From Nannochloropsis oceanica (Eukaryota; Sar; Eustigmatophyceae; Eustigmatales; Monodopsidaceae), in NCBI GenBank assembly GCA_004519485.1, contig CP038109.1:706001-770000 (forward strand): a stretch of 64,000 bases of DNA. The letters are read 5' to 3'. The position numbers and the translations under genes were made by a program. Within the stretch, counting starts at the first letter, position 1. The number at the start of each line of letters is the position of its first letter. Below, in pieces: positions 1-64,000 of this stretch. The notes under the pieces are model-generated. The model was not told the DNA's origin. It was given only the letters and a program-made list of their open reading frames with translations, and made no database searches.

Positions 1-970
1 TGTACCAATATCGTAAATTTGTAGCATCTGAATCTTGACGATTGAAAATGAATGCCATTACCAGCATCGCCTTTTGTAAGTCGCCCCGCCCCGCCCGTAC
101 CAAGGGAATGCATCGCCAGCCTGTCTGACGTGTACAACGGGGAAGGCGACGAGAGAAAAGTAGAATGAAGGAAACTCTTACCGCAGTAATCATAATGTTG
201 TTCCTTTTGTGTGCATGCGCTTCTATTTCTTTTCCGTTTCTTTTTTTGGTGGCAGCTTGCCGCCCCATTTTCTCGTTACCACACCTGAAAGGTATGCGAG
301 CTGGGGCTGTAGTTTGCTTCCTGTCTCTTTTTTTGTCCTTGTTTTAATCGTTTATCTAAAACACATATTTATGGTGTGATGCTTTTTCCCTTCTTTGTCT
401 CTACTTTGACTCTCTTTTCTCCTTCTCCCAAACCCACCCACACCCGTCCGCCAAATCCAAGTGAGAGAAAGAAGATACACACCTACAGACAAAGCTCTCG
501 AATTTAGCTTGTTGACACACGCTTCCCACATTTCGCTTTCTTTTTATTGAAGATGACACAGAAAAGAAGGAAGTGAAAGAAATCAATCAGACCGCCCATC
601 CCACTGGTTGCCTGGTGACCGACTCCATTCCCCCTTTCTCATCTACCGCACCTTCCTCGTTATTCCTCCTTAATTGCTACAATCTACGCATCACACACAT
701 CATTTGGTCGTTTTGAATTGAAACTTGGCTGCTGCTAGTCTGATACAGTCGATTGGTAAAGCTGATGTTATTATTAAATAATAATAGTGAAGAGGTCTGT
801 GTTTCTCGACGGTGCATATCAACGTATAGTGACAGTCCACCAAAAACACACAACACTTCCTGTCCCCTCGATTATGCCTCCTCTCCCAACCAAATACTAG
901 ACGAATATTATAGCGCACGTCATATACTCTTCTGTCTTCTCTCTCTCTCGCTCTCCCTCTCCTAAATATT
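1..970. other. Non-coding flank downstream of the PKS gene
   Basis: No open frame here looks like a protein family. The stretch lies 3' of the minus-strand PKS stop. It holds a CT-rich run around 933-962 just before the stop codon and an AT-rich patch near 765-790. It probably contains the PKS 3' UTR and terminator, but no specific signal can be called. Confidence 0.5.
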
Positions 971-3900
971 TTAAACTGCCTCGTCATCGTTGGGCGGGTC
1001 TTCTAGGACAAAAGCCCCATATCTCACCCCCTTTACCCGCAATGATAGCGTCGGGGGCAACACAGCCGTCTCCGCCAACTCCGCCCCGCGCTTGACACTA
1101 CAATTTCTCAGCATCAGTGATGCCGAGCCAACCCTAGCACGGTCCTCCACAATAATTGGCCCAAGCACCAGACTCCTTCCTTCCAACGCGTTCGGCATCA
1201 ACACCGCATCCGTGTCCAAGACAGCCTGCTTCCCCACTGTCACCAAGTCCGGCTCCGTGATCACCAACGTATTCACATACGCGCTCCCATCCACCTTCGC
1301 TCCCAGTAATCTCAAATACCAGGGCGCCAACACCGACCCCCTCAATGTCTCCAGCGCTGCAGTCCCAGCATAATTCTGTAACACCAACGTCTGAATCCGC
1401 GCGTGGTACGACGGGCCCCGAACAGGCACCGTCATACCCTCCTTCTGTCGCCAGCGCAACGCCCACTTCTCTACGACGACCACCACCAAAATTGACACCC
1501 AGAAAATGAGGAAGGCAATTGGCGTGGCCACCTGCGCGAGCAACACGGACCAGCCCGCGCCATTCGCAGTTTTATCCGCCATGGCCCACAGATAGAAAAG
1601 TACCGTGGGGTATGCCGCCACCAAGACCAATAAAAGCGTCAAGCCACACGATAGCAACGGTGCCAGCAGCCCCTGAACGCCCCGCATCACCAACCACTCG
1701 TGCCCACACGACCCCAATCCCCACCTCAAACACCCACCCAAGCTTCTTCCGTGCCCCTCCACCGGCGCATTGCCTGGCAAGGAAGACCGTTCCAAAATCT
1801 TGACGGCAGGCACACCCATCATCACGGCATCAGCTGCCACCACCCCCCCAGCCACCACAGACTGAGGCATGACTATCGACCCATCCGACATCTCCGTCCC
1901 AGAGGCAACCACTCCTCGCACGCCCACCACGCAGTCCTTCCCCACCTTGACCCGTTCACAAACCGCATACCCATTCCCGGGCTCATTAACTGTTTCCAAG
2001 GCCGCGTAGTCTGTGATCGTGCTTTGATTCCCCAAGGAAATCAAATGCGGGTCCTCAAACACGTCCGTGTTAGCAATCACCACACTCTTCCCCACCCTCG
2101 CCCCCAGCGTCCAATACCACGTCGGCAAGAAATCCGTGCCCACAAACAAACGCATGAAGCGATCATACGCCCACCGCATCACCGAAATCCTAACCTGACG
2201 CAAATGTGCCTTATACCCTCGGACCCGATAGGCATTGCTGCGAACAGGCGGGGCCAACAAGATATAGTACACCAGGTTGGTCAAGAACGTCAAGATAAAA
2301 CCCTGAATCATAAAGCCCAGGGCAAAGGTCCAGACGACCCCAAACACACCATACATCGTCGCTGCTGGTAGACCAAAGGCATCAAGCATCACTTCCCTCA
2401 CAGCTTGTGCGCCCGTGGTCACGAATACAAGGGAGTCAGTCCCCGGCGTACCCTCCAACGTCATGCCCGCTGGCAACGCCGGCTTGATTAGATCCACCCC
2501 TTCCTGGGTTTTGAACAAACCACGAATAGCGTCGGCTGTAATGTCCGCCAAGCCAGCCTGACGTGCTGTGTAAAGAAGTACAGCATCGGGGAGCAGGGCT
2601 GCCTGGGCCGTCAGGGAGGCCATGGACGCAAAGAGGGTGGGGAAGGCAATCATGGGCACCACGCCAACAGTGGAAAAAAGCGCAAAGATCACGGGGCCCT
2701 CTGTCCAGGTGTACCAGTTGAAGAACGGGTAGATCTCCAGATACACTGCCAGTGCCGCCGTCGGCTGGTAGGCAATGGCAGCGGCGATCACGGCCAGGAC
2801 AGGTGCCAAGAACGCCTGCAGCACAAAGCACAGCACGTCCAAGGTCACGATTCCTGGAGTATCTCCCTGGTGTGCTGCCGTGTCTATGTCATCACGCGGG
2901 CGCCGGAACCGAGAAGGAGACGACTCGTAAACGCTGTTCTCCGCCAGCTGCTGCCCCTCCACCGCCACAGACAGCCGATCCAACAGCGAGTCCCGCCCCA
3001 GCAGCGAGCCAGGCATCATCACCGCGTGCGTGCCGACCTGTGCCCGCTCTCCCACCACGATCGGTCCTCGTCGCAACACCCCATCACGGACAATCGAGCT
3101 AACCAACCGCGCGCCTTTTCCCAAAAGCACATCCTTTCCCAGCTTAATCAGATCGGGGTCAGTCATCACCACCCCCGCGTTGAAGCGCACATTGTCGCCA
3201 ACTGTCGCACCCAATGCCCTCAACCACCAGATATACAAGAAGGTACCTTTCATGTGATCAACGTACACTGGGCTGGTCAATGCAAGCAATCGAGTCATGA
3301 ACCACCATCGCAAGAACGCCATAGAATTCACCGTATAATCCCCAGCGGGAAGGTTACCACGGGTCATGATCTCCCGCAGGATTAACACCTCCCCCGCCAC
3401 GATCAACCCCACCAGGTGATAAATTAAGGGAATCAAAGCCAACGTCGCCGCTTGTCCCAAATTGTCCAAGGCAAGCGTCACCAAGGGCCAAACAAGCAAA
3501 ACAGGTATCGCAAGCACAGTGCCGATGATCCCCGTACCTATCAATTGCAAAAATGCCACCACAACCGTCGGCAATGCCGTGCCCCGTACCTGCTTCTCCT
3601 CTCCCGCCGCCGGTGCCGCACTGCCCGAATCGATCGTTACAGGTAGACCACTCTTTGCGGCCAACATCCCAGAGCTACCAGTAGCACCCGCCTTGGAGAC
3701 AGGGGCTTGGAAGGGCGTATCCTTCTTCTTGCGGGAAGCCGTGGGAAGTAGGACCTCTCGCGTGTTGAATGCGAAACGCTGCATAAAAACCCCCAAGTCT
3801 TTCATCGAGTGCCCAGGCCCCGAAGCCAAGTTGACGACATACTCCGTGTTCTTCCTGTTTGCTGCGAGGCGGGCCACTACTGACAGCTGGAGACTTTGCA

Positions 3901-6900
3901 CATTATTGTCGCCAATGGCCCCGACCTCCTTCCCGGACAAAGGCTCCTCATGGAAGGCAAATGCTGGGACACCTTCAGGTACAGGACGAAGCGCCCCCTC
4001 CGTTGTACGGATGGAAGGGGCTTGCAGTAGCTGCAGGGTCTCGTCCACCGTCTCTCGGACGTGATACGCAAGCTCGCCCGGTCCACGGGAAGCGTGGGCG
4101 CGTTGGAGGGTCACATTGAAAGGAACAAGAACAGGCCCCACCACATCACCGCGGGCTACATGCTGGTCGAGATCGACCAAGACGGAGGCCTCGTTGTTTT
4201 CCGAACGTTCCCACAGGGAGAGGAGGAAGGCGGACAGGAGGACAGTGGAGGGGGGAACGCGGTTCTTGATCGCATAAGCACTCAACTCGGCGGCCAGGGC
4301 GGTGGGCAAAGTCAAGCTCACTGATTGGGAGCTGTCCTTGGGCTTGCTGCTCTCCGTCAGGCCAGTGATGCTCATCGGCACGAGAGTACGAGCCTTTTCG
4401 CTGCCCACGGAGGAGGCCCCAGAACGGAGAGAACGTGCCCCTCCTGAGATGCTAGGGCTGCCCTTGATTTCCTGGGTAGCCGCTTGCCTCATTGCATCTT
4501 GGTAGGACATAAGGGGAGGGGAAAGGGTGGGACCAGCAGCACCAGGAGCAGCCGAAGCAACAGCCTGGGACATCATGTAAAGGCCGGTGAGCTCGCTGCC
4601 GAGGAGGCGGAGGGACCAGCGATCCAGTAACATGCGCGGCACAGCTAGGAGGACAGTGGAGTCCGTAGGGTTGGTGCTGGTCTTGGTGGCGAACTTGACG
4701 GACAAGAGACGGGCGCCCGGAACATTGTTCATGGTGTCGGCAGCATTACCTAGAACAACCTCTAAGCTGCGGGTGTCCTTGGCCTTGCTTGCCAATATCA
4801 CCGACCCATACATGTCCTTGAACGGCGTATCTTCCAGCGGCAACACCTGCTGCCGCCCAATTCCCTCTGCGGGCTTCAAGTCCAAAATCGTCCTCAGGAC
4901 AGGGTGTCGCCCCAAAAGTTGCCGCCAAGCCTCCACCAACGCATGAGGCGCCAGGGAACCATGGAAGGTAATCTCTTGATATATGTAAGAGCGGCTAAGA
5001 CCTTGGGCAAGTAGGACCTCTTGCCCCAAGGAGAGGGGTAAGGAGCGCTTCGAGTCCACTATGCGATCGAGCTGTGTGGCCACATACTTCGAGAGGAGTT
5101 CCACAGTCGGGTATTCAAGCAGCTTGCCCAAGGCAATGTTGACCGGGAAACGACGAACAAGCGTCTCAATCAGCTCCACCGCCTCCAAAGACGCAATCCC
5201 ACAATCCCCCAAATTCTGTGTCTTGGTGATGTCCTTCCCCGTCGCCTTCTTTAAGCTGCTAATCATTGCGTTCTCAAGCATTTCTGCCCTCTCCCATGGC
5301 GTATCCAGCGCACCATACGCCTTGACATCGTCGGTCAAGGGCAAAGGCTCCTTTTTGGGGGGAATGCGGTGCTTGACCGGCTCAAAGCACTCCAGGTCGC
5401 CCGATATCATGTACTCGGGTCCACGCTGCACAAATACCGACCACTTCACAGGATGGCAACACACCATTTTGGGCATGGCCATGGCACTGCGATTTAAAAG
5501 AGTTGACAACACCAGGCTGCCCAAGCTCTTGGTAATAGAGGGGAACCCAATCGAGTCAAGCAATTCCAAAAAGGATGGCTCCGCAAAACCCACCCCGACC
5601 CACACACCCCACTGGAAGCTCGTCCCCACCAAGCCTGCTTGACGTCGCAAGACCGCAATGCAGTCCAATGCCGTGTTGGCAGCCGAATAATTCGCCTGTC
5701 CAGGCGAGCCCATCAAACCCGAGGACGAGGAGTAGGTAATCCACAGATCCAACGGGCGGGCCTGACGAACGGAGGCCATGTGCAAATTCACGGCCCCATC
5801 TACCTTCCCCCCCCATACAGCCCCAAGTTTGTCCACGTCCTGCTGCCGCAAGTTACCATCAGCCAGAATCCCCGCACAATGGACAATCCCTCGAATGCCA
5901 CCCTCGTGCTCAAACTCCTTAAACATCTTCATCACCGCCGCCCGCTCCCCCGTATCACAAGCAAACGGGCGAACAGTCACCCCAGGAATCGACGACAGCG
6001 CCTCCAAATCTCCCTTATATTGAGCCGTTGGCTTCCCTCCGCGACTCGTTAGAATCAGCTTGGTCGCCCCGTGGCGCACCAGAGCATTAGCGGCATGCAG
6101 GCCCAACCCACCCAACCCACCTGTAACCAAATACCAGGCGTCGGGTGTCAAGGTCTTGCGGATCATCACGTCCACCCCAGGAGGGGGGAAAACGTTCGCA
6201 CGGGTGGCCTCCTCGATCTTCTTTTGCACTACAGGGTCGATGTCGTCCTGGAGTTCGGCCTCACGCAGCTTCTGAGTGAGCCACTGCCCACGGCGGAAGG
6301 CCAGCTGCTCGGGAGGATCATTGCGACCATAGCTCGAAGTCTCGGTATCCAGCAGCTGCAGCAGACGTGCCGCGGCTGGTACAGCTAGTTTGAGGTCAGC
6401 TGCGGCGTTGCCCGAGGAGGAGGGAAGGAGGGCAAGCTGGTCCTTGCTCGGGCCGGGGAGGTCCATCATAGACACCCACAAGAAAGGATAAGATTCCTGC
6501 ATGGCTGACTTGCCCAGGGCCCACAGAGGCGCACTCATCGATTGTACGCGATCCCCAGGAGCAACAGCTTTAGCGCGGGTCGTGACTGTCCAAATCTTAA
6601 TGCGTTTCCCTTGCCCCATCTCTGCCACGGACCGCAGCAGACAAAGCATCTGCGCAGTCTCCCCGAAAGCTGTATCGGTGAGTCGGCTCAAATCGTCCAA
6701 TCCCGGCGCCTGTCCTCCGCTCTCCCCCCCCGCAATATAAATAATCGCTATGGTGTCAGCCTCATTGGGACCCGAAAGGAATGCCTTCAGCTCATCCCCA
6801 CCCGCTAACAAATCCACCCCCGCCACATTCGCCTTATTTGGGTGATCCCCCAAGGCCGCCTTAGCTGCCGACTCTGAATCTTGCGGCACCAACACTGCGT

Positions 6901-9900
6901 GGCTCCTCTCCCTCAGCACCTTCACCGATGCCAACGCCGCAGCATCGGTGGGCTCCGAGCAAATGTATACCGTGTGTGCCGGCGGCAGAATCTTCCCCCG
7001 CGACCCACGATGCTCCTGTCGCAACATCCAAGACTCTTCAAACAGGTTCGTCTTCCCATAATCAATCCGCTGGGCATCGACCGAGGCATCCAATGCCTGC
7101 TGCTGGACATGGGTGGGTTTCTCGCCCCTCAATGCTATTGCATTAGCAGTCAGCTTCCCGAGAGCGATATGCACAGTATGATCAAACGGATACAGAGGCA
7201 ATTCCACCGAAGAAGGCACCGGTGGTCCGACCTTCAAAGCCTTGAACTTGAGATTCACCCCCGCAACATAAGCCTTCCCAAAAGCTTCCACCAACCGCAA
7301 ATTCTCGTCCCCTCTCCGTGCCTTCGTCATGCTTGGGATGAGCGCCACATTCGGGTCACGTGAAGGGACAATGCGCTTCGCCATCGCGGTCAAGGCAGCA
7401 TCAGGCCCCAACTCGATAAACACACGCGGGCGTCCATCCCTGAGAAGGCTATGCATGCCCTGTAGGAAGAGCACGGGCTTGCGAACGTGTTCCGCCCAGT
7501 GCTCTGGCCCAGGAGCCTCTGTCATTAGGCCGCCCGCGAGCAGGGAGACCAGCTTGGGGGTTGACTTGGGAGCCTTGACATTAATCTCGTTAACGATCTC
7601 ACGCATCGAGGGAAGGGCGGACTCCATGTGGGAGGTGTGGAAGGCCCGCGCGACATCTAGACGCTTGAAGCGAATGTCCTTCTCCTTAAGATGCTCCTGC
7701 ATGGCGTCCAACCCACTGAAGGACCCCGCAATGGTCACGCAGTTGTCGCCATTGACGGCAGCTATCTCCACTTTATACGACTCGCAAAGAGCTTGCGCTT
7801 CCGCTTCGCCCACAAACACCACAGACATTCCCCCCCGACCGGCAGGCACGGCATGCATAGCTTTCGCACGCACGCAGATCAATTTCGCAGCATCAGCAAC
7901 TGACAAGATACCGGCCAAAACGGAAGCAACGATCTCTCCCACCGAGTGGCCCATCACCACGTTCGGCTCCACCCCAAGCATCGCCCACACCCGCGTCAGA
8001 GAATACTCGATCGCGAACAAGGTAGGCTGAGACTGTAAGGTGGTGGTGTCGCCCACGGCGTGGTCGTCTTTGGCCAACACCACCGTCTTTAGCACTGAAA
8101 AGCCCAGGTGAGGAGTAAGCAGCGCGTCGACCTCATCCATGCTCGCGCGGAAGATTGCATTGCGCTCATACAGCTGGCGGCCCATTCCTTTGTAACCCGC
8201 GCCTTGTCCTGTGAACATGAAGACAACCTCTGGGGGCTGCGCTGTCTTGTTGACTGGCTTGGTCTCCCCCTCCTCCATCAACTCCTTGAGAGACGCGTGA
8301 AGCTCCTCAGCCGAGCGCCCCGTGGCCCCAACACGGAAGCCGTGATGGTGCGTGCGACGGGTGCTGGCCTCCAGGCACGTCTCCACGGCGCGGTCATAGG
8401 ATAAGACCTTGCCGCTGCCCTCCCTCCCCGAGCCCACCAACAGGTCCATGTAGCTTACGACCAGCTTTTTCAAGGCCTCCTCCGAGCGAGCCGACACAGG
8501 CAACAGCAGAGGCAAGGGCTGCTTGGAAGAGGATGTGGCAGTCACCGCCGTGTCGAACCCCTCGTCGAAATCGAAGTTCTTCGGCACACTTTCAAGCACG
8601 CAATGGGCATTCGTACCCCCAAACCCGAAGCCACTCACAGCCCCCACCACCGTTGCTCCGGGGTCATCTTGGGCTCCCTCCTCAAGCAACGGCATGTTCG
8701 CCCGAGGAATAATAAACGGCAGACGCTCCCAAGGAATCAAAGGATTGGGCTGTTCAAAGTGCACCGCCTTAGGCACCTGGCCATGGTACAACACCAACGC
8801 ACATCGAATCAAGCCCATCACGCCAGCAGCCGCTTCCAAATGACCGATATTCGACTTGACCGACGCAATAATACAACGGAACTTGCTACCATCCTCCCTA
8901 TCACGGCCCGCCTGCATCACAGCCCCCAACGCCGCCATCTCGATCGAGTCTCCCAGCTTGGTCCCCGTCCCGTGCGCCTCTATATACCTCACTTGGCTCG
9001 GGCTGATATGTGCGTCACGATAAGCAGCACGCAAGACCGCCTCTTGAGCCAGAGGGTTAGGCGCAGTCAGAGAAGTGGTCTTCCCGTCATGGTTAACGGC
9101 AACTCCACGAATAACCGAGTAAACACGATCCCCATCCGCAATCGCCCGGCTCAACCGCTTCAGCACGACCATACCACACCCCTCCCCGCGACAGTACCCG
9201 TCACCAGTCGCATCGAAGGTGCGGCAGGCCGTGGACAAAAATCCAGCCTTCTTCAACGCCGTAGAAGCAGAAGATGACAAGATCAAATTCACTCCACCGG
9301 ACAGAGCCATGCTAATTACCCCCAAACGCAAGTCCCGGACGGCATCATTGACAGTGACCAACGAAGAGGAACACGCTGTGTCCAAAGTAAGGGAAGGCCC
9401 ACGAACATTCAGCATGTACGAGACTCGATTCGCCACCAAAGAATTACTGATTCCCGTAGCTGCCCACGTGCTGCTCTCCCCCCTGAGCGACTCCAGCACC
9501 GCAAACTCGTGCGAGATCGCCCCAATATATACACCCACCTTGCGCCCGCTCAAGCTAGCCGGCTCGATCCCTGCGTCTTCCAGGGCCTGCCAAGTCACCT
9601 CAAGAGCGTGGCCCTGGTGATAATCCAAGTGCGTGGCTTCCGCTGGACTCATCCCAAAGAAATGCGCATCAAACGTATCCACATTATCAATATAACCCCC
9701 CGGCAACATCAAGCTTTCGTCCGTCTTCCTCTCCACAGGCATATCCTCTCTCACGGCATCCGCCCCCGCCATACTAAATTTCCAGAACGCCTCCTTTCCA
9801 ATTAAGTTTCCGGACGGCCCCCCCGGCGCCCGCACACCCATCCCTACGATTGCAATCGGCGCCTCCAAGTCCGCCTCGATCGCATCATCGGTGTCCCCAT

Positions 9901-12517
9901 TGCTCAACTCCGAGTCATCCGCCCCCCGAGACAGAAATCCTGCAATCTCTCGAATGGTCGTGTACTTGTACACAATCGCCGGCGAGATCTCTTTTCCCAC
10001 CCACTCCCCCATTACCCTCCCCAACGCCACAAATCCTGCGGAATCAAATCCCAACAAAGACATAGGCTGGTCGATGTCGACGCTTTCTTTTTGGATCTCT
10101 CGAGTCTTAACCACATAATCCACCAACAGGTCAATAAACGCCTCATGCTCCTTTGTAATCCCTCCCTCCTCCCCGTCATCCCCCTCCCCCTCCTGCTTAC
10201 TGCGAGACTGCACTGCCACAGGGGAGGGCACGTCCCAATGGTCTGCACCCAATATCTGCTCCTGTTCCTGCCGCTCCTCCTCCCCAGCAGGGCTGCCCGT
10301 CGCCGCGGGCACCTCCCCAACGGCAGGAAGCTTGACAGGAGCCATTCCCGATGCGGATCCCAGAAGCGAGGACGTCCTCCTCTTCATCGGGCTACGTTGG
10401 TAATTGGTCTCAGGCGAAGAGAAATCGTCTTCGAACTCGGCTCCTCCAAAGGTTGCAGACACAAACGAGTCGTCCGACATGGCATCATCGTCACCGTTCT
10501 GACTGTTCAAGCTCAAGGCGAGGACGTCCACCTTGGTAGGAGGGGGAAGTGCAAGTCCGTTAGCGCTACCCACGGCCTCCCACAGGAATGCCGTCTTGAG
10601 GGAACCATCGCGGTAGCCCAATTTACACTTATGCCGTTGAATCTTCCCGGAGGTAGTTTTGGGGATGGAACGAGGTTCGACAAGCACCACCACCGAGACA
10701 GCCACCTGGAACTCCTCGGCGATTAATCTCCGAATCTGATCCACCGTCCCCTGGAGCAACGTATGATCGGTTGTGTTATTTCGCAATTCAGCGACATACG
10801 CAACAGTCTCCTCCCCATTGCAATCCAGGGAGAACGAACCGGAGCAGCCCGGGCGCAACATGCTATCTAATCCCGCTTCTACCGCATACTCAATATCCTG
10901 GGGGTACAAATTCCGCCCCCTCACAATAATCAAATCCTTGATCCGTCCAGTGATGAACAATTCACCATGCCATAGAAAGCCTTGATCCCCCGTCTGCAAA
11001 TACACATGCCCCGAGTCCTCCTCTCCCTTTATTAATCCCCTAAACGACTCCTGCGTCTTTACATCGTCATCAAAGTAACCTTTCGTCTTACTCGGGCCAT
11101 CCAGCCAAATCTCCCCAATATGCCCCTGCCCCTGACAAACCCTCGTGTCTGGATTTACGATTCGACACTGCGTCCCATCCTCCTTATAAGGTCCTCCCAC
11201 CCCCACATAGCATGCAGCCCCCGGCGTGTCCTCAGGTACCAACACAACCTTTCCCGTCGACCCCAACACCTGCTGATCCACATACAGCACGTTCAACACC
11301 CTCCCCGATGGCTGGGAAGTCGCACACAAGGTGAACTCCGCCAGACCATAAGCAGGCATGAGGACCTTAGGATCAAATTTACTCTTGGCAAAAAACGCGA
11401 AGAAAGATTGCATCACCTCAACCCTGATCGGCTCGGCCCCGCAAATCACGCACTGAATGCACGACAAGTCCATACTATCACGAAGGGCCTCCGAAGTCTT
11501 GCGCTGGGCGAGGGCAAAGGCAAAATTCGGTGCACAGGTGACAGCGGCACGGTAGCGGTGGAGAGTGTAAAGCCACATGGTCGGATCTTGGAGGAAGGAG
11601 ATGGGAGTCATATAGATGAGGTGGGTCCCAGTGGAGAGGCACTCCAGGAAGATCCCGATCAAACCCATGTCGTGGTATTGCGGAAGCCACGAGACGACGT
11701 TCAGCTGGTTGGTGTATCCGAAGATGCCGACGGAACGGAGGGAGAGGAGGCGGACCTGTGCAATAAGGTTTGCATGGGTCACCATCACACCCTTCGGGAA
11801 GGAGGTGGAGCCGGAGGTGTACTGCAGAAATGCAAGGTCATCTGGGTCAGGGTCGGGTTCAACGAGGAGCTCTGTATGTGCGTATGACTTGCGGATCTTG
11901 TCTGTTTGTACGTTGCGGAGGTTGGGCCAGGTGGCGCCCTTGGCGAGGCCGACGCGGGAGAGCATGTTCTTGACGGCTATGCCGCGGATGACCAACATGT
12001 ACTGAGAGTCTGTCAGAGCTACTTTGCAGCCGGAGTTATTCACAATCATATTTAACCGAGGAAGGTCTGTCTCCATCCGGTAGGGGTGGGGAGGGTACAC
12101 AGGCACGGCCACCACGCCAGCCACAATGCACCCCAAAAAGGCCAAGATAAACTCTTGACCAGGCGGGTAGAGTAGGACGGCCCGGTCACCAGGACGCAAG
12201 CCCATCTCCCGCTGCAAGTAGGCTGCAATGCGATCAGCGCAGTCCATCACGTCCGAAAACGTCTGCACCTCGATTTCTTGCCCCTTTCCATCTAAATACG
12301 TCAACGCTCGCTTCTCCGCGTAGGAGGACAACAAGAACTTGATTGCCTTAACGACCGTCAACCGCTTATCCTCCGCCGAGAGCTTGTCCACGGCCAAACA
12401 AATCTCTTCGGCTGTGGCGTCGTCGCACCAGTTGCCAATGCCATCCCAGCCGCGGCCCTTGTTCCACCGCGCGCCGGGAGGCGCGGCCGAGCCCTTGCCG
12501 TTCGTCGTCGCCGACAT
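971..12517 (-). CDS. Giant type I polyketide synthase: FAAL-ACP-KS-AT-KR-ACP-degenerate C-membrane beta-helix terminus
   Basis: One uninterrupted 3848-aa frame. Modules in order: fatty acyl-AMP ligase (about 55-660; ANL loop YTSGSTSFPKG near 233); acyl carrier protein with GFDSAG, Ser826; ketosynthase (from about 884; Cys1049 in TACSSS, His1182 in HGTGT, His1226 in NIGHLE); acyltransferase (Ser1525 in GHSVGE, RAFH at His1627, consistent with malonyl-CoA); ketoreductase (GGLGGLG near 2132, Tyr2277 in QANYSAAN); second ACP (Ser2443); an NRPS condensation-like domain whose HHxxxDG is PRMLLDR (2627-2633); and from about 2976 to the end a multi-TM region with three hexapeptide beta-helix blocks, resembling the NRPS terminal domain of unknown function. 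There is no DH, ER, thioesterase or reductase. By family logic it activates a free fatty acid, adds one malonyl unit and reduces the ketone to a 3-hydroxyacyl chain. Product and release mode are inference. Confidence 0.93.
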   Translation of the reverse strand: MSATTNGKGSAAPPGARWNKGRGWDGIGNWCDDATAEEICLAVDKLSAEDKRLTVVKAIKFLLSSYAEKRALTYLDGKGQEIEVQTFSDVMDCADRIAAYLQREMGLRPGDRAVLLYPPGQEFILAFLGCIVAGVVAVPVYPPHPYRMETDLPRLNMIVNNSGCKVALTDSQYMLVIRGIAVKNMLSRVGLAKGATWPNLRNVQTDKIRKSYAHTELLVEPDPDPDDLAFLQYTSGSTSFPKGVMVTHANLIAQVRLLSLRSVGIFGYTNQLNVVSWLPQYHDMGLIGIFLECLSTGTHLIYMTPISFLQDPTMWLYTLHRYRAAVTCAPNFAFALAQRKTSEALRDSMDLSCIQCVICGAEPIRVEVMQSFFAFFAKSKFDPKVLMPAYGLAEFTLCATSQPSGRVLNVLYVDQQVLGSTGKVVLVPEDTPGAACYVGVGGPYKEDGTQCRIVNPDTRVCQGQGHIGEIWLDGPSKTKGYFDDDVKTQESFRGLIKGEEDSGHVYLQTGDQGFLWHGELFITGRIKDLIIVRGRNLYPQDIEYAVEAGLDSMLRPGCSGSFSLDCNGEETVAYVAELRNNTTDHTLLQGTVDQIRRLIAEEFQVAVSVVVLVEPRSIPKTTSGKIQRHKCKLGYRDGSLKTAFLWEAVGSANGLALPPPTKVDVLALSLNSQNGDDDAMSDDSFVSATFGGAEFEDDFSSPETNYQRSPMKRRTSSLLGSASGMAPVKLPAVGEVPAATGSPAGEEERQEQEQILGADHWDVPSPVAVQSRSKQEGEGDDGEEGGITKEHEAFIDLLVDYVVKTREIQKESVDIDQPMSLLGFDSAGFVALGRVMGEWVGKEISPAIVYKYTTIREIAGFLSRGADDSELSNGDTDDAIEADLEAPIAIVGMGVRAPGGPSGNLIGKEAFWKFSMAGADAVREDMPVERKTDESLMLPGGYIDNVDTFDAHFFGMSPAEATHLDYHQGHALEVTWQALEDAGIEPASLSGRKVGVYIGAISHEFAVLESLRGESSTWAATGISNSLVANRVSYMLNVRGPSLTLDTACSSSLVTVNDAVRDLRLGVISMALSGGVNLILSSSASTALKKAGFLSTACRTFDATGDGYCRGEGCGMVVLKRLSRAIADGDRVYSVIRGVAVNHDGKTTSLTAPNPLAQEAVLRAAYRDAHISPSQVRYIEAHGTGTKLGDSIEMAALGAVMQAGRDREDGSKFRCIIASVKSNIGHLEAAAGVMGLIRCALVLYHGQVPKAVHFEQPNPLIPWERLPFIIPRANMPLLEEGAQDDPGATVVGAVSGFGFGGTNAHCVLESVPKNFDFDEGFDTAVTATSSSKQPLPLLLPVSARSEEALKKLVVSYMDLLVGSGREGSGKVLSYDRAVETCLEASTRRTHHHGFRVGATGRSAEELHASLKELMEEGETKPVNKTAQPPEVVFMFTGQGAGYKGMGRQLYERNAIFRASMDEVDALLTPHLGFSVLKTVVLAKDDHAVGDTTTLQSQPTLFAIEYSLTRVWAMLGVEPNVVMGHSVGEIVASVLAGILSVADAAKLICVRAKAMHAVPAGRGGMSVVFVGEAEAQALCESYKVEIAAVNGDNCVTIAGSFSGLDAMQEHLKEKDIRFKRLDVARAFHTSHMESALPSMREIVNEINVKAPKSTPKLVSLLAGGLMTEAPGPEHWAEHVRKPVLFLQGMHSLLRDGRPRVFIELGPDAALTAMAKRIVPSRDPNVALIPSMTKARRGDENLRLVEAFGKAYVAGVNLKFKALKVGPPVPSSVELPLYPFDHTVHIALGKLTANAIALRGEKPTHVQQQALDASVDAQRIDYGKTNLFEESWMLRQEHRGSRGKILPPAHTVYICSEPTDAAALASVKVLRERSHAVLVPQDSESAAKAALGDHPNKANVAGVDLLAGGDELKAFLSGPNEADTIAIIYIAGGESGGQAPGLDDLSRLTDTAFGETAQMLCLLRSVAEMGQGKRIKIWTVTTRAKAVAPGDRVQSMSAPLWALGKSAMQESYPFLWVSMMDLPGPSKDQLALLPSSSGNAAADLKLAVPAAARLLQLLDTETSSYGRNDPPEQLAFRRGQWLTQKLREAELQDDIDPVVQKKIEEATRANVFPPPGVDVMIRKTLTPDAWYLVTGGLGGLGLHAANALVRHGATKLILTSRGGKPTAQYKGDLEALSSIPGVTVRPFACDTGERAAVMKMFKEFEHEGGIRGIVHCAGILADGNLRQQDVDKLGAVWGGKVDGAVNLHMASVRQARPLDLWITYSSSSGLMGSPGQANYSAANTALDCIAVLRRQAGLVGTSFQWGVWVGVGFAEPSFLELLDSIGFPSITKSLGSLVLSTLLNRSAMAMPKMVCCHPVKWSVFVQRGPEYMISGDLECFEPVKHRIPPKKEPLPLTDDVKAYGALDTPWERAEMLENAMISSLKKATGKDITKTQNLGDCGIASLEAVELIETLVRRFPVNIALGKLLEYPTVELLSKYVATQLDRIVDSKRSLPLSLGQEVLLAQGLSRSYIYQEITFHGSLAPHALVEAWRQLLGRHPVLRTILDLKPAEGIGRQQVLPLEDTPFKDMYGSVILASKAKDTRSLEVVLGNAADTMNNVPGARLLSVKFATKTSTNPTDSTVLLAVPRMLLDRWSLRLLGSELTGLYMMSQAVASAAPGAAGPTLSPPLMSYQDAMRQAATQEIKGSPSISGGARSLRSGASSVGSEKARTLVPMSITGLTESSKPKDSSQSVSLTLPTALAAELSAYAIKNRVPPSTVLLSAFLLSLWERSENNEASVLVDLDQHVARGDVVGPVLVPFNVTLQRAHASRGPGELAYHVRETVDETLQLLQAPSIRTTEGALRPVPEGVPAFAFHEEPLSGKEVGAIGDNNVQSLQLSVVARLAANRKNTEYVVNLASGPGHSMKDLGVFMQRFAFNTREVLLPTASRKKKDTPFQAPVSKAGATGSSGMLAAKSGLPVTIDSGSAAPAAGEEKQVRGTALPTVVVAFLQLIGTGIIGTVLAIPVLLVWPLVTLALDNLGQAATLALIPLIYHLVGLIVAGEVLILREIMTRGNLPAGDYTVNSMAFLRWWFMTRLLALTSPVYVDHMKGTFLYIWWLRALGATVGDNVRFNAGVVMTDPDLIKLGKDVLLGKGARLVSSIVRDGVLRRGPIVVGERAQVGTHAVMMPGSLLGRDSLLDRLSVAVEGQQLAENSVYESSPSRFRRPRDDIDTAAHQGDTPGIVTLDVLCFVLQAFLAPVLAVIAAAIAYQPTAALAVYLEIYPFFNWYTWTEGPVIFALFSTVGVVPMIAFPTLFASMASLTAQAALLPDAVLLYTARQAGLADITADAIRGLFKTQEGVDLIKPALPAGMTLEGTPGTDSLVFVTTGAQAVREVMLDAFGLPAATMYGVFGVVWTFALGFMIQGFILTFLTNLVYYILLAPPVRSNAYRVRGYKAHLRQVRISVMRWAYDRFMRLFVGTDFLPTWYWTLGARVGKSVVIANTDVFEDPHLISLGNQSTITDYAALETVNEPGNGYAVCERVKVGKDCVVGVRGVVASGTEMSDGSIVMPQSVVAGGVVAADAVMMGVPAVKILERSSLPGNAPVEGHGRSLGGCLRWGLGSCGHEWLVMRGVQGLLAPLLSCGLTLLLVLVAAYPTVLFYLWAMADKTANGAGWSVLLAQVATPIAFLIFWVSILVVVVVEKWALRWRQKEGMTVPVRGPSYHARIQTLVLQNYAGTAALETLRGSVLAPWYLRLLGAKVDGSAYVNTLVITEPDLVTVGKQAVLDTDAVLMPNALEGRSLVLGPIIVEDRARVGSASLMLRNCSVKRGAELAETAVLPPTLSLRVKGVRYGAFVLEDPPNDDEAV

Positions 12518-13813
12518 GATTGGACGGGGATGGGCGCGGGACGACGGATACGGGCAACGGCGAGGCCGGGCTCGAACAAGTACCTGGGCAGTTGACGGCT
12601 CGAAGAATCTAGATAGTGGCTAGGGCGTAGGCCAACAGGAGCACGCAGTCGAGTAGCGTTATAAGCAAGACGACCAGCTCTGTTTAGGCGAGGTCGAGAT
12701 GTGACAGGCACCTACGGGCAGGGAGGGGGGAAAGGGGGAGAGAGAGACTTGTAAGCTCTCTATAGTTCGCAGTCTATGGATGCATGTTGTGGTGGCACTG
12801 TCATGCCCGCAGGGATAGGGGGCTGTGATTTGTCAGGCAAATACCGGCAGTAAGCCGGGGAAAAGCGGGCGACGCCACACGACCTCTACGCACGTCGCAC
12901 AGAACTTGGCGGCCCAAACATGAGCAGAACTGCGTTTCGGTTTGTGAGGGGACAAATTTATGCATTCGTGTGTTTAAAGTCGATTACCAGCCTGTCCACA
13001 GACACGCAAGGTTTAAACATGTGATGGACAAGGCAGCATGGAGATCGATTGATCCCGTCGAAACCCCTACCCATGGCCGTTGGCCTGGCTGGCTTGAACA
13101 CGGCGGGGACGGACAAGAAGGAAGAGGTGGGATCTCTTCTATCTAGACCTTGGCGTATGCTATAAACAGAGGCGTGTGCCTTGTTGTGATTTATGGGTGT
13201 GGGTGAGTACAGCGTGTACAGCAATGGCTAGACTAGGTCTCTTCGAGAAGAAGGGGAGAGAGGAGCGAGCTAGCGTAATGACAAGTAAAGCATGGGTCCA
13301 CATGATTTTTACTGGACACGAGAGGAATCACTTAAATTCTGGTCACTGCCATATCATCGGTGAACCTATGCGAAGACTGGGAGTGAACCCTTGGAACCGT
13401 GGTATTCGCCTACGACATCCACCTAAATATGAGGGACATGACTGCTTGAAGGAGATGCTTGATGGTGGAGAGTGGGCGAGCAACTTGCCCATAACATGGG
13501 CCAGTGCCGGAGCCTCAAGCGATACAGGAGAGAAGATGATCTGTTACAATACAATATGATAACGACATATTGTTTTAACGACAATTTCCGAGGGAGCTTC
13601 AGAGTGTTTATGCCCAGCAAAAGTAGTGGACCGAGTGTGCATTGTTTCTTTAATCATTTTCATTTGTCCCATGGGCCTGGCCCACCCCTATATCTATCAT
13701 TTTCTTTTTTATCAGGAGAAAGTCACTTTGTTCCTGTAAATACCTCCCCAACTAATCGCATTTTCCCAGCCTCAACCGGTCTCCTCCTCATTCCTCCTTC
13801 CGGACAAAAGGTA
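12518..13813. other. Intergenic region upstream of the PKS gene
   Basis: About 1.3 kb between the PKS start and the PPR stop, both on the minus strand, so it should hold the PKS promoter and the PPR 3' UTR boundary. A 127-codon plus-strand frame at 13176-13559 has no recognisable domain. No clear TATA box or repeat was seen. Confidence 0.45.
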
Positions 13814-16318
13814 TTACCAGACCAACTCCTTTTTCATCACCACCCTCTGTCGCTTCGGCTCTTCAGTCTTCTTCAGCTGGTCTCCCTTTTGACATTCCCT
13901 TCTCCTCGCCAACCACACCCTGATGGCCTCCTTGCGAATTCGCAAACGTCCATCTCCTCGTTCTGAAAGATGCTCGAGATCCTCCGCTGAAAAGAGACCA
14001 TGCTCCAAGGCTAAGACCCTTGCGAGCTTGTTCCGTAAGGTCATGTTGTAGGGGTTCGAGTTTTCCTCCTGTCTGTCCACGCTGTCGACCGTCGTGGACT
14101 GAAAATTTGCAAGGGGCTTGAAAGAAGTCTCAGAAACGCCGATGCGAAAGGTGTTATCATGCTTTCCCGCCCCGGTCACTATCCACAAATCTCGGAGGGA
14201 CGTAGCCGATGCCCTGCCTCCTTCTCCTCTTCCTATTCCTCCTCCCTTCCCTCCCCTTCCGACTGCTTTTGGCCAGGGCTTGGCCAACAGGTCCTGCAAA
14301 ACCGTTTCTACCGCCAATCGTGCCAGATAGAGTGAATACCGATGCACGTCCATCATCTGCGGTCTTTTGGTACTCCAATGGTCCACGTAGCCTTCAGCAT
14401 ACGCGTGCTGGTAAGCCTTTAAGGCCATATCGTGCAACACCGTCTTGCCGTTGCTGCTGTCGTTGCTGCTGCTCGCTGCAAGCTCTGCTCGCTCCTCCTC
14501 CATCTGGTACGCCTTCATCAACGCCCGCAACAGGAAGAGGTCCCGCCCGGCGAGCCTACTCCCCGGGCGACATCGCATCTCGTCGTACAAATAATGGGCC
14601 ACAGGCCATTGCCCCAATACTCCCAACGCCACCATCTGCGAGGCATAGGACGTCAATTGCTTCCACGCCGGGCTTTCCCCCTCTCCCATCCGGTGCGCCA
14701 ATAACCGCTCGCTCAATTTCCTCGCCTCTTCCTCCCTCCCGGCCCTGAGCAAGGCCTGCGCGTACGTGCTGTTTAGGAAGAGAATATTCGACCGGGAAAT
14801 CAGGCGACCCACCACCTCCAAGCACCGCCGTTGCTGCATCTGCTTCTCATTCTCATCACCTTCCCCCCTCTCCTCTTCACTTTGAACAGATCCAGCAGCA
14901 GCGTCACCTTCTGTCTTCCGTTCTTCCCCTCCCTCTTCCTCCTCCTCCCAGTCAACCTCCTCCCTCCTGAGAACACGGCACGCCAAGCCCAACTCAGTCG
15001 GTCCAACAATCACCCCTCCCTCATCGCCACTATTTAGCCTCGCCTCCATCTCTTCCAACACTTCCGCCACCTTTTTCGCGTCCTTCAAAGCCGTTGCTGC
15101 CGTCAGCGCTGCTGCGTAATCCTCCCTCTGCCGTCCCCCTCCAGGAGGAGGGAGGAGAGCGTCATAAGCCTCCAAGGCTCGGGCATGGAAGCCCGCACAC
15201 ACATATTCAGCGACACGTATGTCTCCTCCCCTCCCATTATCACCACCTACTTCTCCTCCTGGTGTTCCTCGGCCAAGGGCCTCAAGAAGATCCTCGTTTG
15301 CTTTCACTTCACCGCGCAGGGCTTGGGCGACGAGTAGCCGTTGGAGTGAGGGACGAGGGATGGCCACATTTCTTGCTTCCATCTCTCGCATAATCTGACG
15401 CGCGTTTTGGGAATCCCCAGCGTTGGCACAGGCTTGCATGGCGCACAGGAGACTGCCTTCGGTGAGGGGGACGTTGCGTTTGGCAGCATCCTTGACGAGA
15501 AACATGGCTTCCACATTTTTGTTCCATCGGGCGCAGCCGGTAAGGAGGATCGAGTAAGTCTTGGGGGAGGGACGAAGCAGGGCGCGGGAGGGCTGTTGGA
15601 TGTCGGTACTGCAGCTATTGCTTCTGCTGCTGCTGTGGGCTCTCCTCGCGGCAGCTGTAGAAATAGTAGTGGGTTGGGAGGATGCTGGGAGAGGCTCGAT
15701 GACGTCTTCGAAGAGCAACCAAGCCTGCTCGAATCTCCCCGCCTTGCTATGTGAATCCAACAATTGATTTATTAGATCTACCGGTCGAATTCCTTTTGGT
15801 AAGGCTCTCTCTTGTCCTGCAGCTTCTCCTGCTGCTCCTCTTCCCTTTCCTTTTCCCTCTCCATCGTTTCTTTCGATGGATGCGGAGCCATTCCCCGACC
15901 GCCTCAACCCATCCAACACGGCCTGTCCCACGGCGTCTAATTGATGGGCTTCCATACACGCTTGAATCACATATCTGTAATCACGGGCTTGGCCCTGGTT
16001 GCGGTGGAGGAGGTCGAAGGCGCGCGTGAACTCGTGCCGGTTACAAGCGTCTCGGACGTATTTCCAGGCACGCATAGGGGCAACACCCCTTCTATTCAGA
16101 GTGTGAGGGCTGCTGTTGGCACTGCTCGTGCTTTCGATACTCGCAACTTCGGCGGTGGAAACTAGTTCTGGGGAGGACGCGGCAGTTGCAGTGGAGGTAG
16201 CATTGGTCGAGGCAGGGGCAAGAGATGAAGACGATGACAAGGCCTGCCGCGGTGTGGTGGTCACCGCTTTCAAATGCTTCGCCTGCCGCCGCAAGGTGCG
16301 GTCTAGAGATCGAAGCAT
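13814..16318 (-). CDS. PPR-like (pentatricopeptide) organellar RNA-binding protein
   Basis: An 834-aa single-exon protein. The N-terminus is rich in Arg, Ser and Ala with few acids (MLRSLDRTLRRQAKHLKAV), as in organelle presequences. The next part has degenerate helix-pair units of about 35 residues with PPR-like phrases such as TYSILLTGCARWNKN, GSLLCAMQACANAGDSQNARQ and IMREMEARNV. An acidic low-complexity insert (EEEEEGGEERKTEGD) sits around residues 455-495. The C-terminal third keeps helical repeat character and ends in a basic tail. Known PPR proteins bind organelle transcripts and act in processing, editing or translation; the target here cannot be told. It is divergent from SERINC across 450 bp. 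Degenerate repeats leave a TPR or other alpha-solenoid possible. Confidence 0.7.
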   Translation of the reverse strand: MLRSLDRTLRRQAKHLKAVTTTPRQALSSSSSLAPASTNATSTATAASSPELVSTAEVASIESTSSANSSPHTLNRRGVAPMRAWKYVRDACNRHEFTRAFDLLHRNQGQARDYRYVIQACMEAHQLDAVGQAVLDGLRRSGNGSASIERNDGEGKGKGRGAAGEAAGQERALPKGIRPVDLINQLLDSHSKAGRFEQAWLLFEDVIEPLPASSQPTTISTAAARRAHSSSRSNSCSTDIQQPSRALLRPSPKTYSILLTGCARWNKNVEAMFLVKDAAKRNVPLTEGSLLCAMQACANAGDSQNARQIMREMEARNVAIPRPSLQRLLVAQALRGEVKANEDLLEALGRGTPGGEVGGDNGRGGDIRVAEYVCAGFHARALEAYDALLPPPGGGRQREDYAAALTAATALKDAKKVAEVLEEMEARLNSGDEGGVIVGPTELGLACRVLRREEVDWEEEEEGGEERKTEGDAAAGSVQSEEERGEGDENEKQMQQRRCLEVVGRLISRSNILFLNSTYAQALLRAGREEEARKLSERLLAHRMGEGESPAWKQLTSYASQMVALGVLGQWPVAHYLYDEMRCRPGSRLAGRDLFLLRALMKAYQMEEERAELAASSSNDSSNGKTVLHDMALKAYQHAYAEGYVDHWSTKRPQMMDVHRYSLYLARLAVETVLQDLLAKPWPKAVGRGGKGGGIGRGEGGRASATSLRDLWIVTGAGKHDNTFRIGVSETSFKPLANFQSTTVDSVDRQEENSNPYNMTLRNKLARVLALEHGLFSAEDLEHLSERGDGRLRIRKEAIRVWLARRRECQKGDQLKKTEEPKRQRVVMKKELVW

Positions 16319-16768
16319 GCTTTGAGAAAGTTATCCGTGTCGATGGAGGAGATGGAGGGGTGGGGAGGTGAGAGGACGAGGCTGGCGTCTCACTATAGGC
16401 TGATGATGGCGGATTGCTGTGATGATACTCCCCCTAAGGCCACGCAGATATGGCCATCATAACCCTGTGGTTCTGGTCGTGGTGAAGGGGTTGGTGTTGT
16501 GTGCGGGATGCGTGCTTATGACACGCGGTCAAGACGCAAAGGCTTACCCCCACAAAAACGATCGAGCGCTCTCAACGCTTTCCATCTCCCCATGCATCCT
16601 GACAGGGGCAGCTACAGGGTGGAGCCACTGCGAGACGCCCGGGCCGTCAATTCGACCGGCAGCATCCAAACTCCCCACCATACCAGCCAAGGCGACCATC
16701 CCTGCGTCATCTGCAGCGCGAAGGCATAAATATCAGGGCTACCCAGCAAACTCAAGTAAGCTAATAAT
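16319..16768. promoter_or_regulatory. Divergent (bidirectional) promoter region, PPR-like / SERINC
   Basis: The 450 bp between two divergent start codons must contain both 5' UTRs and both promoters. No unambiguous core element was recognised. The call rests only on gene orientation and spacing. Confidence 0.45.
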
Positions 16769-18154
16769 ATGGGCATCGTATTTTCCATGGGCACCTCGGC
16801 GGCCAGCGCTTTGGCATCCTGCTGCGTGGGCAGCGCGGCATCGTGCGTGTGCTCGGGTCTGAAGCAGTGCCTGCCTAGTGGGTATAGCGCGGCAAAAGTG
16901 TACGCCCTCCTCCTCTTCTTCGCGTCGGTTCTCGCCGCCCTCATATTGCGGAGCACCGAACCTGTTATCAATGCCGAGTATTTCACGGTGCGCTGCACGG
17001 GGGAATACAAAGATCGGTGCTATGGCTTTCAGGCAGTGTATCGTTTGTCGTTTGTGGATTTCTTCTTCTTTCTGACCTTGGCCATTGGAAGCAAGTTTTC
17101 CGTAGGCGTTCATACGCATGCGTGGGGGCTCAAGTACCTTGTGTATTTGGGGTTTTTGATTGGTATGTTCTTCGTGGATAACAAGGTCTTTGACGGGTAT
17201 GTGCACTTGGCGCGGGTGGCGTCGTTAGTTTACTTGGTGGCGCAGGTGGTGACCCTGATAAATTTTTCGTATAACATACACACGTCGTTGATGGGCAAGG
17301 CGGAGGCAGCCGAGGCGAATGGGGAGGAGAGCAATGCCAAATTCTATAAAGTCGTGTATCTAGGGGTTTCTCTGCTTTGTTTGTCGGGGGGGTTGACGGG
17401 GATTGCTCTTTTGTATGCGTGGTATGCGCATTGTAAAGTGGCACAGTTTTGGATCAGTGTGACCTTGCTTGTGTCGGTTGCCTGCGTTGTCTCCTCCCTG
17501 CTGGATAGGATAAGCATGGGGCTCTTGACCCCTTCCTTCCTCTTCCTCTATTTTAACTACCAATGCTGGTCTGCCATCCTCTCGCATCCCAACCCTGAGT
17601 GTAATAAGACGGCGAACCTCGCCTCTTCTCCCGCCAAGAGCTGGAACACCGCCGTCGCATTGGTCTTTCTTGCCATCTCGCTCACCTACACAGGCTGGAG
17701 TACCTACCGTTCAATCGCAGGTTCAGAGCTCCAGGCCGATCAGGTAGAAGCTGCTGCAGCTGCTGCTACTGGCGATGGTGGAGCGGGAGGGGCGGATATG
17801 ACCAAAATTTTGACAGGCGAGGCTGCAGTAGGAGGAGAGTCAACAGCGGCGACAGCTGGGGAGGACGAGGAGGAGGGAAGGGCAGTGGTCCCGACATTGA
17901 CGGCAAGTGACGAGGTGGAAAAGAGTTTGATTTGGATTTTTCATTTGTTGCTTGCATTGGGGGGTTCGTATATGGCCATGGCGATTACAAATTGGGGCAA
18001 TGCGAATGGAGTGCCGGATGGAGTGGGGGGGGGAGATGCGACGGTGGGGAGGGAGAGTATGTGGTTGAAGATTGTCAGTCAGTGGATTACGATGATTTTG
18101 TATATGTGGAGTTTGTGGGCGCCGGTGTGGAGGGGGGAGGGGGAGAGTTATTAG
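16769..18154 (+). CDS. Serine incorporator (SERINC/TDE1 family) multi-pass membrane protein
   Basis: 461 aa with about ten hydrophobic helices. The N-terminus carries the family's Cys-rich start (ALASCCVGSAASCVCSG) and then a TM helix. The loop has paired cysteines (VRCTGEYKDRCYGFQAVYR), followed by the SERINC signature RLSFVDFFFF and a long run of TM segments. A hydrophilic Ala/Gly/Glu-rich loop lies at about residues 325-380, followed by two more helices (LIWIFHLLLALGGSYMAMAIT; MILYMWSLWAPV). SERINCs are endomembrane/plasma-membrane lipid-handling proteins, historically linked to serine incorporation into phosphatidylserine and sphingolipids. Met1 is used; Met7 at 16787 is an equally possible start. 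The length matches the family. No intron is needed. Confidence 0.93.
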   Translation: MGIVFSMGTSAASALASCCVGSAASCVCSGLKQCLPSGYSAAKVYALLLFFASVLAALILRSTEPVINAEYFTVRCTGEYKDRCYGFQAVYRLSFVDFFFFLTLAIGSKFSVGVHTHAWGLKYLVYLGFLIGMFFVDNKVFDGYVHLARVASLVYLVAQVVTLINFSYNIHTSLMGKAEAAEANGEESNAKFYKVVYLGVSLLCLSGGLTGIALLYAWYAHCKVAQFWISVTLLVSVACVVSSLLDRISMGLLTPSFLFLYFNYQCWSAILSHPNPECNKTANLASSPAKSWNTAVALVFLAISLTYTGWSTYRSIAGSELQADQVEAAAAAATGDGGAGGADMTKILTGEAAVGGESTAATAGEDEEEGRAVVPTLTASDEVEKSLIWIFHLLLALGGSYMAMAITNWGNANGVPDGVGGGDATVGRESMWLKIVSQWITMILYMWSLWAPVWRGEGESY

Positions 18155-20524
18155 GGTGAGGTGTGAAGAGGAGTACAGAGAAGGGAAGGGGAGAAGGGAA
18201 GGGGAGGGCAAGAGGAAAAAGACGTGGGAAGAATCAATGAAATTAGACTGGGGGTGTTTGTCTGATTCCTCCAGGATGCTGGTTTATGTGAAATCACTTG
18301 ACCCGCTGCTTTTTGAGAGGCTGATTGATCCTTGCTTATTGTTATTATTCGCTTTCCGTGTGGTAATTAAGTATTTGATTGGATTAGACTGACAAACGTT
18401 TGGATGGTCGGGCCATGGGCCAGGCCGGAACGAGAAACACCTCATGAATAATGGAGGACGGAAAGAGCGAGAAAGATGTACATCCCTGTGCGTTGGTTTG
18501 TGGGGGGAAGAGTGTGCTATCTCCTGCCCCGCACAAACCCTGCACGCATCACACCAGCCCTTGTTATATTCACTTCGTACTGTATTCATTGAGTGCGTGG
18601 AGGCCTACCTTTGCGTTGCGCCGTGGTTTGTTCTCCCTCGTCCACCCGACATGGGCACAGCCTGCCAGATATGACAACACCCTTTTAATAACCCACCCGC
18701 ACATGCTATCACAGCGGCCATGCATCCCACATCCACGCCGATCACGAGCGCGCTTGTCTCCCCTTTACCTCTAGCGGCACCGGGCTCTCAATTCCTGCTC
18801 TTGTTCCATGTCTTTGGACGAACCTACTCTTTCGCATGACACCAACCATGCTCACAGCCAACTACCACCGCGCCTTGATGCGCGCATCACACATGCCTTG
18901 CGGCAAATCCACTTCCCGCGCCACCCGCGTACCTTTCTCGATGCCTGCTCCCTTCATGCATCCTGACTCCTACACCCCTTCCTAGTACACACCTGCCTCT
19001 TGAGTCCCGCCCTCCGGCCACCACATCATATATATGCACATACTGTACACAGCTATCCCCCGCATTAAACATGCACGGCTCGTCCTGTGCCTCCTGTCTA
19101 TCACACCTAGCCTCGTGCATCATCCGATCCACCCTACGTGTCCGTCTCCTATCATGGGGTTTGGGGTTGCGCCTTGTGTGTAGGACCGTTAGAGATGCCA
19201 CTGGCGTCGCCACCAACCCACCGCCACCATCAGCCAGCAGCGGTAACCCCCACCTGTTTTGACAACTCCCACTCTCATCGATCGAATCAACTTGTACCAC
19301 CACCACAAAAGCTTGCCTTTCGCGGCGCTTGCCCTTCGCGGCGCTTGCCCACTACCTTGTCATACTCATGTGTGAAACATTTTGAGCGCCACACGGAACT
19401 TTAATCGATTTTATGGATCAAGAGAAGGAAAGGGAAGGACGGGATAGTATGTTGTATATGTACGTGTTGCTATACTATGCATTAGGCTTTTGACCCAGTC
19501 AACACCAAGGTCGGTTCTTTGGAGGGAGGGAGTGCTATGTCAGGAGACACGCAACACTTCTAACATCTTTAACCAGGACCGCAGTCGCGCCTCTTTGCTT
19601 CTCTGCGTCAGGACAAGTTTTCCAGCCCCTTTGAAAAGGTAAATTTGTTTTTGGGGAGTGTGTCAAAGCCAGTTTTCGCATATGCTTGTAGCGCGTGTAG
19701 AAGAAGAGCCGCCCCTTCCTGCACGCCCTTGATTTAGATCTTAGCGGCTTTCCGTGAGGGCACCGGCGACGTGCCCTGTGCGGCGCTGCACTGGAAGGGT
19801 TTCGAAAAAGGTACGGCGCTTGTTTCGCGTTGCTCCTGTTTCCTGTCCCTCTTCTCGTGAGATTGAGTGTACCTGCTCCTCATTGATGGTATACCCTCCC
19901 ACCTGCCCGCATCGGACCTGCCAGACTGTCTCTTTCCACCTGCCTTAAACCTCCCTTATCGCTTTTTAAATACCATTTGATTGATGGACCGCTTGGCACC
20001 ATGGCCTAGGAAGGATGGAGATAAAGAAGAACAGAAAAAGGTTCGCCACACGCCCCTCCTCCCCGCCTTCTCCCCTCCCTCCTCTTCCTCTTGTGTCACA
20101 GATGGTGTCAAGCGACGTAATCTAAGCGAGCCCATCCACCCGGCGGTAAAGTCTATACCTCCCTCCAAACCTCTTCCTCCCTCCCACTTTCCCTCCCAGC
20201 GTTGCCTGCTGTGATCCGCGCGAGCTATTCCCTGAGGTTAGCCTCAACGTCTCGGTTTCAAACCAACGTTTGCCCCTTTCTTCTCTCTCGCCTCGATCAA
20301 TACCTTTTCGATTACTCCTCCTACGTGTGCGGGCTTGGAAACCCTTCCCCCCCATTGCCTCTTTCCTTCCCTACCTCCCTTCAGGGCCTGGAAGCCCGAG
20401 GGTATTGCACTCTTTGGTGATGCATATGCATTGTCTACGCACCGCCGCTGGTCTTCACGAGGTTCGATTTCTACTTAATTAACGTGGACGCTCGATTGAA
20501 GGATTTTTGCTGTCTGTGGGTGGG
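18155..20524. other. Gene-poor region between SERINC and the tandem array
   Basis: About 2.4 kb with only short frames lacking domain-like composition. A 16-bp unit (ttcgcggcgcttgccc) occurs twice in direct tandem at 19319-19350. No RNA gene, transposon terminus or conserved protein was recognised. Confidence 0.5.
19319..19350. repeat. Short 16-bp tandem duplication
   Basis: Two adjacent identical 16-bp copies, preceded by a near-match half copy (gcttgcct). It looks like a simple slippage duplication in intergenic DNA, with no evident function. Confidence 0.8.
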
Positions 20525-22812
20525 CTTGGAAACCCTTTCCCCCTTCCTTCCTTCCTTCATCATTTTCAAACAGCACCTGTCTGCTGGGGCGGTGATTCTC
20601 TGCGTCCGTGCGCGTCGCCATCGTTGATCGCCATCGAGGTTCGGTTTTTCCCTTGAGGACGTTTTGTGTATGTGGGTGGGCGTGGAAACCCTTTCCCCCT
20701 TCCTTCCTTCCTTCATCATTTTCAAACAGCACCTGTCTGCTGGGGCGGTGATTCTCTGCGTCCGTGCGCGTCGCCATCGTTGATCGCCATCGAGGTTCGG
20801 CTGAGGACGTTTTGTGTGTGTGGGTGGGCTTGGAAACCCTTTCCCCCTTCCTTCCTTCCTTCATCATTTTCAAACAGCACCTGTCTGCTGGGGCGGTGAT
20901 TCTCTGCGTCCGTGCGCGTCGCCATCGTTGATCGCCATCGAGGTTCGGTTTTTCCCTTGAGGACGTTTTGTGTATGTGGGTGGGCTTGGAAACCCTTTCC
21001 CCCTTCCTTCCTTCCTTCATCATTTTCAAACAGCACCTGTCTGCTGGGGCGGTGATTCTCTGCGTCCGTGCGCGTCGCCATCGTTGATCGCCATCGAGGT
21101 TCGGTTTTTCCCTTGAGGACGTTTTGTGTATGTGGGTGGGCGTGGAAACCCTTTCCCCCTTCCTTCCTTCCTTCATCATTTTCAAACAGCACCTGTCTGC
21201 TGGGGCGGTGATTCTCTGCGTCCGTGCGCGTCGCCATCGTTGATCGCCATCGAGGTTCGGCTGAGGACGTTTTGTGTGTGTGGGTGGGCTTGGAAACCCT
21301 TTCCCCCTTCCTTCCTTCCTTCATCATTTTCAAACAGCACCTGTCTGCTGGGGCGGTGATTCTCTGCGTCCGTGCGCGTCGCCATCGTTGATCGCCATCG
21401 AGGTTCGGTTTTTCCCTTGAGGACGTTTTGTGTATGTGGGTGGGCTTGGAAACCCTTTCCCCCTTCCTTCCTTCCTTCATCATTTTCAAACAGCACCTGT
21501 CTGCTGGGGCGGTGATTCTTTGCGTCCGTGCGCGTCGCCATCGTTGATCGCCATCGAGGTTCGGTTGAGGACGTTTTGTGTGTGTGGGTGGGCTTGGAAA
21601 CCCTTTCCCCCTTCCTTCCTTCCTTCATCATTTTCAAACAGCACCTGTCTGCTGGGGCGGTGATTCTCTGCGTCCGTGCGCGTCGCCATCGTTGATCGCC
21701 ATCGAGGTTCGGTTGAGGACGTTTTGTGTATGTGGGTGGGCTTGGAAACCCTTTCCCCCTTCCTTTCTTCCTTCATCATTTTCAAACAGCACCTGTCTGC
21801 TGGGGCGGTGATTCTCTGCGTCCGTGCGCGTCGCCATCGTTGATCGCCATCGAGGTTCGGTTGAGGACGTTTTGTGTGTGTGGGAGGGCTTGGAAACCCT
21901 TTCCCCCTTCCTTCCTTCCTTCATCATTTTCAAACAGCACCTGTCTGCTGGGGCGGTGATTCTCTGCGTCCGTGCGCGTCGCCATCGTTGATCGCCATCG
22001 AGGTTCGGTTGAGGACGTTTTGTGTGTGTGGGTGGGCTTGGAAACCCTTTCCCCCTTCCTTCCTTCCTTCATCATTTTCAAACAGCACCTGTCTGCTGGG
22101 GCGGTGATTCTCTGCGTCCGTGCGCGTCGCCATCGTTGATCGCCATCGAGGTTCGGTTTTTCCCTTGAGGATGTTTTGTGTATGTGGGTGGGCTTGGAAA
22201 CCCTTTCCCCCTTCCTTCCTTCCTTCATCATTTTCAAACAGCACCTGTCTGCTGGGGCGGTGATTCTTTGCGTCCGTGCGCGTCGCCATCGTTGATCGCC
22301 ATCGAGGTTCGGTTGAGGACGTTTTGTGTGTGTGGGAGGGCTTGGAAACCCTTTCCCCCTTCCTTCCTTCCTTCATCATTTTCAAACAGCACCTGTCTGC
22401 TGGGGCGGTGATTCTCTGCGTCCGTGCGCGTCGCCATCGTTGATCGCCATCGAGGTTCGGTTGAGGACGTTTTGTGTGTGTGGGTGGGCTTGGAAACCCT
22501 TTCCCCCTTCCTTCCTTCCTTCATCATTTTCAAACAGCACCTGTCTGCTGGGGCGGTGATTCTCTGCGTCCGTGCGCGTCGCCATCGTTGATCGCCATCG
22601 AGGTTCGGTTTTTCCCTTGAGGACGTTTTGTGTGTGTGGGTGGGCGTGGAAACCCTTTCCCCCTTCCTTCCTTCCTTCATCATTTTCAAACAGCACCTGT
22701 CTGCTGGGGCGGTGATTCTCTGCGTCCGTGCGCGTCGCCATCGTTGATCGCCATCGAGGTTCGGTTTTTCCCTTGAGGACGTTTTGTGTGTGTGGGTGGG
22801 CTTGGAAACTTT
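20525..22812. repeat. Satellite-like tandem array, 15 units of 148 or 156 bp
   Basis: Measured from each 'tggaaaccctttccccc' start, units begin at 20525, 20681, 20829, 20985, 21141, 21289, 21445, 21593, 21741, 21889, 22037, 22193, 22341, 22489 and 22645, with a truncated copy from 22801. Lengths run 156,148,156,156,148,156,148,148,148,148,156,148,148,156,156. The difference is an 8-bp presence/absence block (tttttccc context) before 'gaggacg'. Units are otherwise nearly identical. Units 1-3 and 4-6 share the same variant pattern, giving a 460-bp higher-order duplication. Two diagnostic variants recur: tgattctttgcg in units 7 and 12, and a gggaggg flank before units 10 and 13. Each unit has a CT-rich tract (cccccttccttccttcc) and a direct repeat of cgccatcg. 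The copies are contiguous with no unique spacers. Function unknown. Confidence 0.97.
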
Positions 22813-24005
22813 CTTTCTGTTATCTCTTTCTCTCTCGCTAACTTATTTAGAGCTCTTTCGAGATTTCAGAAGTCTGGCTTATGCACATCCGTGCGTCGTC
22901 ATTGGTGATCGCCAGTAGAGGATCGAGGGTGGGCGTCCTGCGAGCACAAGTAAATCAGTGGCTTCCCCTTACCCACCCCTTCCTATTGTCCATATCCTTC
23001 TTCCTCGATGTTTGCCTAGACTTGAGATTATCAGCGGCTGCAGAATATTCCACCCACTCCTTCGATGTACAAGAAGTAGAGAAGAAAACCAATCAATCCC
23101 TCTGTGTGCGTGACAAGTAAGCGAGTCAACGAGCGAGCGACACCTCTCCTTTCTCCATCCTAGGCCCTCTACGGTCGGTCCTTCTACACCCCTTCCTTCC
23201 TCCCTCACTCTATCCATCATTCCACCCTGCGGCCTCCCTCCTGCCTGCTATAAAATTCGGCGTATGTATATCACTATCAATCTGGTCCTCTTCTTCCTCG
23301 TCTTAATCACCACCATCCTGCAATCCCCTCGGAGTTAATTCCTGTTTGTGAGCCTACTGTCATCGCTATCACCGCCACTAGAGCGCTCCATACACCCCTC
23401 CTCTCGCTCTCGAGCCACCACCATAATACAATCACCACCACCAGCAGCAGTAGACACAGCATGGGCAGGTTCAATGACAAGGATGGGCACCTATTGAATT
23501 CAACGGCCGGTGGATTTTTCTTGGTCACGAGTCGGTGCCAAGTTTTTTCATCCACGTGTGCCTGGGCCGCTTGCCCGAACTGCGTTCGTAGCAAAAGCCG
23601 ACCATGCGTCAGGTGGGTAACTAATTAAAGGAAAGATCGAGGGACGGCAAGGGCAGGGCTCGCTTTTGCGCTTTCTTCCATTTTGTGTTGCGTTGTCGGA
23701 GGCAGGTAGTGTTCTGTCTGGGCCAAAGGAGATTAGAAACATGCCTTGGACTCAAATTCCCCTCTGTCCTTCCGTTCCCACCCCCTTCCTCTCCGCTACG
23801 GAACACACATATGTGTTAATTTCGTGCACATACACCGCGACGACTTTTAGAAAGAAGATAAAAACAGTGAAAACAAAGCAGCACCAACGGCTGTCCTTAA
23901 TAAATTGCGGTTCTTTCGTTTCCTTCATCACTTAATGATCGAGAGCAGAGAGAGGTCATCTTAAAACACCCTCTCTAACTTTCCCCCTTCCCTTCCTCTC
24001 TCTTT
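22813..24005. other. Intergenic region after the tandem array
   Basis: About 1.2 kb, CT-rich on the plus strand, with short frames only. It lies 3' of the minus-strand DUF1415 gene, so its right end should hold that gene's 3' UTR. Nothing else is supportable. Confidence 0.45.
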
Positions 24006-26000
24006 CTAATCCTTCCTCATCCTTGACGCCCTCTCTTCAAAGTCATGCACTTCTGCAGGAGACAAAGGCACGTTCTGTGCTAGTCTTTTCCTCAACAACG
24101 CCAGGACCGCCTTAGAGTCCTGAATGATCTCTCCCATCGGTCGCTTAACCCTCGTCGGATCATTTTCTGTCATAAAATATATTTGTGACTGCGGAAGGGG
24201 TTTATCCCAATCATCCTCATCATCGTCCTCCCCTATCGCTGCTGCCGCTGCTGCTGCCGCCGCCGCCGCTGCTTCTCCGGCCTCCCCGAACTCGTTCTCA
24301 AAACCCCCCCCAAAAAAACGACGATTTGCCGCAGCGGCCTTGGCGGCGGCGGCGGCCGAATAGGCAGCAGCCGAGGCCGATGCCACGCTCTCCTTCTCAC
24401 CAATATCAATATTTCCCTTCTCGTCCTTGTCCTCGTCCACCCCTTCATCCGCCATCATTTTCTGAAATTGCTCTTGCTGCTTCTTCTCCACCATCTCCTT
24501 GGTTGTGGCTGCCTTTTCCGTTGCGTCACGCATTGGGGGAGCCACGGCCACCGCATCCTCACTCAGAGCCTCAGGAGTCAGACCCAGTAGCAAATCCTGG
24601 GCTGTCGAAAGAATAGGCACCGTCTTCCGGTCCACACGGAAATTGTCCTTCACCTCCCCCCAGTCCCGTTCAACCAACCATCTCCGCAAACGCCCACTGC
24701 CGATCTTGTCGAGGGTCACCTCGTTTTGCCGGTACACCAAGCCCGTCGGGATCGCCTTCTGGGCCTTTTTGACTTGCGGCGTCCGCAGGATGTTGATCAT
24801 CGGCCAGGGCGAGCGCCGAGCGTAGTTCGCGGCGTCGTCTTGGCCCATTCGGTCCGCCCCATCGCGGAAGACCCACTCGGGGTGGAAAAACACCAGCTGG
24901 ATCTCGTCCTCCAAGCCCAAGGCTTCCAATGGCTGAGTCAGAGTGTTACTAAATGTCTCAAAAAACTCCCGGTTTCTCAAGCCAAAGTTAGGGGTGATCA
25001 GAAGAGTTGTACTCAAACTACGTTCATCTTGCGTCTCTTTACTGTCCTTAGAAATCAACGCCACTTCTTTCCAGTACTTGCTATAGATCTCCTCGGGCGA
25101 TACACTCCGATCAATGAAATAACGAATCGCCCCCTGTGGTAACCCGGCCTTGGCCGCATTTACCGTGAAAGGGCACACGCCCAGGTCGGCAATGATTGCG
25201 TCGACCCACCCCTTCATCCCTTCCATTATTGGCCCATCCTCCTCCGGGACCTGATACAGCTTCTCCAGCTCCCTGGCAGCCGCTGCACTGGGGCTACCAT
25301 TGTCATCGTTGTACAGCGCGGAGAAGTCAAATGCTGAATCGTCATCGTCGTCCCAATATGGGTCGTCGTCCGGAAACTCCTCGCTCGTTTGGACGATGCC
25401 CTTAATCAAGACAGCAGGCACGGGGCATTGCAACGCCGGAATGGTCGTGGAAGGATGCATGACAATTGTATTTTGAGACATTCCCATGATCTCGCAGCAT
25501 TCCTTGCACAGGTCCAAGTGGTCTCCGAATTGTCGCATCAAATTCCCGTCGTACAAGCTTTCCGCGTCTGGGAAGAGAAGCAAGTGTTGTGGTGGAGGGA
25601 CGCCTTTCTCGGCCTTCTCCGCTTTCAAAACCTGGTCAAAGACCTCGGCCAGTACTTCCGCGAGCGACGCGTGATAATATTCGGTAGCCTTGGGAGTAGG
25701 GCCTGCACCTTGATGCTGCTCCGCTTGCCACTTTGCTGTCCATGCTTGCAGGTCTGAGAGCTTGCTGCTGCTGCTACCGCTGCTTGTGGCAGTTGCTTGC
25801 AAGGGAGTGTGCTTGAGCTCGGGGGATGATTGTCGCTGTTGACGTTGCTGTCGTCGTGCAGCTGCAGCGGCAGAGAAGGGGTGGGTACGCTTGCTGGCAG
25901 ATGAGACGGGGGCCTGAAAGGCGGATGCAAGGCGAGGGATTGATGTTGATGCGGTTGCCGCTGCAGCGAGGAGGGGAAGAACGCAGAGGAAAACCCTCAT
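24006..26000 (-). CDS. DUF1415-family protein with plastid-type bipartite presequence
   Basis: The best start is the Met at 26000 (664 aa) or 26006. The open frame runs to 26255, but the upstream part has no targeting logic. From 26000 the protein opens with MRVFLCVLPLLAAAATAS, a signal peptide, then LASAFQAPVSS, which resembles the ASAF|AP site with Phe at +1 used for import into stramenopile plastids. A DUF1415 core follows in the middle (about 265-455): GWVDAIIADLGVCPFT, then TTLLITPNFGLRNREFF, IQLVFFHPEWVF and YARRSPWPMINILR. The remainder is helical, acidic and Ala-rich with an uninterrupted alanine run. DUF1415 has no established activity, so function is unknown. Plastid location is inferred from the presequence. 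Confidence 0.85.
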   Translation of the reverse strand: MRVFLCVLPLLAAAATASTSIPRLASAFQAPVSSASKRTHPFSAAAAARRQQRQQRQSSPELKHTPLQATATSSGSSSSKLSDLQAWTAKWQAEQHQGAGPTPKATEYYHASLAEVLAEVFDQVLKAEKAEKGVPPPQHLLLFPDAESLYDGNLMRQFGDHLDLCKECCEIMGMSQNTIVMHPSTTIPALQCPVPAVLIKGIVQTSEEFPDDDPYWDDDDDSAFDFSALYNDDNGSPSAAAARELEKLYQVPEEDGPIMEGMKGWVDAIIADLGVCPFTVNAAKAGLPQGAIRYFIDRSVSPEEIYSKYWKEVALISKDSKETQDERSLSTTLLITPNFGLRNREFFETFSNTLTQPLEALGLEDEIQLVFFHPEWVFRDGADRMGQDDAANYARRSPWPMINILRTPQVKKAQKAIPTGLVYRQNEVTLDKIGSGRLRRWLVERDWGEVKDNFRVDRKTVPILSTAQDLLLGLTPEALSEDAVAVAPPMRDATEKAATTKEMVEKKQQEQFQKMMADEGVDEDKDEKGNIDIGEKESVASASAAAYSAAAAAKAAAANRRFFGGGFENEFGEAGEAAAAAAAAAAAAIGEDDDEDDWDKPLPQSQIYFMTENDPTRVKRPMGEIIQDSKAVLALLRKRLAQNVPLSPAEVHDFEERASRMRKD

Positions 26001-26329
26001 GATCATCCTTGTGACACTTTGGTTGGACCAAGGCGCTGCGTGGATAATAGTCGTACTTGTGCCTGTGCCGAGGTGTGCAGGGATGCGGGTGAGAGGCAAG
26101 ACACATAGGATACGCTCTATGATTGGACTGTGCCGTGAGGAAAAAGCCGGGCCAGCCAACCTCCCCACCTTGACTTGAACACTCCCATTGACACAAAAAC
26201 AACAAACGATAAATCTATCCGATGACCACAGCAAAGTCAGATGACAATAATACACGAGTCTAGTTTATTTTCTTTGTGTCCTAGCTACCCTGCCTCGTTA
26301 GAACTACCCCCCATCCCCTCCCTCCTTCC

Positions 26330-28993
26330 CTACCCTCTACTTCTCTCCTCAAGACGCTGTCCGAGCGGCCCAAACGTCCCACTCCTCTGCTCATCCAAAG
26401 CCTGATTCGCCATCGCATCCGCCTCTGAGTTTAAGGCCCGCTCCACGTGCCTAATCTCAAACTCCGGGAAACTGTCCTTTAACTCAATCGCCTCAGCATG
26501 CAATACCTTCAGCCTCTCGTTTCTCACCTTGTACTCCCCCATAATTTGCTTCACCACCAACAGCGAATCCCCTTCCACGCACAAGCGACGGATACCCAAA
26601 GCTTTCGCCGCCCGTAACCCTTCAATCAATCCTCGGTACTCTGCCTCATTATTAGTCAAGGGCGGGTCATCACCAAACCACAACGCCAAACTCCTTACCC
26701 GCGCTTGAGAGACCTTCTCATATATCACCACACCAGCACCGCCTGGGCCGGGGTTCCCTCGTGAGCCACCATCGAATTGTAGCAAGTACTCAGCAGTAGG
26801 ATTATATACATGGGCGGAGGGTGTGTCCGCTGTCGCGCTCGTCGAGAAACCTCGACGTCCTATTCCTTCTCCTCGAGCTGCGCCAACTGCTGCTCCTGTT
26901 CCTGCTACCCTTCGTGAGGCAGCCACTGGTACAGGTGGTGGTGCGTCAATTCTCAGTCCATGCGCGCCAAATGTCCCACTTTTCTCCTCATCTAACGCTT
27001 GATTTGCCAGGGCATCCGCCACAGGGTTCATCGCCCTCCTCACATGCTTAAAACTCACATCCTCAAAGCCATCCTTCAACGCCATCGCCTCTCTATACAA
27101 GACCTCAAGCCTCTCATTCTTCACGTTGTATTCCCCGAGCATCTGCCGAATAGCCAGCAATGAATCTCCCTCCACACACACCTTTCTAATCCCCAAGTTT
27201 TTCGCCATCCTTAACCCGGCGATCAGACCCTGGTATTCCGCCTCATTATTCGTCACCGGAGGATCACTCCCCAACCACACCGCCACCCCCCTCACCTTCC
27301 TTCCCGCCCTCCCCCTTGGTGTCTTGTAAAAAACAGCAGCACCGGCTCCAGCAGGTCCGGGGTTGCCACGAGCGGCACCGTCGAAGCGTAGAATATACTC
27401 AGCTTTTGGATCGATCGGGGGAGTGGCTGCTGCTGCTGCTGCTGCTGTATCTGCTACTGCTGCTACTGCTGCCTCTACTGCTGCTGCTGCTGGTCGAGCG
27501 TCGGATATAGGAGATGCTTCCGGTGGGGGCGCAAGGGAATCCTGTTTGTTCGAAAAGGAGGAGGAGGAGGCGGAGAAGGAGGAAGAGAAGGAGGAAGAGC
27601 CAGAAGGGGGGTAGGGGGAGACTGTAGCAGTGGGTGTCAACGTAATAGAGGGAAGATGCGGGAGCACGTGGTCCCAGTCCTCGTGATTGCCCCTCAATTC
27701 AGGAACAGGTTCGACCCACCCCCCTTCCCCCGCGCCCTCGCCCTCCGCCAGATCCACCGGATGATCGTACCACACGGAAAAGGAGGGGAAATGACGGATA
27801 GACGATTGGATCTTCTGATGGGCCGCTTGCAAGCCTGCCTTGCCACGGCTCTTGCTGCTGCTGCTGCTGCTGCTGGTCTCATTCAGCGGAGTCACTCCAC
27901 ATATCTCCCGGGCCATCTGTGCCGAGGGGACGCAGACTTGCATATTTTTCAATCCGAGGGCATAGGCAGCTGCGAGACCTTCGGCAAGCACTCCATAGGT
28001 TGCTTCGCGCTGGCCAGGGCCATTCCCAATCCACGCGCGAGTGCACCATACCTTGAGAGGTTTCGGATGTTCCTTGCGGGGGGCATGTGCAGCAGCAGCA
28101 GCAGCAGTAGTAGTGGTTGTAGTCGTAGTCATAGTAGGCCTTTCTATTGTATCACCTTCCTTGGTAATATCACCTTCCGCGACCAGGAGAGGTCGGCTGG
28201 AAGGGGAGGGAGGGGAGGTGGAGGAGGGTTCGCGGGCCTCGAGCCGGATGCGCAGGACATGCAAGGCATTGCTGTCAATATGGTGAAATGCCATACTGGC
28301 TGCCTTGGCGTCGCCGCCTGGGAAGACAAGGTGGGAGTAAGCGGGGGGTTGGTCTTGGAAGGGACTTTCGGGTTGGTAAAAACTGCGGGTGCTGGTGGAT
28401 GGAGGGGGTAATGGGGTGGCAGCGGGGGCAGCGGCATTGCTGATGGCTTTCTTCGCGGTCGCGGCCAAAGAGGTGGCGCTGTGTCGCACAATTGATTTAG
28501 GTGCGTTCAAAAAAGGCGTGGGAGCGTGATGTTGCATTGGCAGCTGCGTTGAGGGGGCAAGGAAGAGAGGAGTCCAAGCCGTTCGTCGCCGGGCGCGGGC
28601 CATGTGTGCGAATGGAGCTGTCACCGTTGCCACAGCACCTGCCCTGGCACGCACCAGCACATCACTTAGCGTTAGTAGGGTCGCCATAATTATGCCACGT
28701 CGACAAAGTGGACGTTTTGGTCTTAATCGAGCCCGTAGGTGCGAGGCACCGGGTAGACTTGACAACGAGGAGGGGAAAGACGCCGCCGTGGCCGTCTTGC
28801 TTGTCATGGAAAGGCGAACGCAGGAGAAAAGACACCTAGTATCAACCAGACATCTAGCTATCAGATAACCGTGCAATACCTGTATGTAGGTGTGCGGACA
28901 AATGTGGATGTGAGTGTTTGGTAGCTGCAAGGGTATCGAGGGAGAAGGGGAAAAGGGCGAGGGTTGTTGAAGGAAGAAGTGGTGTGATGACAA
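26330..28993 (-). CDS. Multi-RNase H-fold protein (two intact RNase HI-like domains plus a decayed copy)
   Basis: The open frame is 887 aa. Met63 at 28807 is a more likely start because a basic, Ser/Ala-rich presequence follows it. Two C-terminal RNase H-like (RVT_3 type) domains start near residues 531 and 734. Each has FDG.(A/S)RGNPGP (Asp538, Asp741), TNNEAEY with the catalytic Glu, EGDSLL with the second Asp, and a terminal ADA.ANQALDE. A third, N-terminal copy (about 215-440) is recognisable from GQREATYGVLAEGLAAAYALGLKNMQVCV but lacks the first Asp and the EGDS Asp. Ser-, Ala- and Thr-rich linkers separate the parts. RNase HI cleaves the RNA strand of RNA:DNA hybrids. An organellar role is inferred from the presequence. 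No reverse transcriptase is present nearby, so this is a host-type gene. Confidence 0.88.
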   Translation of the reverse strand: MSSHHFFLQQPSPFSPSPSIPLQLPNTHIHICPHTYIQVLHGYLIARCLVDTRCLFSCVRLSMTSKTATAASFPSSLSSLPGASHLRARLRPKRPLCRRGIIMATLLTLSDVLVRARAGAVATVTAPFAHMARARRRTAWTPLFLAPSTQLPMQHHAPTPFLNAPKSIVRHSATSLAATAKKAISNAAAPAATPLPPPSTSTRSFYQPESPFQDQPPAYSHLVFPGGDAKAASMAFHHIDSNALHVLRIRLEAREPSSTSPPSPSSRPLLVAEGDITKEGDTIERPTMTTTTTTTTAAAAAAHAPRKEHPKPLKVWCTRAWIGNGPGQREATYGVLAEGLAAAYALGLKNMQVCVPSAQMAREICGVTPLNETSSSSSSSKSRGKAGLQAAHQKIQSSIRHFPSFSVWYDHPVDLAEGEGAGEGGWVEPVPELRGNHEDWDHVLPHLPSITLTPTATVSPYPPSGSSSFSSSFSASSSSFSNKQDSLAPPPEASPISDARPAAAAVEAAVAAVADTAAAAAAATPPIDPKAEYILRFDGAARGNPGPAGAGAAVFYKTPRGRAGRKVRGVAVWLGSDPPVTNNEAEYQGLIAGLRMAKNLGIRKVCVEGDSLLAIRQMLGEYNVKNERLEVLYREAMALKDGFEDVSFKHVRRAMNPVADALANQALDEEKSGTFGAHGLRIDAPPPVPVAASRRVAGTGAAVGAARGEGIGRRGFSTSATADTPSAHVYNPTAEYLLQFDGGSRGNPGPGGAGVVIYEKVSQARVRSLALWFGDDPPLTNNEAEYRGLIEGLRAAKALGIRRLCVEGDSLLVVKQIMGEYKVRNERLKVLHAEAIELKDSFPEFEIRHVERALNSEADAMANQALDEQRSGTFGPLGQRLEERSRG

Positions 28994-29191
28994 GAGGAGC
29001 TTCGCTTGCCACCAAGATCACGGACAACCTACGCCACGGTCAGCACACCCTTAGCTTCCTACAGCTCGACGTCGAAGGGGTCATTCCATCTTTGATCCCG
29101 AAATGTTACGCTAAATATGTCTTTGCCCACCGCACACTTATCGCACAGGCAGCCAAGATCTCCCACAGGCCCTCCACCTTGTCCTACTACA
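28808..29191. promoter_or_regulatory. Divergent promoter region, RNase H-fold gene / TLC gene
   Basis: Just under 400 bp separates the preferred starts of two divergent genes, so both promoters must lie here or within the 5' ends. No definite core motif was identified. Confidence 0.4.
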
Positions 29192-30533
29192 ATGTACAAG
29201 GACTTGCTCTCCGGCCTCACCCGCTTCTACACGGCGGAGGCCATCGACGGGGAGGCCCTATTTGGCATGCCGTTGCCCTTGGCACTGGGGTATGGGCTGC
29301 TGTGCACAATGTCCTTTTTTGGGAGTGGGATGGTGTTGCGCCAGGTCTCGGCTACCTATCGGCGCTTGCCCAAGCAGGCCCGCACGGACTGGGACAACCG
29401 CATGGTGGCTTTAGGTACGTGGATAACGGGAGAGGGATGATCATTTGCGGTGTTTCGAGGTTATTGTGTGTGTGTTTGTACTAATGTAAATAGGTTGGAT
29501 TGCTGCCACGCGTCACGCTGACGTACCCCCCTCTTCTTCCGGGATGTGCGCGCTTTGTCGTAATGGCACGCGGCAATGCTGCATACCATGCTGCATCCTT
29601 TTCATACCATCGCCAAGACTCACCAAATCCGCCATTCTCCTTCCTCCCCTACTTCTTCTTTCACCCCGTCAAATAAATAAAATAAAATAAAACAGGTCAT
29701 GCCCTCATTATGAGCTACCGGGCCTTTCGGTACTGGATCGTGCTCAAGCCTCTCTTCGGCCACGACTTCTCCGCCATTAAAATCTCCCCCGTCTTGGACA
29801 TTTACGAGAAGGACACCATGCGCATCATGACCGGTTATATGCTTTATGATTTGGTGGTTGAAATTGTCACTCCAGCCGTGTATGACTATGCGGTCCTGTT
29901 CCACCACGTGGCAGGCTTGCTCTCCCACTGGCACACGCTGCAAACTGAAGACGTGGCCTCCGGGTGGTACACGATGATGGTTTACCTGGCCGAGGGGTCC
30001 ACACCCATCCTTCACGCGGCGTGGATGATGAATACTGTGGGGCTTGCGGACGGCCTGGCCTTCAAGCTGTTGACGCTGGCGTTGCTCGTGGCGTTCTTTG
30101 TGGTGCGCATTCTAGTCTCGCCTCTATTAGCCTACACATACCTGGCCCCGGCCAATCGCCACTTGTACGACGGCCGGGACGGGGTCTTTTACTTCCAGCT
30201 GTGCATCGTCTTTGCCTTTGCTGGGTTGAACTTCTTCTGGTTCTACAAGTTGTTAACCTTGGTATACCGGTACGTTTTTGGGGTTCTCTTTTTTGACCTC
30301 CCTCCCTCTCTCCCTCCTTCCCTTGGTTTAATCCTCCTTCTTGAGCCGGAAGGAAACTTCCAATTGTAAGACCCATCAGTCACTTACTCACGCCCTACCT
30401 TCCCCCTCCCTCCCTCTCTCCCTCTCTCCCTGTCTACAGCAAAGCCAGAGGCATCAAGAGCCCCATGACCTCGCCCGTCAAGCGACGACAAGAACCTTCT
30501 TACTCATCAGGTAAATCCAAAAAGGCCGCATAG
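29192..30533 (+). CDS. TLC-domain (TRAM/LAG1/CLN8) ER membrane protein, three exons
   Basis: Exons 29192-29414, 29696-30269 and 30440-30533 join in frame to 296 aa. Introns of 281 and 170 bp have donors ttag|gtacgt and accg|gtacgt and acceptors aacag| and ctacag|, the second after a CT-rich tract. Exon 2 holds the TLC core: ISPVLDIYEKDTMRIMTGYM, LFHHVAGLLSHW with paired histidines, and STPILHAAWMMNTVGL, among about six TM helices. The C-terminus is GKSKKAA, a dilysine KKxx ER-retrieval signal that appears only when exon 3 is used. TLC proteins include ceramide synthases and TLCD/TMEM56-type membrane-lipid regulators. No ceramide-synthase Lag1 motif is obvious, so a TLCD-like role is the better guess. 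An in-frame Met at 29117 is a possible longer start. Confidence 0.88.
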
Positions 30534-31203
30534 CACCCAGAAAAAAAAGGAACGGAAGGATGATTTGTGTCCATAAAAAATGGATGGGGGCGGAGAAGTG
30601 AAATGCTATAAAGTATCAGGAAGCAGATTGAGGAGGAAGAGGTGTGTTGATGGATGGACGGGAGGGAGGAAGGGAGGAAAGGTGTCGCACCCACTCGTTA
30701 TGCTCAAAAGAAGGTAGAGAAGAACACGATTGGGGACCAGGAGAGCGAAATAAGTAGATAATCAACATAAAGATAAAAATGCGGAAAAAGAGGAGGTGGA
30801 TAAGGAGGATTTGGAGATTGTACATAGACCATTCATTCTTTTGTGTCGTTCTTCCTCTGCGTCCCTCTTTTTGATACCTCCTTCCACTCTCTCTGTCTCT
30901 CTGCCTTTCTCTCTCTCCATCTCCCTCCCGCTCTCCCTCTCACTTGCTCCATTTTAATTAACCTTTTATTTCCTTATGCTTTATTTCATTGTCTGACATG
31001 CGTGCTCCTCAGGCACGCACCCACGCCAACGCAAAAAAAAATCCCTTCCTTCTTCCCTCCGCGCCTCTCCTATTTAAACACGTCCTTCCTTACCCACTGT
31101 CACAAAACAAAAATCAAAAATGCTCTACCATCTCTCTCTCCCTCTCTCCTTCCCTCCCTCCCTCCTTCCCTCTATCCCTCTCTCCCTCCTTCCATCCCCT
31201 CCC
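30534..31203. other. Intergenic region between convergent genes
   Basis: Both flanking genes end here (TLC on +, carrier on -), so it should hold two 3' UTRs. Plus-strand CT-rich tracts run around 30880-30950 and 31125-31200. No coding region is supported. Confidence 0.5.
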
Positions 31204-33201
31204 TTACGACTTCGCGGGCTGGGGAGTTGGACACCCGTAGATTTTTTCGTACACTACAGACGTCAACGTCTTCATCAAGGCTAAGGCGGGAGGGAGGGCG
31301 GGAGGGAGGGCGGGCGGGAGGGAGGGAGGGAGGGAGAATTGAGTAGAATGTTTTCGCGGTGACTCCTATTTGAATCAATCTTCCCCTCCCTTCTAGCCTC
31401 CCTCCCTCCCTCCTTCTCCTCCTCACCAGTCGTCAAGGCCACGTGCAGCGTGCGGGCCACGAAACCCTTAGTCGCAAATCCGGCCACTCGCTCCCACCCT
31501 CCCTGCTTAAACTCTGCCTGAAAGGTCGCCAGCACCGACACCTGCTGCCCGGCCTTGCTCGCCTGCTGGATCTGGGCTACCATCACATCGAGTGGGAGAG
31601 TCAAGAGAGAGGACAGGCCCCCGCCAATCAGAGACGCCGCCAGCTTCTCGTGATTCGACAACACATAGGTCGCATCCCCCTTCTTGAAGAGGTAATCTTC
31701 GGAAATTACGGCGAAATAAAACCGAGTCCCCCAGTCCGCAACGCGCTTCAGAGAGAAGGTCAGGCTCCCCTTCATCAACGCTGCCAAACCTTCCTTCTGG
31801 ATGACCTTGAAGCCCACGCGGGCGGATTGCTTGCTGGTCTCCCACATGCTCATGCGTTCGCGAAAGATCGGATCGGTCATGACCCGGGTCTGGTGAGAGA
31901 GGGGGAAGAAAGGGAGGGAAGAGGGGAGGGAGAGAGGGAGAAAGGACCGGACTGGACGTGATTGCCAACGACCAGACATGATAGTTTGAGACAGGACCAT
32001 CAAACACATACCTTAAGCAATAACGTTGGGCTGAGCACCATCCCCTGAAACCCTCCAGCGATGCCGCCCGCCATCGTCTCAGCCACCAAGGGGCTCAGTT
32101 CTCCTCGCTCCACCAAAGGCGCCACCGGCCCTAAGGCCAAGGCATGTGCCCCTCCAAATACCGCGCCTGGATGAGGGAAAGAGGGAGGGAGGGAGGGAGG
32201 GAGGGAGGGAGGGAGGAGTGGAACCAAATCGGCAGGCAGGGGAAGACATTATTGCCCACCTTTTCGCTTTCACATGATGCAAAATCCCATCCCCCTAGTC
32301 CTCCTTGCATGCACATCTACATACGTACATACACACCTACACACGTACCTTTGGCAATCGCCTGAATGGAGCCCCAAGGAAAGAACCCGTCCCACACACC
32401 AACCACGCCCTTCTCGCGCATGATCCCCTGGACCAGCTGCAGGTACGAGCCTTGCTTGGTTTGTTTCAAGACTTTTGTGAATTCAAGGAAGTGGCCGATA
32501 CTGAATTCGTATATCCAGGCCACGGTGCCACTGACGAGGAACTAGGACAAGGGGGGGAGGAAGGAAGGGGGCAAGGGGGGCGAGAAGCAGGAGGAGGGTT
32601 AAAAAGATAGACTGAAGATGAGAGTTTCTGTAAGTGTAAGGTCCTGTTGATGGGATTGTGGGGGGTTTGGAGAAGCGTGTTTCAAATTGCTTGAATTGAT
32701 CGTTGGTCGTTGATAGAGTGTTCAGACTAAGCGGTATGTTGAGGTGGAAGGAAGAGGTGTGAAGACGCGCCTTGCATCACCGACAAGGTCTGCAAGCAGG
32801 TTTGAAAGGCTACCTCTTTAACTCTCAGCTCACATGCGAACATGAATATACTTTACAGTTTGTGTGTCAAATAAAATTGTTTTGTTTGCTCACCTTTCTA
32901 AATGTACTCTCCTGTTGCGGCGACGACGGAGCAGCGGCCGGGCTGAGGGCGAGCAGGGAGGGCAACGGCAGCAGCACCAGTGGTGTACAGAGGCTGCGGG
33001 TCCCAATTACCATGCTGGATACTTGCTCGGTCGGGCTGCATGGGGGTACAAAAAGGACGTTAGAGATAGTGTCTATGAGCCTCATCTGAGCGCTCGCCAG
33101 GGTGAGGCTACGTACCTGAAGTGCTGCTGCTGATGCTGCGACTGCGACGAGAAAGGCATATCAGCCGGCTGGGCTAGGAGGTGGACGATGTTGGGAAGCA
33201 T
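31204..33201 (-). CDS. Mitochondrial carrier family (SLC25-like) protein, six exons
   Basis: Model on the minus strand: 33116-33201, 32894-33035, 32349-32541, 32012-32166, 31427-31889, 31204-31280, giving 371 aa with compatible phases and GT/AG borders throughout (donors gtacgt, gtgagc, gtacgt, gtatgt, gtgagg). Carrier features: FLVSGTVAWIYEF then HFLEFTKVLKQTKQG in repeat 1; ETMAGGIAGGFQGMVLSPTL in repeat 2; LIGGGLSSLLTLPLDVMVAQ, a clear PxD signature, in repeat 3; and a C-terminus ALMKTLTSVVYEKIYG. The first two exons encode a Gln/Pro/Leu-rich leader and are the least certain; Met in exon 2 (33013) is an alternative start. The substrate cannot be inferred. Introns 3 and 5 carry (CCCT)n-type tracts before the acceptor. 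It is head-to-head with a second carrier gene. Confidence 0.82.
31282..31341. repeat. GGGA/GGGC-type microsatellite at a carrier acceptor
   Basis: A run of ggga and gggc units. Read on the minus strand it is a CCCT/CCCG tract leading straight into the ttag acceptor of the final carrier exon at 31280. Confidence 0.85.
32176..32216. repeat. (GGGA)n microsatellite within a carrier intron
   Basis: About ten GGGA units. On the transcribed minus strand this is a TCCC tract ending just before the acceptor of the exon at 32166, so it doubles as the polypyrimidine tract. Confidence 0.85.
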
Positions 33202-33499
33202 GCTGGCGAGGAGCGGTCGTGGCGGACCAAGCACTGCGTGTGTGGTGTGTGAATTGTGGGAGTCAATTTTGCTCCGCAGGAGGCCCCTTCCGTTACTGGC
33301 CTCTTCAGGCGGGCGCCGCCGGCGAGTTCAAGCGCACTCACTGCCCTCACCGGTGACATCACAGCTAGAATTGACCTTCTTCCATGCACACGCCCATCCA
33401 CACAACATAGGCAATGCCACAACATGTGCTTGCTTGAATGGGCAGCTGCTCGAACCAGTAGCCAAAAGCAGAAAGGTCCTCCGACCTCCCACCCCGGTC

Positions 33500-34474
33500 A
33501 TGCCGTCCGTGCCCGCAACAGCCCCACCATCAACGTCCAAGGCTCAGGAGGAGGCGTACGACGATGATGGCGCGCTCACCGAGGCGGGGCTCGTACGAGC
33601 CGCCATTCGGAGCAGCATCAGCATCTATCGAAGTATCTTGTTCGGGAGCTTTCCCCGCCGCGTGCCGCTCAGATCGGTGGCCAAAGTCACAGATCAAGCG
33701 TCGACGGCATGGGAGACATACTCATTTCTCAGGGGCTCGCACAAAGAAGTCGTTACGGAGAGTAAGCAGCTGCAGCAAAAGCAGAAGGAAGGTCATGGAG
33801 GGGCCGTTTGGCGCAAGGCCCAAGTCTTTGGACACACACTGCGAGGGGCGCTACCACCCTTGATCAAGAGTGGGTTTCTTGGAACTGCCGTCTTTGAATT
33901 GTACGAATCAACCAAGGACATGATGGATGATGCAATAGGTTTTGATCCGGACGGTGAGGCTGAGGCAGCGACGAGCACGTGGAAGGGCACGATTTTTCTG
34001 TCGTCGACGGCGGTGGTGTGTGGAGGGCTAGCAGGGGCGTGTCATGGGGTGATGTATGTGGGATGGGAGCATGGACGACAGTTGATGGACTCACGATATG
34101 CTGTGACGAATGTGTGGGGAGGTACTGCCTTTGCACACTCCCTTGCGCATGCGTCATTGTTCGGTTCATTTGAGGTTATGAAGGATGCTCTCCTTTTCTT
34201 GACGGGGGCGCGGCATGAGGAACCGCTGGGGGTAGCCATGGTGGGGCTTGCCGGTGGGTTGGCTGGGCTGTGTGAAGAGGCAGTGTCACATTTGACCCCG
34301 CATTGGGAAGTTGAGGGAGTGGGGAGTTTGAAGGTGGCGATCCGACGGCATGGTATGCCTCAATTACGCGCCATTTCCGCAGGGGCCCTTCCGACGAGCT
34401 TGGGGTTTTTGGCGTGGGAGTATGGACGGAGCCAGGTGTTGAGACAGGCGGGGGAGAACGAAGAGGAAGGCTGA
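33500..34474 (+). CDS. Divergent mitochondrial carrier-like membrane protein
   Basis: From the Met at 33500 the protein is 324 aa, a normal carrier length. The open frame extends to an ATG at 33188, but that start would overlap the opposite gene's first codons and adds a compositionally odd leader. Carrier-like features: regularly spaced TM pairs; SGFLGTAVFELYES at the end of one repeat; VCGGLAGACHGVMYVGWEHG and VGLAGGLAGLCEEAVSHL at repeat starts; and ALPTSLGFLAWEYGRSQV, a typical C-terminal carrier ending. The PxD/ExxK motifs are mostly eroded, so transport activity is uncertain. It is divergently paired with another carrier gene and convergent with the SNF2 gene 210 bp downstream. An upstream spliced exon cannot be excluded. 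Confidence 0.72.
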   Translation: MPSVPATAPPSTSKAQEEAYDDDGALTEAGLVRAAIRSSISIYRSILFGSFPRRVPLRSVAKVTDQASTAWETYSFLRGSHKEVVTESKQLQQKQKEGHGGAVWRKAQVFGHTLRGALPPLIKSGFLGTAVFELYESTKDMMDDAIGFDPDGEAEAATSTWKGTIFLSSTAVVCGGLAGACHGVMYVGWEHGRQLMDSRYAVTNVWGGTAFAHSLAHASLFGSFEVMKDALLFLTGARHEEPLGVAMVGLAGGLAGLCEEAVSHLTPHWEVEGVGSLKVAIRRHGMPQLRAISAGALPTSLGFLAWEYGRSQVLRQAGENEEEG

Positions 34475-34684
34475 TAAAGGATTGCATGTACTTATAAGAA
34501 GAAGCGGCTTGCCGGTAAAGTTTGTAACCAAGCAGCTTTAAAGTAAATCAATTGCATGGACTCGCCTGGTGAATAGACTTTGAACTTATTTCTTCTTTAC
34601 TTGAGTGCTGGCTTTTTGGTCATTTACAGTCCTATGTCATCATCCTGCACTCGTATACCCACAATGTACACTACGAATACATCT

Positions 34685-37600
34685 TTATAATCGTTGTTTC
34701 TTTTTCTGCTGCACCGCCGCCTTCTTGCCCTCCTCCTTCGTCTCCTTACCTTCACAGTTCAATTTTTTCGTGTGCTTGTGCCGGGCATGACCCCACCCAC
34801 GCTTTTGCCAGCACATATCCATCCTCTCATCCGTGTCACTGTTGCTATCTTCAGGTTCCTCTTTCTGCTTGTAATTGCAATTCTCGTCCTCCGTTTTTTC
34901 CTCGTCCACGTTCCCGTCTTCTTTCCCCTCCATCCAAAGCAGCTCAGGCTTCCAAAACCCTTTCAGCTTCCTCTCCTCCTTCTTTCCAGGCTCCTCATTC
35001 TCCCCCATCTCCTTCTCCTGCTTTCTCTCCTTCCTCTCATTCATTTCCTTTATATCGTCACCCTCTTTCTCCCACTGCCCCGTCCCAGGCAGCTCAGATT
35101 TCAAGGATTCTTTCGGCTTCTTCTCCATCTTCTTCGGAGCCCTTTTCCTCCCTTTTTCCTTCACATTACCCTTCCTTTCTTCCTCCATCTCTTCCTCAAT
35201 CTGCTCCTCTTTCATGATTTTATTCACCTGCGTCATCTCCCATTCCTCCTTCCTCACTTCCTCTACTCTCCTCTGCCGTGCGCTCTTCTTTCTCCCCAGC
35301 CCGAGGCGACGCTGTTCCTTGGTTACCTCATAATGACATAACACACACAACGCCCGTCCATTAGTGATATCGCACAACCCCCCTCCCTCCGAGACCATCT
35401 CGATATGATCCGCATTCCAGACATATCCCTCCTTAGGGTCCCTCACCAGCCTCGCCAACAAGGCAGGCCTCTCCACTATCATGGGGACATCTTCCAGAAC
35501 CGCCGCCTCCCTTGCCTTCAGGCACGCGAACCCTTTCACTCGCTCCAACAACCTCAATGTGTCCAACCCACACATCTCGCACACACCCCTGTCCCTCCTC
35601 CTCACCTGCCGCCGAAACCCCCCCTGTGACAAACACGAAAAATATGCCAAACAATCTGCGGAGCACACAAGATCCTGCAACGTCTTGGGCCCCCCCGGAA
35701 CCCGCATCACTCTTCCGCAACAGAAGCACAACGGTTCATGCGTCTCTAAATCCAACGGCTGGTAAATGCTCTTTTGTTTGTACAAACCAAATCTCACCAT
35801 CACATGTCTCGTCAGACTGCTATGCCTCGAAGGGTCGAACAACTCTCTGCTCGTCAGATGCCGTCGATACCCAAGAGCCGGATCCCGAAGCGACAACATC
35901 CTCGGAGGCATTTCTCCCTTCTGCCCTCCCTTCCTTCCCCTTTCCTGTGCAGTCGACCGGTGCAAACGAAGCCATTCGAGCAAACCACCATCGACAGGTT
36001 GGAGTACGTACCCATAGACTTGGTTGCGTATACGAGCGCTTTGTTTTAGGAACTGTGTGAGGAGCTTCAGCAGTTGCCATTTTTCTCCAGGTGCGACTTG
36101 GGTGTAAAGAGGTAGGCCTTCCAAAATTATTTCTTCAGCGCGGGCACGGATTTGCCGGAGGAGGGGGAGGGAGGAAAGAGCGGCTTCAGCATCATTGATC
36201 AGGTGGTGGTAGTCGATAGGATCGACGTGGACACCGAGGGGCTTCTTCCCGTCTGGACTTTCGTGGAGATGGACCCAGCCGGTGTGCTTACTGACTTCGA
36301 ACCAGAGATTTCGAAGAATTGTATAAGGAGGTGCTTTTCCCTCGTCATCACTCGCAAGCCTCTCTATGTTCTCATCATTCTGGTGCTGTTCCTCGTCCTC
36401 TTCATTTAGCCCCGCCCCACCTTTGCTGGAAGAAAGTAATTGGCCGTGTTCAGCCCCTTCCGGATGCCTCTTCATCTCTTCCACTTCTACTGGCGCTGGT
36501 TCTAATCCTCGTTGTTCATCTCCCTGTTCTTCTCCTTCACATCCTTCGTCCACAGTCGCATCATCGTCGAGGCCACTGGTACCAGGATGTGCCAACACCA
36601 CGCTCTTCTCCTTCTCCTTGTCCTCCTCCTCGACCTCGTCTCTGCCCTCCTGCGTCATGCCCCCCTCAGCCTCCAACTCACGTTCGTACTCCAGGCAGAT
36701 CCCACGGCCAGCAAGAGGAGGAGAAGAGGGAAAATGAAGCAGGGAATTGGAAGGAGGAGGGTTTGAACCGATACCACCAACACCGTCACCGGCGAGCACT
36801 GCCAGCCCGTCTCCAGGGACAAGCGGAGAAGGGGGGGCAGTCACAGCAGTAACATTGTCTCCAGCAAGCATCGCCGCTCCGATGGCAGGGAGACAGAGAG
36901 AGGCAGGAAGAAGAGAGGGGGATGGAGCTGTCCTTGAAGGCGGCTCGGTTGCTGTCGACGCTGCCGGATCTTTTGCGTCGTAGGCGCTCAGGTTAGGAAA
37001 AGGAGGCACATGCGGCACTTTCGCTATCTCGTGATCCTGCTTCTGTAGCTCCTCATCTTTTTCATCCGAGCCAACCTGTCGACCACCACGCAAGGAAGTA
37101 GGAGGAGTGTACGAAGACCGATCCACCACAACATCCTCCCTCTCCCCCTTCTCCTGCGTGTCCCTCTTCCTCCACCTCCCGCATCCTCCCCCCCCTTCCA
37201 CCTGGGTATGGTGATGCACAAATCCCTTTTGCAAAAGCCCCTTATTGGTCTTAGGATCCAGTGGCTGCGACATTGATGCTTTTAACTCCTGTACCCGAGC
37301 CACCTCCAGCTCTTCCGCCTTCTCCCTCGAGTTAACGACCGCAGTATTCTCTCTCAACAGCCTTCTCATGTTCTCCCAGACTATATCTTCCAAACTACCC
37401 GGCGGCAAAACCAAATAATACACCTGAACCCTTTCCCTCTGTCCCCTCCGGTGTAAGCGATCTTCGGCTTGCCGGAGCCAGGAGGGGGAGTTGGGCAGCT
37501 CGACGAAGATGGCGGTTGAGGCTGCCGCTAGGTCCAATCCTACCCCTCCGGCAGTGATCCCGATCAGGGCCACTCGACAAAAAGGGTCGTGTGTAAAGCG

Positions 37601-40600
37601 CTTGACGAGTTCTGTGCGGGTATCGGTGGGGGTGGAACCTTGGATGCCGATTTGTGACCAGGCAAAGGGTAGCTGCCGTTGGGCTTGGTGTTTACGGAGG
37701 ACAGCGTCGATCGTCGCACGAAGGTTGTCTAGCACAGAGAGATGATGCGCAAAAACCACATACTTGGGCGCAGATGCTTCCACTGATAGATGACCCGCCT
37801 CTCTCTCCTCCTCCTGATCCCCCTCGACCACCCCTGCGTCTAGCCACCCTTCTAAAAAACGGTCCTCTAGCCATTCCTCCGCCCCGCCCAGCTTCGACAT
37901 TCCCAGCTCGTGGTAGTCGCTGCGACACACAAACTTCTTCGTATCCTCTTCTCTCTCCTCCTCATCCTCCCGCTCATTCTCCTTCTCCTCCTTCTCCCCC
38001 TCCTCCTGGCGGACTTTCTCCTCTAATAATAGTAACTCCTCCTGGCTAAATCTGTAGTGGTCGCTGATCGCACTAGTCACGGTAGTGTGCTTCGGGCTGC
38101 CGTTGCTGCTAGGGCCGGCCGCTGCTGACCCTGCTGCTATTGCTGCTACTGCCGCTACTCCTTTTTCGCCTCTGCATCCTACAACTGCTCCTGCTGTTGC
38201 CACTAATGTCTTCACTGTTGCTGTCTGTCCTACGACTGTCAGAACGTCAGGCAGCGCCCCGCAACCCACCACCTGGACCTCCTCCCTCCCTCCTCCCGTC
38301 CTCCCTCCCGTCCTCCCTCCCGTCCTTCCGCCGTGCCCCAACATTTTACTTTTCTTCCCCTCCTCGATCCTGACAATTGTTCGGGACAGCGGAGGGAGCT
38401 CTGCCAATACATCCTTTTTCAACCTTCGAATCATCACGGCGTTCTTCAACAAAAAATGAAGCTCTTCTCCACACCTTACCCCGTTATACTTCGCTACTGC
38501 AATCGGTGGCCCATGCATCCGCGCTTGCCAATGGACCCCCGTACAGTAATTACGCCCGTACTCCCACTTATTCGTTTCTCTGGCCCCCAGCTTTTGAGGT
38601 GAGCTAAGAAGGTCAGCGTGGAGCAGGCGAACTTGGTCGTAGATCTCAAAGGGCCGAGATAGGGAGGGCGTCCCCGACAGAAGCAAGACTCGACTCGCCA
38701 GGCTCGCGACACGCAGAGAAGCAGCGGTGAGCTTATTGGGAGACGCATGCGAGCGTGACGTGGCCATCTTGTGGGATTCGTCAAAAATGACGCAATTAAA
38801 TCCAATATGCGTCATGGAGGCCTCCAGATTCCGCAACATCTCATAGGAAGTGATAACCACAGGCGGACACTCACTCGTTGCAAAGAGCTTGTCGGTACTT
38901 CCGAACACCACATGGATATCCGCCGGTCTCAGAAACGGGATCCAATCCTCCACTACCTCCGCCCACTGCAACCTTAATGATGCCGGCACGACAATCAACA
39001 ACGGCCACTCCTCCTGATAACACGCCATGATTGCCAATGCTTGTAACGTCTTTCCCGTCCCCATCTCATCCCCAATTAGACATCTCCCGTTTCGCCTCAA
39101 TGCGAATTTCACTCCCTCCTTCTGAAACTCGAAAAGACTCTTCTGAAAACGTCGAGGCAGCAACGCATACCTCCTCTCCATCTCTCCCGGAGTCGCATAA
39201 AACCCCGCCCCTACTCCCTCCTCCCCTATTGAAGCTGTTGGTGCTGTATCATGCAATTGTATTACAAACCGCAGAGTGGATAAGGGCACTTCCCTCACCA
39301 AGTCAAGAGATGGGTGAGTCCTCAAAATCCTTGTCAAGCTCTCGCATTCCTTCGCATCCAAGACCACCTCCCATGGCCCTCCCCTCCCCCGATCCTTTGC
39401 GGCAACTGGACGAATAGCCTTCGCCTTGTGGAGGACGGATTCTATCAGATTATGTTTTTTCAAGAATGCCCGAAGCCAGTTCGCACCAAAGGCCACGGCG
39501 GTCTCAGGCATGTCTGGGAAGGATACACAAAGTTCGAGGAGCTCGGGGCTGCGGAGCTGGAGGAAGACGGATGGGTTTGGCTCAAAAGTCCGGCGTTGCC
39601 CTGGGCAAAAGGGGAAGAGCTTGCAGCGATAGCGATAAGTGTATTTGTGGTCGCGGATTTCCATTTCGTGTTTGCAGTGCCAGCATGGGGGAAGGATCGG
39701 GAGAGGGGGAGCGTTAGGATTCGCCAAGAGGTTGAGAGGGAGGAGGGTAGTGATGGCCGCAATAGAAATGCCATCTTGGGGGGGATGATGCGGTAGGGGA
39801 GGCTGTAGCATGACAGCACTGCTGTTTGCTGATTGTTGTGGCTCTTGTTCTGATGATGGTGGTATTAGCTGCGGTGGTCGGGGGGTGCAGACAGCAGCAG
39901 CAGTAGCGGCGGGTGTACGATATGGTAAAAGTGGCTGCTTAGCGAATTTAATGCTGCTACTTGGTGGCTGCTGCTGCTGTGGTGGTGTTGGAAATGGTGC
40001 AGACACTACTGTTGTCATGGGTTGATTCAGAGGTAAGGGATGTGTGGCATCCCACGCTTGAGCAACGGTAGACAAGGGAAGGCCCTGCGGTGGCGGCTGC
40101 GGTGGTAGCTGCAGTTGTGGTGGTGCCGGACGGGCAACACCAGGAAGATAAGGGTGTACAAGGGGACAGGAAGTAGCAGCCGGAGCATTGATGAAGTCGT
40201 AGGATGGTATTGTCTGGTGCTGCAGTGGTGCTAGCTGCGATGGTGGTAATGCTGCTACTGTTGGGGCGATGAGGGCGTGGGGTGACGGCGGCGGCGCCTG
40301 TCCATGCTGCGATCCCCCGTGTGCACGAGACGGAGGAAGATGGGCGCCGCTATCATTGTGCTTATCGCCATCCGGTACGGCAGGCTCCATCCTGTGTGTT
40401 GGGTTGTGGGGAGAGGCGTGAACTTGGAAGCTTGTGTGCATGATCATCAATCCTGCGCTTTGCCTGCTGCGGGGTGGGGAACGACTCCTGTGCCATTGTT
40501 CTGACGAATGCTTAAAAGTCGTCTTGATGGTTATCTGTCCACATGTATGCGCCCGTTTGTTTGTTGTGAGGTTGTGTTGAGTCAAGGACCAAAGGACAAA

Positions 40601-40609
40601 GTGACGCAA
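34685..40609 (-). CDS. ZRANB3-like SNF2-family ATPase with C-terminal HNH nuclease
   Basis: A 1974-aa single-exon frame; Met74 at 40390 is a plausible shorter start. The N-terminal 300 residues are Pro/Gln-rich. A Cys4-type zinc site follows (CWHCKHEME...CKLFPFC, from about 308). SNF2 motor: GDEMGTGKT (about 513), DESH (about 609), LLLSGTP, and on the far side of a long Ala/Gly and Glu-rich insert the second lobe with GITAGGVGLDLA and RLHRRGQ (about 1050). A Cys cluster CFCC...C..C lies near 1630, then an HNH domain: CEMCGLD (about 1676), WNADHIEMVSEGGG (about 1731) and ALCVLCH (about 1756). The tail is highly charged. Human ZRANB3 has the same SNF2-then-HNH order and acts in replication-fork remodelling and structure-specific cleavage. 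Nuclear function is inferred from the family. Confidence 0.9.
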   Translation of the reverse strand: MRHFVLWSLTQHNLTTNKRAHTCGQITIKTTFKHSSEQWHRSRSPPRSRQSAGLMIMHTSFQVHASPHNPTHRMEPAVPDGDKHNDSGAHLPPSRAHGGSQHGQAPPPSPHALIAPTVAALPPSQLAPLQHQTIPSYDFINAPAATSCPLVHPYLPGVARPAPPQLQLPPQPPPQGLPLSTVAQAWDATHPLPLNQPMTTVVSAPFPTPPQQQQPPSSSIKFAKQPLLPYRTPAATAAAVCTPRPPQLIPPSSEQEPQQSANSSAVMLQPPLPHHPPQDGISIAAITTLLPLNLLANPNAPPLPILPPCWHCKHEMEIRDHKYTYRYRCKLFPFCPGQRRTFEPNPSVFLQLRSPELLELCVSFPDMPETAVAFGANWLRAFLKKHNLIESVLHKAKAIRPVAAKDRGRGGPWEVVLDAKECESLTRILRTHPSLDLVREVPLSTLRFVIQLHDTAPTASIGEEGVGAGFYATPGEMERRYALLPRRFQKSLFEFQKEGVKFALRRNGRCLIGDEMGTGKTLQALAIMACYQEEWPLLIVVPASLRLQWAEVVEDWIPFLRPADIHVVFGSTDKLFATSECPPVVITSYEMLRNLEASMTHIGFNCVIFDESHKMATSRSHASPNKLTAASLRVASLASRVLLLSGTPSLSRPFEIYDQVRLLHADLLSSPQKLGARETNKWEYGRNYCTGVHWQARMHGPPIAVAKYNGVRCGEELHFLLKNAVMIRRLKKDVLAELPPLSRTIVRIEEGKKSKMLGHGGRTGGRTGGRTGGGREEVQVVGCGALPDVLTVVGQTATVKTLVATAGAVVGCRGEKGVAAVAAIAAGSAAAGPSSNGSPKHTTVTSAISDHYRFSQEELLLLEEKVRQEEGEKEEKENEREDEEEREEDTKKFVCRSDYHELGMSKLGGAEEWLEDRFLEGWLDAGVVEGDQEEEREAGHLSVEASAPKYVVFAHHLSVLDNLRATIDAVLRKHQAQRQLPFAWSQIGIQGSTPTDTRTELVKRFTHDPFCRVALIGITAGGVGLDLAAASTAIFVELPNSPSWLRQAEDRLHRRGQRERVQVYYLVLPPGSLEDIVWENMRRLLRENTAVVNSREKAEELEVARVQELKASMSQPLDPKTNKGLLQKGFVHHHTQVEGGGGCGRWRKRDTQEKGEREDVVVDRSSYTPPTSLRGGRQVGSDEKDEELQKQDHEIAKVPHVPPFPNLSAYDAKDPAASTATEPPSRTAPSPSLLPASLCLPAIGAAMLAGDNVTAVTAPPSPLVPGDGLAVLAGDGVGGIGSNPPPSNSLLHFPSSPPLAGRGICLEYERELEAEGGMTQEGRDEVEEEDKEKEKSVVLAHPGTSGLDDDATVDEGCEGEEQGDEQRGLEPAPVEVEEMKRHPEGAEHGQLLSSSKGGAGLNEEDEEQHQNDENIERLASDDEGKAPPYTILRNLWFEVSKHTGWVHLHESPDGKKPLGVHVDPIDYHHLINDAEAALSSLPLLRQIRARAEEIILEGLPLYTQVAPGEKWQLLKLLTQFLKQSARIRNQVYGYVLQPVDGGLLEWLRLHRSTAQERGRKGGQKGEMPPRMLSLRDPALGYRRHLTSRELFDPSRHSSLTRHVMVRFGLYKQKSIYQPLDLETHEPLCFCCGRVMRVPGGPKTLQDLVCSADCLAYFSCLSQGGFRRQVRRRDRGVCEMCGLDTLRLLERVKGFACLKAREAAVLEDVPMIVERPALLARLVRDPKEGYVWNADHIEMVSEGGGLCDITNGRALCVLCHYEVTKEQRRLGLGRKKSARQRRVEEVRKEEWEMTQVNKIMKEEQIEEEMEEERKGNVKEKGRKRAPKKMEKKPKESLKSELPGTGQWEKEGDDIKEMNERKERKQEKEMGENEEPGKKEERKLKGFWKPELLWMEGKEDGNVDEEKTEDENCNYKQKEEPEDSNSDTDERMDMCWQKRGWGHARHKHTKKLNCEGKETKEEGKKAAVQQKKKQRL

Positions 40610-42377
40610 CGGTCGGTTTAAGAAAATTGGCGATAAATCCGCGAAGAACAGCCTCCTGACTCCCTCCCCGCATCCAACAAATTACATCTGCCGTTAACGC
40701 AAGCCTAAATGCTCTTCGCAGACCATTATAGTATGACCGATTGACCAAGTCATCATTTGCTGGCGGGTTCCATTCCCAGCAGCGAACCAAACGTGGGTAT
40801 TGCGCTATAAACACGCCATTTCCCTGTTCTGAGTCCCAGCTTCGACCTTTTTCCTGGGGGAATGCAGCACAGTATGGTGCCATCTTCTCGCTAGCAAGCA
40901 AAGATGTAGTTCGAAATCAGAAATTCAGAATGCCAGAACAAACTTGGGGGGAAATCGGCCGTTTCCTGTCCATAAGAGATAACTGCGCTTTGAAAGCCCA
41001 TCGCACTGCGTCAATTTCCAGACTGTCACGATGCCAGTTCTTCATGATATTATTTTGATAAGCTCTTCTGCTCGACAATCTCGTGTGATTATCATTCCGT
41101 CAGCGATGTGTTTCAAACCCGGCCGTCGCGATACTTGCAGCCGATTCAAGATGTACGTGCCCCTTCGCCGCTCCACGAGCTTACACTGTCCGAGCAGAAA
41201 GCACGAGCAACCAACAAAATAGGCTCGTAGTTCACCTATAACTTATACACTTTGCTTGGATGTAAGGCAAAGGAAAGCAAAGTCTAGGCCTCCTCTACAC
41301 TTCAAACAATACAAAAGCAGCCGCTTACGTCACATGTCACATTCTCCTCGAGCCCCGGAGGCGCATTTTTTCCAAAAACACCCCCTTCACAAACACCTCA
41401 TTCTTCACATACGCTTTTTTCTGCAAACTCGATTGAGGGCTGGGCTAGCCTATAAGGGTCATACGCGAATGGATGGATGTAGGCTCCCGCTCCAAATCGA
41501 AAAACATGACACTCGCACGATGTGTAAATACTGGTCACGCAAGCCATACATTTCCCTTCACTTACGTCAGTTGTTTCTCTGTGTAAAGACAGTCCATGTT
41601 TCCGTACATAGATAATGTACTACGCACATCCACTACACCAACACATGAGGGAGGGCAATGCGCCCCCGGTCGCTTCCGCGAAATCCGCTACACGCAATTC
41701 AACCCCAAGTTCTCCCCCCATTTTACGGGATATGCGTGTCGAGGAGTTTTGCGAGCTAGGAAAAGGGCGCTCAATCCTTCCGTGCTGTGGTGTGGACACA
41801 ATAAACGTCTTTTGGGTACTGATTTGACGTCGTGTTTACACCAAGCAGGCTGCGGGCTTTTATGAGGATGTGTGTTGCACTCGTTAGTCCTTGCTTATGA
41901 TTGGACGAACACCACGGACAAACGAGCGTGGAGCTTCTGGACATCCGTCGTTCTGCGTTGTCGCCCCTGGAGTAGGCGGCAGTGGCGAGGCGTTCCACCA
42001 CATCAAGAAGCACGTCAAACAATTCCACTCATTTCTAGGCATCAACCACCGCTAGCTATGAAGAGCCCTGGATCCTGAGACGTATCTCACGAGCAGCAGC
42101 CCTATTGGACACGAACGAGTTGCTCTATATTGGGGCGATTGCATGGCCCTCTTCATTTCTCCTGTCCGCTTGACTTTTAGGCTCAACTTGAAACACACGC
42201 ACTATCCACAGGAGCCCTACGTGTACGAGGGAGGGCTGGATTCTTGTCAAGTGGCTTCGGGGCCGAGCAGCATTTGCATCACCCACACGATCGCCTCTTT
42301 TTCCAAGCCGCAGACAGAGCGCTAGTTTAGCCACCGTCATCACACCCTGGCAGCCGCTCCACGTTTGCAGCACAGTC
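40610..42377. other. Intergenic region between divergent SNF2 and TPR genes
   Basis: About 1.8 kb holding both promoters. A minus-strand frame (40512-40901) and several plus-strand frames lack recognisable domains. No tRNA, repeat family or transposon end was found by eye. Confidence 0.45.
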
Positions 42378-45300
42378 ATGGAGGCACGGTCCGGCCGCCT
42401 GGCCCGCAAGAATGCAGCCTTTGAGGTTAAGGCAGAGGGAAATGAGCGCTTCCGAAATGGCCGCCTCCGGTCCGCCTTGGAGTGCTACGAAGAGGCCGGT
42501 ACGTGCTGATGACTTAGGCCAGGCCTGTCCAAACGGCCTTTGGTTCAATATGACCACCCAAGCAGTGTTGGACATTTTGAGCGTGTCTAGCCTATACCCC
42601 TTCCTACTCAGCTTGCTATTTTTTCCTGGAGGAACGATCCCCTTCAATGCACATCCCGCTCATGAATACAACTTATTCCTTTTTCACCACCCCGCGCGGA
42701 ACACCCCGCCACCTCCCGCGGGCATTTGCAAGCTGGTCGAACACACACGATCACAACCCCTCTCTGTATTACACAAAATTTTCCCCATTTTTATTCCTCC
42801 CTCTCTCTTCCTCTCCACATGTCCCTCCTCACCACGAATCTAGCCCAAGACCAGTCTTTCTATCTCGACCCCTCATCCCTTTCTCTCTCTACATCCCCCC
42901 CAGTCCGCATGGACCCCTCTGAACCCGTCTACTATGCCAACCGCTCGACCTGCCTTTTCGAACTCGGGAAGTACACCGCATCCTGCGAAGACTCTAAGCA
43001 AGCCAGCCTTCTTTACCGCGACAAGCAACAAATCGGCATGATTTCCCGCGCGGAGGCGAATACCGCAATCGGCCGCCTCCTGCGCCAATCAGCCCGGGCT
43101 TTCCTCTGCATTAACAGCACCGAGTCCCTGCAAGCCGCGAAAGCCCTCCTGGCAAGGACCATCGAACTTCACCCCGATCCGGACGCCGAGCTTCTCTCCA
43201 TGCACGCCGGGGCCTGCCAAGCAGTCGATGAAGCCTTCAGCCTCAACGCAGGGGAGGGGTCGGGTCCCGGGTATCATATGACAAAATCTTCCTCGAGTGG
43301 AAGTGGGGTGAGTCATCTGGGGATAGGTGGAGGGTCGTGTGATTACTTGCCGAGGTACCGTTCCCCAGTGGTCAATGGGTCGACCCCCTACTCGTGTATA
43401 GGGTGGGAGGTGGCATTATCAGGCCTGGCTGGGAGGGTACCCAGTCCTGCGGATACCGAGAGTCCGTTTTCGACGCATGGGGGAACGTTTGGAGATGATG
43501 ATAGTGACAGTGACGTGGAGGAGGAGGGGAGGGAGGGAGGGAGGGCTCGTGGGGGAGGGGGGGCGCATGGAGCGATTGATTTGTTGCGGAGGCCGGAGGG
43601 GGAGCGGTGCTTAAGTTTACTTTTTGGGGGACTCGGAGATGCACGACAGTCGTTGGCGACTTTCCGAGACATATATCAGCAGGTGGGGAGGAGTGGGGGG
43701 AGGTTGAGGTATAGGGAGATGGGCTTGAACATGATTTTGAATGATGTCAAGCCGGAATGTTTGACACGGGCCGTGATTATGTTCAAGGCATTGGCGGAGC
43801 TGGGTGTGGCGCTGCAGGAGGAGGCGAGGAGTAGGGATGGGTCGGGAGGGATAGGAGAGGGAGGGGTGGAGGAGATGGGAGGGGAGATTGACCCGTTGGA
43901 TTTGATGGAGAGGTCGGATGCAGTAGCCGTGGCGGTGTACAGGTGTTACCATCTTTACCTCGGGGCTTTTCTGATGCCCAACGAAGCGGATTGGTTACAA
44001 GAGACGCTGGATGAGATGAGCCAGAGCAGTGATTTCGGCCAGCAGAACAGCAGGCAGAATCCCTCTCCGTTGTCATCCATGCCAGCAGCAGCCCCGAGTC
44101 TGGCAGCTGCAGCTGCAGCATCAACCTCCTCCTTGTTCTCGTCTAATTTGGGTTTTTCCTGGTTGAAGATTAAGGCGGGGAAGGACAGGGAGGCTGTGAG
44201 GGGGGTTGTGGAGCGGTGGAGGATGATGTGCAAGACGATGGACCCCAGGGTGATGGCACACATTTATCAAAGTTCGATGCAGCGGCCTGTGGAAGAGGGA
44301 GTGAGGGAGGAACCGATGGTTGGTACGCTCAACAGCAATGGGGATATCTCTGGGGAAAGCAAGCCGGACTCAATGGAGGATGCGACGGGCATGAGTCTGG
44401 AACAGCAGTGGAGGGCGCAAGTGAGGGAGGCTATGCTGGAGCAGATTGAAGCCAAGGACGACGAGGAGATCAACCAGATGCGCGAAGCGAAGGGGGATAC
44501 ACCCGAAGAAAAACGTGCTTTCCTCCGTGACCACTGGTCACAGGATGTGGACCCCCGCACGCTAGACCTCATGAGGCATCTCCCCGCAGCTCATCGAGAA
44601 ATCGATTTTTTCCACACCACCATGCTCCTGCCTGTCCCCCCGCCTGCGTGTGCCCAAGGGTTGGGGCTTATGGATAAAACGCAGGGACGAGCATTGCATA
44701 ATTTGTGGAGGCCGAACGTGACATTGGTGTCTGCTGATACTCCTCTTGAAGCGATGGTGACAGGAAACCTGGACGAGGACCATGCCCTGTCGAGCAGCTT
44801 GACGGCCTTGCACTTCTGTCCGTTCAAGGCGCTCAAATTGTTGTTGTCACAGCCGGGGGACGGGACATTTTTAGCGAGGCACGAGGCGTTCAGGAGTGCC
44901 GCCGTATTTTTTAGCGAGGTCGCCTTAGGGCTGGCGGGGTTCCTGGAGGCAGGAACCTTGAGTATGGAAATGTTCTTAGGAGATGTCCACGATTTGGGGA
45001 GCACGAAGGAGCCAGAAAGTCTGGATAGGGTCTTAATTTCGAACGTGCCTGATTATACCACATTGTTGCCGTCCATGATCAAGCTGATCCCGCTTTTGAA
45101 GACGACTCCAGGGGCAGCTCTGAAGCACTCTGTGTTGAAGTTCAACGCGAATTTCACGGACTTGCCGGAGTATGCGCATTCGATGGGGTTGTATGTGCCT
45201 GACATGTCTTCCCTCCCTACCTACCTGGGAGTGAATCATGAGTATGGTGGAATTTGGGCCCATCTGGTTGAGTGGAGTCGCGCACAGCCTTTACTGTTGG

Positions 45301-46622
45301 AGGGTACCGGGGAGGAACGGGAAGATGCCATGGAGAGGGAGAAGGAGGAGAAAGAGCAGCAGGTGGGGGAAGGAGGTACGCCGAGAAGGACATCGTCGCC
45401 TGCGCCATTCATTTTTTCGACCCCCCTGCCTCCGACGCAGCATTTGCCGCCAGCCCCTGATGTGCAGGCATGGCTGTCGACTGTCTTTCTCTCGATCGCC
45501 ATGCCCTTGTGCAGGGATTGTGTGCAGACCCACACGGAGATCCGACCCTTGACCTTACAAGCGTTCTTCGAGCTCTGTCATTACCTTGTCGCACATATGG
45601 ACTTCCCCCCACATAACCTCGCCTGGGTTATCGAGCATGTCATGCGCGGCGAGCTGAAAACTGCCGCTGTTCCCCCCGATGCTACCCCATGGTCTCCTCA
45701 CTACACCTGGCGACAGCATAACCTTCCTCGCGCCGTTCCCACTGGAGCGTTTGCGCTCGAGATGAGGACCCTAGCAGGTCTATGGCAACCAAAAATGGGC
45801 TTCCGCTTATGTGCGCCTGTGGGTCAACGTATCCCACAACCAGAGGACGTGACGCAGTTGCGATTGACCGTTCCCTGGCAGCAGCTACGGCATGAGCAGC
45901 AGGCCGAGGGAGAAGCAGCGGCGGCAGAGGCAGCAGCTATCGCTCAACTCAAGGCTTCGGGTGCACCTTTAGCGAAGGTGGTGGGGGCGGCATTGCTCTC
46001 TCCTGCCTTGATGGCTGCTCATCCTGATGCATTCGATCCCTCCCAATACCACATTCCTCTCCCTCGACCCAGGAGCAATACCTCCCTCGCCACTTGCTCC
46101 TTCTCTTCCTCCCCTTCCGCCAACGCGGCCCATCCGCGCCCAGCCCCCGAAGACAAGGGCCTCCGACCCCTCCTGCTTTCCAAGGAGACACAGAAATCAG
46201 GAGATGTCCACCTCTTCTCTTGTGTCCGCTGGGACTCGAAAACGTCTCTTGTGACCCTCCTTTTGCCCAAGAATGATTTAAGAGACTTGGTGAGGAGAGG
46301 ATTTCATTTGTGTTTGTTGCGGACGGATAGCTGGCATCCATTGACGAAGCCTTTTCCTTTGTCTGATGATCCTGCCTTGCAGCGGCCGCACGTTCACGTG
46401 TACATCCAGAAAATGCGGGATATGGGCGAGATAGAGGATAAGGAAGGAGACATTGGAGAGGCGATGGAGGAAAGGGGAGAATCAGCAGGGTCGGCGATGG
46501 ATGTCGAGGGGGTAGAAGCGACCTTGGAAGGGATTGCGGGAGAGGTTCTGAGGGAGGAGAGTGGGAAGTTCGCGGAAATGAGTTGTGAAGATCACACTAT
46601 GCACAAAAATCGGACATTTTGA
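42378..46622 (+). CDS. TPR plus DUF4470-like protein, two exons
   Basis: Exon 1 is 42378-42498 and exon 2 is 42904-46622 (donor gccg|gtacgt, acceptor cccccag|, 405-bp intron), giving 1279 aa. Exon 1 encodes the first TPR helices (FEVKAEGNERFRNGRLRSAL), and exon 2 continues with VYYANRSTCLFELGKYTAS, a standard TPR pair that is complete only after splicing. Near residue 275 comes CLSLLFGGLGDARQSLATF followed by MILNDVKPECLTRAVIMFKAL, the pattern of DUF4470 found in fungal MYND-type proteins and in dynein assembly factor DNAAF3. The long C-terminal part has conserved-looking Trp- and Pro-rich segments, including LHNLWRPNVTLVSADTPLEA. No MYND zinc finger was seen. Role unknown; a TPR co-chaperone function is speculative. 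Confidence 0.82.
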
Positions 46623-48210
46623 TAATTACAGGGATGAGCAGGACGAAATGGAGGGAGAGGAGGAGGAGAGAGGGTATTTCAGGTCTGGAGAATATGTATC
46701 TGTCTCATACCAGGAAGAGAACTTGAGAAAGAATGGATTTCTTTATTCGTGAACGTGGTTTGACATAAGGTATGACCGAAGAATTTTTGGTTTCTGCCAA
46801 TAGTTGGTAGTAAATGGTGATTTGTGGGTAGTTGGCGACGACTGCGTGGACACTCCAGTGTGTGTTACATGCTACAGGGGAAGGACATGATCAGGCAGGC
46901 AGAAAGAAATGGAGTGTGTGTGTATGCATGCGAATGTGGTCGTGAGTGATAAAGGACACCTGTGTCGTTCGTGGATTGAACCGAGAAGGAAAGAAAGATA
47001 AAAAGAAGGGAAGGTAGAAAAGTCAAGTAAGGCGGAGATCGACTTCAGATTTGGGCAAGATAGAGGAGCAGCAGTTTTATGATGGTTTAGGACATATTAT
47101 TATCCATATGCATATTCATGTTCCCGCGATGAACGTGTGGTGAAATGATGCGATGTACGAGAAGACTAATAAAACAAACAAGAAAAGCGAGATAGATATA
47201 AGGAGCTCGGCCATTCAATGAATTGAGAGAATTCATCACTACGACCACTCCTACATAACTGACCTGAAAATATCGTTTCTGTCAAAGAAGAGAACACAAA
47301 CACTAAATGCTAAATGCTTGCACCAAGAACAAAAACAGAAGAATCTTAAAAAAGGTCCAAAGCGTTTCGTACGTTAGATATACTTTTGATTTCCTTTTAT
47401 TTGGACCGTAGCGAAGTTTCTATCTTTTGCTCTCCCTTAAGCCCCAGGGCAAGAAGACGAAAGATAACGTGAGATTTTTGATCGCTCCTGCTTCGGTGCC
47501 AGGATTTCTATATGCCTCCTTCGTTGTTGCTTCTCTCTATGACGAACATGAATCGTTCTCCTTTGGATTTTCGGTTGCTGTCGCTAAGATCCAACTGTTA
47601 ATACAATACTCTTGTTGTCGCAATTGTTGCTGCTGTTGCTGCCAGTCATGGATGGTCGACCAAACGCCTTCTTTCTCTTCCTCCTTTCGCGTACATTAAT
47701 CGTCTCATCTTTTCTATTCTACTTGTTCATACACATTAAATTATAATCATTTTTCATATGCTCGATTTCATTCATGCCTTGCTCTCCGCGGTCCCCGTCA
47801 TCTTGACACTACTCAGTAACAAATGCCGACGTGCCACGACAAATCACTCATTCCTCGCTCTCCAAAATTCCTTTTTTCTCTCGCCTATTTTCCTTCTCTC
47901 CATTTCTTGAGCTCCAGCTCAGTGGGAGGCCCTCACATTTGGCCTGATACAAAATATACTTTCAAAAAGTTTTGTGTTTCTCCTTCTCTTTCTCTTTTGT
48001 GTTTCTCTTTCTCTTTCTCTCTCTCCTCGCTTTCTCCCCTCTCACTTAACAACACCTCTGGTGGCGCTCTCCAACTGTCCAACCTCCAAACCCGGACATG
48101 TACTACTTCCCCTCCACCCACTGCTGCAGTTATTTTTTCCTCCCTCCATTCCTTCACGTTGTCCTTCCCGGCACAGCATCGTCATTCTTATTAGCCCCGC
48201 TGTAATCAAT
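46623..48210. other. Intergenic region between convergent genes
   Basis: About 1.6 kb, AT-richer than its neighbours in the centre (46,740-47,420) and CT-rich at the right. Both flanking genes end here. Frames in it look random; a CTG-rich patch near 47622-47642 is simple sequence. Confidence 0.5.
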
Positions 48211-51200
48211 TTAAGGGGAAGAGCTTGATTGATTCCCCATCCCTCCCAGCTCCATCTCAGCCTGAGGCACTGGTGTATATCTTCCCCTGACTGCACTGCC
48301 CCCGGTATGGTGGACTACCACCTGGTGCACGAATCCCCCACCTACTGTGCTGCTGTTCGTACCAACACCAATACTATCCTCCAGCTCACTTTCTGCTACT
48401 CCACCGCCACTAGTACTGCTGCTGCTCCTGCCGCTGCTGCTGCTGCTACTGCCGCTGCTGCTGCTGCTGCTGCTCGGGGTGGATGCCCGCAGAATCTTGC
48501 GAAGAAGTGGCTCGTAAGCCTCCTCCCATGTGACGGATGCGTCGGAACGCGCGACGAACAGACCCAGAACAGCAGCACCGGCGTAGCTATCAAACGTGAG
48601 AAGCATGAGCATACAAACAATCAAAACGATTGCCCCATACACAGGAGAGGACATTGATCCATCAATCTCCCTGATCTTTACAGGGACAGATTTTCCACCT
48701 CCCCCTGCTGGTGCTGTTGCTGCTGCTGCTGTGCTCCTGCTGCTCTCACTGTTTTTCCTGCTGGTTTCATCCTTCTTTTGGAGCAATCGCTGAGGACGGC
48801 TGGAAGACTCTGGTTGTATCTCTTCCCCCCTCGACACCCAGGGCTCCCAGTCTGCGACGTCGTCCAATCCCCCGACACCCTGCACATACAACCGCCTCTG
48901 TCCCCCTCCTGCTTCATTGCTACCCAATGCTCCTTGGACACTTCCCACCTTCCCTGCGTTTCCCTCCCACAGTCTCAAGGCATTCGCCGCCTGTTGAACC
49001 AAAGCCCCGTAAACCACATCATCATAGTGCACCCCATCCATGCTCCTCCCCTCTTGTCCCTCGCTCACCCGCCTCCCATCCAGCAACATCACCTGTCCAC
49101 CCTGAAACAACCCACTCTCCATCGTCTGCTCCCTCAACTTCGCCACCTGCTCCTCGGTCATTTTCGCCTTCTTTTCCTCCGTCTGCAACTTTTCATTCAC
49201 TATTCGCGTCGGGACTAACCAAGCCCAAAAACGCTCCTTTCCCTCTACTCCTTCCTCCTTCTCTCCCTCCCCCGCTGCCAAGCTCTGATTCAGTGTCTTT
49301 AAGGTATCCGCGTATTCTTCTTGAGACGTCTTATGCAGTGTATCCCACAACCCAAAACTCATCACTACCACCTCTTTCCCTCCCTTCCTCTCTCCCACCC
49401 TCCAGCGCTGCACTTCCTCTAAAATATCCTTGACATAAGGTCGCCACAAAAACGAGACATTCTTCGCTCCCTCGCTCCCTCCTTCCGACTTCAGATCCTG
49501 ATGCTTGGGAGCATTGCTGTCGTGTGCGTCGGGGGCAGGTGAGCCCATGTTGGCGAGCAAAGAAAAGTAGTACTCCCGCCCAAGTGAATCGCCGACCACA
49601 ACGACCTCCTTCCCTTTGTAAAGCTCCTGCAGCTCTGACTTATCATACAGGTGGAAACCACACCCTACTGCTTCTTTATCATTGGGCCAGCTCCACTCTT
49701 CCTTGCCCTCGTTCCACCCTTCATTTTGATTCAGGAGCGTAAGGCAGGAAGCAGCCGAGGGGGAGATTGGCGGAGGCGTGACTGCCAGATTATGCACTCC
49801 CGCAGGAGTGGTATTACTGCTGCTGCTGCTGCTACTGCTTCTACTACTGCTGCTGCTGCTACTGCTGGGGGTTAAAGGCAATGGCGGCCGCAAGGGTAAG
49901 GAAAGAAGAAAGCCCGTGAGAACGAGAGTAAAGAAGACGCGGCCCAAGGAAAGAAACGAATCGGGGGAGGCGGGCGCTCGGAGTCCCGTCAGCCCCCCGC
50001 TCCCTGACGGCCCTTGCCTCACATGCCCCCATAGATTGAGGTTTACACGTTGATGGACAAGGGCGAGAAGCACGATAGCAGCAATGGCAGAGAGGACAGC
50101 TGCAGTCATGAAGCCAAGGCCGATGACGGATAAGAACCAGCCAAGGCCGACGAGGGAGGAGAGGAGAATGGTAGAGACAATGGCGCCCGTGATGCAACGG
50201 CGGCGGTCGTCAGGCAGGACCATCCCGCGGAGGGACATAGTGATGTAAAAGGTTTGTCTAGGGGAGGGGGAAGAGGGCAGAAGGTAGGGCGGGATGGAGA
50301 TGGGTGGTGAGTGCAACGAGCACTGACAGGAGACCAAGGGAGGGAGGAAGGGAAGGAGGGGGGAGGGTAAATACCTGCTTAGATACACGAAGAGCACCGA
50401 GACCAGCACCAGGTTACAATTAGGCGCCCCAGGCAGCAGCACCAGCAGCGTCTTGGCATTGCTGGTCAGCCATACATGGTGCTGCATCAGATACGTCTCC
50501 AACGTCACTTTACCAATATCGTGCAGCAAGCCCGAGTGCCACGCCCTCAAACTGGGCGTTATGTTCCGGAAGTAGATGTAAGTCAACAACGGGATAAAGC
50601 CGTAGTACGCATTTGTATGATTGTATTCGATCTTTTCCTTCGGAAAGATAGTGATGGCCCACCACAAGAAGGGCACGGCGATGAATAGCCCCGTAAGCCC
50701 CTTGACTCGAAGTTGATGCGCCCGCGGCCGTTCCTCCACCTTCGTCAGCCAATGCGTGGCCATGGGGAAGTTGAGGGCGAACACCATCCCTAGCAGCGTC
50801 GACCAGTGATCCAGGGACGTCCGGAAATACCACTCCCACAAGGTGCCGGACTTTGCCCCAATCACCGGGGCTGTCCCCAAGAAAGGGCTGAACAAAGAAT
50901 TGAACACGGAACCAGAAAAAAGGTCCCAGACTGTGTATATCACCAAGGCAACCGCAATAAGCTTCAGACGAATATCCCACTTCCCATGGTTGCTCCTCGG
51001 AAACACTCGCATGGTCACAAAGACCAGTAGGAAATAAAAAGTATGCAAAGGGCAGATGTAATACAGAATGTACGTGTTCGCCTGGCTCAAACACAACAAA
51101 ATTACCAGGAAGTTCAACCGCCACAGCATCTGCACAAACCTGACCACCCCAAAGTCCTGCTTTATATAAAAGAAGCTGAAATTCCCGAAGCCCGTCATCC

Positions 51201-51829
51201 AGACATAGCAGGTGATCATAATTCTAATCGCGTTATACACTTCTTCCGCCTTGTAGTAGTGGTAAAGCAAAAACATAAACTGCATCCACCCCTTCCATTC
51301 CTCCGTCTGGTCTCGATTGAGGATGTCAGTGCTCTTCCCCTTTCGCATCGTCATCAAGGACGCCACGAGGAGCAAAAGACATAAAGACCAGTACATGTCA
51401 CTGCTCCACACTTTCTCCCCACGTGGATAAAGAGGATAATTCTCGCACATAAACGCCACCAGCAACACAAGGCCCAATGCCGCAGTGTCCCGGAAAAAAG
51501 CGTAGAGCGATGGAAATGTCCAAGCTAAGGGCTCAGAGTGCTTGCTAGCCGTGTGACGCATGGAGGGGTCGACGCCATCCTATATGGGAGGGGTAGGAGT
51601 GGGTGGGGTAGGGCGAAAGGGAGAGGTTGAGAAAAAATAGGAGAACTTGAGAAGTAGCACGGCGCACGGGGACCCTGCTAATGGAGGGAACGTTGCGTGG
51701 ATGTTCTGGACAACTTACCCGGACGAGGACGCGGAATCGCGAGACTTCCAGGCCCAGATACGTTATAATGGCTGCGCCAAACAACATGGCACAGGCCATT
51801 TGGCCCCCGGAAAGGGGGGCGCCCTCCAT
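48211..51829 (-). CDS. Cas1p/CASD1-like polysaccharide or glycan O-acetyltransferase with reversed module order
   Basis: Three exons on the minus strand: 51719-51829, 50375-51579 and 48211-50257 (1120 aa). Intron 1 (139 bp) has a perfect CGG|GTAAGT donor. Intron 2 is 117 bp and leaves the frame open, so unspliced translation would insert 39 Pro/Ser/Leu-rich residues. The N-terminal half is the multi-TM CAS1 acyltransferase: LNRDQTEEWKGWMQFMFLLY, YKAEEVYNAIRIM and WMTGFGNFSFFY. After further TM helices and a Ser-rich stretch comes an SGNH/PC-esterase-like module with VVVVGDSLGREYYF (Ser663) and DGVHYDDVVY (Asp846, His849), the GDS...DxxH pair. One or two TM helices and a Ser/Gly-rich tail end the protein. 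In CASD1 and fungal Cas1p the SGNH part is N-terminal. Golgi location is inferred. Confidence 0.9.
48412..48477. repeat. (CTG)n-type trinucleotide run encoding poly-Ser in the CASD1-like gene
   Basis: Interrupted ctg/gct/act repeats. On the coding strand they encode a Ser/Gly run at the protein's C-terminal side. The same type of run recurs at 49812-49867 in this gene. Confidence 0.85.
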
Positions 51830-52661
51830 GGTGCGGCCGCTAGCTCAGGAAGGGTTGTGGGCCAAAGGCGAGGGTGGAAGCTACAAGCGGGGCACGGTAC
51901 AAAGAAATGCGTCCTGTGCAATGTATGGATGTGGTTTGCGTGGTTCTTTATTTGTATCCGGATCCTGCTCATAATTTTTGTGCCTGCGAGGGCTTCGTGG
52001 GTCTCATCATCGGCATCATGATGGTAAATGGCGTCCTCAGCGCCCATGCATGCCCTTGCTTGAGAACCAAAGGCTTCGTATTATTGGACTCTTGGTCACA
52101 AAGAGGCACGGATGGACAAATATGACACTCCTATCCTCGAATACCGACGACAAAGGTTACCTATGGCGTCGTGTGCAGGAAGCATGGCCTGCGCACAGAT
52201 CCCAGAGAAGTTTTGAATCAAAGTGCGTGGCTTCTTTGGCGATTACGTCCCCACAGGGGTAACTGAAGCAATATCCATGCCACCATTATGTTGGATTGGA
52301 TTGGAACAGAGCAACGATTGCAGAAAATGTGAAAACCATTGGAAACCGCCATCATTTTTTCTATTGGAGTCATGCGCCGTTTGCTTTCTTTTTCAAGCCT
52401 CATTCGCGTTTCGCTGCTTCGGTATTGATCGTTGCTCGATCCTTTATTACTTGATGTCTAATAACATACAAATGAACGCTTCTGAGCTATTTCTCCCTCT
52501 ACTAATCCAACTCCTGTTGCTGTTGCTACTGGTCCTGCAGTTGCTGCTGCGCCGCTAGTGCTGCTGTTGCTGCCGCTGCTGTACACACCACCACTCCCCC
52601 TCTCACACGACAACACTTCCTCCCTCCTCCTCCTTTTGTCTGCTTACCTACTCTTCCCTCT
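51830..52661. other. Intergenic region between the CASD1-like and BRE1-like genes
   Basis: Both neighbours are on the minus strand, so the left end should hold the CASD1-like promoter and the right end the BRE1 3' UTR. CTG-type trinucleotide runs occur at about 52510-52580. Small frames show no domain. Confidence 0.5.
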
Positions 52662-55418
52662 TCACGTCAAAAAGATGGGCTTCACATCATTCTCCGAAAA
52701 ATGCTTCCCACACGCCGGACACTTCCGACTCCGTACTTTTAGGTTGCTCTGGATACACTGCTGGCAAAACAAGTGATAGCATTTGGTGATGACACAATCC
52801 TTCCACCTCACGTTACACACGGAGCAATTCAACAGCTTCAGCAACGTCTCATTCTGTGCCGCATTCCCTCCACCTACAGCCCCAACCACAGGTCCTGCTC
52901 CCGCTGCTCCTCTTCCCTCTCCTGCTCCCTCCGAACTTGCCTCCAGCTTCGTCTGGACTCTCTGCAGCCTCCCCGTCAGACCACTCACTTGCTCCTGCAA
53001 CGAAAAACGTGCCTTTTCAACGGTATCGAGCTCCTTACCCAGATCCTCCGCCCGGCGTGTTAAAGCATTCGCTTTGTTTTGCGCCCCCTCCAGCTTCAGC
53101 GTCGCCTCCTCTGTGGTCCGCAGGGCCAGGTTTGCCTTCCTCGCCTCCACCGACACTTCCTCCTCCGCTTCCGTCTTGGCTTGGGCCAAGGCCGCGCTCT
53201 GGGTTTTCAGCATATAAATAACCTCCTGCATTTCTTTTATTTGCGTTTGTTGCTCCAATCGTAACCGCTCAAACTCATGCTGTTTCCTCTCCAGTGTCAT
53301 GACACGCTCCACCTGCATCTGCTCCGTTGCCTTAGTCCGCATCAACTCGTCTTGCAGCCGGTTGTTCCTCCTCTCCTTCTCCTCCACTTGAGTCTTCAAC
53401 CTCTGCATACTTCCCGACAAGTGCTCATGGGCCGCGGTCAAGCTTTCCGTTTCCTCGAACAACGACATCTGAAACGCTGCCAACCGCTCCTTCTCCTCCC
53501 TGGCCTCCACCAGCTGCTTTTCCAAGTCCCGAATTCTTCCCTCCCTCCTTCCCTCCCCCTCTTCTGGGGGCACCTGTGAGAGCACCTGTGTCGACAACCG
53601 CGCGACCTCCTCCTCCCTCCCCGCCAGCCTATCTTGCAGCATTGCCCACTGCGCCCTGACTTCCTTGAGTTCCGCGGCTTGGTAGGAACTGAGCTCTCGG
53701 ACCCTTCCTGCCTCTGTCCTCTCATCGTCCAAGGCTGCCTTCAACTCATCCGCTTGTCGGACAAGTGCCCGCTTGGCTTCCACCTCGAAAGAGTACTCGT
53801 CCACAACCCTTTTCAATTGCTGGTTTTCCCGTAACAAGTCGTCGGTCCGAGTCACAAAATGGCGTCGTTCCGCGTCTATTGCCTCTTGTCGGCTTTGCGC
53901 CAGCATCTGCATCTTCCCTTGTAGATCTCCCACTTCCTGCCGCAAGACCGCAATGCGTCTTTCACCCTCCTGTGCCTCCCTTCGAAGGCCATCCTGCTCG
54001 ATCCTCATCTGTCGATACAGAGGGTGACTTTTCCACTGCTCCTCCGACACGCTTCCTCTTCCACCACCTCCTTCCTTACTTACTGCTGCTTGCTGCTGCT
54101 CCCCCAACAACGCCGTCAACCGTCGGTTTAAATCCGCCTTCTCCTCCCTCACCCTCTCCAACTCTTCCCCCCTCTTCTCCACCAGACTCCTCAACTCCTG
54201 CAGCGCCTCCACAGTCGCCGTCAGCTCCGCGGCATTCACACTCCCTCCCTCTTCCTCTTCCCTGCCTCCCCCTCCTTGTCCCATCAACGGGCGCTTCCTC
54301 TTATGTTGTCCTCCTGTTTTATGCTCACCATGACCACCACCGCAACGTTCCCCCTCTCCATGCTGTGGGTGGTGATGATGCCCATTTCGTCCCTCCCGTC
54401 CTCCCTCACCCCTTCCCTCCCCCTCCTCCTCCTCCTCCATCTTCATGACCCCCTCCCTTTCCTCTAGAGGGGCGATCATGCCCCAATCCTCTGCTCTCCT
54501 GTAGCGATGCCTGTCCTTTAAGGCCCGTATCAGGCCCTTGCACAAATTATGTTGATTCCTTTTAGCCACAGCCAGGCGGTCTCGGTACAACTCCACCTGT
54601 GCTTGCAACCGCTGCGTCCCTTCGACCAGGGGGCTACTGCTGCTGCTGCAGCTGCTATCGCTCCCTGGGGGGGACTGTCCATCCGCTGCGCCACTTTGGG
54701 CCTGATTATCCTTACTTGCACCAGCTGTAGGCCCTGCTGCTGCTCCTCTTCCTCCCTCTCCTCCAGCTACCTCCTGCAAGCGCTGCGCCAGCTTCTGAAC
54801 CACCCTCCTGGTCAGCTGACAGCGTTGCTGCACTGCCATATCGACAGCTGCGACTGCTGCTTTATCCCTTTCAGAAGCGGCAGCAGCAGCAGCAGTGGTA
54901 GTGGCAGTAGCAGTGGCCTGACCTCCCACAACCCCCACCACGTTCTCTTCAGGAGTCATCGCCCAGCCCTCTCCTGACTCATCGTCATACTTTAATACCT
55001 CATCCAAATGGTCCACCACCGCTGCCTCAGCCAGCTTGGTGACGTCTGCCAACAAGAACTTGTCGGCCCCGCGGAGCAACACGCATTCAAATGCCGTCGA
55101 GACCCCCGCTGCTGCTTCTTCTTTTCCCCCTTCGCTGCTACCGCTACCATTCTCTCCCGTGCTACAGTCGCCACCACCTAGGACTTGTAGCAGCATCCGT
55201 GCGTCCCCCTCCAGTTGTCGCCAATGCCGGTCTACACATGAAACAAGGGCGGTGTTGGCTTGCTGGGCCCGTTCTTGGGCTTGTAAGGTTTGCGCGAGTT
55301 CAATTATGCGTCGCTCCTTTTGCTTGACAGCTGCACTCAAAGCCCGGTTCTGCTGTTTCACCACGTAGAAATTAAAGGGCTCCCGGTCCTTAGTTTTCAT
55401 CTTCTCGAAGCCCGACAT
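52662..55418 (-). CDS. BRE1: BRE1/RNF20-40-like RING E3 ubiquitin ligase
   Basis: A 918-aa single-exon protein. The C-terminal 50 residues are a C3HC4 RING: CSVCNVRWKDCVITKCYHLF, then CQQCIQSN, CPACGKHF and a terminal SENDVKPIFLT, close to the ending of BRE1 proteins. Most of the rest is coiled coil with heptads rich in Glu, Arg, Leu and Gln (for example MQRLKTQVEEKERRNNRLQ). Low-complexity Ser/Gly/Ala and Glu/Gly/His inserts occur at about 80-260 and 325-400. The N-terminus contains EPFNFYVVKQQNRAL, a plausible N-terminal helical region of the family. BRE1 with Rad6 monoubiquitylates histone H2B in transcribed chromatin. The start at 55418 is the only early Met. The family call is firm; partner and substrate are inferred. 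Confidence 0.92.
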   Translation of the reverse strand: MSGFEKMKTKDREPFNFYVVKQQNRALSAAVKQKERRIIELAQTLQAQERAQQANTALVSCVDRHWRQLEGDARMLLQVLGGGDCSTGENGSGSSEGGKEEAAAGVSTAFECVLLRGADKFLLADVTKLAEAAVVDHLDEVLKYDDESGEGWAMTPEENVVGVVGGQATATATTTAAAAAASERDKAAVAAVDMAVQQRCQLTRRVVQKLAQRLQEVAGGEGGRGAAAGPTAGASKDNQAQSGAADGQSPPGSDSSCSSSSSPLVEGTQRLQAQVELYRDRLAVAKRNQHNLCKGLIRALKDRHRYRRAEDWGMIAPLEEREGVMKMEEEEEGEGRGEGGREGRNGHHHHPQHGEGERCGGGHGEHKTGGQHKRKRPLMGQGGGGREEEEGGSVNAAELTATVEALQELRSLVEKRGEELERVREEKADLNRRLTALLGEQQQAAVSKEGGGGRGSVSEEQWKSHPLYRQMRIEQDGLRREAQEGERRIAVLRQEVGDLQGKMQMLAQSRQEAIDAERRHFVTRTDDLLRENQQLKRVVDEYSFEVEAKRALVRQADELKAALDDERTEAGRVRELSSYQAAELKEVRAQWAMLQDRLAGREEEVARLSTQVLSQVPPEEGEGRREGRIRDLEKQLVEAREEKERLAAFQMSLFEETESLTAAHEHLSGSMQRLKTQVEEKERRNNRLQDELMRTKATEQMQVERVMTLERKQHEFERLRLEQQTQIKEMQEVIYMLKTQSAALAQAKTEAEEEVSVEARKANLALRTTEEATLKLEGAQNKANALTRRAEDLGKELDTVEKARFSLQEQVSGLTGRLQRVQTKLEASSEGAGEGRGAAGAGPVVGAVGGGNAAQNETLLKLLNCSVCNVRWKDCVITKCYHLFCQQCIQSNLKVRSRKCPACGKHFSENDVKPIFLT

Positions 55419-55983
55419 GATGCTGGTGATGGTGCTGGCTTATGAGAGAGGAGGAGCGTGTCAAAGATGGCCGGTTATGGTGACGTGGGAGTGTTGCGGG
55501 TGGATGGCCCGGGAACCAGACAGAGGGACACCCAACGCCAGCCAAGCGATACCACGGTGGTCTTAGAATGCCTGTGCTATCAGTGCAGTGCGCAGTGTGG
55601 GGAGGATTGTGGTAGGGTATGGTTGGTCGAGGCTTTAGGCAGAAGGAGAAGTGATTAGATGGGGAGGAGGGAGGCTAAGGCATTGTTGCCTGGCCTCACA
55701 TCCACGCCCAGGCCCCTGTCACCCCCTGTCAAGGACACGATAATAAAGCGCACAGAATCGAGGAGATCTCTTTCGCCTTTTGCTTGCTGGATATAAATCG
55801 TAGGGAGAAAGAAGCGAAATTGATCGGTTGGTATAGCAATAGCTTTCCTCGCGCCATCTTGCCCACACGCCTTTCTTGTGCTCTTTGTTGACCAAAAACA
55901 CTCCTGCAGGGACACAAAACGCAATCATCCAGCCCCGCCACCCTCTTATCACATACCCTCAAGACAGGTCCTTCGCCGGTGCG
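55419..55983. promoter_or_regulatory. Divergent promoter region, BRE1-like / UFC1
   Basis: 565 bp between two divergent starts. A TATA-like ggatataaat lies around 55789-55798 in front of UFC1, but its distance from the start codon (about 190 bp) makes the assignment tentative. Confidence 0.4.
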
Positions 55984-56586
55984 ATGGACGCTGCTCCGAT
56001 TCCACCATCGTCATCAGAATTATCATCCAAACCCCCAGCCCAAAGTAGCATCACGCCGCATGGCCCACCGGCTCCACCCGCAGCTCCCTCCTTCGACAGA
56101 CAACTTGTCCAAGAAATCCCCTTGTTGCGCACACGCGCTGGTCCCCGTGATAGGGATGCGTGGCTGGCGAGGGTCAAGGAAGAAATGCAAGCTCTCATAG
56201 CCCTGGTCCGGATAAACAAGGAGAAAGACAACGACTGGTTTACCATAAACCCCACCAATAAAACCTGCACGAGGTGGGAAGGCAAGTGCTGGACATACCA
56301 CCAAGGCGTAAAATTTGAGTTTGACTTGCATTTCGAGGTTCCTGTATCATACCCCGCAACGTGCCCCGACCTTGTCCTTCCTGAGCTCGATGGAAAGACG
56401 GCCAAGATATACCGCGGGGGTCGTATTTGCTTGGACATCCATTTTCAGCCTTTATGGGCGCGGAATGTGCCTAAGTTTGGCTTAGCTCATGCGTTAGCGT
56501 TGGGTTTGGGGCCGTGGTTGTCTTTGGAAGTGCCTTCGTTGGTAGATGCACAGATTTTGCCACCGTCGGGGACGACGGTCAAGTAG
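55984..56586 (+). CDS. UFC1: UFM1-conjugating enzyme (UFC1)
   Basis: 200 aa from the Met at 55984. An in-frame Met at 55876 would add 36 residues without family similarity. The fold is the short E2 of the UFMylation pathway: [60 protein letters not shown], then the active-site segment [17 protein letters not shown] with catalytic Cys149, and [17 protein letters not shown]. Human UFC1 has Cys116 in the same segment; the difference is an N-terminal Pro/Ser-rich extension of about 30 residues. UFC1 accepts UFM1 from UBA5 and passes it via UFL1, chiefly at ER-bound ribosomes. It is divergent from the BRE1-like gene and convergent with TANGO2, with only 176 bp between the stops. Confidence 0.96.
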
Positions 56587-56762
56587 TGAGAGATGGAGAG
56601 ATGGGGGAGGGAGAAAGGGATGTTTATTCTATAGTGAGTGCTGACAGATAGTAAAAATGGGATAAAGAAACAGAAAATATGTATCTTCAACGAGAAGAAT
56701 TTTACAAAAGCAAAGCCTTGATACAACCTACATTTTGTGATTTCATTTTCCTTCGCTAGAAT

Positions 56763-58163
56763 TCAAGAAGCGAGCTTCACCTCCGTCCTTCTGACACTCG
56801 ACCAGACACCCACATGAGTCTCCCTCGCCTCATCCCATTCTAAACCCCTTTCGTAAAACAACATCCGCCCATCTCTTCTCACCAACACTACAATACTTGC
56901 CGTCGTGCCAAACACTGACGACGACCTTTCCCTCCCCTTTTCCCCTCCATCCTTTCCCTCCTTCCCCTCCTCCTCCTCCCCCCGTAATGCCACCCCCGGA
57001 ATACAAATCTGGGCAAGCTTCTTCTCAAATTCTAGAGGGTATCCTGTGTCCGTCGCTGGGCTGCAAGGCTCGTTATCATGCAGCAATCGATCTAGTAACA
57101 AATGAGCAAGCACCTCATCCTCATCTTCCCTCCCTTCCCCGCCCTTTTCCACGGCTGCTGCTGCCAGTGCCCCCTCGGTCAGACACTCAGTGAAGAGCCT
57201 CTTTCCCCTTTGTACCTTTTCCCAGGGTACGTCAAGCAAGCGGTTGCTGATCGCATATAAACGATTGTCTTCCAGTTTTTGGGCTTGCCCCGGGAGGAGG
57301 CAGTTAGAGTAGTAGGCCATTTCCACTTCTTCTTCTTCCCCTCCTTCTTGTGCAGATCGTCCCACATTGCCCACCAGAAGGTTGTAGCCTGCAAACTCAC
57401 ATGCCTTTAATGCTGCTGGTGTCCTCGACCCGCCCTCCTTTCCGGCCAGAGACGCTAGGCTTTGAGCGTACGTCATCGGCAAGAGGTTGGGATCCGGGTC
57501 AGCGAGGAAATCTAAGACCAAGTGCCCTCGACTTTTTCTTCCGAAATTTGTCTCCTTCGCCTTGTCTTTCTCCTCTTCCTTCCCCTGCTGCACAGGAATC
57601 GAACTAACTGCCCTTGTCTCCGATAATTTTGTTGCTTTTGTTGTCGGTGCTGTTGCTGTTGCTGTTACTTTTGCTGCTGCGGCAGCTAAGAGATCTTCTG
57701 TGGGTGTTCTGACGTTTGTCAACACTCCAAAGCGTCCTGTCCTTGTAATGCCCATCCAGGTCCCTCCCGCCAACAAATCTTTTCCGGCCCACACGCGCGA
57801 AAATGGAGAGAAAGACGAGGACAACGCGGTGGTAGTATTGCTGTTTGTGCGTGCGTCAACATGAGGCTTTTCCATCTGTGCGACCATCACCCCTTTTTTT
57901 TCCTCATTCTTGGTGCTCGTATTGTTCACGCCGTCGGTGTCATCCCAGAAGCGCGGTCGACGGGTCCGGCGCACGAGAAATTCGTCACGATTGGAGGCGA
58001 GGATGAGCTTGTAACTCCTTGCAATAGCGGCATGCACGTCCTGGCTGCCTGCTGCTGTTGTTTCTGTCGCTGATGCTGCTATTTCTGTCGATGTTGCTGT
58101 TCTTTCCGTAGATACTCCTACTGTTGCTGGTGTTGAGAAGGCTTGAAAGAAGACAATACACAT
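56763..58163 (-). CDS. TANGO2/NRDE-family protein
   Basis: The Met at 58163 is chosen because it gives the family's MCIVFFQ start, with Cys2 at the position of the suspected N-terminal nucleophile; 466 aa. The frame is open to 58241. After a Thr/Ala-rich insert come the hallmark YKLILASNRDEFLVRRTRRP (NRDE) and AGKDLLAGGTWMGITRTGRF, then GVLTNVRTP, RGHLVLDFL, YNLLVGNVG, RLYAISNRLLDVPWEKVQRG and TASIVVLVRRDGRMLFYERG. Insertions rich in Thr, Lys and Glu make it longer than animal TANGO2 (about 275 aa). TANGO2 is tied to mitochondrial and lipid/heme homeostasis and to Golgi organisation; the biochemical activity is still debated. Single exon. Confidence 0.93.
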   Translation of the reverse strand: MCIVFFQAFSTPATVGVSTERTATSTEIAASATETTAAGSQDVHAAIARSYKLILASNRDEFLVRRTRRPRFWDDTDGVNNTSTKNEEKKGVMVAQMEKPHVDARTNSNTTTALSSSFSPFSRVWAGKDLLAGGTWMGITRTGRFGVLTNVRTPTEDLLAAAAAKVTATATAPTTKATKLSETRAVSSIPVQQGKEEEKDKAKETNFGRKSRGHLVLDFLADPDPNLLPMTYAQSLASLAGKEGGSRTPAALKACEFAGYNLLVGNVGRSAQEGGEEEEVEMAYYSNCLLPGQAQKLEDNRLYAISNRLLDVPWEKVQRGKRLFTECLTEGALAAAAVEKGGEGREDEDEVLAHLLLDRLLHDNEPCSPATDTGYPLEFEKKLAQICIPGVALRGEEEEGKEGKDGGEKGRERSSSVFGTTASIVVLVRRDGRMLFYERGLEWDEARETHVGVWSSVRRTEVKLAS

Positions 58164-58541
58164 GATTATGAAAGTCCTGTATATGGCGTTTGGGTTGGGG
58201 GGGGTGGAAGGAAGGAGAAAATAAGAAACTGTGACGGTCATTGAGTGGAAAGTGTGAGACAGGAGAGCCCCCTTGGGTCCGTGACATTATGTTAACGTGT
58301 TCTTTATATGCATTCTGAGCAGTGTGTGTTGCTTCCTCTCCCTTCACATTCTAGCCTCTGCAACTTGTTTCCCTTTCTTCTCTACCTCCACAATAACATC
58401 TCCTGTTTCACATTTTTGAAACAGAATATGAGAAAAATCGGGTACTTTCTCCTGTTTATCCAACTCCCCGTATTTCCATCCTTCAGATATTGAATCCGCC
58501 TCCTCCTCTTCCTCTCCTCATCCCTCCTTCCCTCCTTCCCT
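58164..58541. other. Short intergenic region between TANGO2 and the exchanger
   Basis: 378 bp upstream of TANGO2 and downstream of the exchanger stop, both minus strand. It is CT-rich at the right end. No gene is visible. Confidence 0.5.
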
Positions 58542-60487
58542 CTAATCAAAGCCTAGTATATTTTCCAACACATAAACAAGCCCCAGAGAAAAAGGGTACA
58601 GCCCCAATATAAGCAAAGCACTCCACAGATTCTGGCTTTTGCTCAGTGCCATCAAGCCCACAACACTCTGCACGACCAAAATCGCAATTGTCTCCGCACT
58701 GAAGGTCCACGCCAATCGCTTCACATAAATCAGCAACAAGAAAATAAAAAGGACAAATGTCGCGTTCATCAAAGCAGCACCCATCAATGTGCTCAGACTG
58801 ATCGAGATCGTCTTACTACTCCTCCTCTGGCTGTATGCGTAGGCCGCCAGCACCTCCGCGCCATTGCTTACTAACGGCGACAAAACAAATGAGATGTAAA
58901 ATGCCGGTATTCCGGTCCGTTTCCCGACCTCCGACAACACCCCAATCAACGGGTCTGAAAAGACCAAAATCATCATCGTCCCCACTGCCATCATGTATAG
59001 ACTCCGTCTCTTCAACCTCGACTGCTGCATCTCCCACGGCAAATCTTTCAAATCTTCCGGTATCTCCTCCTCCGCATCCTCATCTTCCTCCCTCCTAGTG
59101 CTCCCCACCCTCCTTTCTTCCCCCTCGACCCCCTCTTCCCATCTGTCCAAACTCCGACAGGACTCCCTCCTCCCCGATGGATGCCCGTCATGGAGCACCT
59201 TTAACGAATGATCTATCACTAACTCCAAAAACTCAATGAAATCCAAATTTCCGTCCTTATCCTTATCATACTTCTCCCAAAACCCATCCAGCTCCTCCCC
59301 GTCAGGCACTTCCCCCAAATCAGCGAACAACTGGCTCACTTCACTTTTATCCAATGTCCCAGTGAAGTCTCGGTCGTAACGGTAAAAAAACGGGCGACAA
59401 ATCTGTTTAAGTCGTTCCATCACTGCAGCTTTCAGGAGGTGTTTCTCGCTCTGCATATCCTGATCACTTACACTCCCATAATTCTCCGGCGATAGCAAGC
59501 CTGCCCGATTCCCACTCACGCTCAAGTCAATCTCTGCCCCGACCCTGCCCCCTTCTACTTCGCCGACCCTTCCCTCTATCGAGTATTGTCGCAACGCGTG
59601 GTGCTCCCTCAGCGCTTGCTCAAATTCAGGTCCAAAAGCACCGAGCAAACTTATCTTGCCGCTGTGGATGTTCTTGACGGTAATTTCGGCAATTTTGTCG
59701 TTTTTCAATTCATCCGAACCCGAAATTTTCCATTGATATAGCAGATAAAGCGTGAATGACATAACGGTTGTCACGAGACCAAACAGCGCCCACGGCCTTT
59801 CGTCGTTGGCCAGCTCGTGGACGGAAGGGTCGGAAGCGTATATAAAAGCCGGGATCTGAATGATTAAGTAGTTTCCAGCACTGAGAGAGGAAGGAGGAAA
59901 GGGAGGGTTTGATAGTGAAAGGGGGGGGAGGAGATGTGAGTGTACAGGGAATGAAGGAGGGAGGGCTGGTAGGAAAGAACGCTTGCTTACCTCAAGATCA
60001 AGATCAAAGCCATGGTGCGAATGGAAGGAAGGATTCCAACACCATTGTATTTCAAATTGAGCTTTGTGGGTATTTTGCTCCAAGTCTTGGACGCGCCATG
60101 CGGGCGTTTATAGAGGGCCAAACCCGTCGTAGGGTCAATGTGAACACGGCCGCCAACAACAGAGAGGAACCAGGGTATAGTCAGCAACATTATGGTGGAG
60201 CCAGCCAAGGCACCCACACCGATGGTCAATTCTTCTTGGGCATCCTCGCCCATACCGCTGAACAGCACGATGGCCCCGTCGGGCACGGCACCCAGGACGG
60301 GCAGGACGACAGAGCCCACTACGCCAGCAAGGGCAGGAACAAGCAGAAGCAGTTCTGAACCCTCACTGATCATGTGGCTGGCGTCCATGAGAATCTTGCC
60401 GTATATCGCCAAGAGAAAGAAGAGCTGGATGGCGCCACCCGCATCATGCGGCAGAGTCTTAGGGTCAATGAAGATGCCGCTGCCCAT
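58542..60487 (-). CDS. EF-hand-containing sodium/calcium or cation/proton exchanger
   Basis: Exons 59991-60487 and 58542-59880 (minus) join at ttgag|gtaagc ... ctctcag| to 611 aa. The first alpha-repeat is LGAVPDGAIVLFSGMG with GVGALAGSTIMLLTIPW. The second is FVLSPLVSNGAEVLAAYAYS with SLSTLMGAALMNATFVLF; five or so TM helices flank each. The cytosolic loop has two EF-hands with canonical loops DRDFTGTLDKSE and DKDKDGNLDFIE, as in plant NCL-type EF-CAX proteins. The substrate is probably Ca2+ against Na+ or H+, gated by Ca2+. The Met at 60487 starts abruptly at the first conserved segment, and an acceptor-like cacacag lies just upstream (about 60498), so a signal-peptide exon is probably missing from this model. 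It is divergent from the SDR gene. Confidence 0.88.
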
Positions 60488-61264
60488 GTATGACCCTGTG
60501 TTGCCGTGTGGGGGGTGAGGGGAGAAATGAGCCTGAAAGGCTGATGAAAGCTTCTTTTGTACGAGCCAGAGCTCAAAAAAGCCCCGAATGGCATGTCTTT
60601 ATCAGCACCACACGCATCCAAGCATATCAACCCCGCCATAGCATGGGCAAGCGGTGGACTTGGTGTCGGTCAAATTTTGCCTGCTCGCCGACGCGCCGAC
60701 AGACGTTTCTTAGCGGGCGAGCACCCACGCAGCAACGACGATCTAATCTCAAACCCACAGCCTGACAATTACAGCGCATGGGACGCTGGGTCCGGGTTCT
60801 CGTCCACGTGCTCCTCTTCCTCATAGTCGTTGCAATCCCTGTGTCTGGCTTTGTCGTAGGTCTGCACCAGTCAACGAGGTGAGTCTATCATGATCGTTAT
60901 CGCATTCCCTCAGCCTCCCAGCCTTTTCATAATATATATGGTGTCTCAACGAAGAGAAGTGATATAAAATAAGGACGTCAGAGCTCTTCTCTTTATGGCG
61001 CGATCGCATGTCTTTTTATTTACGCACATCTTGATCCCAAGGTCTAGTGGCAGGAGGTTGAATTGGATGCGTCTGTAAACCCGGAAAAGCCAACGTAATT
61101 TAGTAAGACGCGTCAAGTCAAGTCGTGTAGTGCACCAGCATGCTGCGAAGAATGTTGTTCGTCATACCCTGAGCTTGTCTCTCCATAATGTTCTTCACCA
61201 AACACACAGACCTTTCCCATCGTTGCCCGCACGCGTTGTATATAGTAAACCCCACGCCATCGTC
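60488..61264. other. Region between divergent exchanger and SDR genes
   Basis: It should hold both promoters, a likely first exon of the exchanger and the small plus-strand exon described separately. No other coding signal was resolved. Confidence 0.4.
60778..60878 (+). CDS. Possible short first exon encoding a membrane anchor
   Basis: An ATG at 60778 opens a 33-codon segment beginning MGRWVRVLVHVLLFLIVVAI, which looks like a signal anchor, and it ends at ACGAG|GTGAGT, a near-perfect donor. It could splice to the SDR frame downstream (phase-compatible AGs exist at 61172-61173, 61208-61209 and 61244-61245, none with a strong pyrimidine tract), or to a tiny exon at about 60920 giving a micro-protein of about 40-50 aa. 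Chance occurrence is possible. Confidence 0.35.
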
Positions 61265-62197
61265 ATGGGCAACCTCTTCTCCCTCATATCCGGGCCATCT
61301 CTCGATACATTCCTTAACGGCAAAGTAATCTGGATCACTGGTGCTTCTAGTGGCTTGGGAAGAGCCTTGGCAATCGAAGCCGCTCGTCGGGGCGCCCGCG
61401 TTGTTCTTAGCGCGCGTCGCGTCGACAAGCTGGAGGACGTCAAGAAACAATGCCTTGCTGTCGCAGTACCCCCATTATCCTCACCTTCATCTTCCACCAC
61501 GACTTCCAAGCGTGTGCTTGTCCAACCCCTCGACATGGCTCGGTACGACGACCCGAGCTTTGCAGCCGCCGTCGCCCACGTTAGCGCCATCATGGGCGGA
61601 CTCGATATCTTAATCAACAACGCAGGGGTGTCTACCCGCAGCAGTGCCGCAGACACCTCCCTCTCTGTCGACCTTTCTGTCATGGCAAGCAATTTCTTCG
61701 GCCCAGTGGCACTTACCAAACTTTCCCTTCCCCTCCTCCGTCAAAGCCCCTCCCATGCCCCCCATCTCATCGTCGTCAACAGCGTGCAAGGGAAATTCGG
61801 ATTAGGCCTCCGCACGTCCTACTCGGCGTCCAAGCATGCCTTGACCGGCTACTTCGACTCCCTCCGCGCAGAACTATCCGCTGAGGCCATCCCCGTTACG
61901 GCTATTTTCCCCGGCTACATAAAAACGGATCTATCATTGAATGCTTTGACAGGGCAAGGAGAAAAACACGGACAAATGGACGAAACCACCGCGAAAGGGC
62001 TTGACCCTTCCGACTTGGCCTTGAAGATTTTCAAGGCAGCAGCCGCGGGGAAAAAGGAGGCGGTGTATGCGCCAGTCGATGCCAGGGTGGCGATCTGGAT
62101 GAGAAATGTAATGCCGGATTTGGTATTCAGCATATTAGGGAGTAAAGCCCGGAAGGCTCTGGGGGTGGGAAAGATAGAGGGGAAGAAGGAGGATTGA
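61265..62197 (+). CDS. Short-chain dehydrogenase/reductase (DHRS7-like), ER-type
   Basis: 310 aa from the Met at 61265 (MGNLFSLISGPSLDTFLNGK). Rossmann motif TGASSGLGRALA; RRGARVVLSARR; catalytic-site motifs ILINNAGVSTRSS, the Ser in VVNSVQGKFG, and YSASK with the Tyr-x-x-x-Lys pair; then IFPGYIKTDLS. This is the classical SDR layout closest to DHRS7/7B-type membrane-associated oxidoreductases, with NADP(H) suggested by the Arg pair after strand 2. Substrate unknown (lipid or sterol ketone is plausible). The C-terminus KIEGKKED ends in a KKxx dilysine signal, suggesting ER retrieval if the tail is cytosolic. The frame is open back past 61130 without a better start, and an upstream anchor exon is possible. 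Confidence 0.92.
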   Translation: MGNLFSLISGPSLDTFLNGKVIWITGASSGLGRALAIEAARRGARVVLSARRVDKLEDVKKQCLAVAVPPLSSPSSSTTTSKRVLVQPLDMARYDDPSFAAAVAHVSAIMGGLDILINNAGVSTRSSAADTSLSVDLSVMASNFFGPVALTKLSLPLLRQSPSHAPHLIVVNSVQGKFGLGLRTSYSASKHALTGYFDSLRAELSAEAIPVTAIFPGYIKTDLSLNALTGQGEKHGQMDETTAKGLDPSDLALKIFKAAAAGKKEAVYAPVDARVAIWMRNVMPDLVFSILGSKARKALGVGKIEGKKED

Positions 62198-62878
62198 TTG
62201 ATTGAAAACTAGAAAACAACAAGAGTTGCTTATGGTGGGGGGCGCTTTGGAAATCATTTGTTGATTACTTGACAGGTTTTTTGATTTTTTTGTTTGCTTG
62301 GTTTGATGCGTTGGTTCGAGGACGTGCCATTTTTCGCTACTTCTCGCTCTGTTCCACCTCCTCCCATTCTTCTTCCCCCGAAAAAGTAATCAAATATCTA
62401 GTCTCTTGCTTTCTTTTCTTCTCCGTATTCTGTATTGTCATGGTCCTGTGTGCAGGTATCCCTCTCCTCTCTTTCAGCGTATTGCTGTGTATTCATTACT
62501 TGGTGTGTCAAAACTCAACTTATGGTGAAAATGAAGTCCCCGGAAGGAGGGAGAGTGAATGACAGGGTTAATTAGTGTTCCTCCCTCCTTCTCCTTTTCT
62601 GTATTAAATGTAATCATGAAGATTGTCTCTCCGTTTTTCATTTGCTCCAAAACAAGTGCGGGCATCTCCTTTGTGTATCTGAAGTAATGGGGCACGATTT
62701 GATAAACTTCGTTTCTAGCCCCGCAAATGGCGTCTTGGCACTTCGAGAATCAACCAAAACTTATTCTCGTCGTCACCTTCCTCCTTTTTCAAAACCACCC
62801 ACCTTCTTATCGATTAATACATCTCCCATTCTTCTCTCACACGGTGCTCACGCAAACGGGTTCAAACCTACATATATA
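62198..62878. other. Intergenic region between convergent SDR and Pro-rich genes
   Basis: About 680 bp, T-rich on the plus strand, holding the two 3' ends. No gene is supported. Confidence 0.5.
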
Positions 62879-64000
62879 TTAGAAACCTCGGCGCGCCCGG
62901 AGGTTTCCACCCTTCTTTCCTCCCTTCTTCCCCGCTGCCGTTGCCGTCGCGTTTATCGGGGCCTTCCCGTGGTCCACATCATTGTCATCCTTTCCTTCCG
63001 GCACCACCGCTGGTTCTGTAGGAAGGTCAAGGGAGGGAGGGAGGGTGGGCATTACCGTAATCACATCCTCAGGGACAAGAGCGACCGCTGGAGGGGTTGG
63101 ATTGGGGGTAGGGACGACCGTCTCTTCAGCCTCGCCAGATAGAGAAGCAGGGAGGGAGGGTGTAGCGGTGGGCAGGCTTGTTGGCTCGGCCACGGAAGGA
63201 GGGAGGGTAGGAAGGTCAACAACATCCGTGGTCTCCGGTACAGCGGGCTCCTCAACAATGGGCACAGCGGTGGGCACCACGGCTGCAGGAATAGCAGGGA
63301 CGGGAGGGAGGGCAGGGAGGGATGGAACGGGCGTGGCCGCAGGCGTCTCCGGTACTGCCGGTACAGCGGGCTCCTCGGCGACGGGCGCTGCGGCGGGCAC
63401 CACGGCTGCAGGAATAGCAGGGACGGGAGGGAGGGCAGGGAGGGACGGAACGGGCGTGGCCGCAGGCATCTCCGGTACTGCCGGTACAGCGGGCTCCTCG
63501 GCGACGGGCGCTGCGGCGGGCACCACGGCTGCAGGAATAGCAGGGACGGGAGGGAGGGCAGGGAGGGACGGAACGGGCGTGGCCGCAGGCATCTCCGGTA
63601 CTGCCGGTACAGCGGGCTCCTCGGCGACGGGCGCTGCGGCGGGCACCACGGCTGCAGGAATAGCAGGGACGGGAGGGAGGGCAGGGAGGGATGGAACGGG
63701 CGTGGCCGCAGGCGTCTCCGGTACTGCCGGTACAGCGGGCTCCTCGGCGACGGGCGCTGCGGCGGGCACCACGGCTGCAGGAATAGCAGGGACGGGAGGG
63801 AGGGCAGGGAGGGACGGAACGGGCGTGGCCGCAGGCATCTCCGGTACTGCTGGTACAGCGGGCTCCTCGGCGACGGGCGCTGCGGCGGGCACCACGGCTG
63901 CAGGAATAGCAGGGACGGGAGGGAGGGCAGGGAGGGATGGAACGGGCGTGGCCGCAGGCATCTCCGGTACTGCCGGTACAGCGGGCTCCTCGGCGACGGG
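62879..64000 (-). CDS. Pro/Ala/Val-rich protein of 41-residue repeats (5' end beyond the window)
   Basis: The frame runs from the right edge to a stop at 62879. It consists of near-identical 41-residue (123-bp) units with phrases PVPSLPALPPVPAIPAAVVP and APVAEEPAVPAVPE. Units begin at 63961, 63838, 63715, 63592, 63469 and 63346, the last decaying at its 3' side, and a further copy continues off the window. The first residue cycles Met, Met, Thr, Met, Met, Thr. After the repeats there is a Pro/Thr-rich region and a basic tail GKKGGKKGGNLRARRGF. Such sequence is expected to be extended and secreted or wall-associated, but no signal peptide is visible because the N-terminus is missing. It is not a recognised family. 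Confidence 0.8.
   Translation of the reverse strand, partial: PVAEEPAVPAVPEMPAATPVPSLPALPPVPAIPAAVVPAAAPVAEEPAVPAVPEMPAATPVPSLPALPPVPAIPAAVVPAAAPVAEEPAVPAVPETPAATPVPSLPALPPVPAIPAAVVPAAAPVAEEPAVPAVPEMPAATPVPSLPALPPVPAIPAAVVPAAAPVAEEPAVPAVPEMPAATPVPSLPALPPVPAIPAAVVPAAAPVAEEPAVPAVPETPAATPVPSLPALPPVPAIPAAVVPTAVPIVEEPAVPETTDVVDLPTLPPSVAEPTSLPTATPSLPASLSGEAEETVVPTPNPTPPAVALVPEDVITVMPTLPPSLDLPTEPAVVPEGKDDNDVDHGKAPINATATAAGKKGGKKGGNLRARRGF
63224..64000. repeat. 123-bp coding minisatellite
   Basis: Five full copies plus one decayed copy of a 123-bp unit, continuing past the window edge. The length is exactly 41 codons, so copy-number changes keep frame. The ATG/ACG alternation suggests that three-unit (369-bp) blocks were duplicated. 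Confidence 0.95.

Follow-up and report, generated by a model that had tools for sequence, protein, structure and literature searches.

The window analysed here, a stretch of 64,000 nucleotides from Nannochloropsis oceanica, carries near one edge a very large gene on its minus strand. Positions 971-12517 form a single uninterrupted frame from ATG to stop with 3848 codons for 3848 amino acids, in exact agreement with the coordinates and strand of the initial annotation; the gene would consist of a single exon, as read from the open frame alone. Profile searches along the protein yield a fatty acyl-AMP ligase (FAAL), an acyl carrier protein (ACP), a ketosynthase (KS), an acyltransferase (AT), a ketoreductase (KR) and a second ACP, followed by a weak condensation-like stretch and a tail matching TIGR02353. 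The tail, some 870 residues long, contains membrane helices and three repeats of the left-handed beta-helix type. Pfam and NCBIfam profiles thus support the order FAAL-ACP-KS-AT-KR-ACP with a condensation-like part and a membrane/hexapeptide tail that had been proposed from the letters of the sequence. The gene and its domains are as follows.

971-12517, minus strand: whole gene, FAAL-PKS with a membrane terminal domain, 3848 aa, uninterrupted frame
10583-12358, minus strand: FAAL, residues 54-645, assigned by solved relatives, NCBIfam and motifs
9932-10114, minus strand: ACP1, residues 802-862, Pfam PP-binding, motif GFDS
8453-9862, minus strand: ketosynthase with C-terminal extension, residues 886-1355, Pfam E 1.8e-66, motifs DTACSSS, EAHGTGT and KSNIGH
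7262-8224, minus strand: acyltransferase, residues 1432-1752, Pfam E 2.2e-52, motif GHSVGE, RAFH at the specificity site
5600-6139, minus strand: ketoreductase, residues 2127-2306, Pfam E 1e-50, motif GGLGGLG, S-Y-N residues, solved KR relatives
5072-5320, minus strand: ACP2, residues 2400-2482 (approximate), second PP-binding stretch, motif GIAS
3593-4987, minus strand: condensation-like stretch, residues 2511-2975, weak Pfam Condensation match, PRMLLDR (residues 2627-2633) at the HHxxxDG site
974-3589, minus strand: Pls/PosA-type membrane terminal domain, residues 2977-3848, TIGR02353 match with E 1.3e-55, below cut-off

The Pfam placements are AMP-binding at residues 66-482, two PP-binding stretches, KS at 886-1255 with an extension to 1355, AT at 1432-1752 and KR at 2127-2306, where the SDR-type matches also fall. 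FAAL, KS, AT and KR each have their active-site words, and each of the two carriers has its serine, in ACP2 within GIAS and not GxDS. Among the 25 of 199 NCBIfam matches listed for the whole protein, the top model is PKS_plus_SDR, whose 989 bits fall short of its cut-off of 1740. Among the 16 Pfam families that match at E <= 0.1, and in scans of separate segments, there is no thioesterase, sulfotransferase, dehydratase or terminal reductase, in line with the absence of a releasing enzyme that had been claimed for this protein; Pfam likewise detected no DH or ER domain, as repeated full cycles would need. It is highly improbable that two genes were fused into this frame by accident or by a faulty assembly, with the terminal domain as a separate gene, given 11.5 kb without a stop and an even GC3 from FAAL to tail (0.61-0.69 across ten measured parts); the N-terminal extension of 53 residues, measured apart, has a GC3 of 0.85.

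Apart from this gene, the window holds 13 ORFs with a length of 330 aa or more, eight of which were scanned with Pfam. Seven matched (PPR, Serinc, DUF1415, RNase H, TANGO2, a Na/Ca exchanger with EF hands, and SDR) and one was without a match. PPR, Serinc, TANGO2 and the EF-hand exchanger are eukaryotic-type genes. No sign of a gene cluster was found among the 8 scanned of the 13 ORFs, the gene itself ending 970 bases from the window edge.

The nearest solved relatives of the loading domain are 7r7e-g, a chain named 'Polyketide synthase' (E 5e-110), and 3kxw (E 2e-99), both of which are taken here to be FAALs. They are followed by FadD23, FadD32, FadD28 or fatty-acyl-adenylate ligase chains (4e-75 to 6e-48). 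The adenylation chains 6ulx/6ulw (2e-50) and McyG 4r0m (9e-47) lie at the lower end of the ranking, and 4-coumarate-CoA ligases trail it at about 4e-26. Since FAAL chains outrank CoA ligases among the solved relatives, the loading domain is, by sequence kinship, closer to FAALs than to CoA ligases. NCBIfam FAAL models score 250-351 bits on it, every one below its own cut-off, and PRK07768, a model named CoA ligase, ranks amid them with 309 bits. The FAAL motifs read YTSGST..PKG, YGLAE and SGK. FAALs are described from eukaryotes, stramenopiles included (PMC11837247), and a green-algal PKS with an N-terminal AMP-ligase has been reported (PMC4661987).

The six-domain core, to judge from its sequence, is of the cyanobacterial olefin-synthase (OLS) type. 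OLS enzymes, with the architecture FAAL-ACP-KS-AT-KR-ACP-ST-TE, share these six domains with the algal protein in identical order on a single polypeptide; they are described as loading a fatty acid, adding two carbons and reducing the chain to a 3-hydroxyacyl-ACP, which then undergoes sulfation, decarboxylation and release (PMC3903477). Matches at E <= 1e-50 occur in 31 of 69 cyanobacterial genomes, and five frames (L135-L139), taken from those where FAAL and KS both matched, were compared in detail. L136 (2721 aa) and L137 (2876 aa) read FAAL-ACP-KS-AT-KR-ACP-sulfotransferase-alpha/beta-hydrolase; nothing was detected beyond the second ACP in L138 (2293 aa), L135 has an extra methyltransferase, and in L139 the KR went undetected at E <= 1e-5. 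The algal protein is 36-45% identical to the five frames in KS and 33-40% in FAAL; for L136 the values are 39% (FAAL), 43% (KS), 33% (AT) and 37% (KR). In contrast to OLS, no sulfotransferase such as that of L136 and L137 was detected after the second ACP of the algal protein, nor a terminal alpha/beta-hydrolase thioesterase, and the place of the ST-TE pair is taken by the condensation-like stretch and the membrane tail. Neither of these two parts found a match in the five cyanobacterial frames at E <= 1e-3.

Intact motifs together with the olefin-synthase precedent argue strongly for one extension and one ketoreduction. A free fatty acid, with C18 as the likeliest, would be activated by the FAAL and loaded as acyl-AMP onto ACP1, KS and AT would add one malonyl unit, the KR would reduce the 3-keto group, and a 3-hydroxyacyl chain would be left on ACP2. 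The AFH at the AT specificity site presumably points to malonyl. The long-chain 3-hydroxyacyl product of the initial annotation is thereby upheld as a prediction.

The condensation-like stretch is quite probably a degenerate condensation domain. The Pfam Condensation model covers its first half only and stays below cut-off, with an E of 0.0047 on the whole protein and 3.7e-5 on the segment alone. The segment matches 20 plasmid records at E <= 1, the best listed with an E of 0.04; among the 15 of 20 that were listed, 14 are annotated as NRPS/adenylation proteins and one carries no annotation. One PDB match was obtained, AmbE (E 0.072), whose HHSVLDG aligns with PRMLLDR, so that both histidines of the HHxxxDG motif are missing from the algal stretch. 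A single-sequence AlphaFold model, made with no alignment, reached a pLDDT of 34 and a pTM of 0.22. The presence of such a stretch might point to another product altogether, either an N-acyl or ester lipid that the condensation-like domain would join, or the product of an iterative PKS with no relation to diols; clade-4 PKSs of N. oceanica have been called iterative and other algal PKSs with a C domain are listed (PMC4661987). This is considered unlikely: the histidines are gone here, whereas three of the other algal C domains are said to keep HHxxxD (PMC4661987), and no DH or ER for repeated full cycles was detected.

By its sequence, the tail is distantly related to the domain with which Pls, the epsilon-poly-L-lysine synthetase, and PosA, the delta-poly-L-ornithine synthetase, polymerise. 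A search of the last 872 residues with TIGR02353, suggested at the outset as a check, gave a match with E 1.3e-55 and 189 bits in three stretches, below the curated cut-off of 423.1, and a profile built from 80 bacterial tails scored 237 bits. Pls is described as an A-T protein with six TM helices and the domains C1-C3, PDAP synthetase as having seven membrane stretches, and for the tails of Pls, PDAP synthetase, PosA and fungal Epls a role in joining amino acids into polymers, with no thioesterase, has been reported (PMC10522769, PMC4668381, PMC7179176, PMC9205021); for PosA, three packed beta-helices are predicted (PMC10522769). The description of the domain as one of unknown function is therefore outdated for this family. 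Like the Pls, PDAP and PosA synthetases and the fungal Epls, the algal protein is a carrier-bearing synthetase that ends in three repeats in tandem, set between membrane helices, and as in Pls/PosA systems no thioesterase was detected. It differs in what precedes the tail, a FAAL-PKS and a condensation-like stretch in place of amino-acid adenylation and carrier domains, in a sequence identity of just 20-26% to Pls/PosA-type tails, and in having some 90 extra residues inserted between the first and second repeats. The repeats are located as follows.

2888-3364, minus strand: beta-helix repeat 1, residues 3052-3210, best against the bacterial C1 profile (111 bits)
1778-2260, minus strand: beta-helix repeat 2, residues 3420-3580, with V3533 at the invariant bacterial Asn, from alignment and profiles
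998-1450, minus strand: beta-helix repeat 3, residues 3690-3840, with M-P-N at 1190-1198 (residues 3774-3776) for the bacterial Gln-x-His, from alignment and profiles

Seven hydrophobic stretches are seen in the tail, and the topology may comprise six or seven helices. In a PDB search with the tail as single sequence, the top match was a hexapeptide protein (E 0.003). In an AlphaFold2 model built on 43 aligned rows, with a pTM of 0.77 and a mean pLDDT of 72.4, three beta-helices and pairs of long helices alternate; the model is poor between repeats 1 and 2. Foldseek with this model retrieved 143 PDB chains at E <= 0.001, headed by the computationally designed protein 4dcl and galactoside/maltose O-acetyltransferases (E 2e-7 to 1e-6), each leading match spanning just about 190 of the 872 residues; no Pls-type structure occurred among the best 50 of the 143 chains. 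A thioesterase or terminal reductase, which would have spoken against the original reading, was not detected by the Pfam scans in the last ~870 residues.

The occurrence of the tail was followed in 85 bacterial loci, comprising the best 80 of 572 confirmed genome relatives, which had been found with motif-based patterns, and 5 of 11 matching plasmid records. The algal adenylating domain matched in the same frame as the tail in 70 of them; a KS, AT, KR or condensation-like part was in frame with the tail in none of the 85 (E <= 1e-3), four frames running off the contig on the left side. TIGR02353 was searched in 1913 genomes (six of them already among the loci) from six phyla, with two to four candidates scored per genome. 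At least 83 genomes gave a match at E <= 1e-15 (at least 90 rows, some of them fragments only), and the longest frame among the matches had 1695 aa, too short for a fusion of tail and PKS. The fusion of a FAAL-PKS with this tail was thus not seen in the bacteria sampled, myxobacteria and many other phyla lying outside the sample. Scans of genome contigs and viral contigs yielded no relatives of the whole protein; a search of the viral contigs with the tail alignment returned one ordinary relative. The algal gene joins a known OLS-type core to a known but altered membrane domain, a combination unseen elsewhere in the sampled sequences.

The alterations were traced in an alignment of the algal tail with 106 bacterial ones, comprising 80 of the 85 loci (5 incomplete ones dropped) and 26 of 32 family-search matches (6 repeats dropped). 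In repeat 3 (C3), the Gln and His of a Gln-x-His motif are present in 106/106 bacterial tails and also in all 31 bacterial rows found independently of the motif; the alga has M-P-N. In repeat 2 (C2), an Asn found in 106/106 bacterial tails is Val in the alga. Two arginines are replaced as well, one at 3469 (conserved in 102/106 bacterial tails) and one at 3616 (104/106), the latter in a membrane stretch where the alignment is less sure. In all four positions the algal tail thus departs from the Pls/PosA type. The C2 Asn and the C3 His might belong to a single composite site of the kind found in hexapeptide acetyltransferases. Invariance of the whole word QTHLFEDR was considered and rejected, as its letters outside Gln and His vary in the rows found without the motif. 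A conserved Glu lies close to the extreme C-terminus, where the alignment is doubtful.

Scored against the class profiles, algal repeat 2 reaches 67.7 (C1), 60.3 (C3) and 58.9 (C2), and repeat 3 reaches 82.4 (C1), 73.6 (C3) and 44.9 (C2). Bacterial C2 repeats average 212 against the C2 profile (minimum 124) and bacterial C3 repeats 220 against the C3 profile (minimum 153), values that are favoured by the fact that these sequences built the profiles. In a tree of 88 repeats, bacterial C1, C2 and C3 form three groups (C3 weakly supported) and the algal repeats sit on long unresolved branches. Repeats 2 and 3 score their own class no better than C1, as a triplicated C1 unit would, yet the best pairwise identities of the algal repeats are collinear with the bacterial ones. 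Because of these unresolved branches and collinear identities, a loss of the class features in repeats 2 and 3 is not separable from their never having been gained. From the changed residues, the class scores and the tree, the tail may have decayed strongly, may have been re-specialised or may represent a deep branch. Taken together, both parts that follow ACP2 look catalytically altered.

These changes bear on how the chain leaves the enzyme. By analogy to Pls, which joins lysines, the tail might polymerise 3-hydroxyacyl units to an oligo- or polyester feeding algaenan: for the tails of Pls, PDAP synthetase and PosA it is reported that they build polymers from carrier-activated monomers with no thioesterase, and algaenan is a long-chain lipid polymer. 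Such a role is quite unlikely, as the residues invariant in 106/106 bacterial rows are lost and published algaenan is described as consisting of C30-32 chains in ether linkage. It is possible but doubtful that the tail, its site rebuilt, works as an acyltransferase and releases the 3-hydroxyacyl group by transferring it from ACP2 onto CoA or onto a lipid of the membrane. The tail's position after the last ACP and the condensation-like stretch, the lack of any other detected release domain and the hexapeptide O-acetyltransferase folds leading the Foldseek ranking (E 2e-7 to 1e-6) are consistent with it; the missing bacterial Gln-x-His and repeat-2 Asn, and the fit of repeats 2 and 3 to their own bacterial classes being no better than to C1, argue against it. 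Because residues invariant in the bacterial relatives are lost, the tail more likely anchors and positions the carrier than polymerises, although a coding tail of about 870 residues suggests more than anchoring. Of the hand-over at a membrane without thioesterase or reductase that the initial annotation envisaged, neither enzyme was detected; an active part of the tail in the hand-over is doubtful, since the condensation-like part and the tail lack family-conserved residues and the tail may serve for anchoring only.

The reading preferred here, which is given about an even chance of being correct, is that of a membrane-anchored FAAL-PKS working for a single cycle, which leaves a 3-hydroxyacyl chain on ACP2, is held at the membrane by its tail and supplies elongases and, through them, diols and algaenan. 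The Pls-type tail would fix the enzyme to a membrane, probably that of the ER, release from ACP2 would be the work of a rebuilt site within the tail or of a step in trans, and the 3-hydroxy C20 chain would reach membrane elongases to become 13-OH C30 and 15-OH C32 acids and finally diols and algaenan. The chain lengths are compatible with this: C18 plus two carbons gives a 3-OH C20 acid with its hydroxyl at position 20-3+1 = 18 from the methyl end, and the same holds for 15-OH C32 and 13-OH C30, so that an omega-18 hydroxyl would follow from C18 and one malonyl unit. C16 plus two carbons puts the hydroxyl at omega-16, at odds with a constant omega-18. Gelin 1997 and Balzano 2019 are the sources that PMC8511707 cites for the omega-18 hydroxyl and for the proposal of a KS/KR PKS.

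In long-chain hydroxy acids of Nannochloropsis, the secondary hydroxyl is reported to be constant at omega-18 (PMC8511707); these acids are related to the diols proposed as precursors of algaenan. For their origin, a PKS with KS and KR and no DH or ER was proposed whose products, started from C18 and, to a lesser extent, C16, are 3-OH C18-20 acids, after which elongases extend them to 13-OH C30 and 15-OH C32 (PMC8511707). The algal protein resembles this postulated diol PKS (PMC8511707, PMC10890015) in having KS and KR without DH and ER and in its predicted 3-OH C18-20 product. As a PKS with KS and KR only had already been postulated for Nannochloropsis, the link to algaenan-like polymers made by the initial annotation gains weight. 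Walls shed by N. oceanica were found to contain a C32 diol, a proposed precursor of algaenan, and algaenan is described as a long-chain lipid polymer of ether-linked C30-32 chains (PMC11211512). The diol synthase could instead be encoded by another Nannochloropsis PKS gene, since these genomes have several one-KS or PKS-like genes: four one-KS PKS genes are reported for N. oceanica CCMP1779 and two for N. gaditana (PMC4661987), six one-KS or PKS-like genes for N. oceanica IMET1, and four Pks for N. salina.

In the main text of the Nannochloropsis PKS literature surveyed, which does not include Balzano 2019, a Pls-type tail on an algal PKS is not mentioned. The gene may already have been noticed in print, because a review credits Balzano 2019 with PKSs, and dehydratases, said to be 'identified' for diols (PMC10890015). 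The literature surveyed presents the enzymes of long-chain alkyl diols and algaenan as proposed rather than proven by mutants; the diols are proposed sediment temperature markers, and algaenan is a very durable wall polymer. As a tentative possibility, the protein may represent a new ending of an assembly line, in which the releasing domains of an OLS-type PKS are swapped for a membrane-embedded beta-helix pseudo-trimer of the amino-acid-polymerase type that, having lost the residues kept by the polymerases, became a docking and hand-over station that would feed the 3-hydroxyacyl chain to ER elongation and set the omega-18 hydroxyl of algaenan. If true, a PKS with a membrane domain of the polymerase type at its end would bear on the thioesterase-free release of carrier-bound acyl chains. 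The gene is a concrete candidate for the starting step of diol and algaenan formation, with the prediction that omega-18 hydroxy acids and diols depend on it.

The membrane terminal domain (tail) of the algal FAAL-PKS carries an insert between its first two beta-helix repeats:

window 2333-2605, minus strand, residues ~3305-3395: ~90-residue insertion separating repeat 1 from repeat 2 of the tail

This segment is missing in all five bacterial tails that were aligned with the algal one, and it is possibly followed by one more membrane stretch.

Among the bacterial relatives, a divergent group comprises L113 and L105-L112, the latter found in a draw of genomes belonging to the same phylum as a Schlesneria contig. 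These proteins score 336-390 bits with TIGR02353, below its cut-off, and their C3 motif in the third repeat reads QAHSFEDR or QAHTFEDR, preceded by VVDPDM. In three further relatives (L115-L117), the Pls-type tail lies in short frames of 860-946 aa that leave little room for an adenylation domain. L094-L097 form a similar group with longer frames, and in both sets QxHSxE[ED]G replaces QTHLFEDR. Another Pls-type relative, L118, is located on IMG/VR contig IMGVR_UViG_3300031372_000055, classed as viral, which may be host DNA wrongly assigned.

Elsewhere in the window, a single frame (26330-28993) contains two RNase H-like (RVT_3) stretches. Two tandem arrays are also present. At 20505-22809, a 148-base unit occurs in 15.2 copies (95% alike), an array containing several mutually overlapping mechanical ORFs of 151 aa each. 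A 123-base unit (6.2 copies, 97% alike) extends from 63235 to the window end at 64000 and overlaps an ORF at 62879-63961 that consists mostly of a Pro/Ala/Val repeat.
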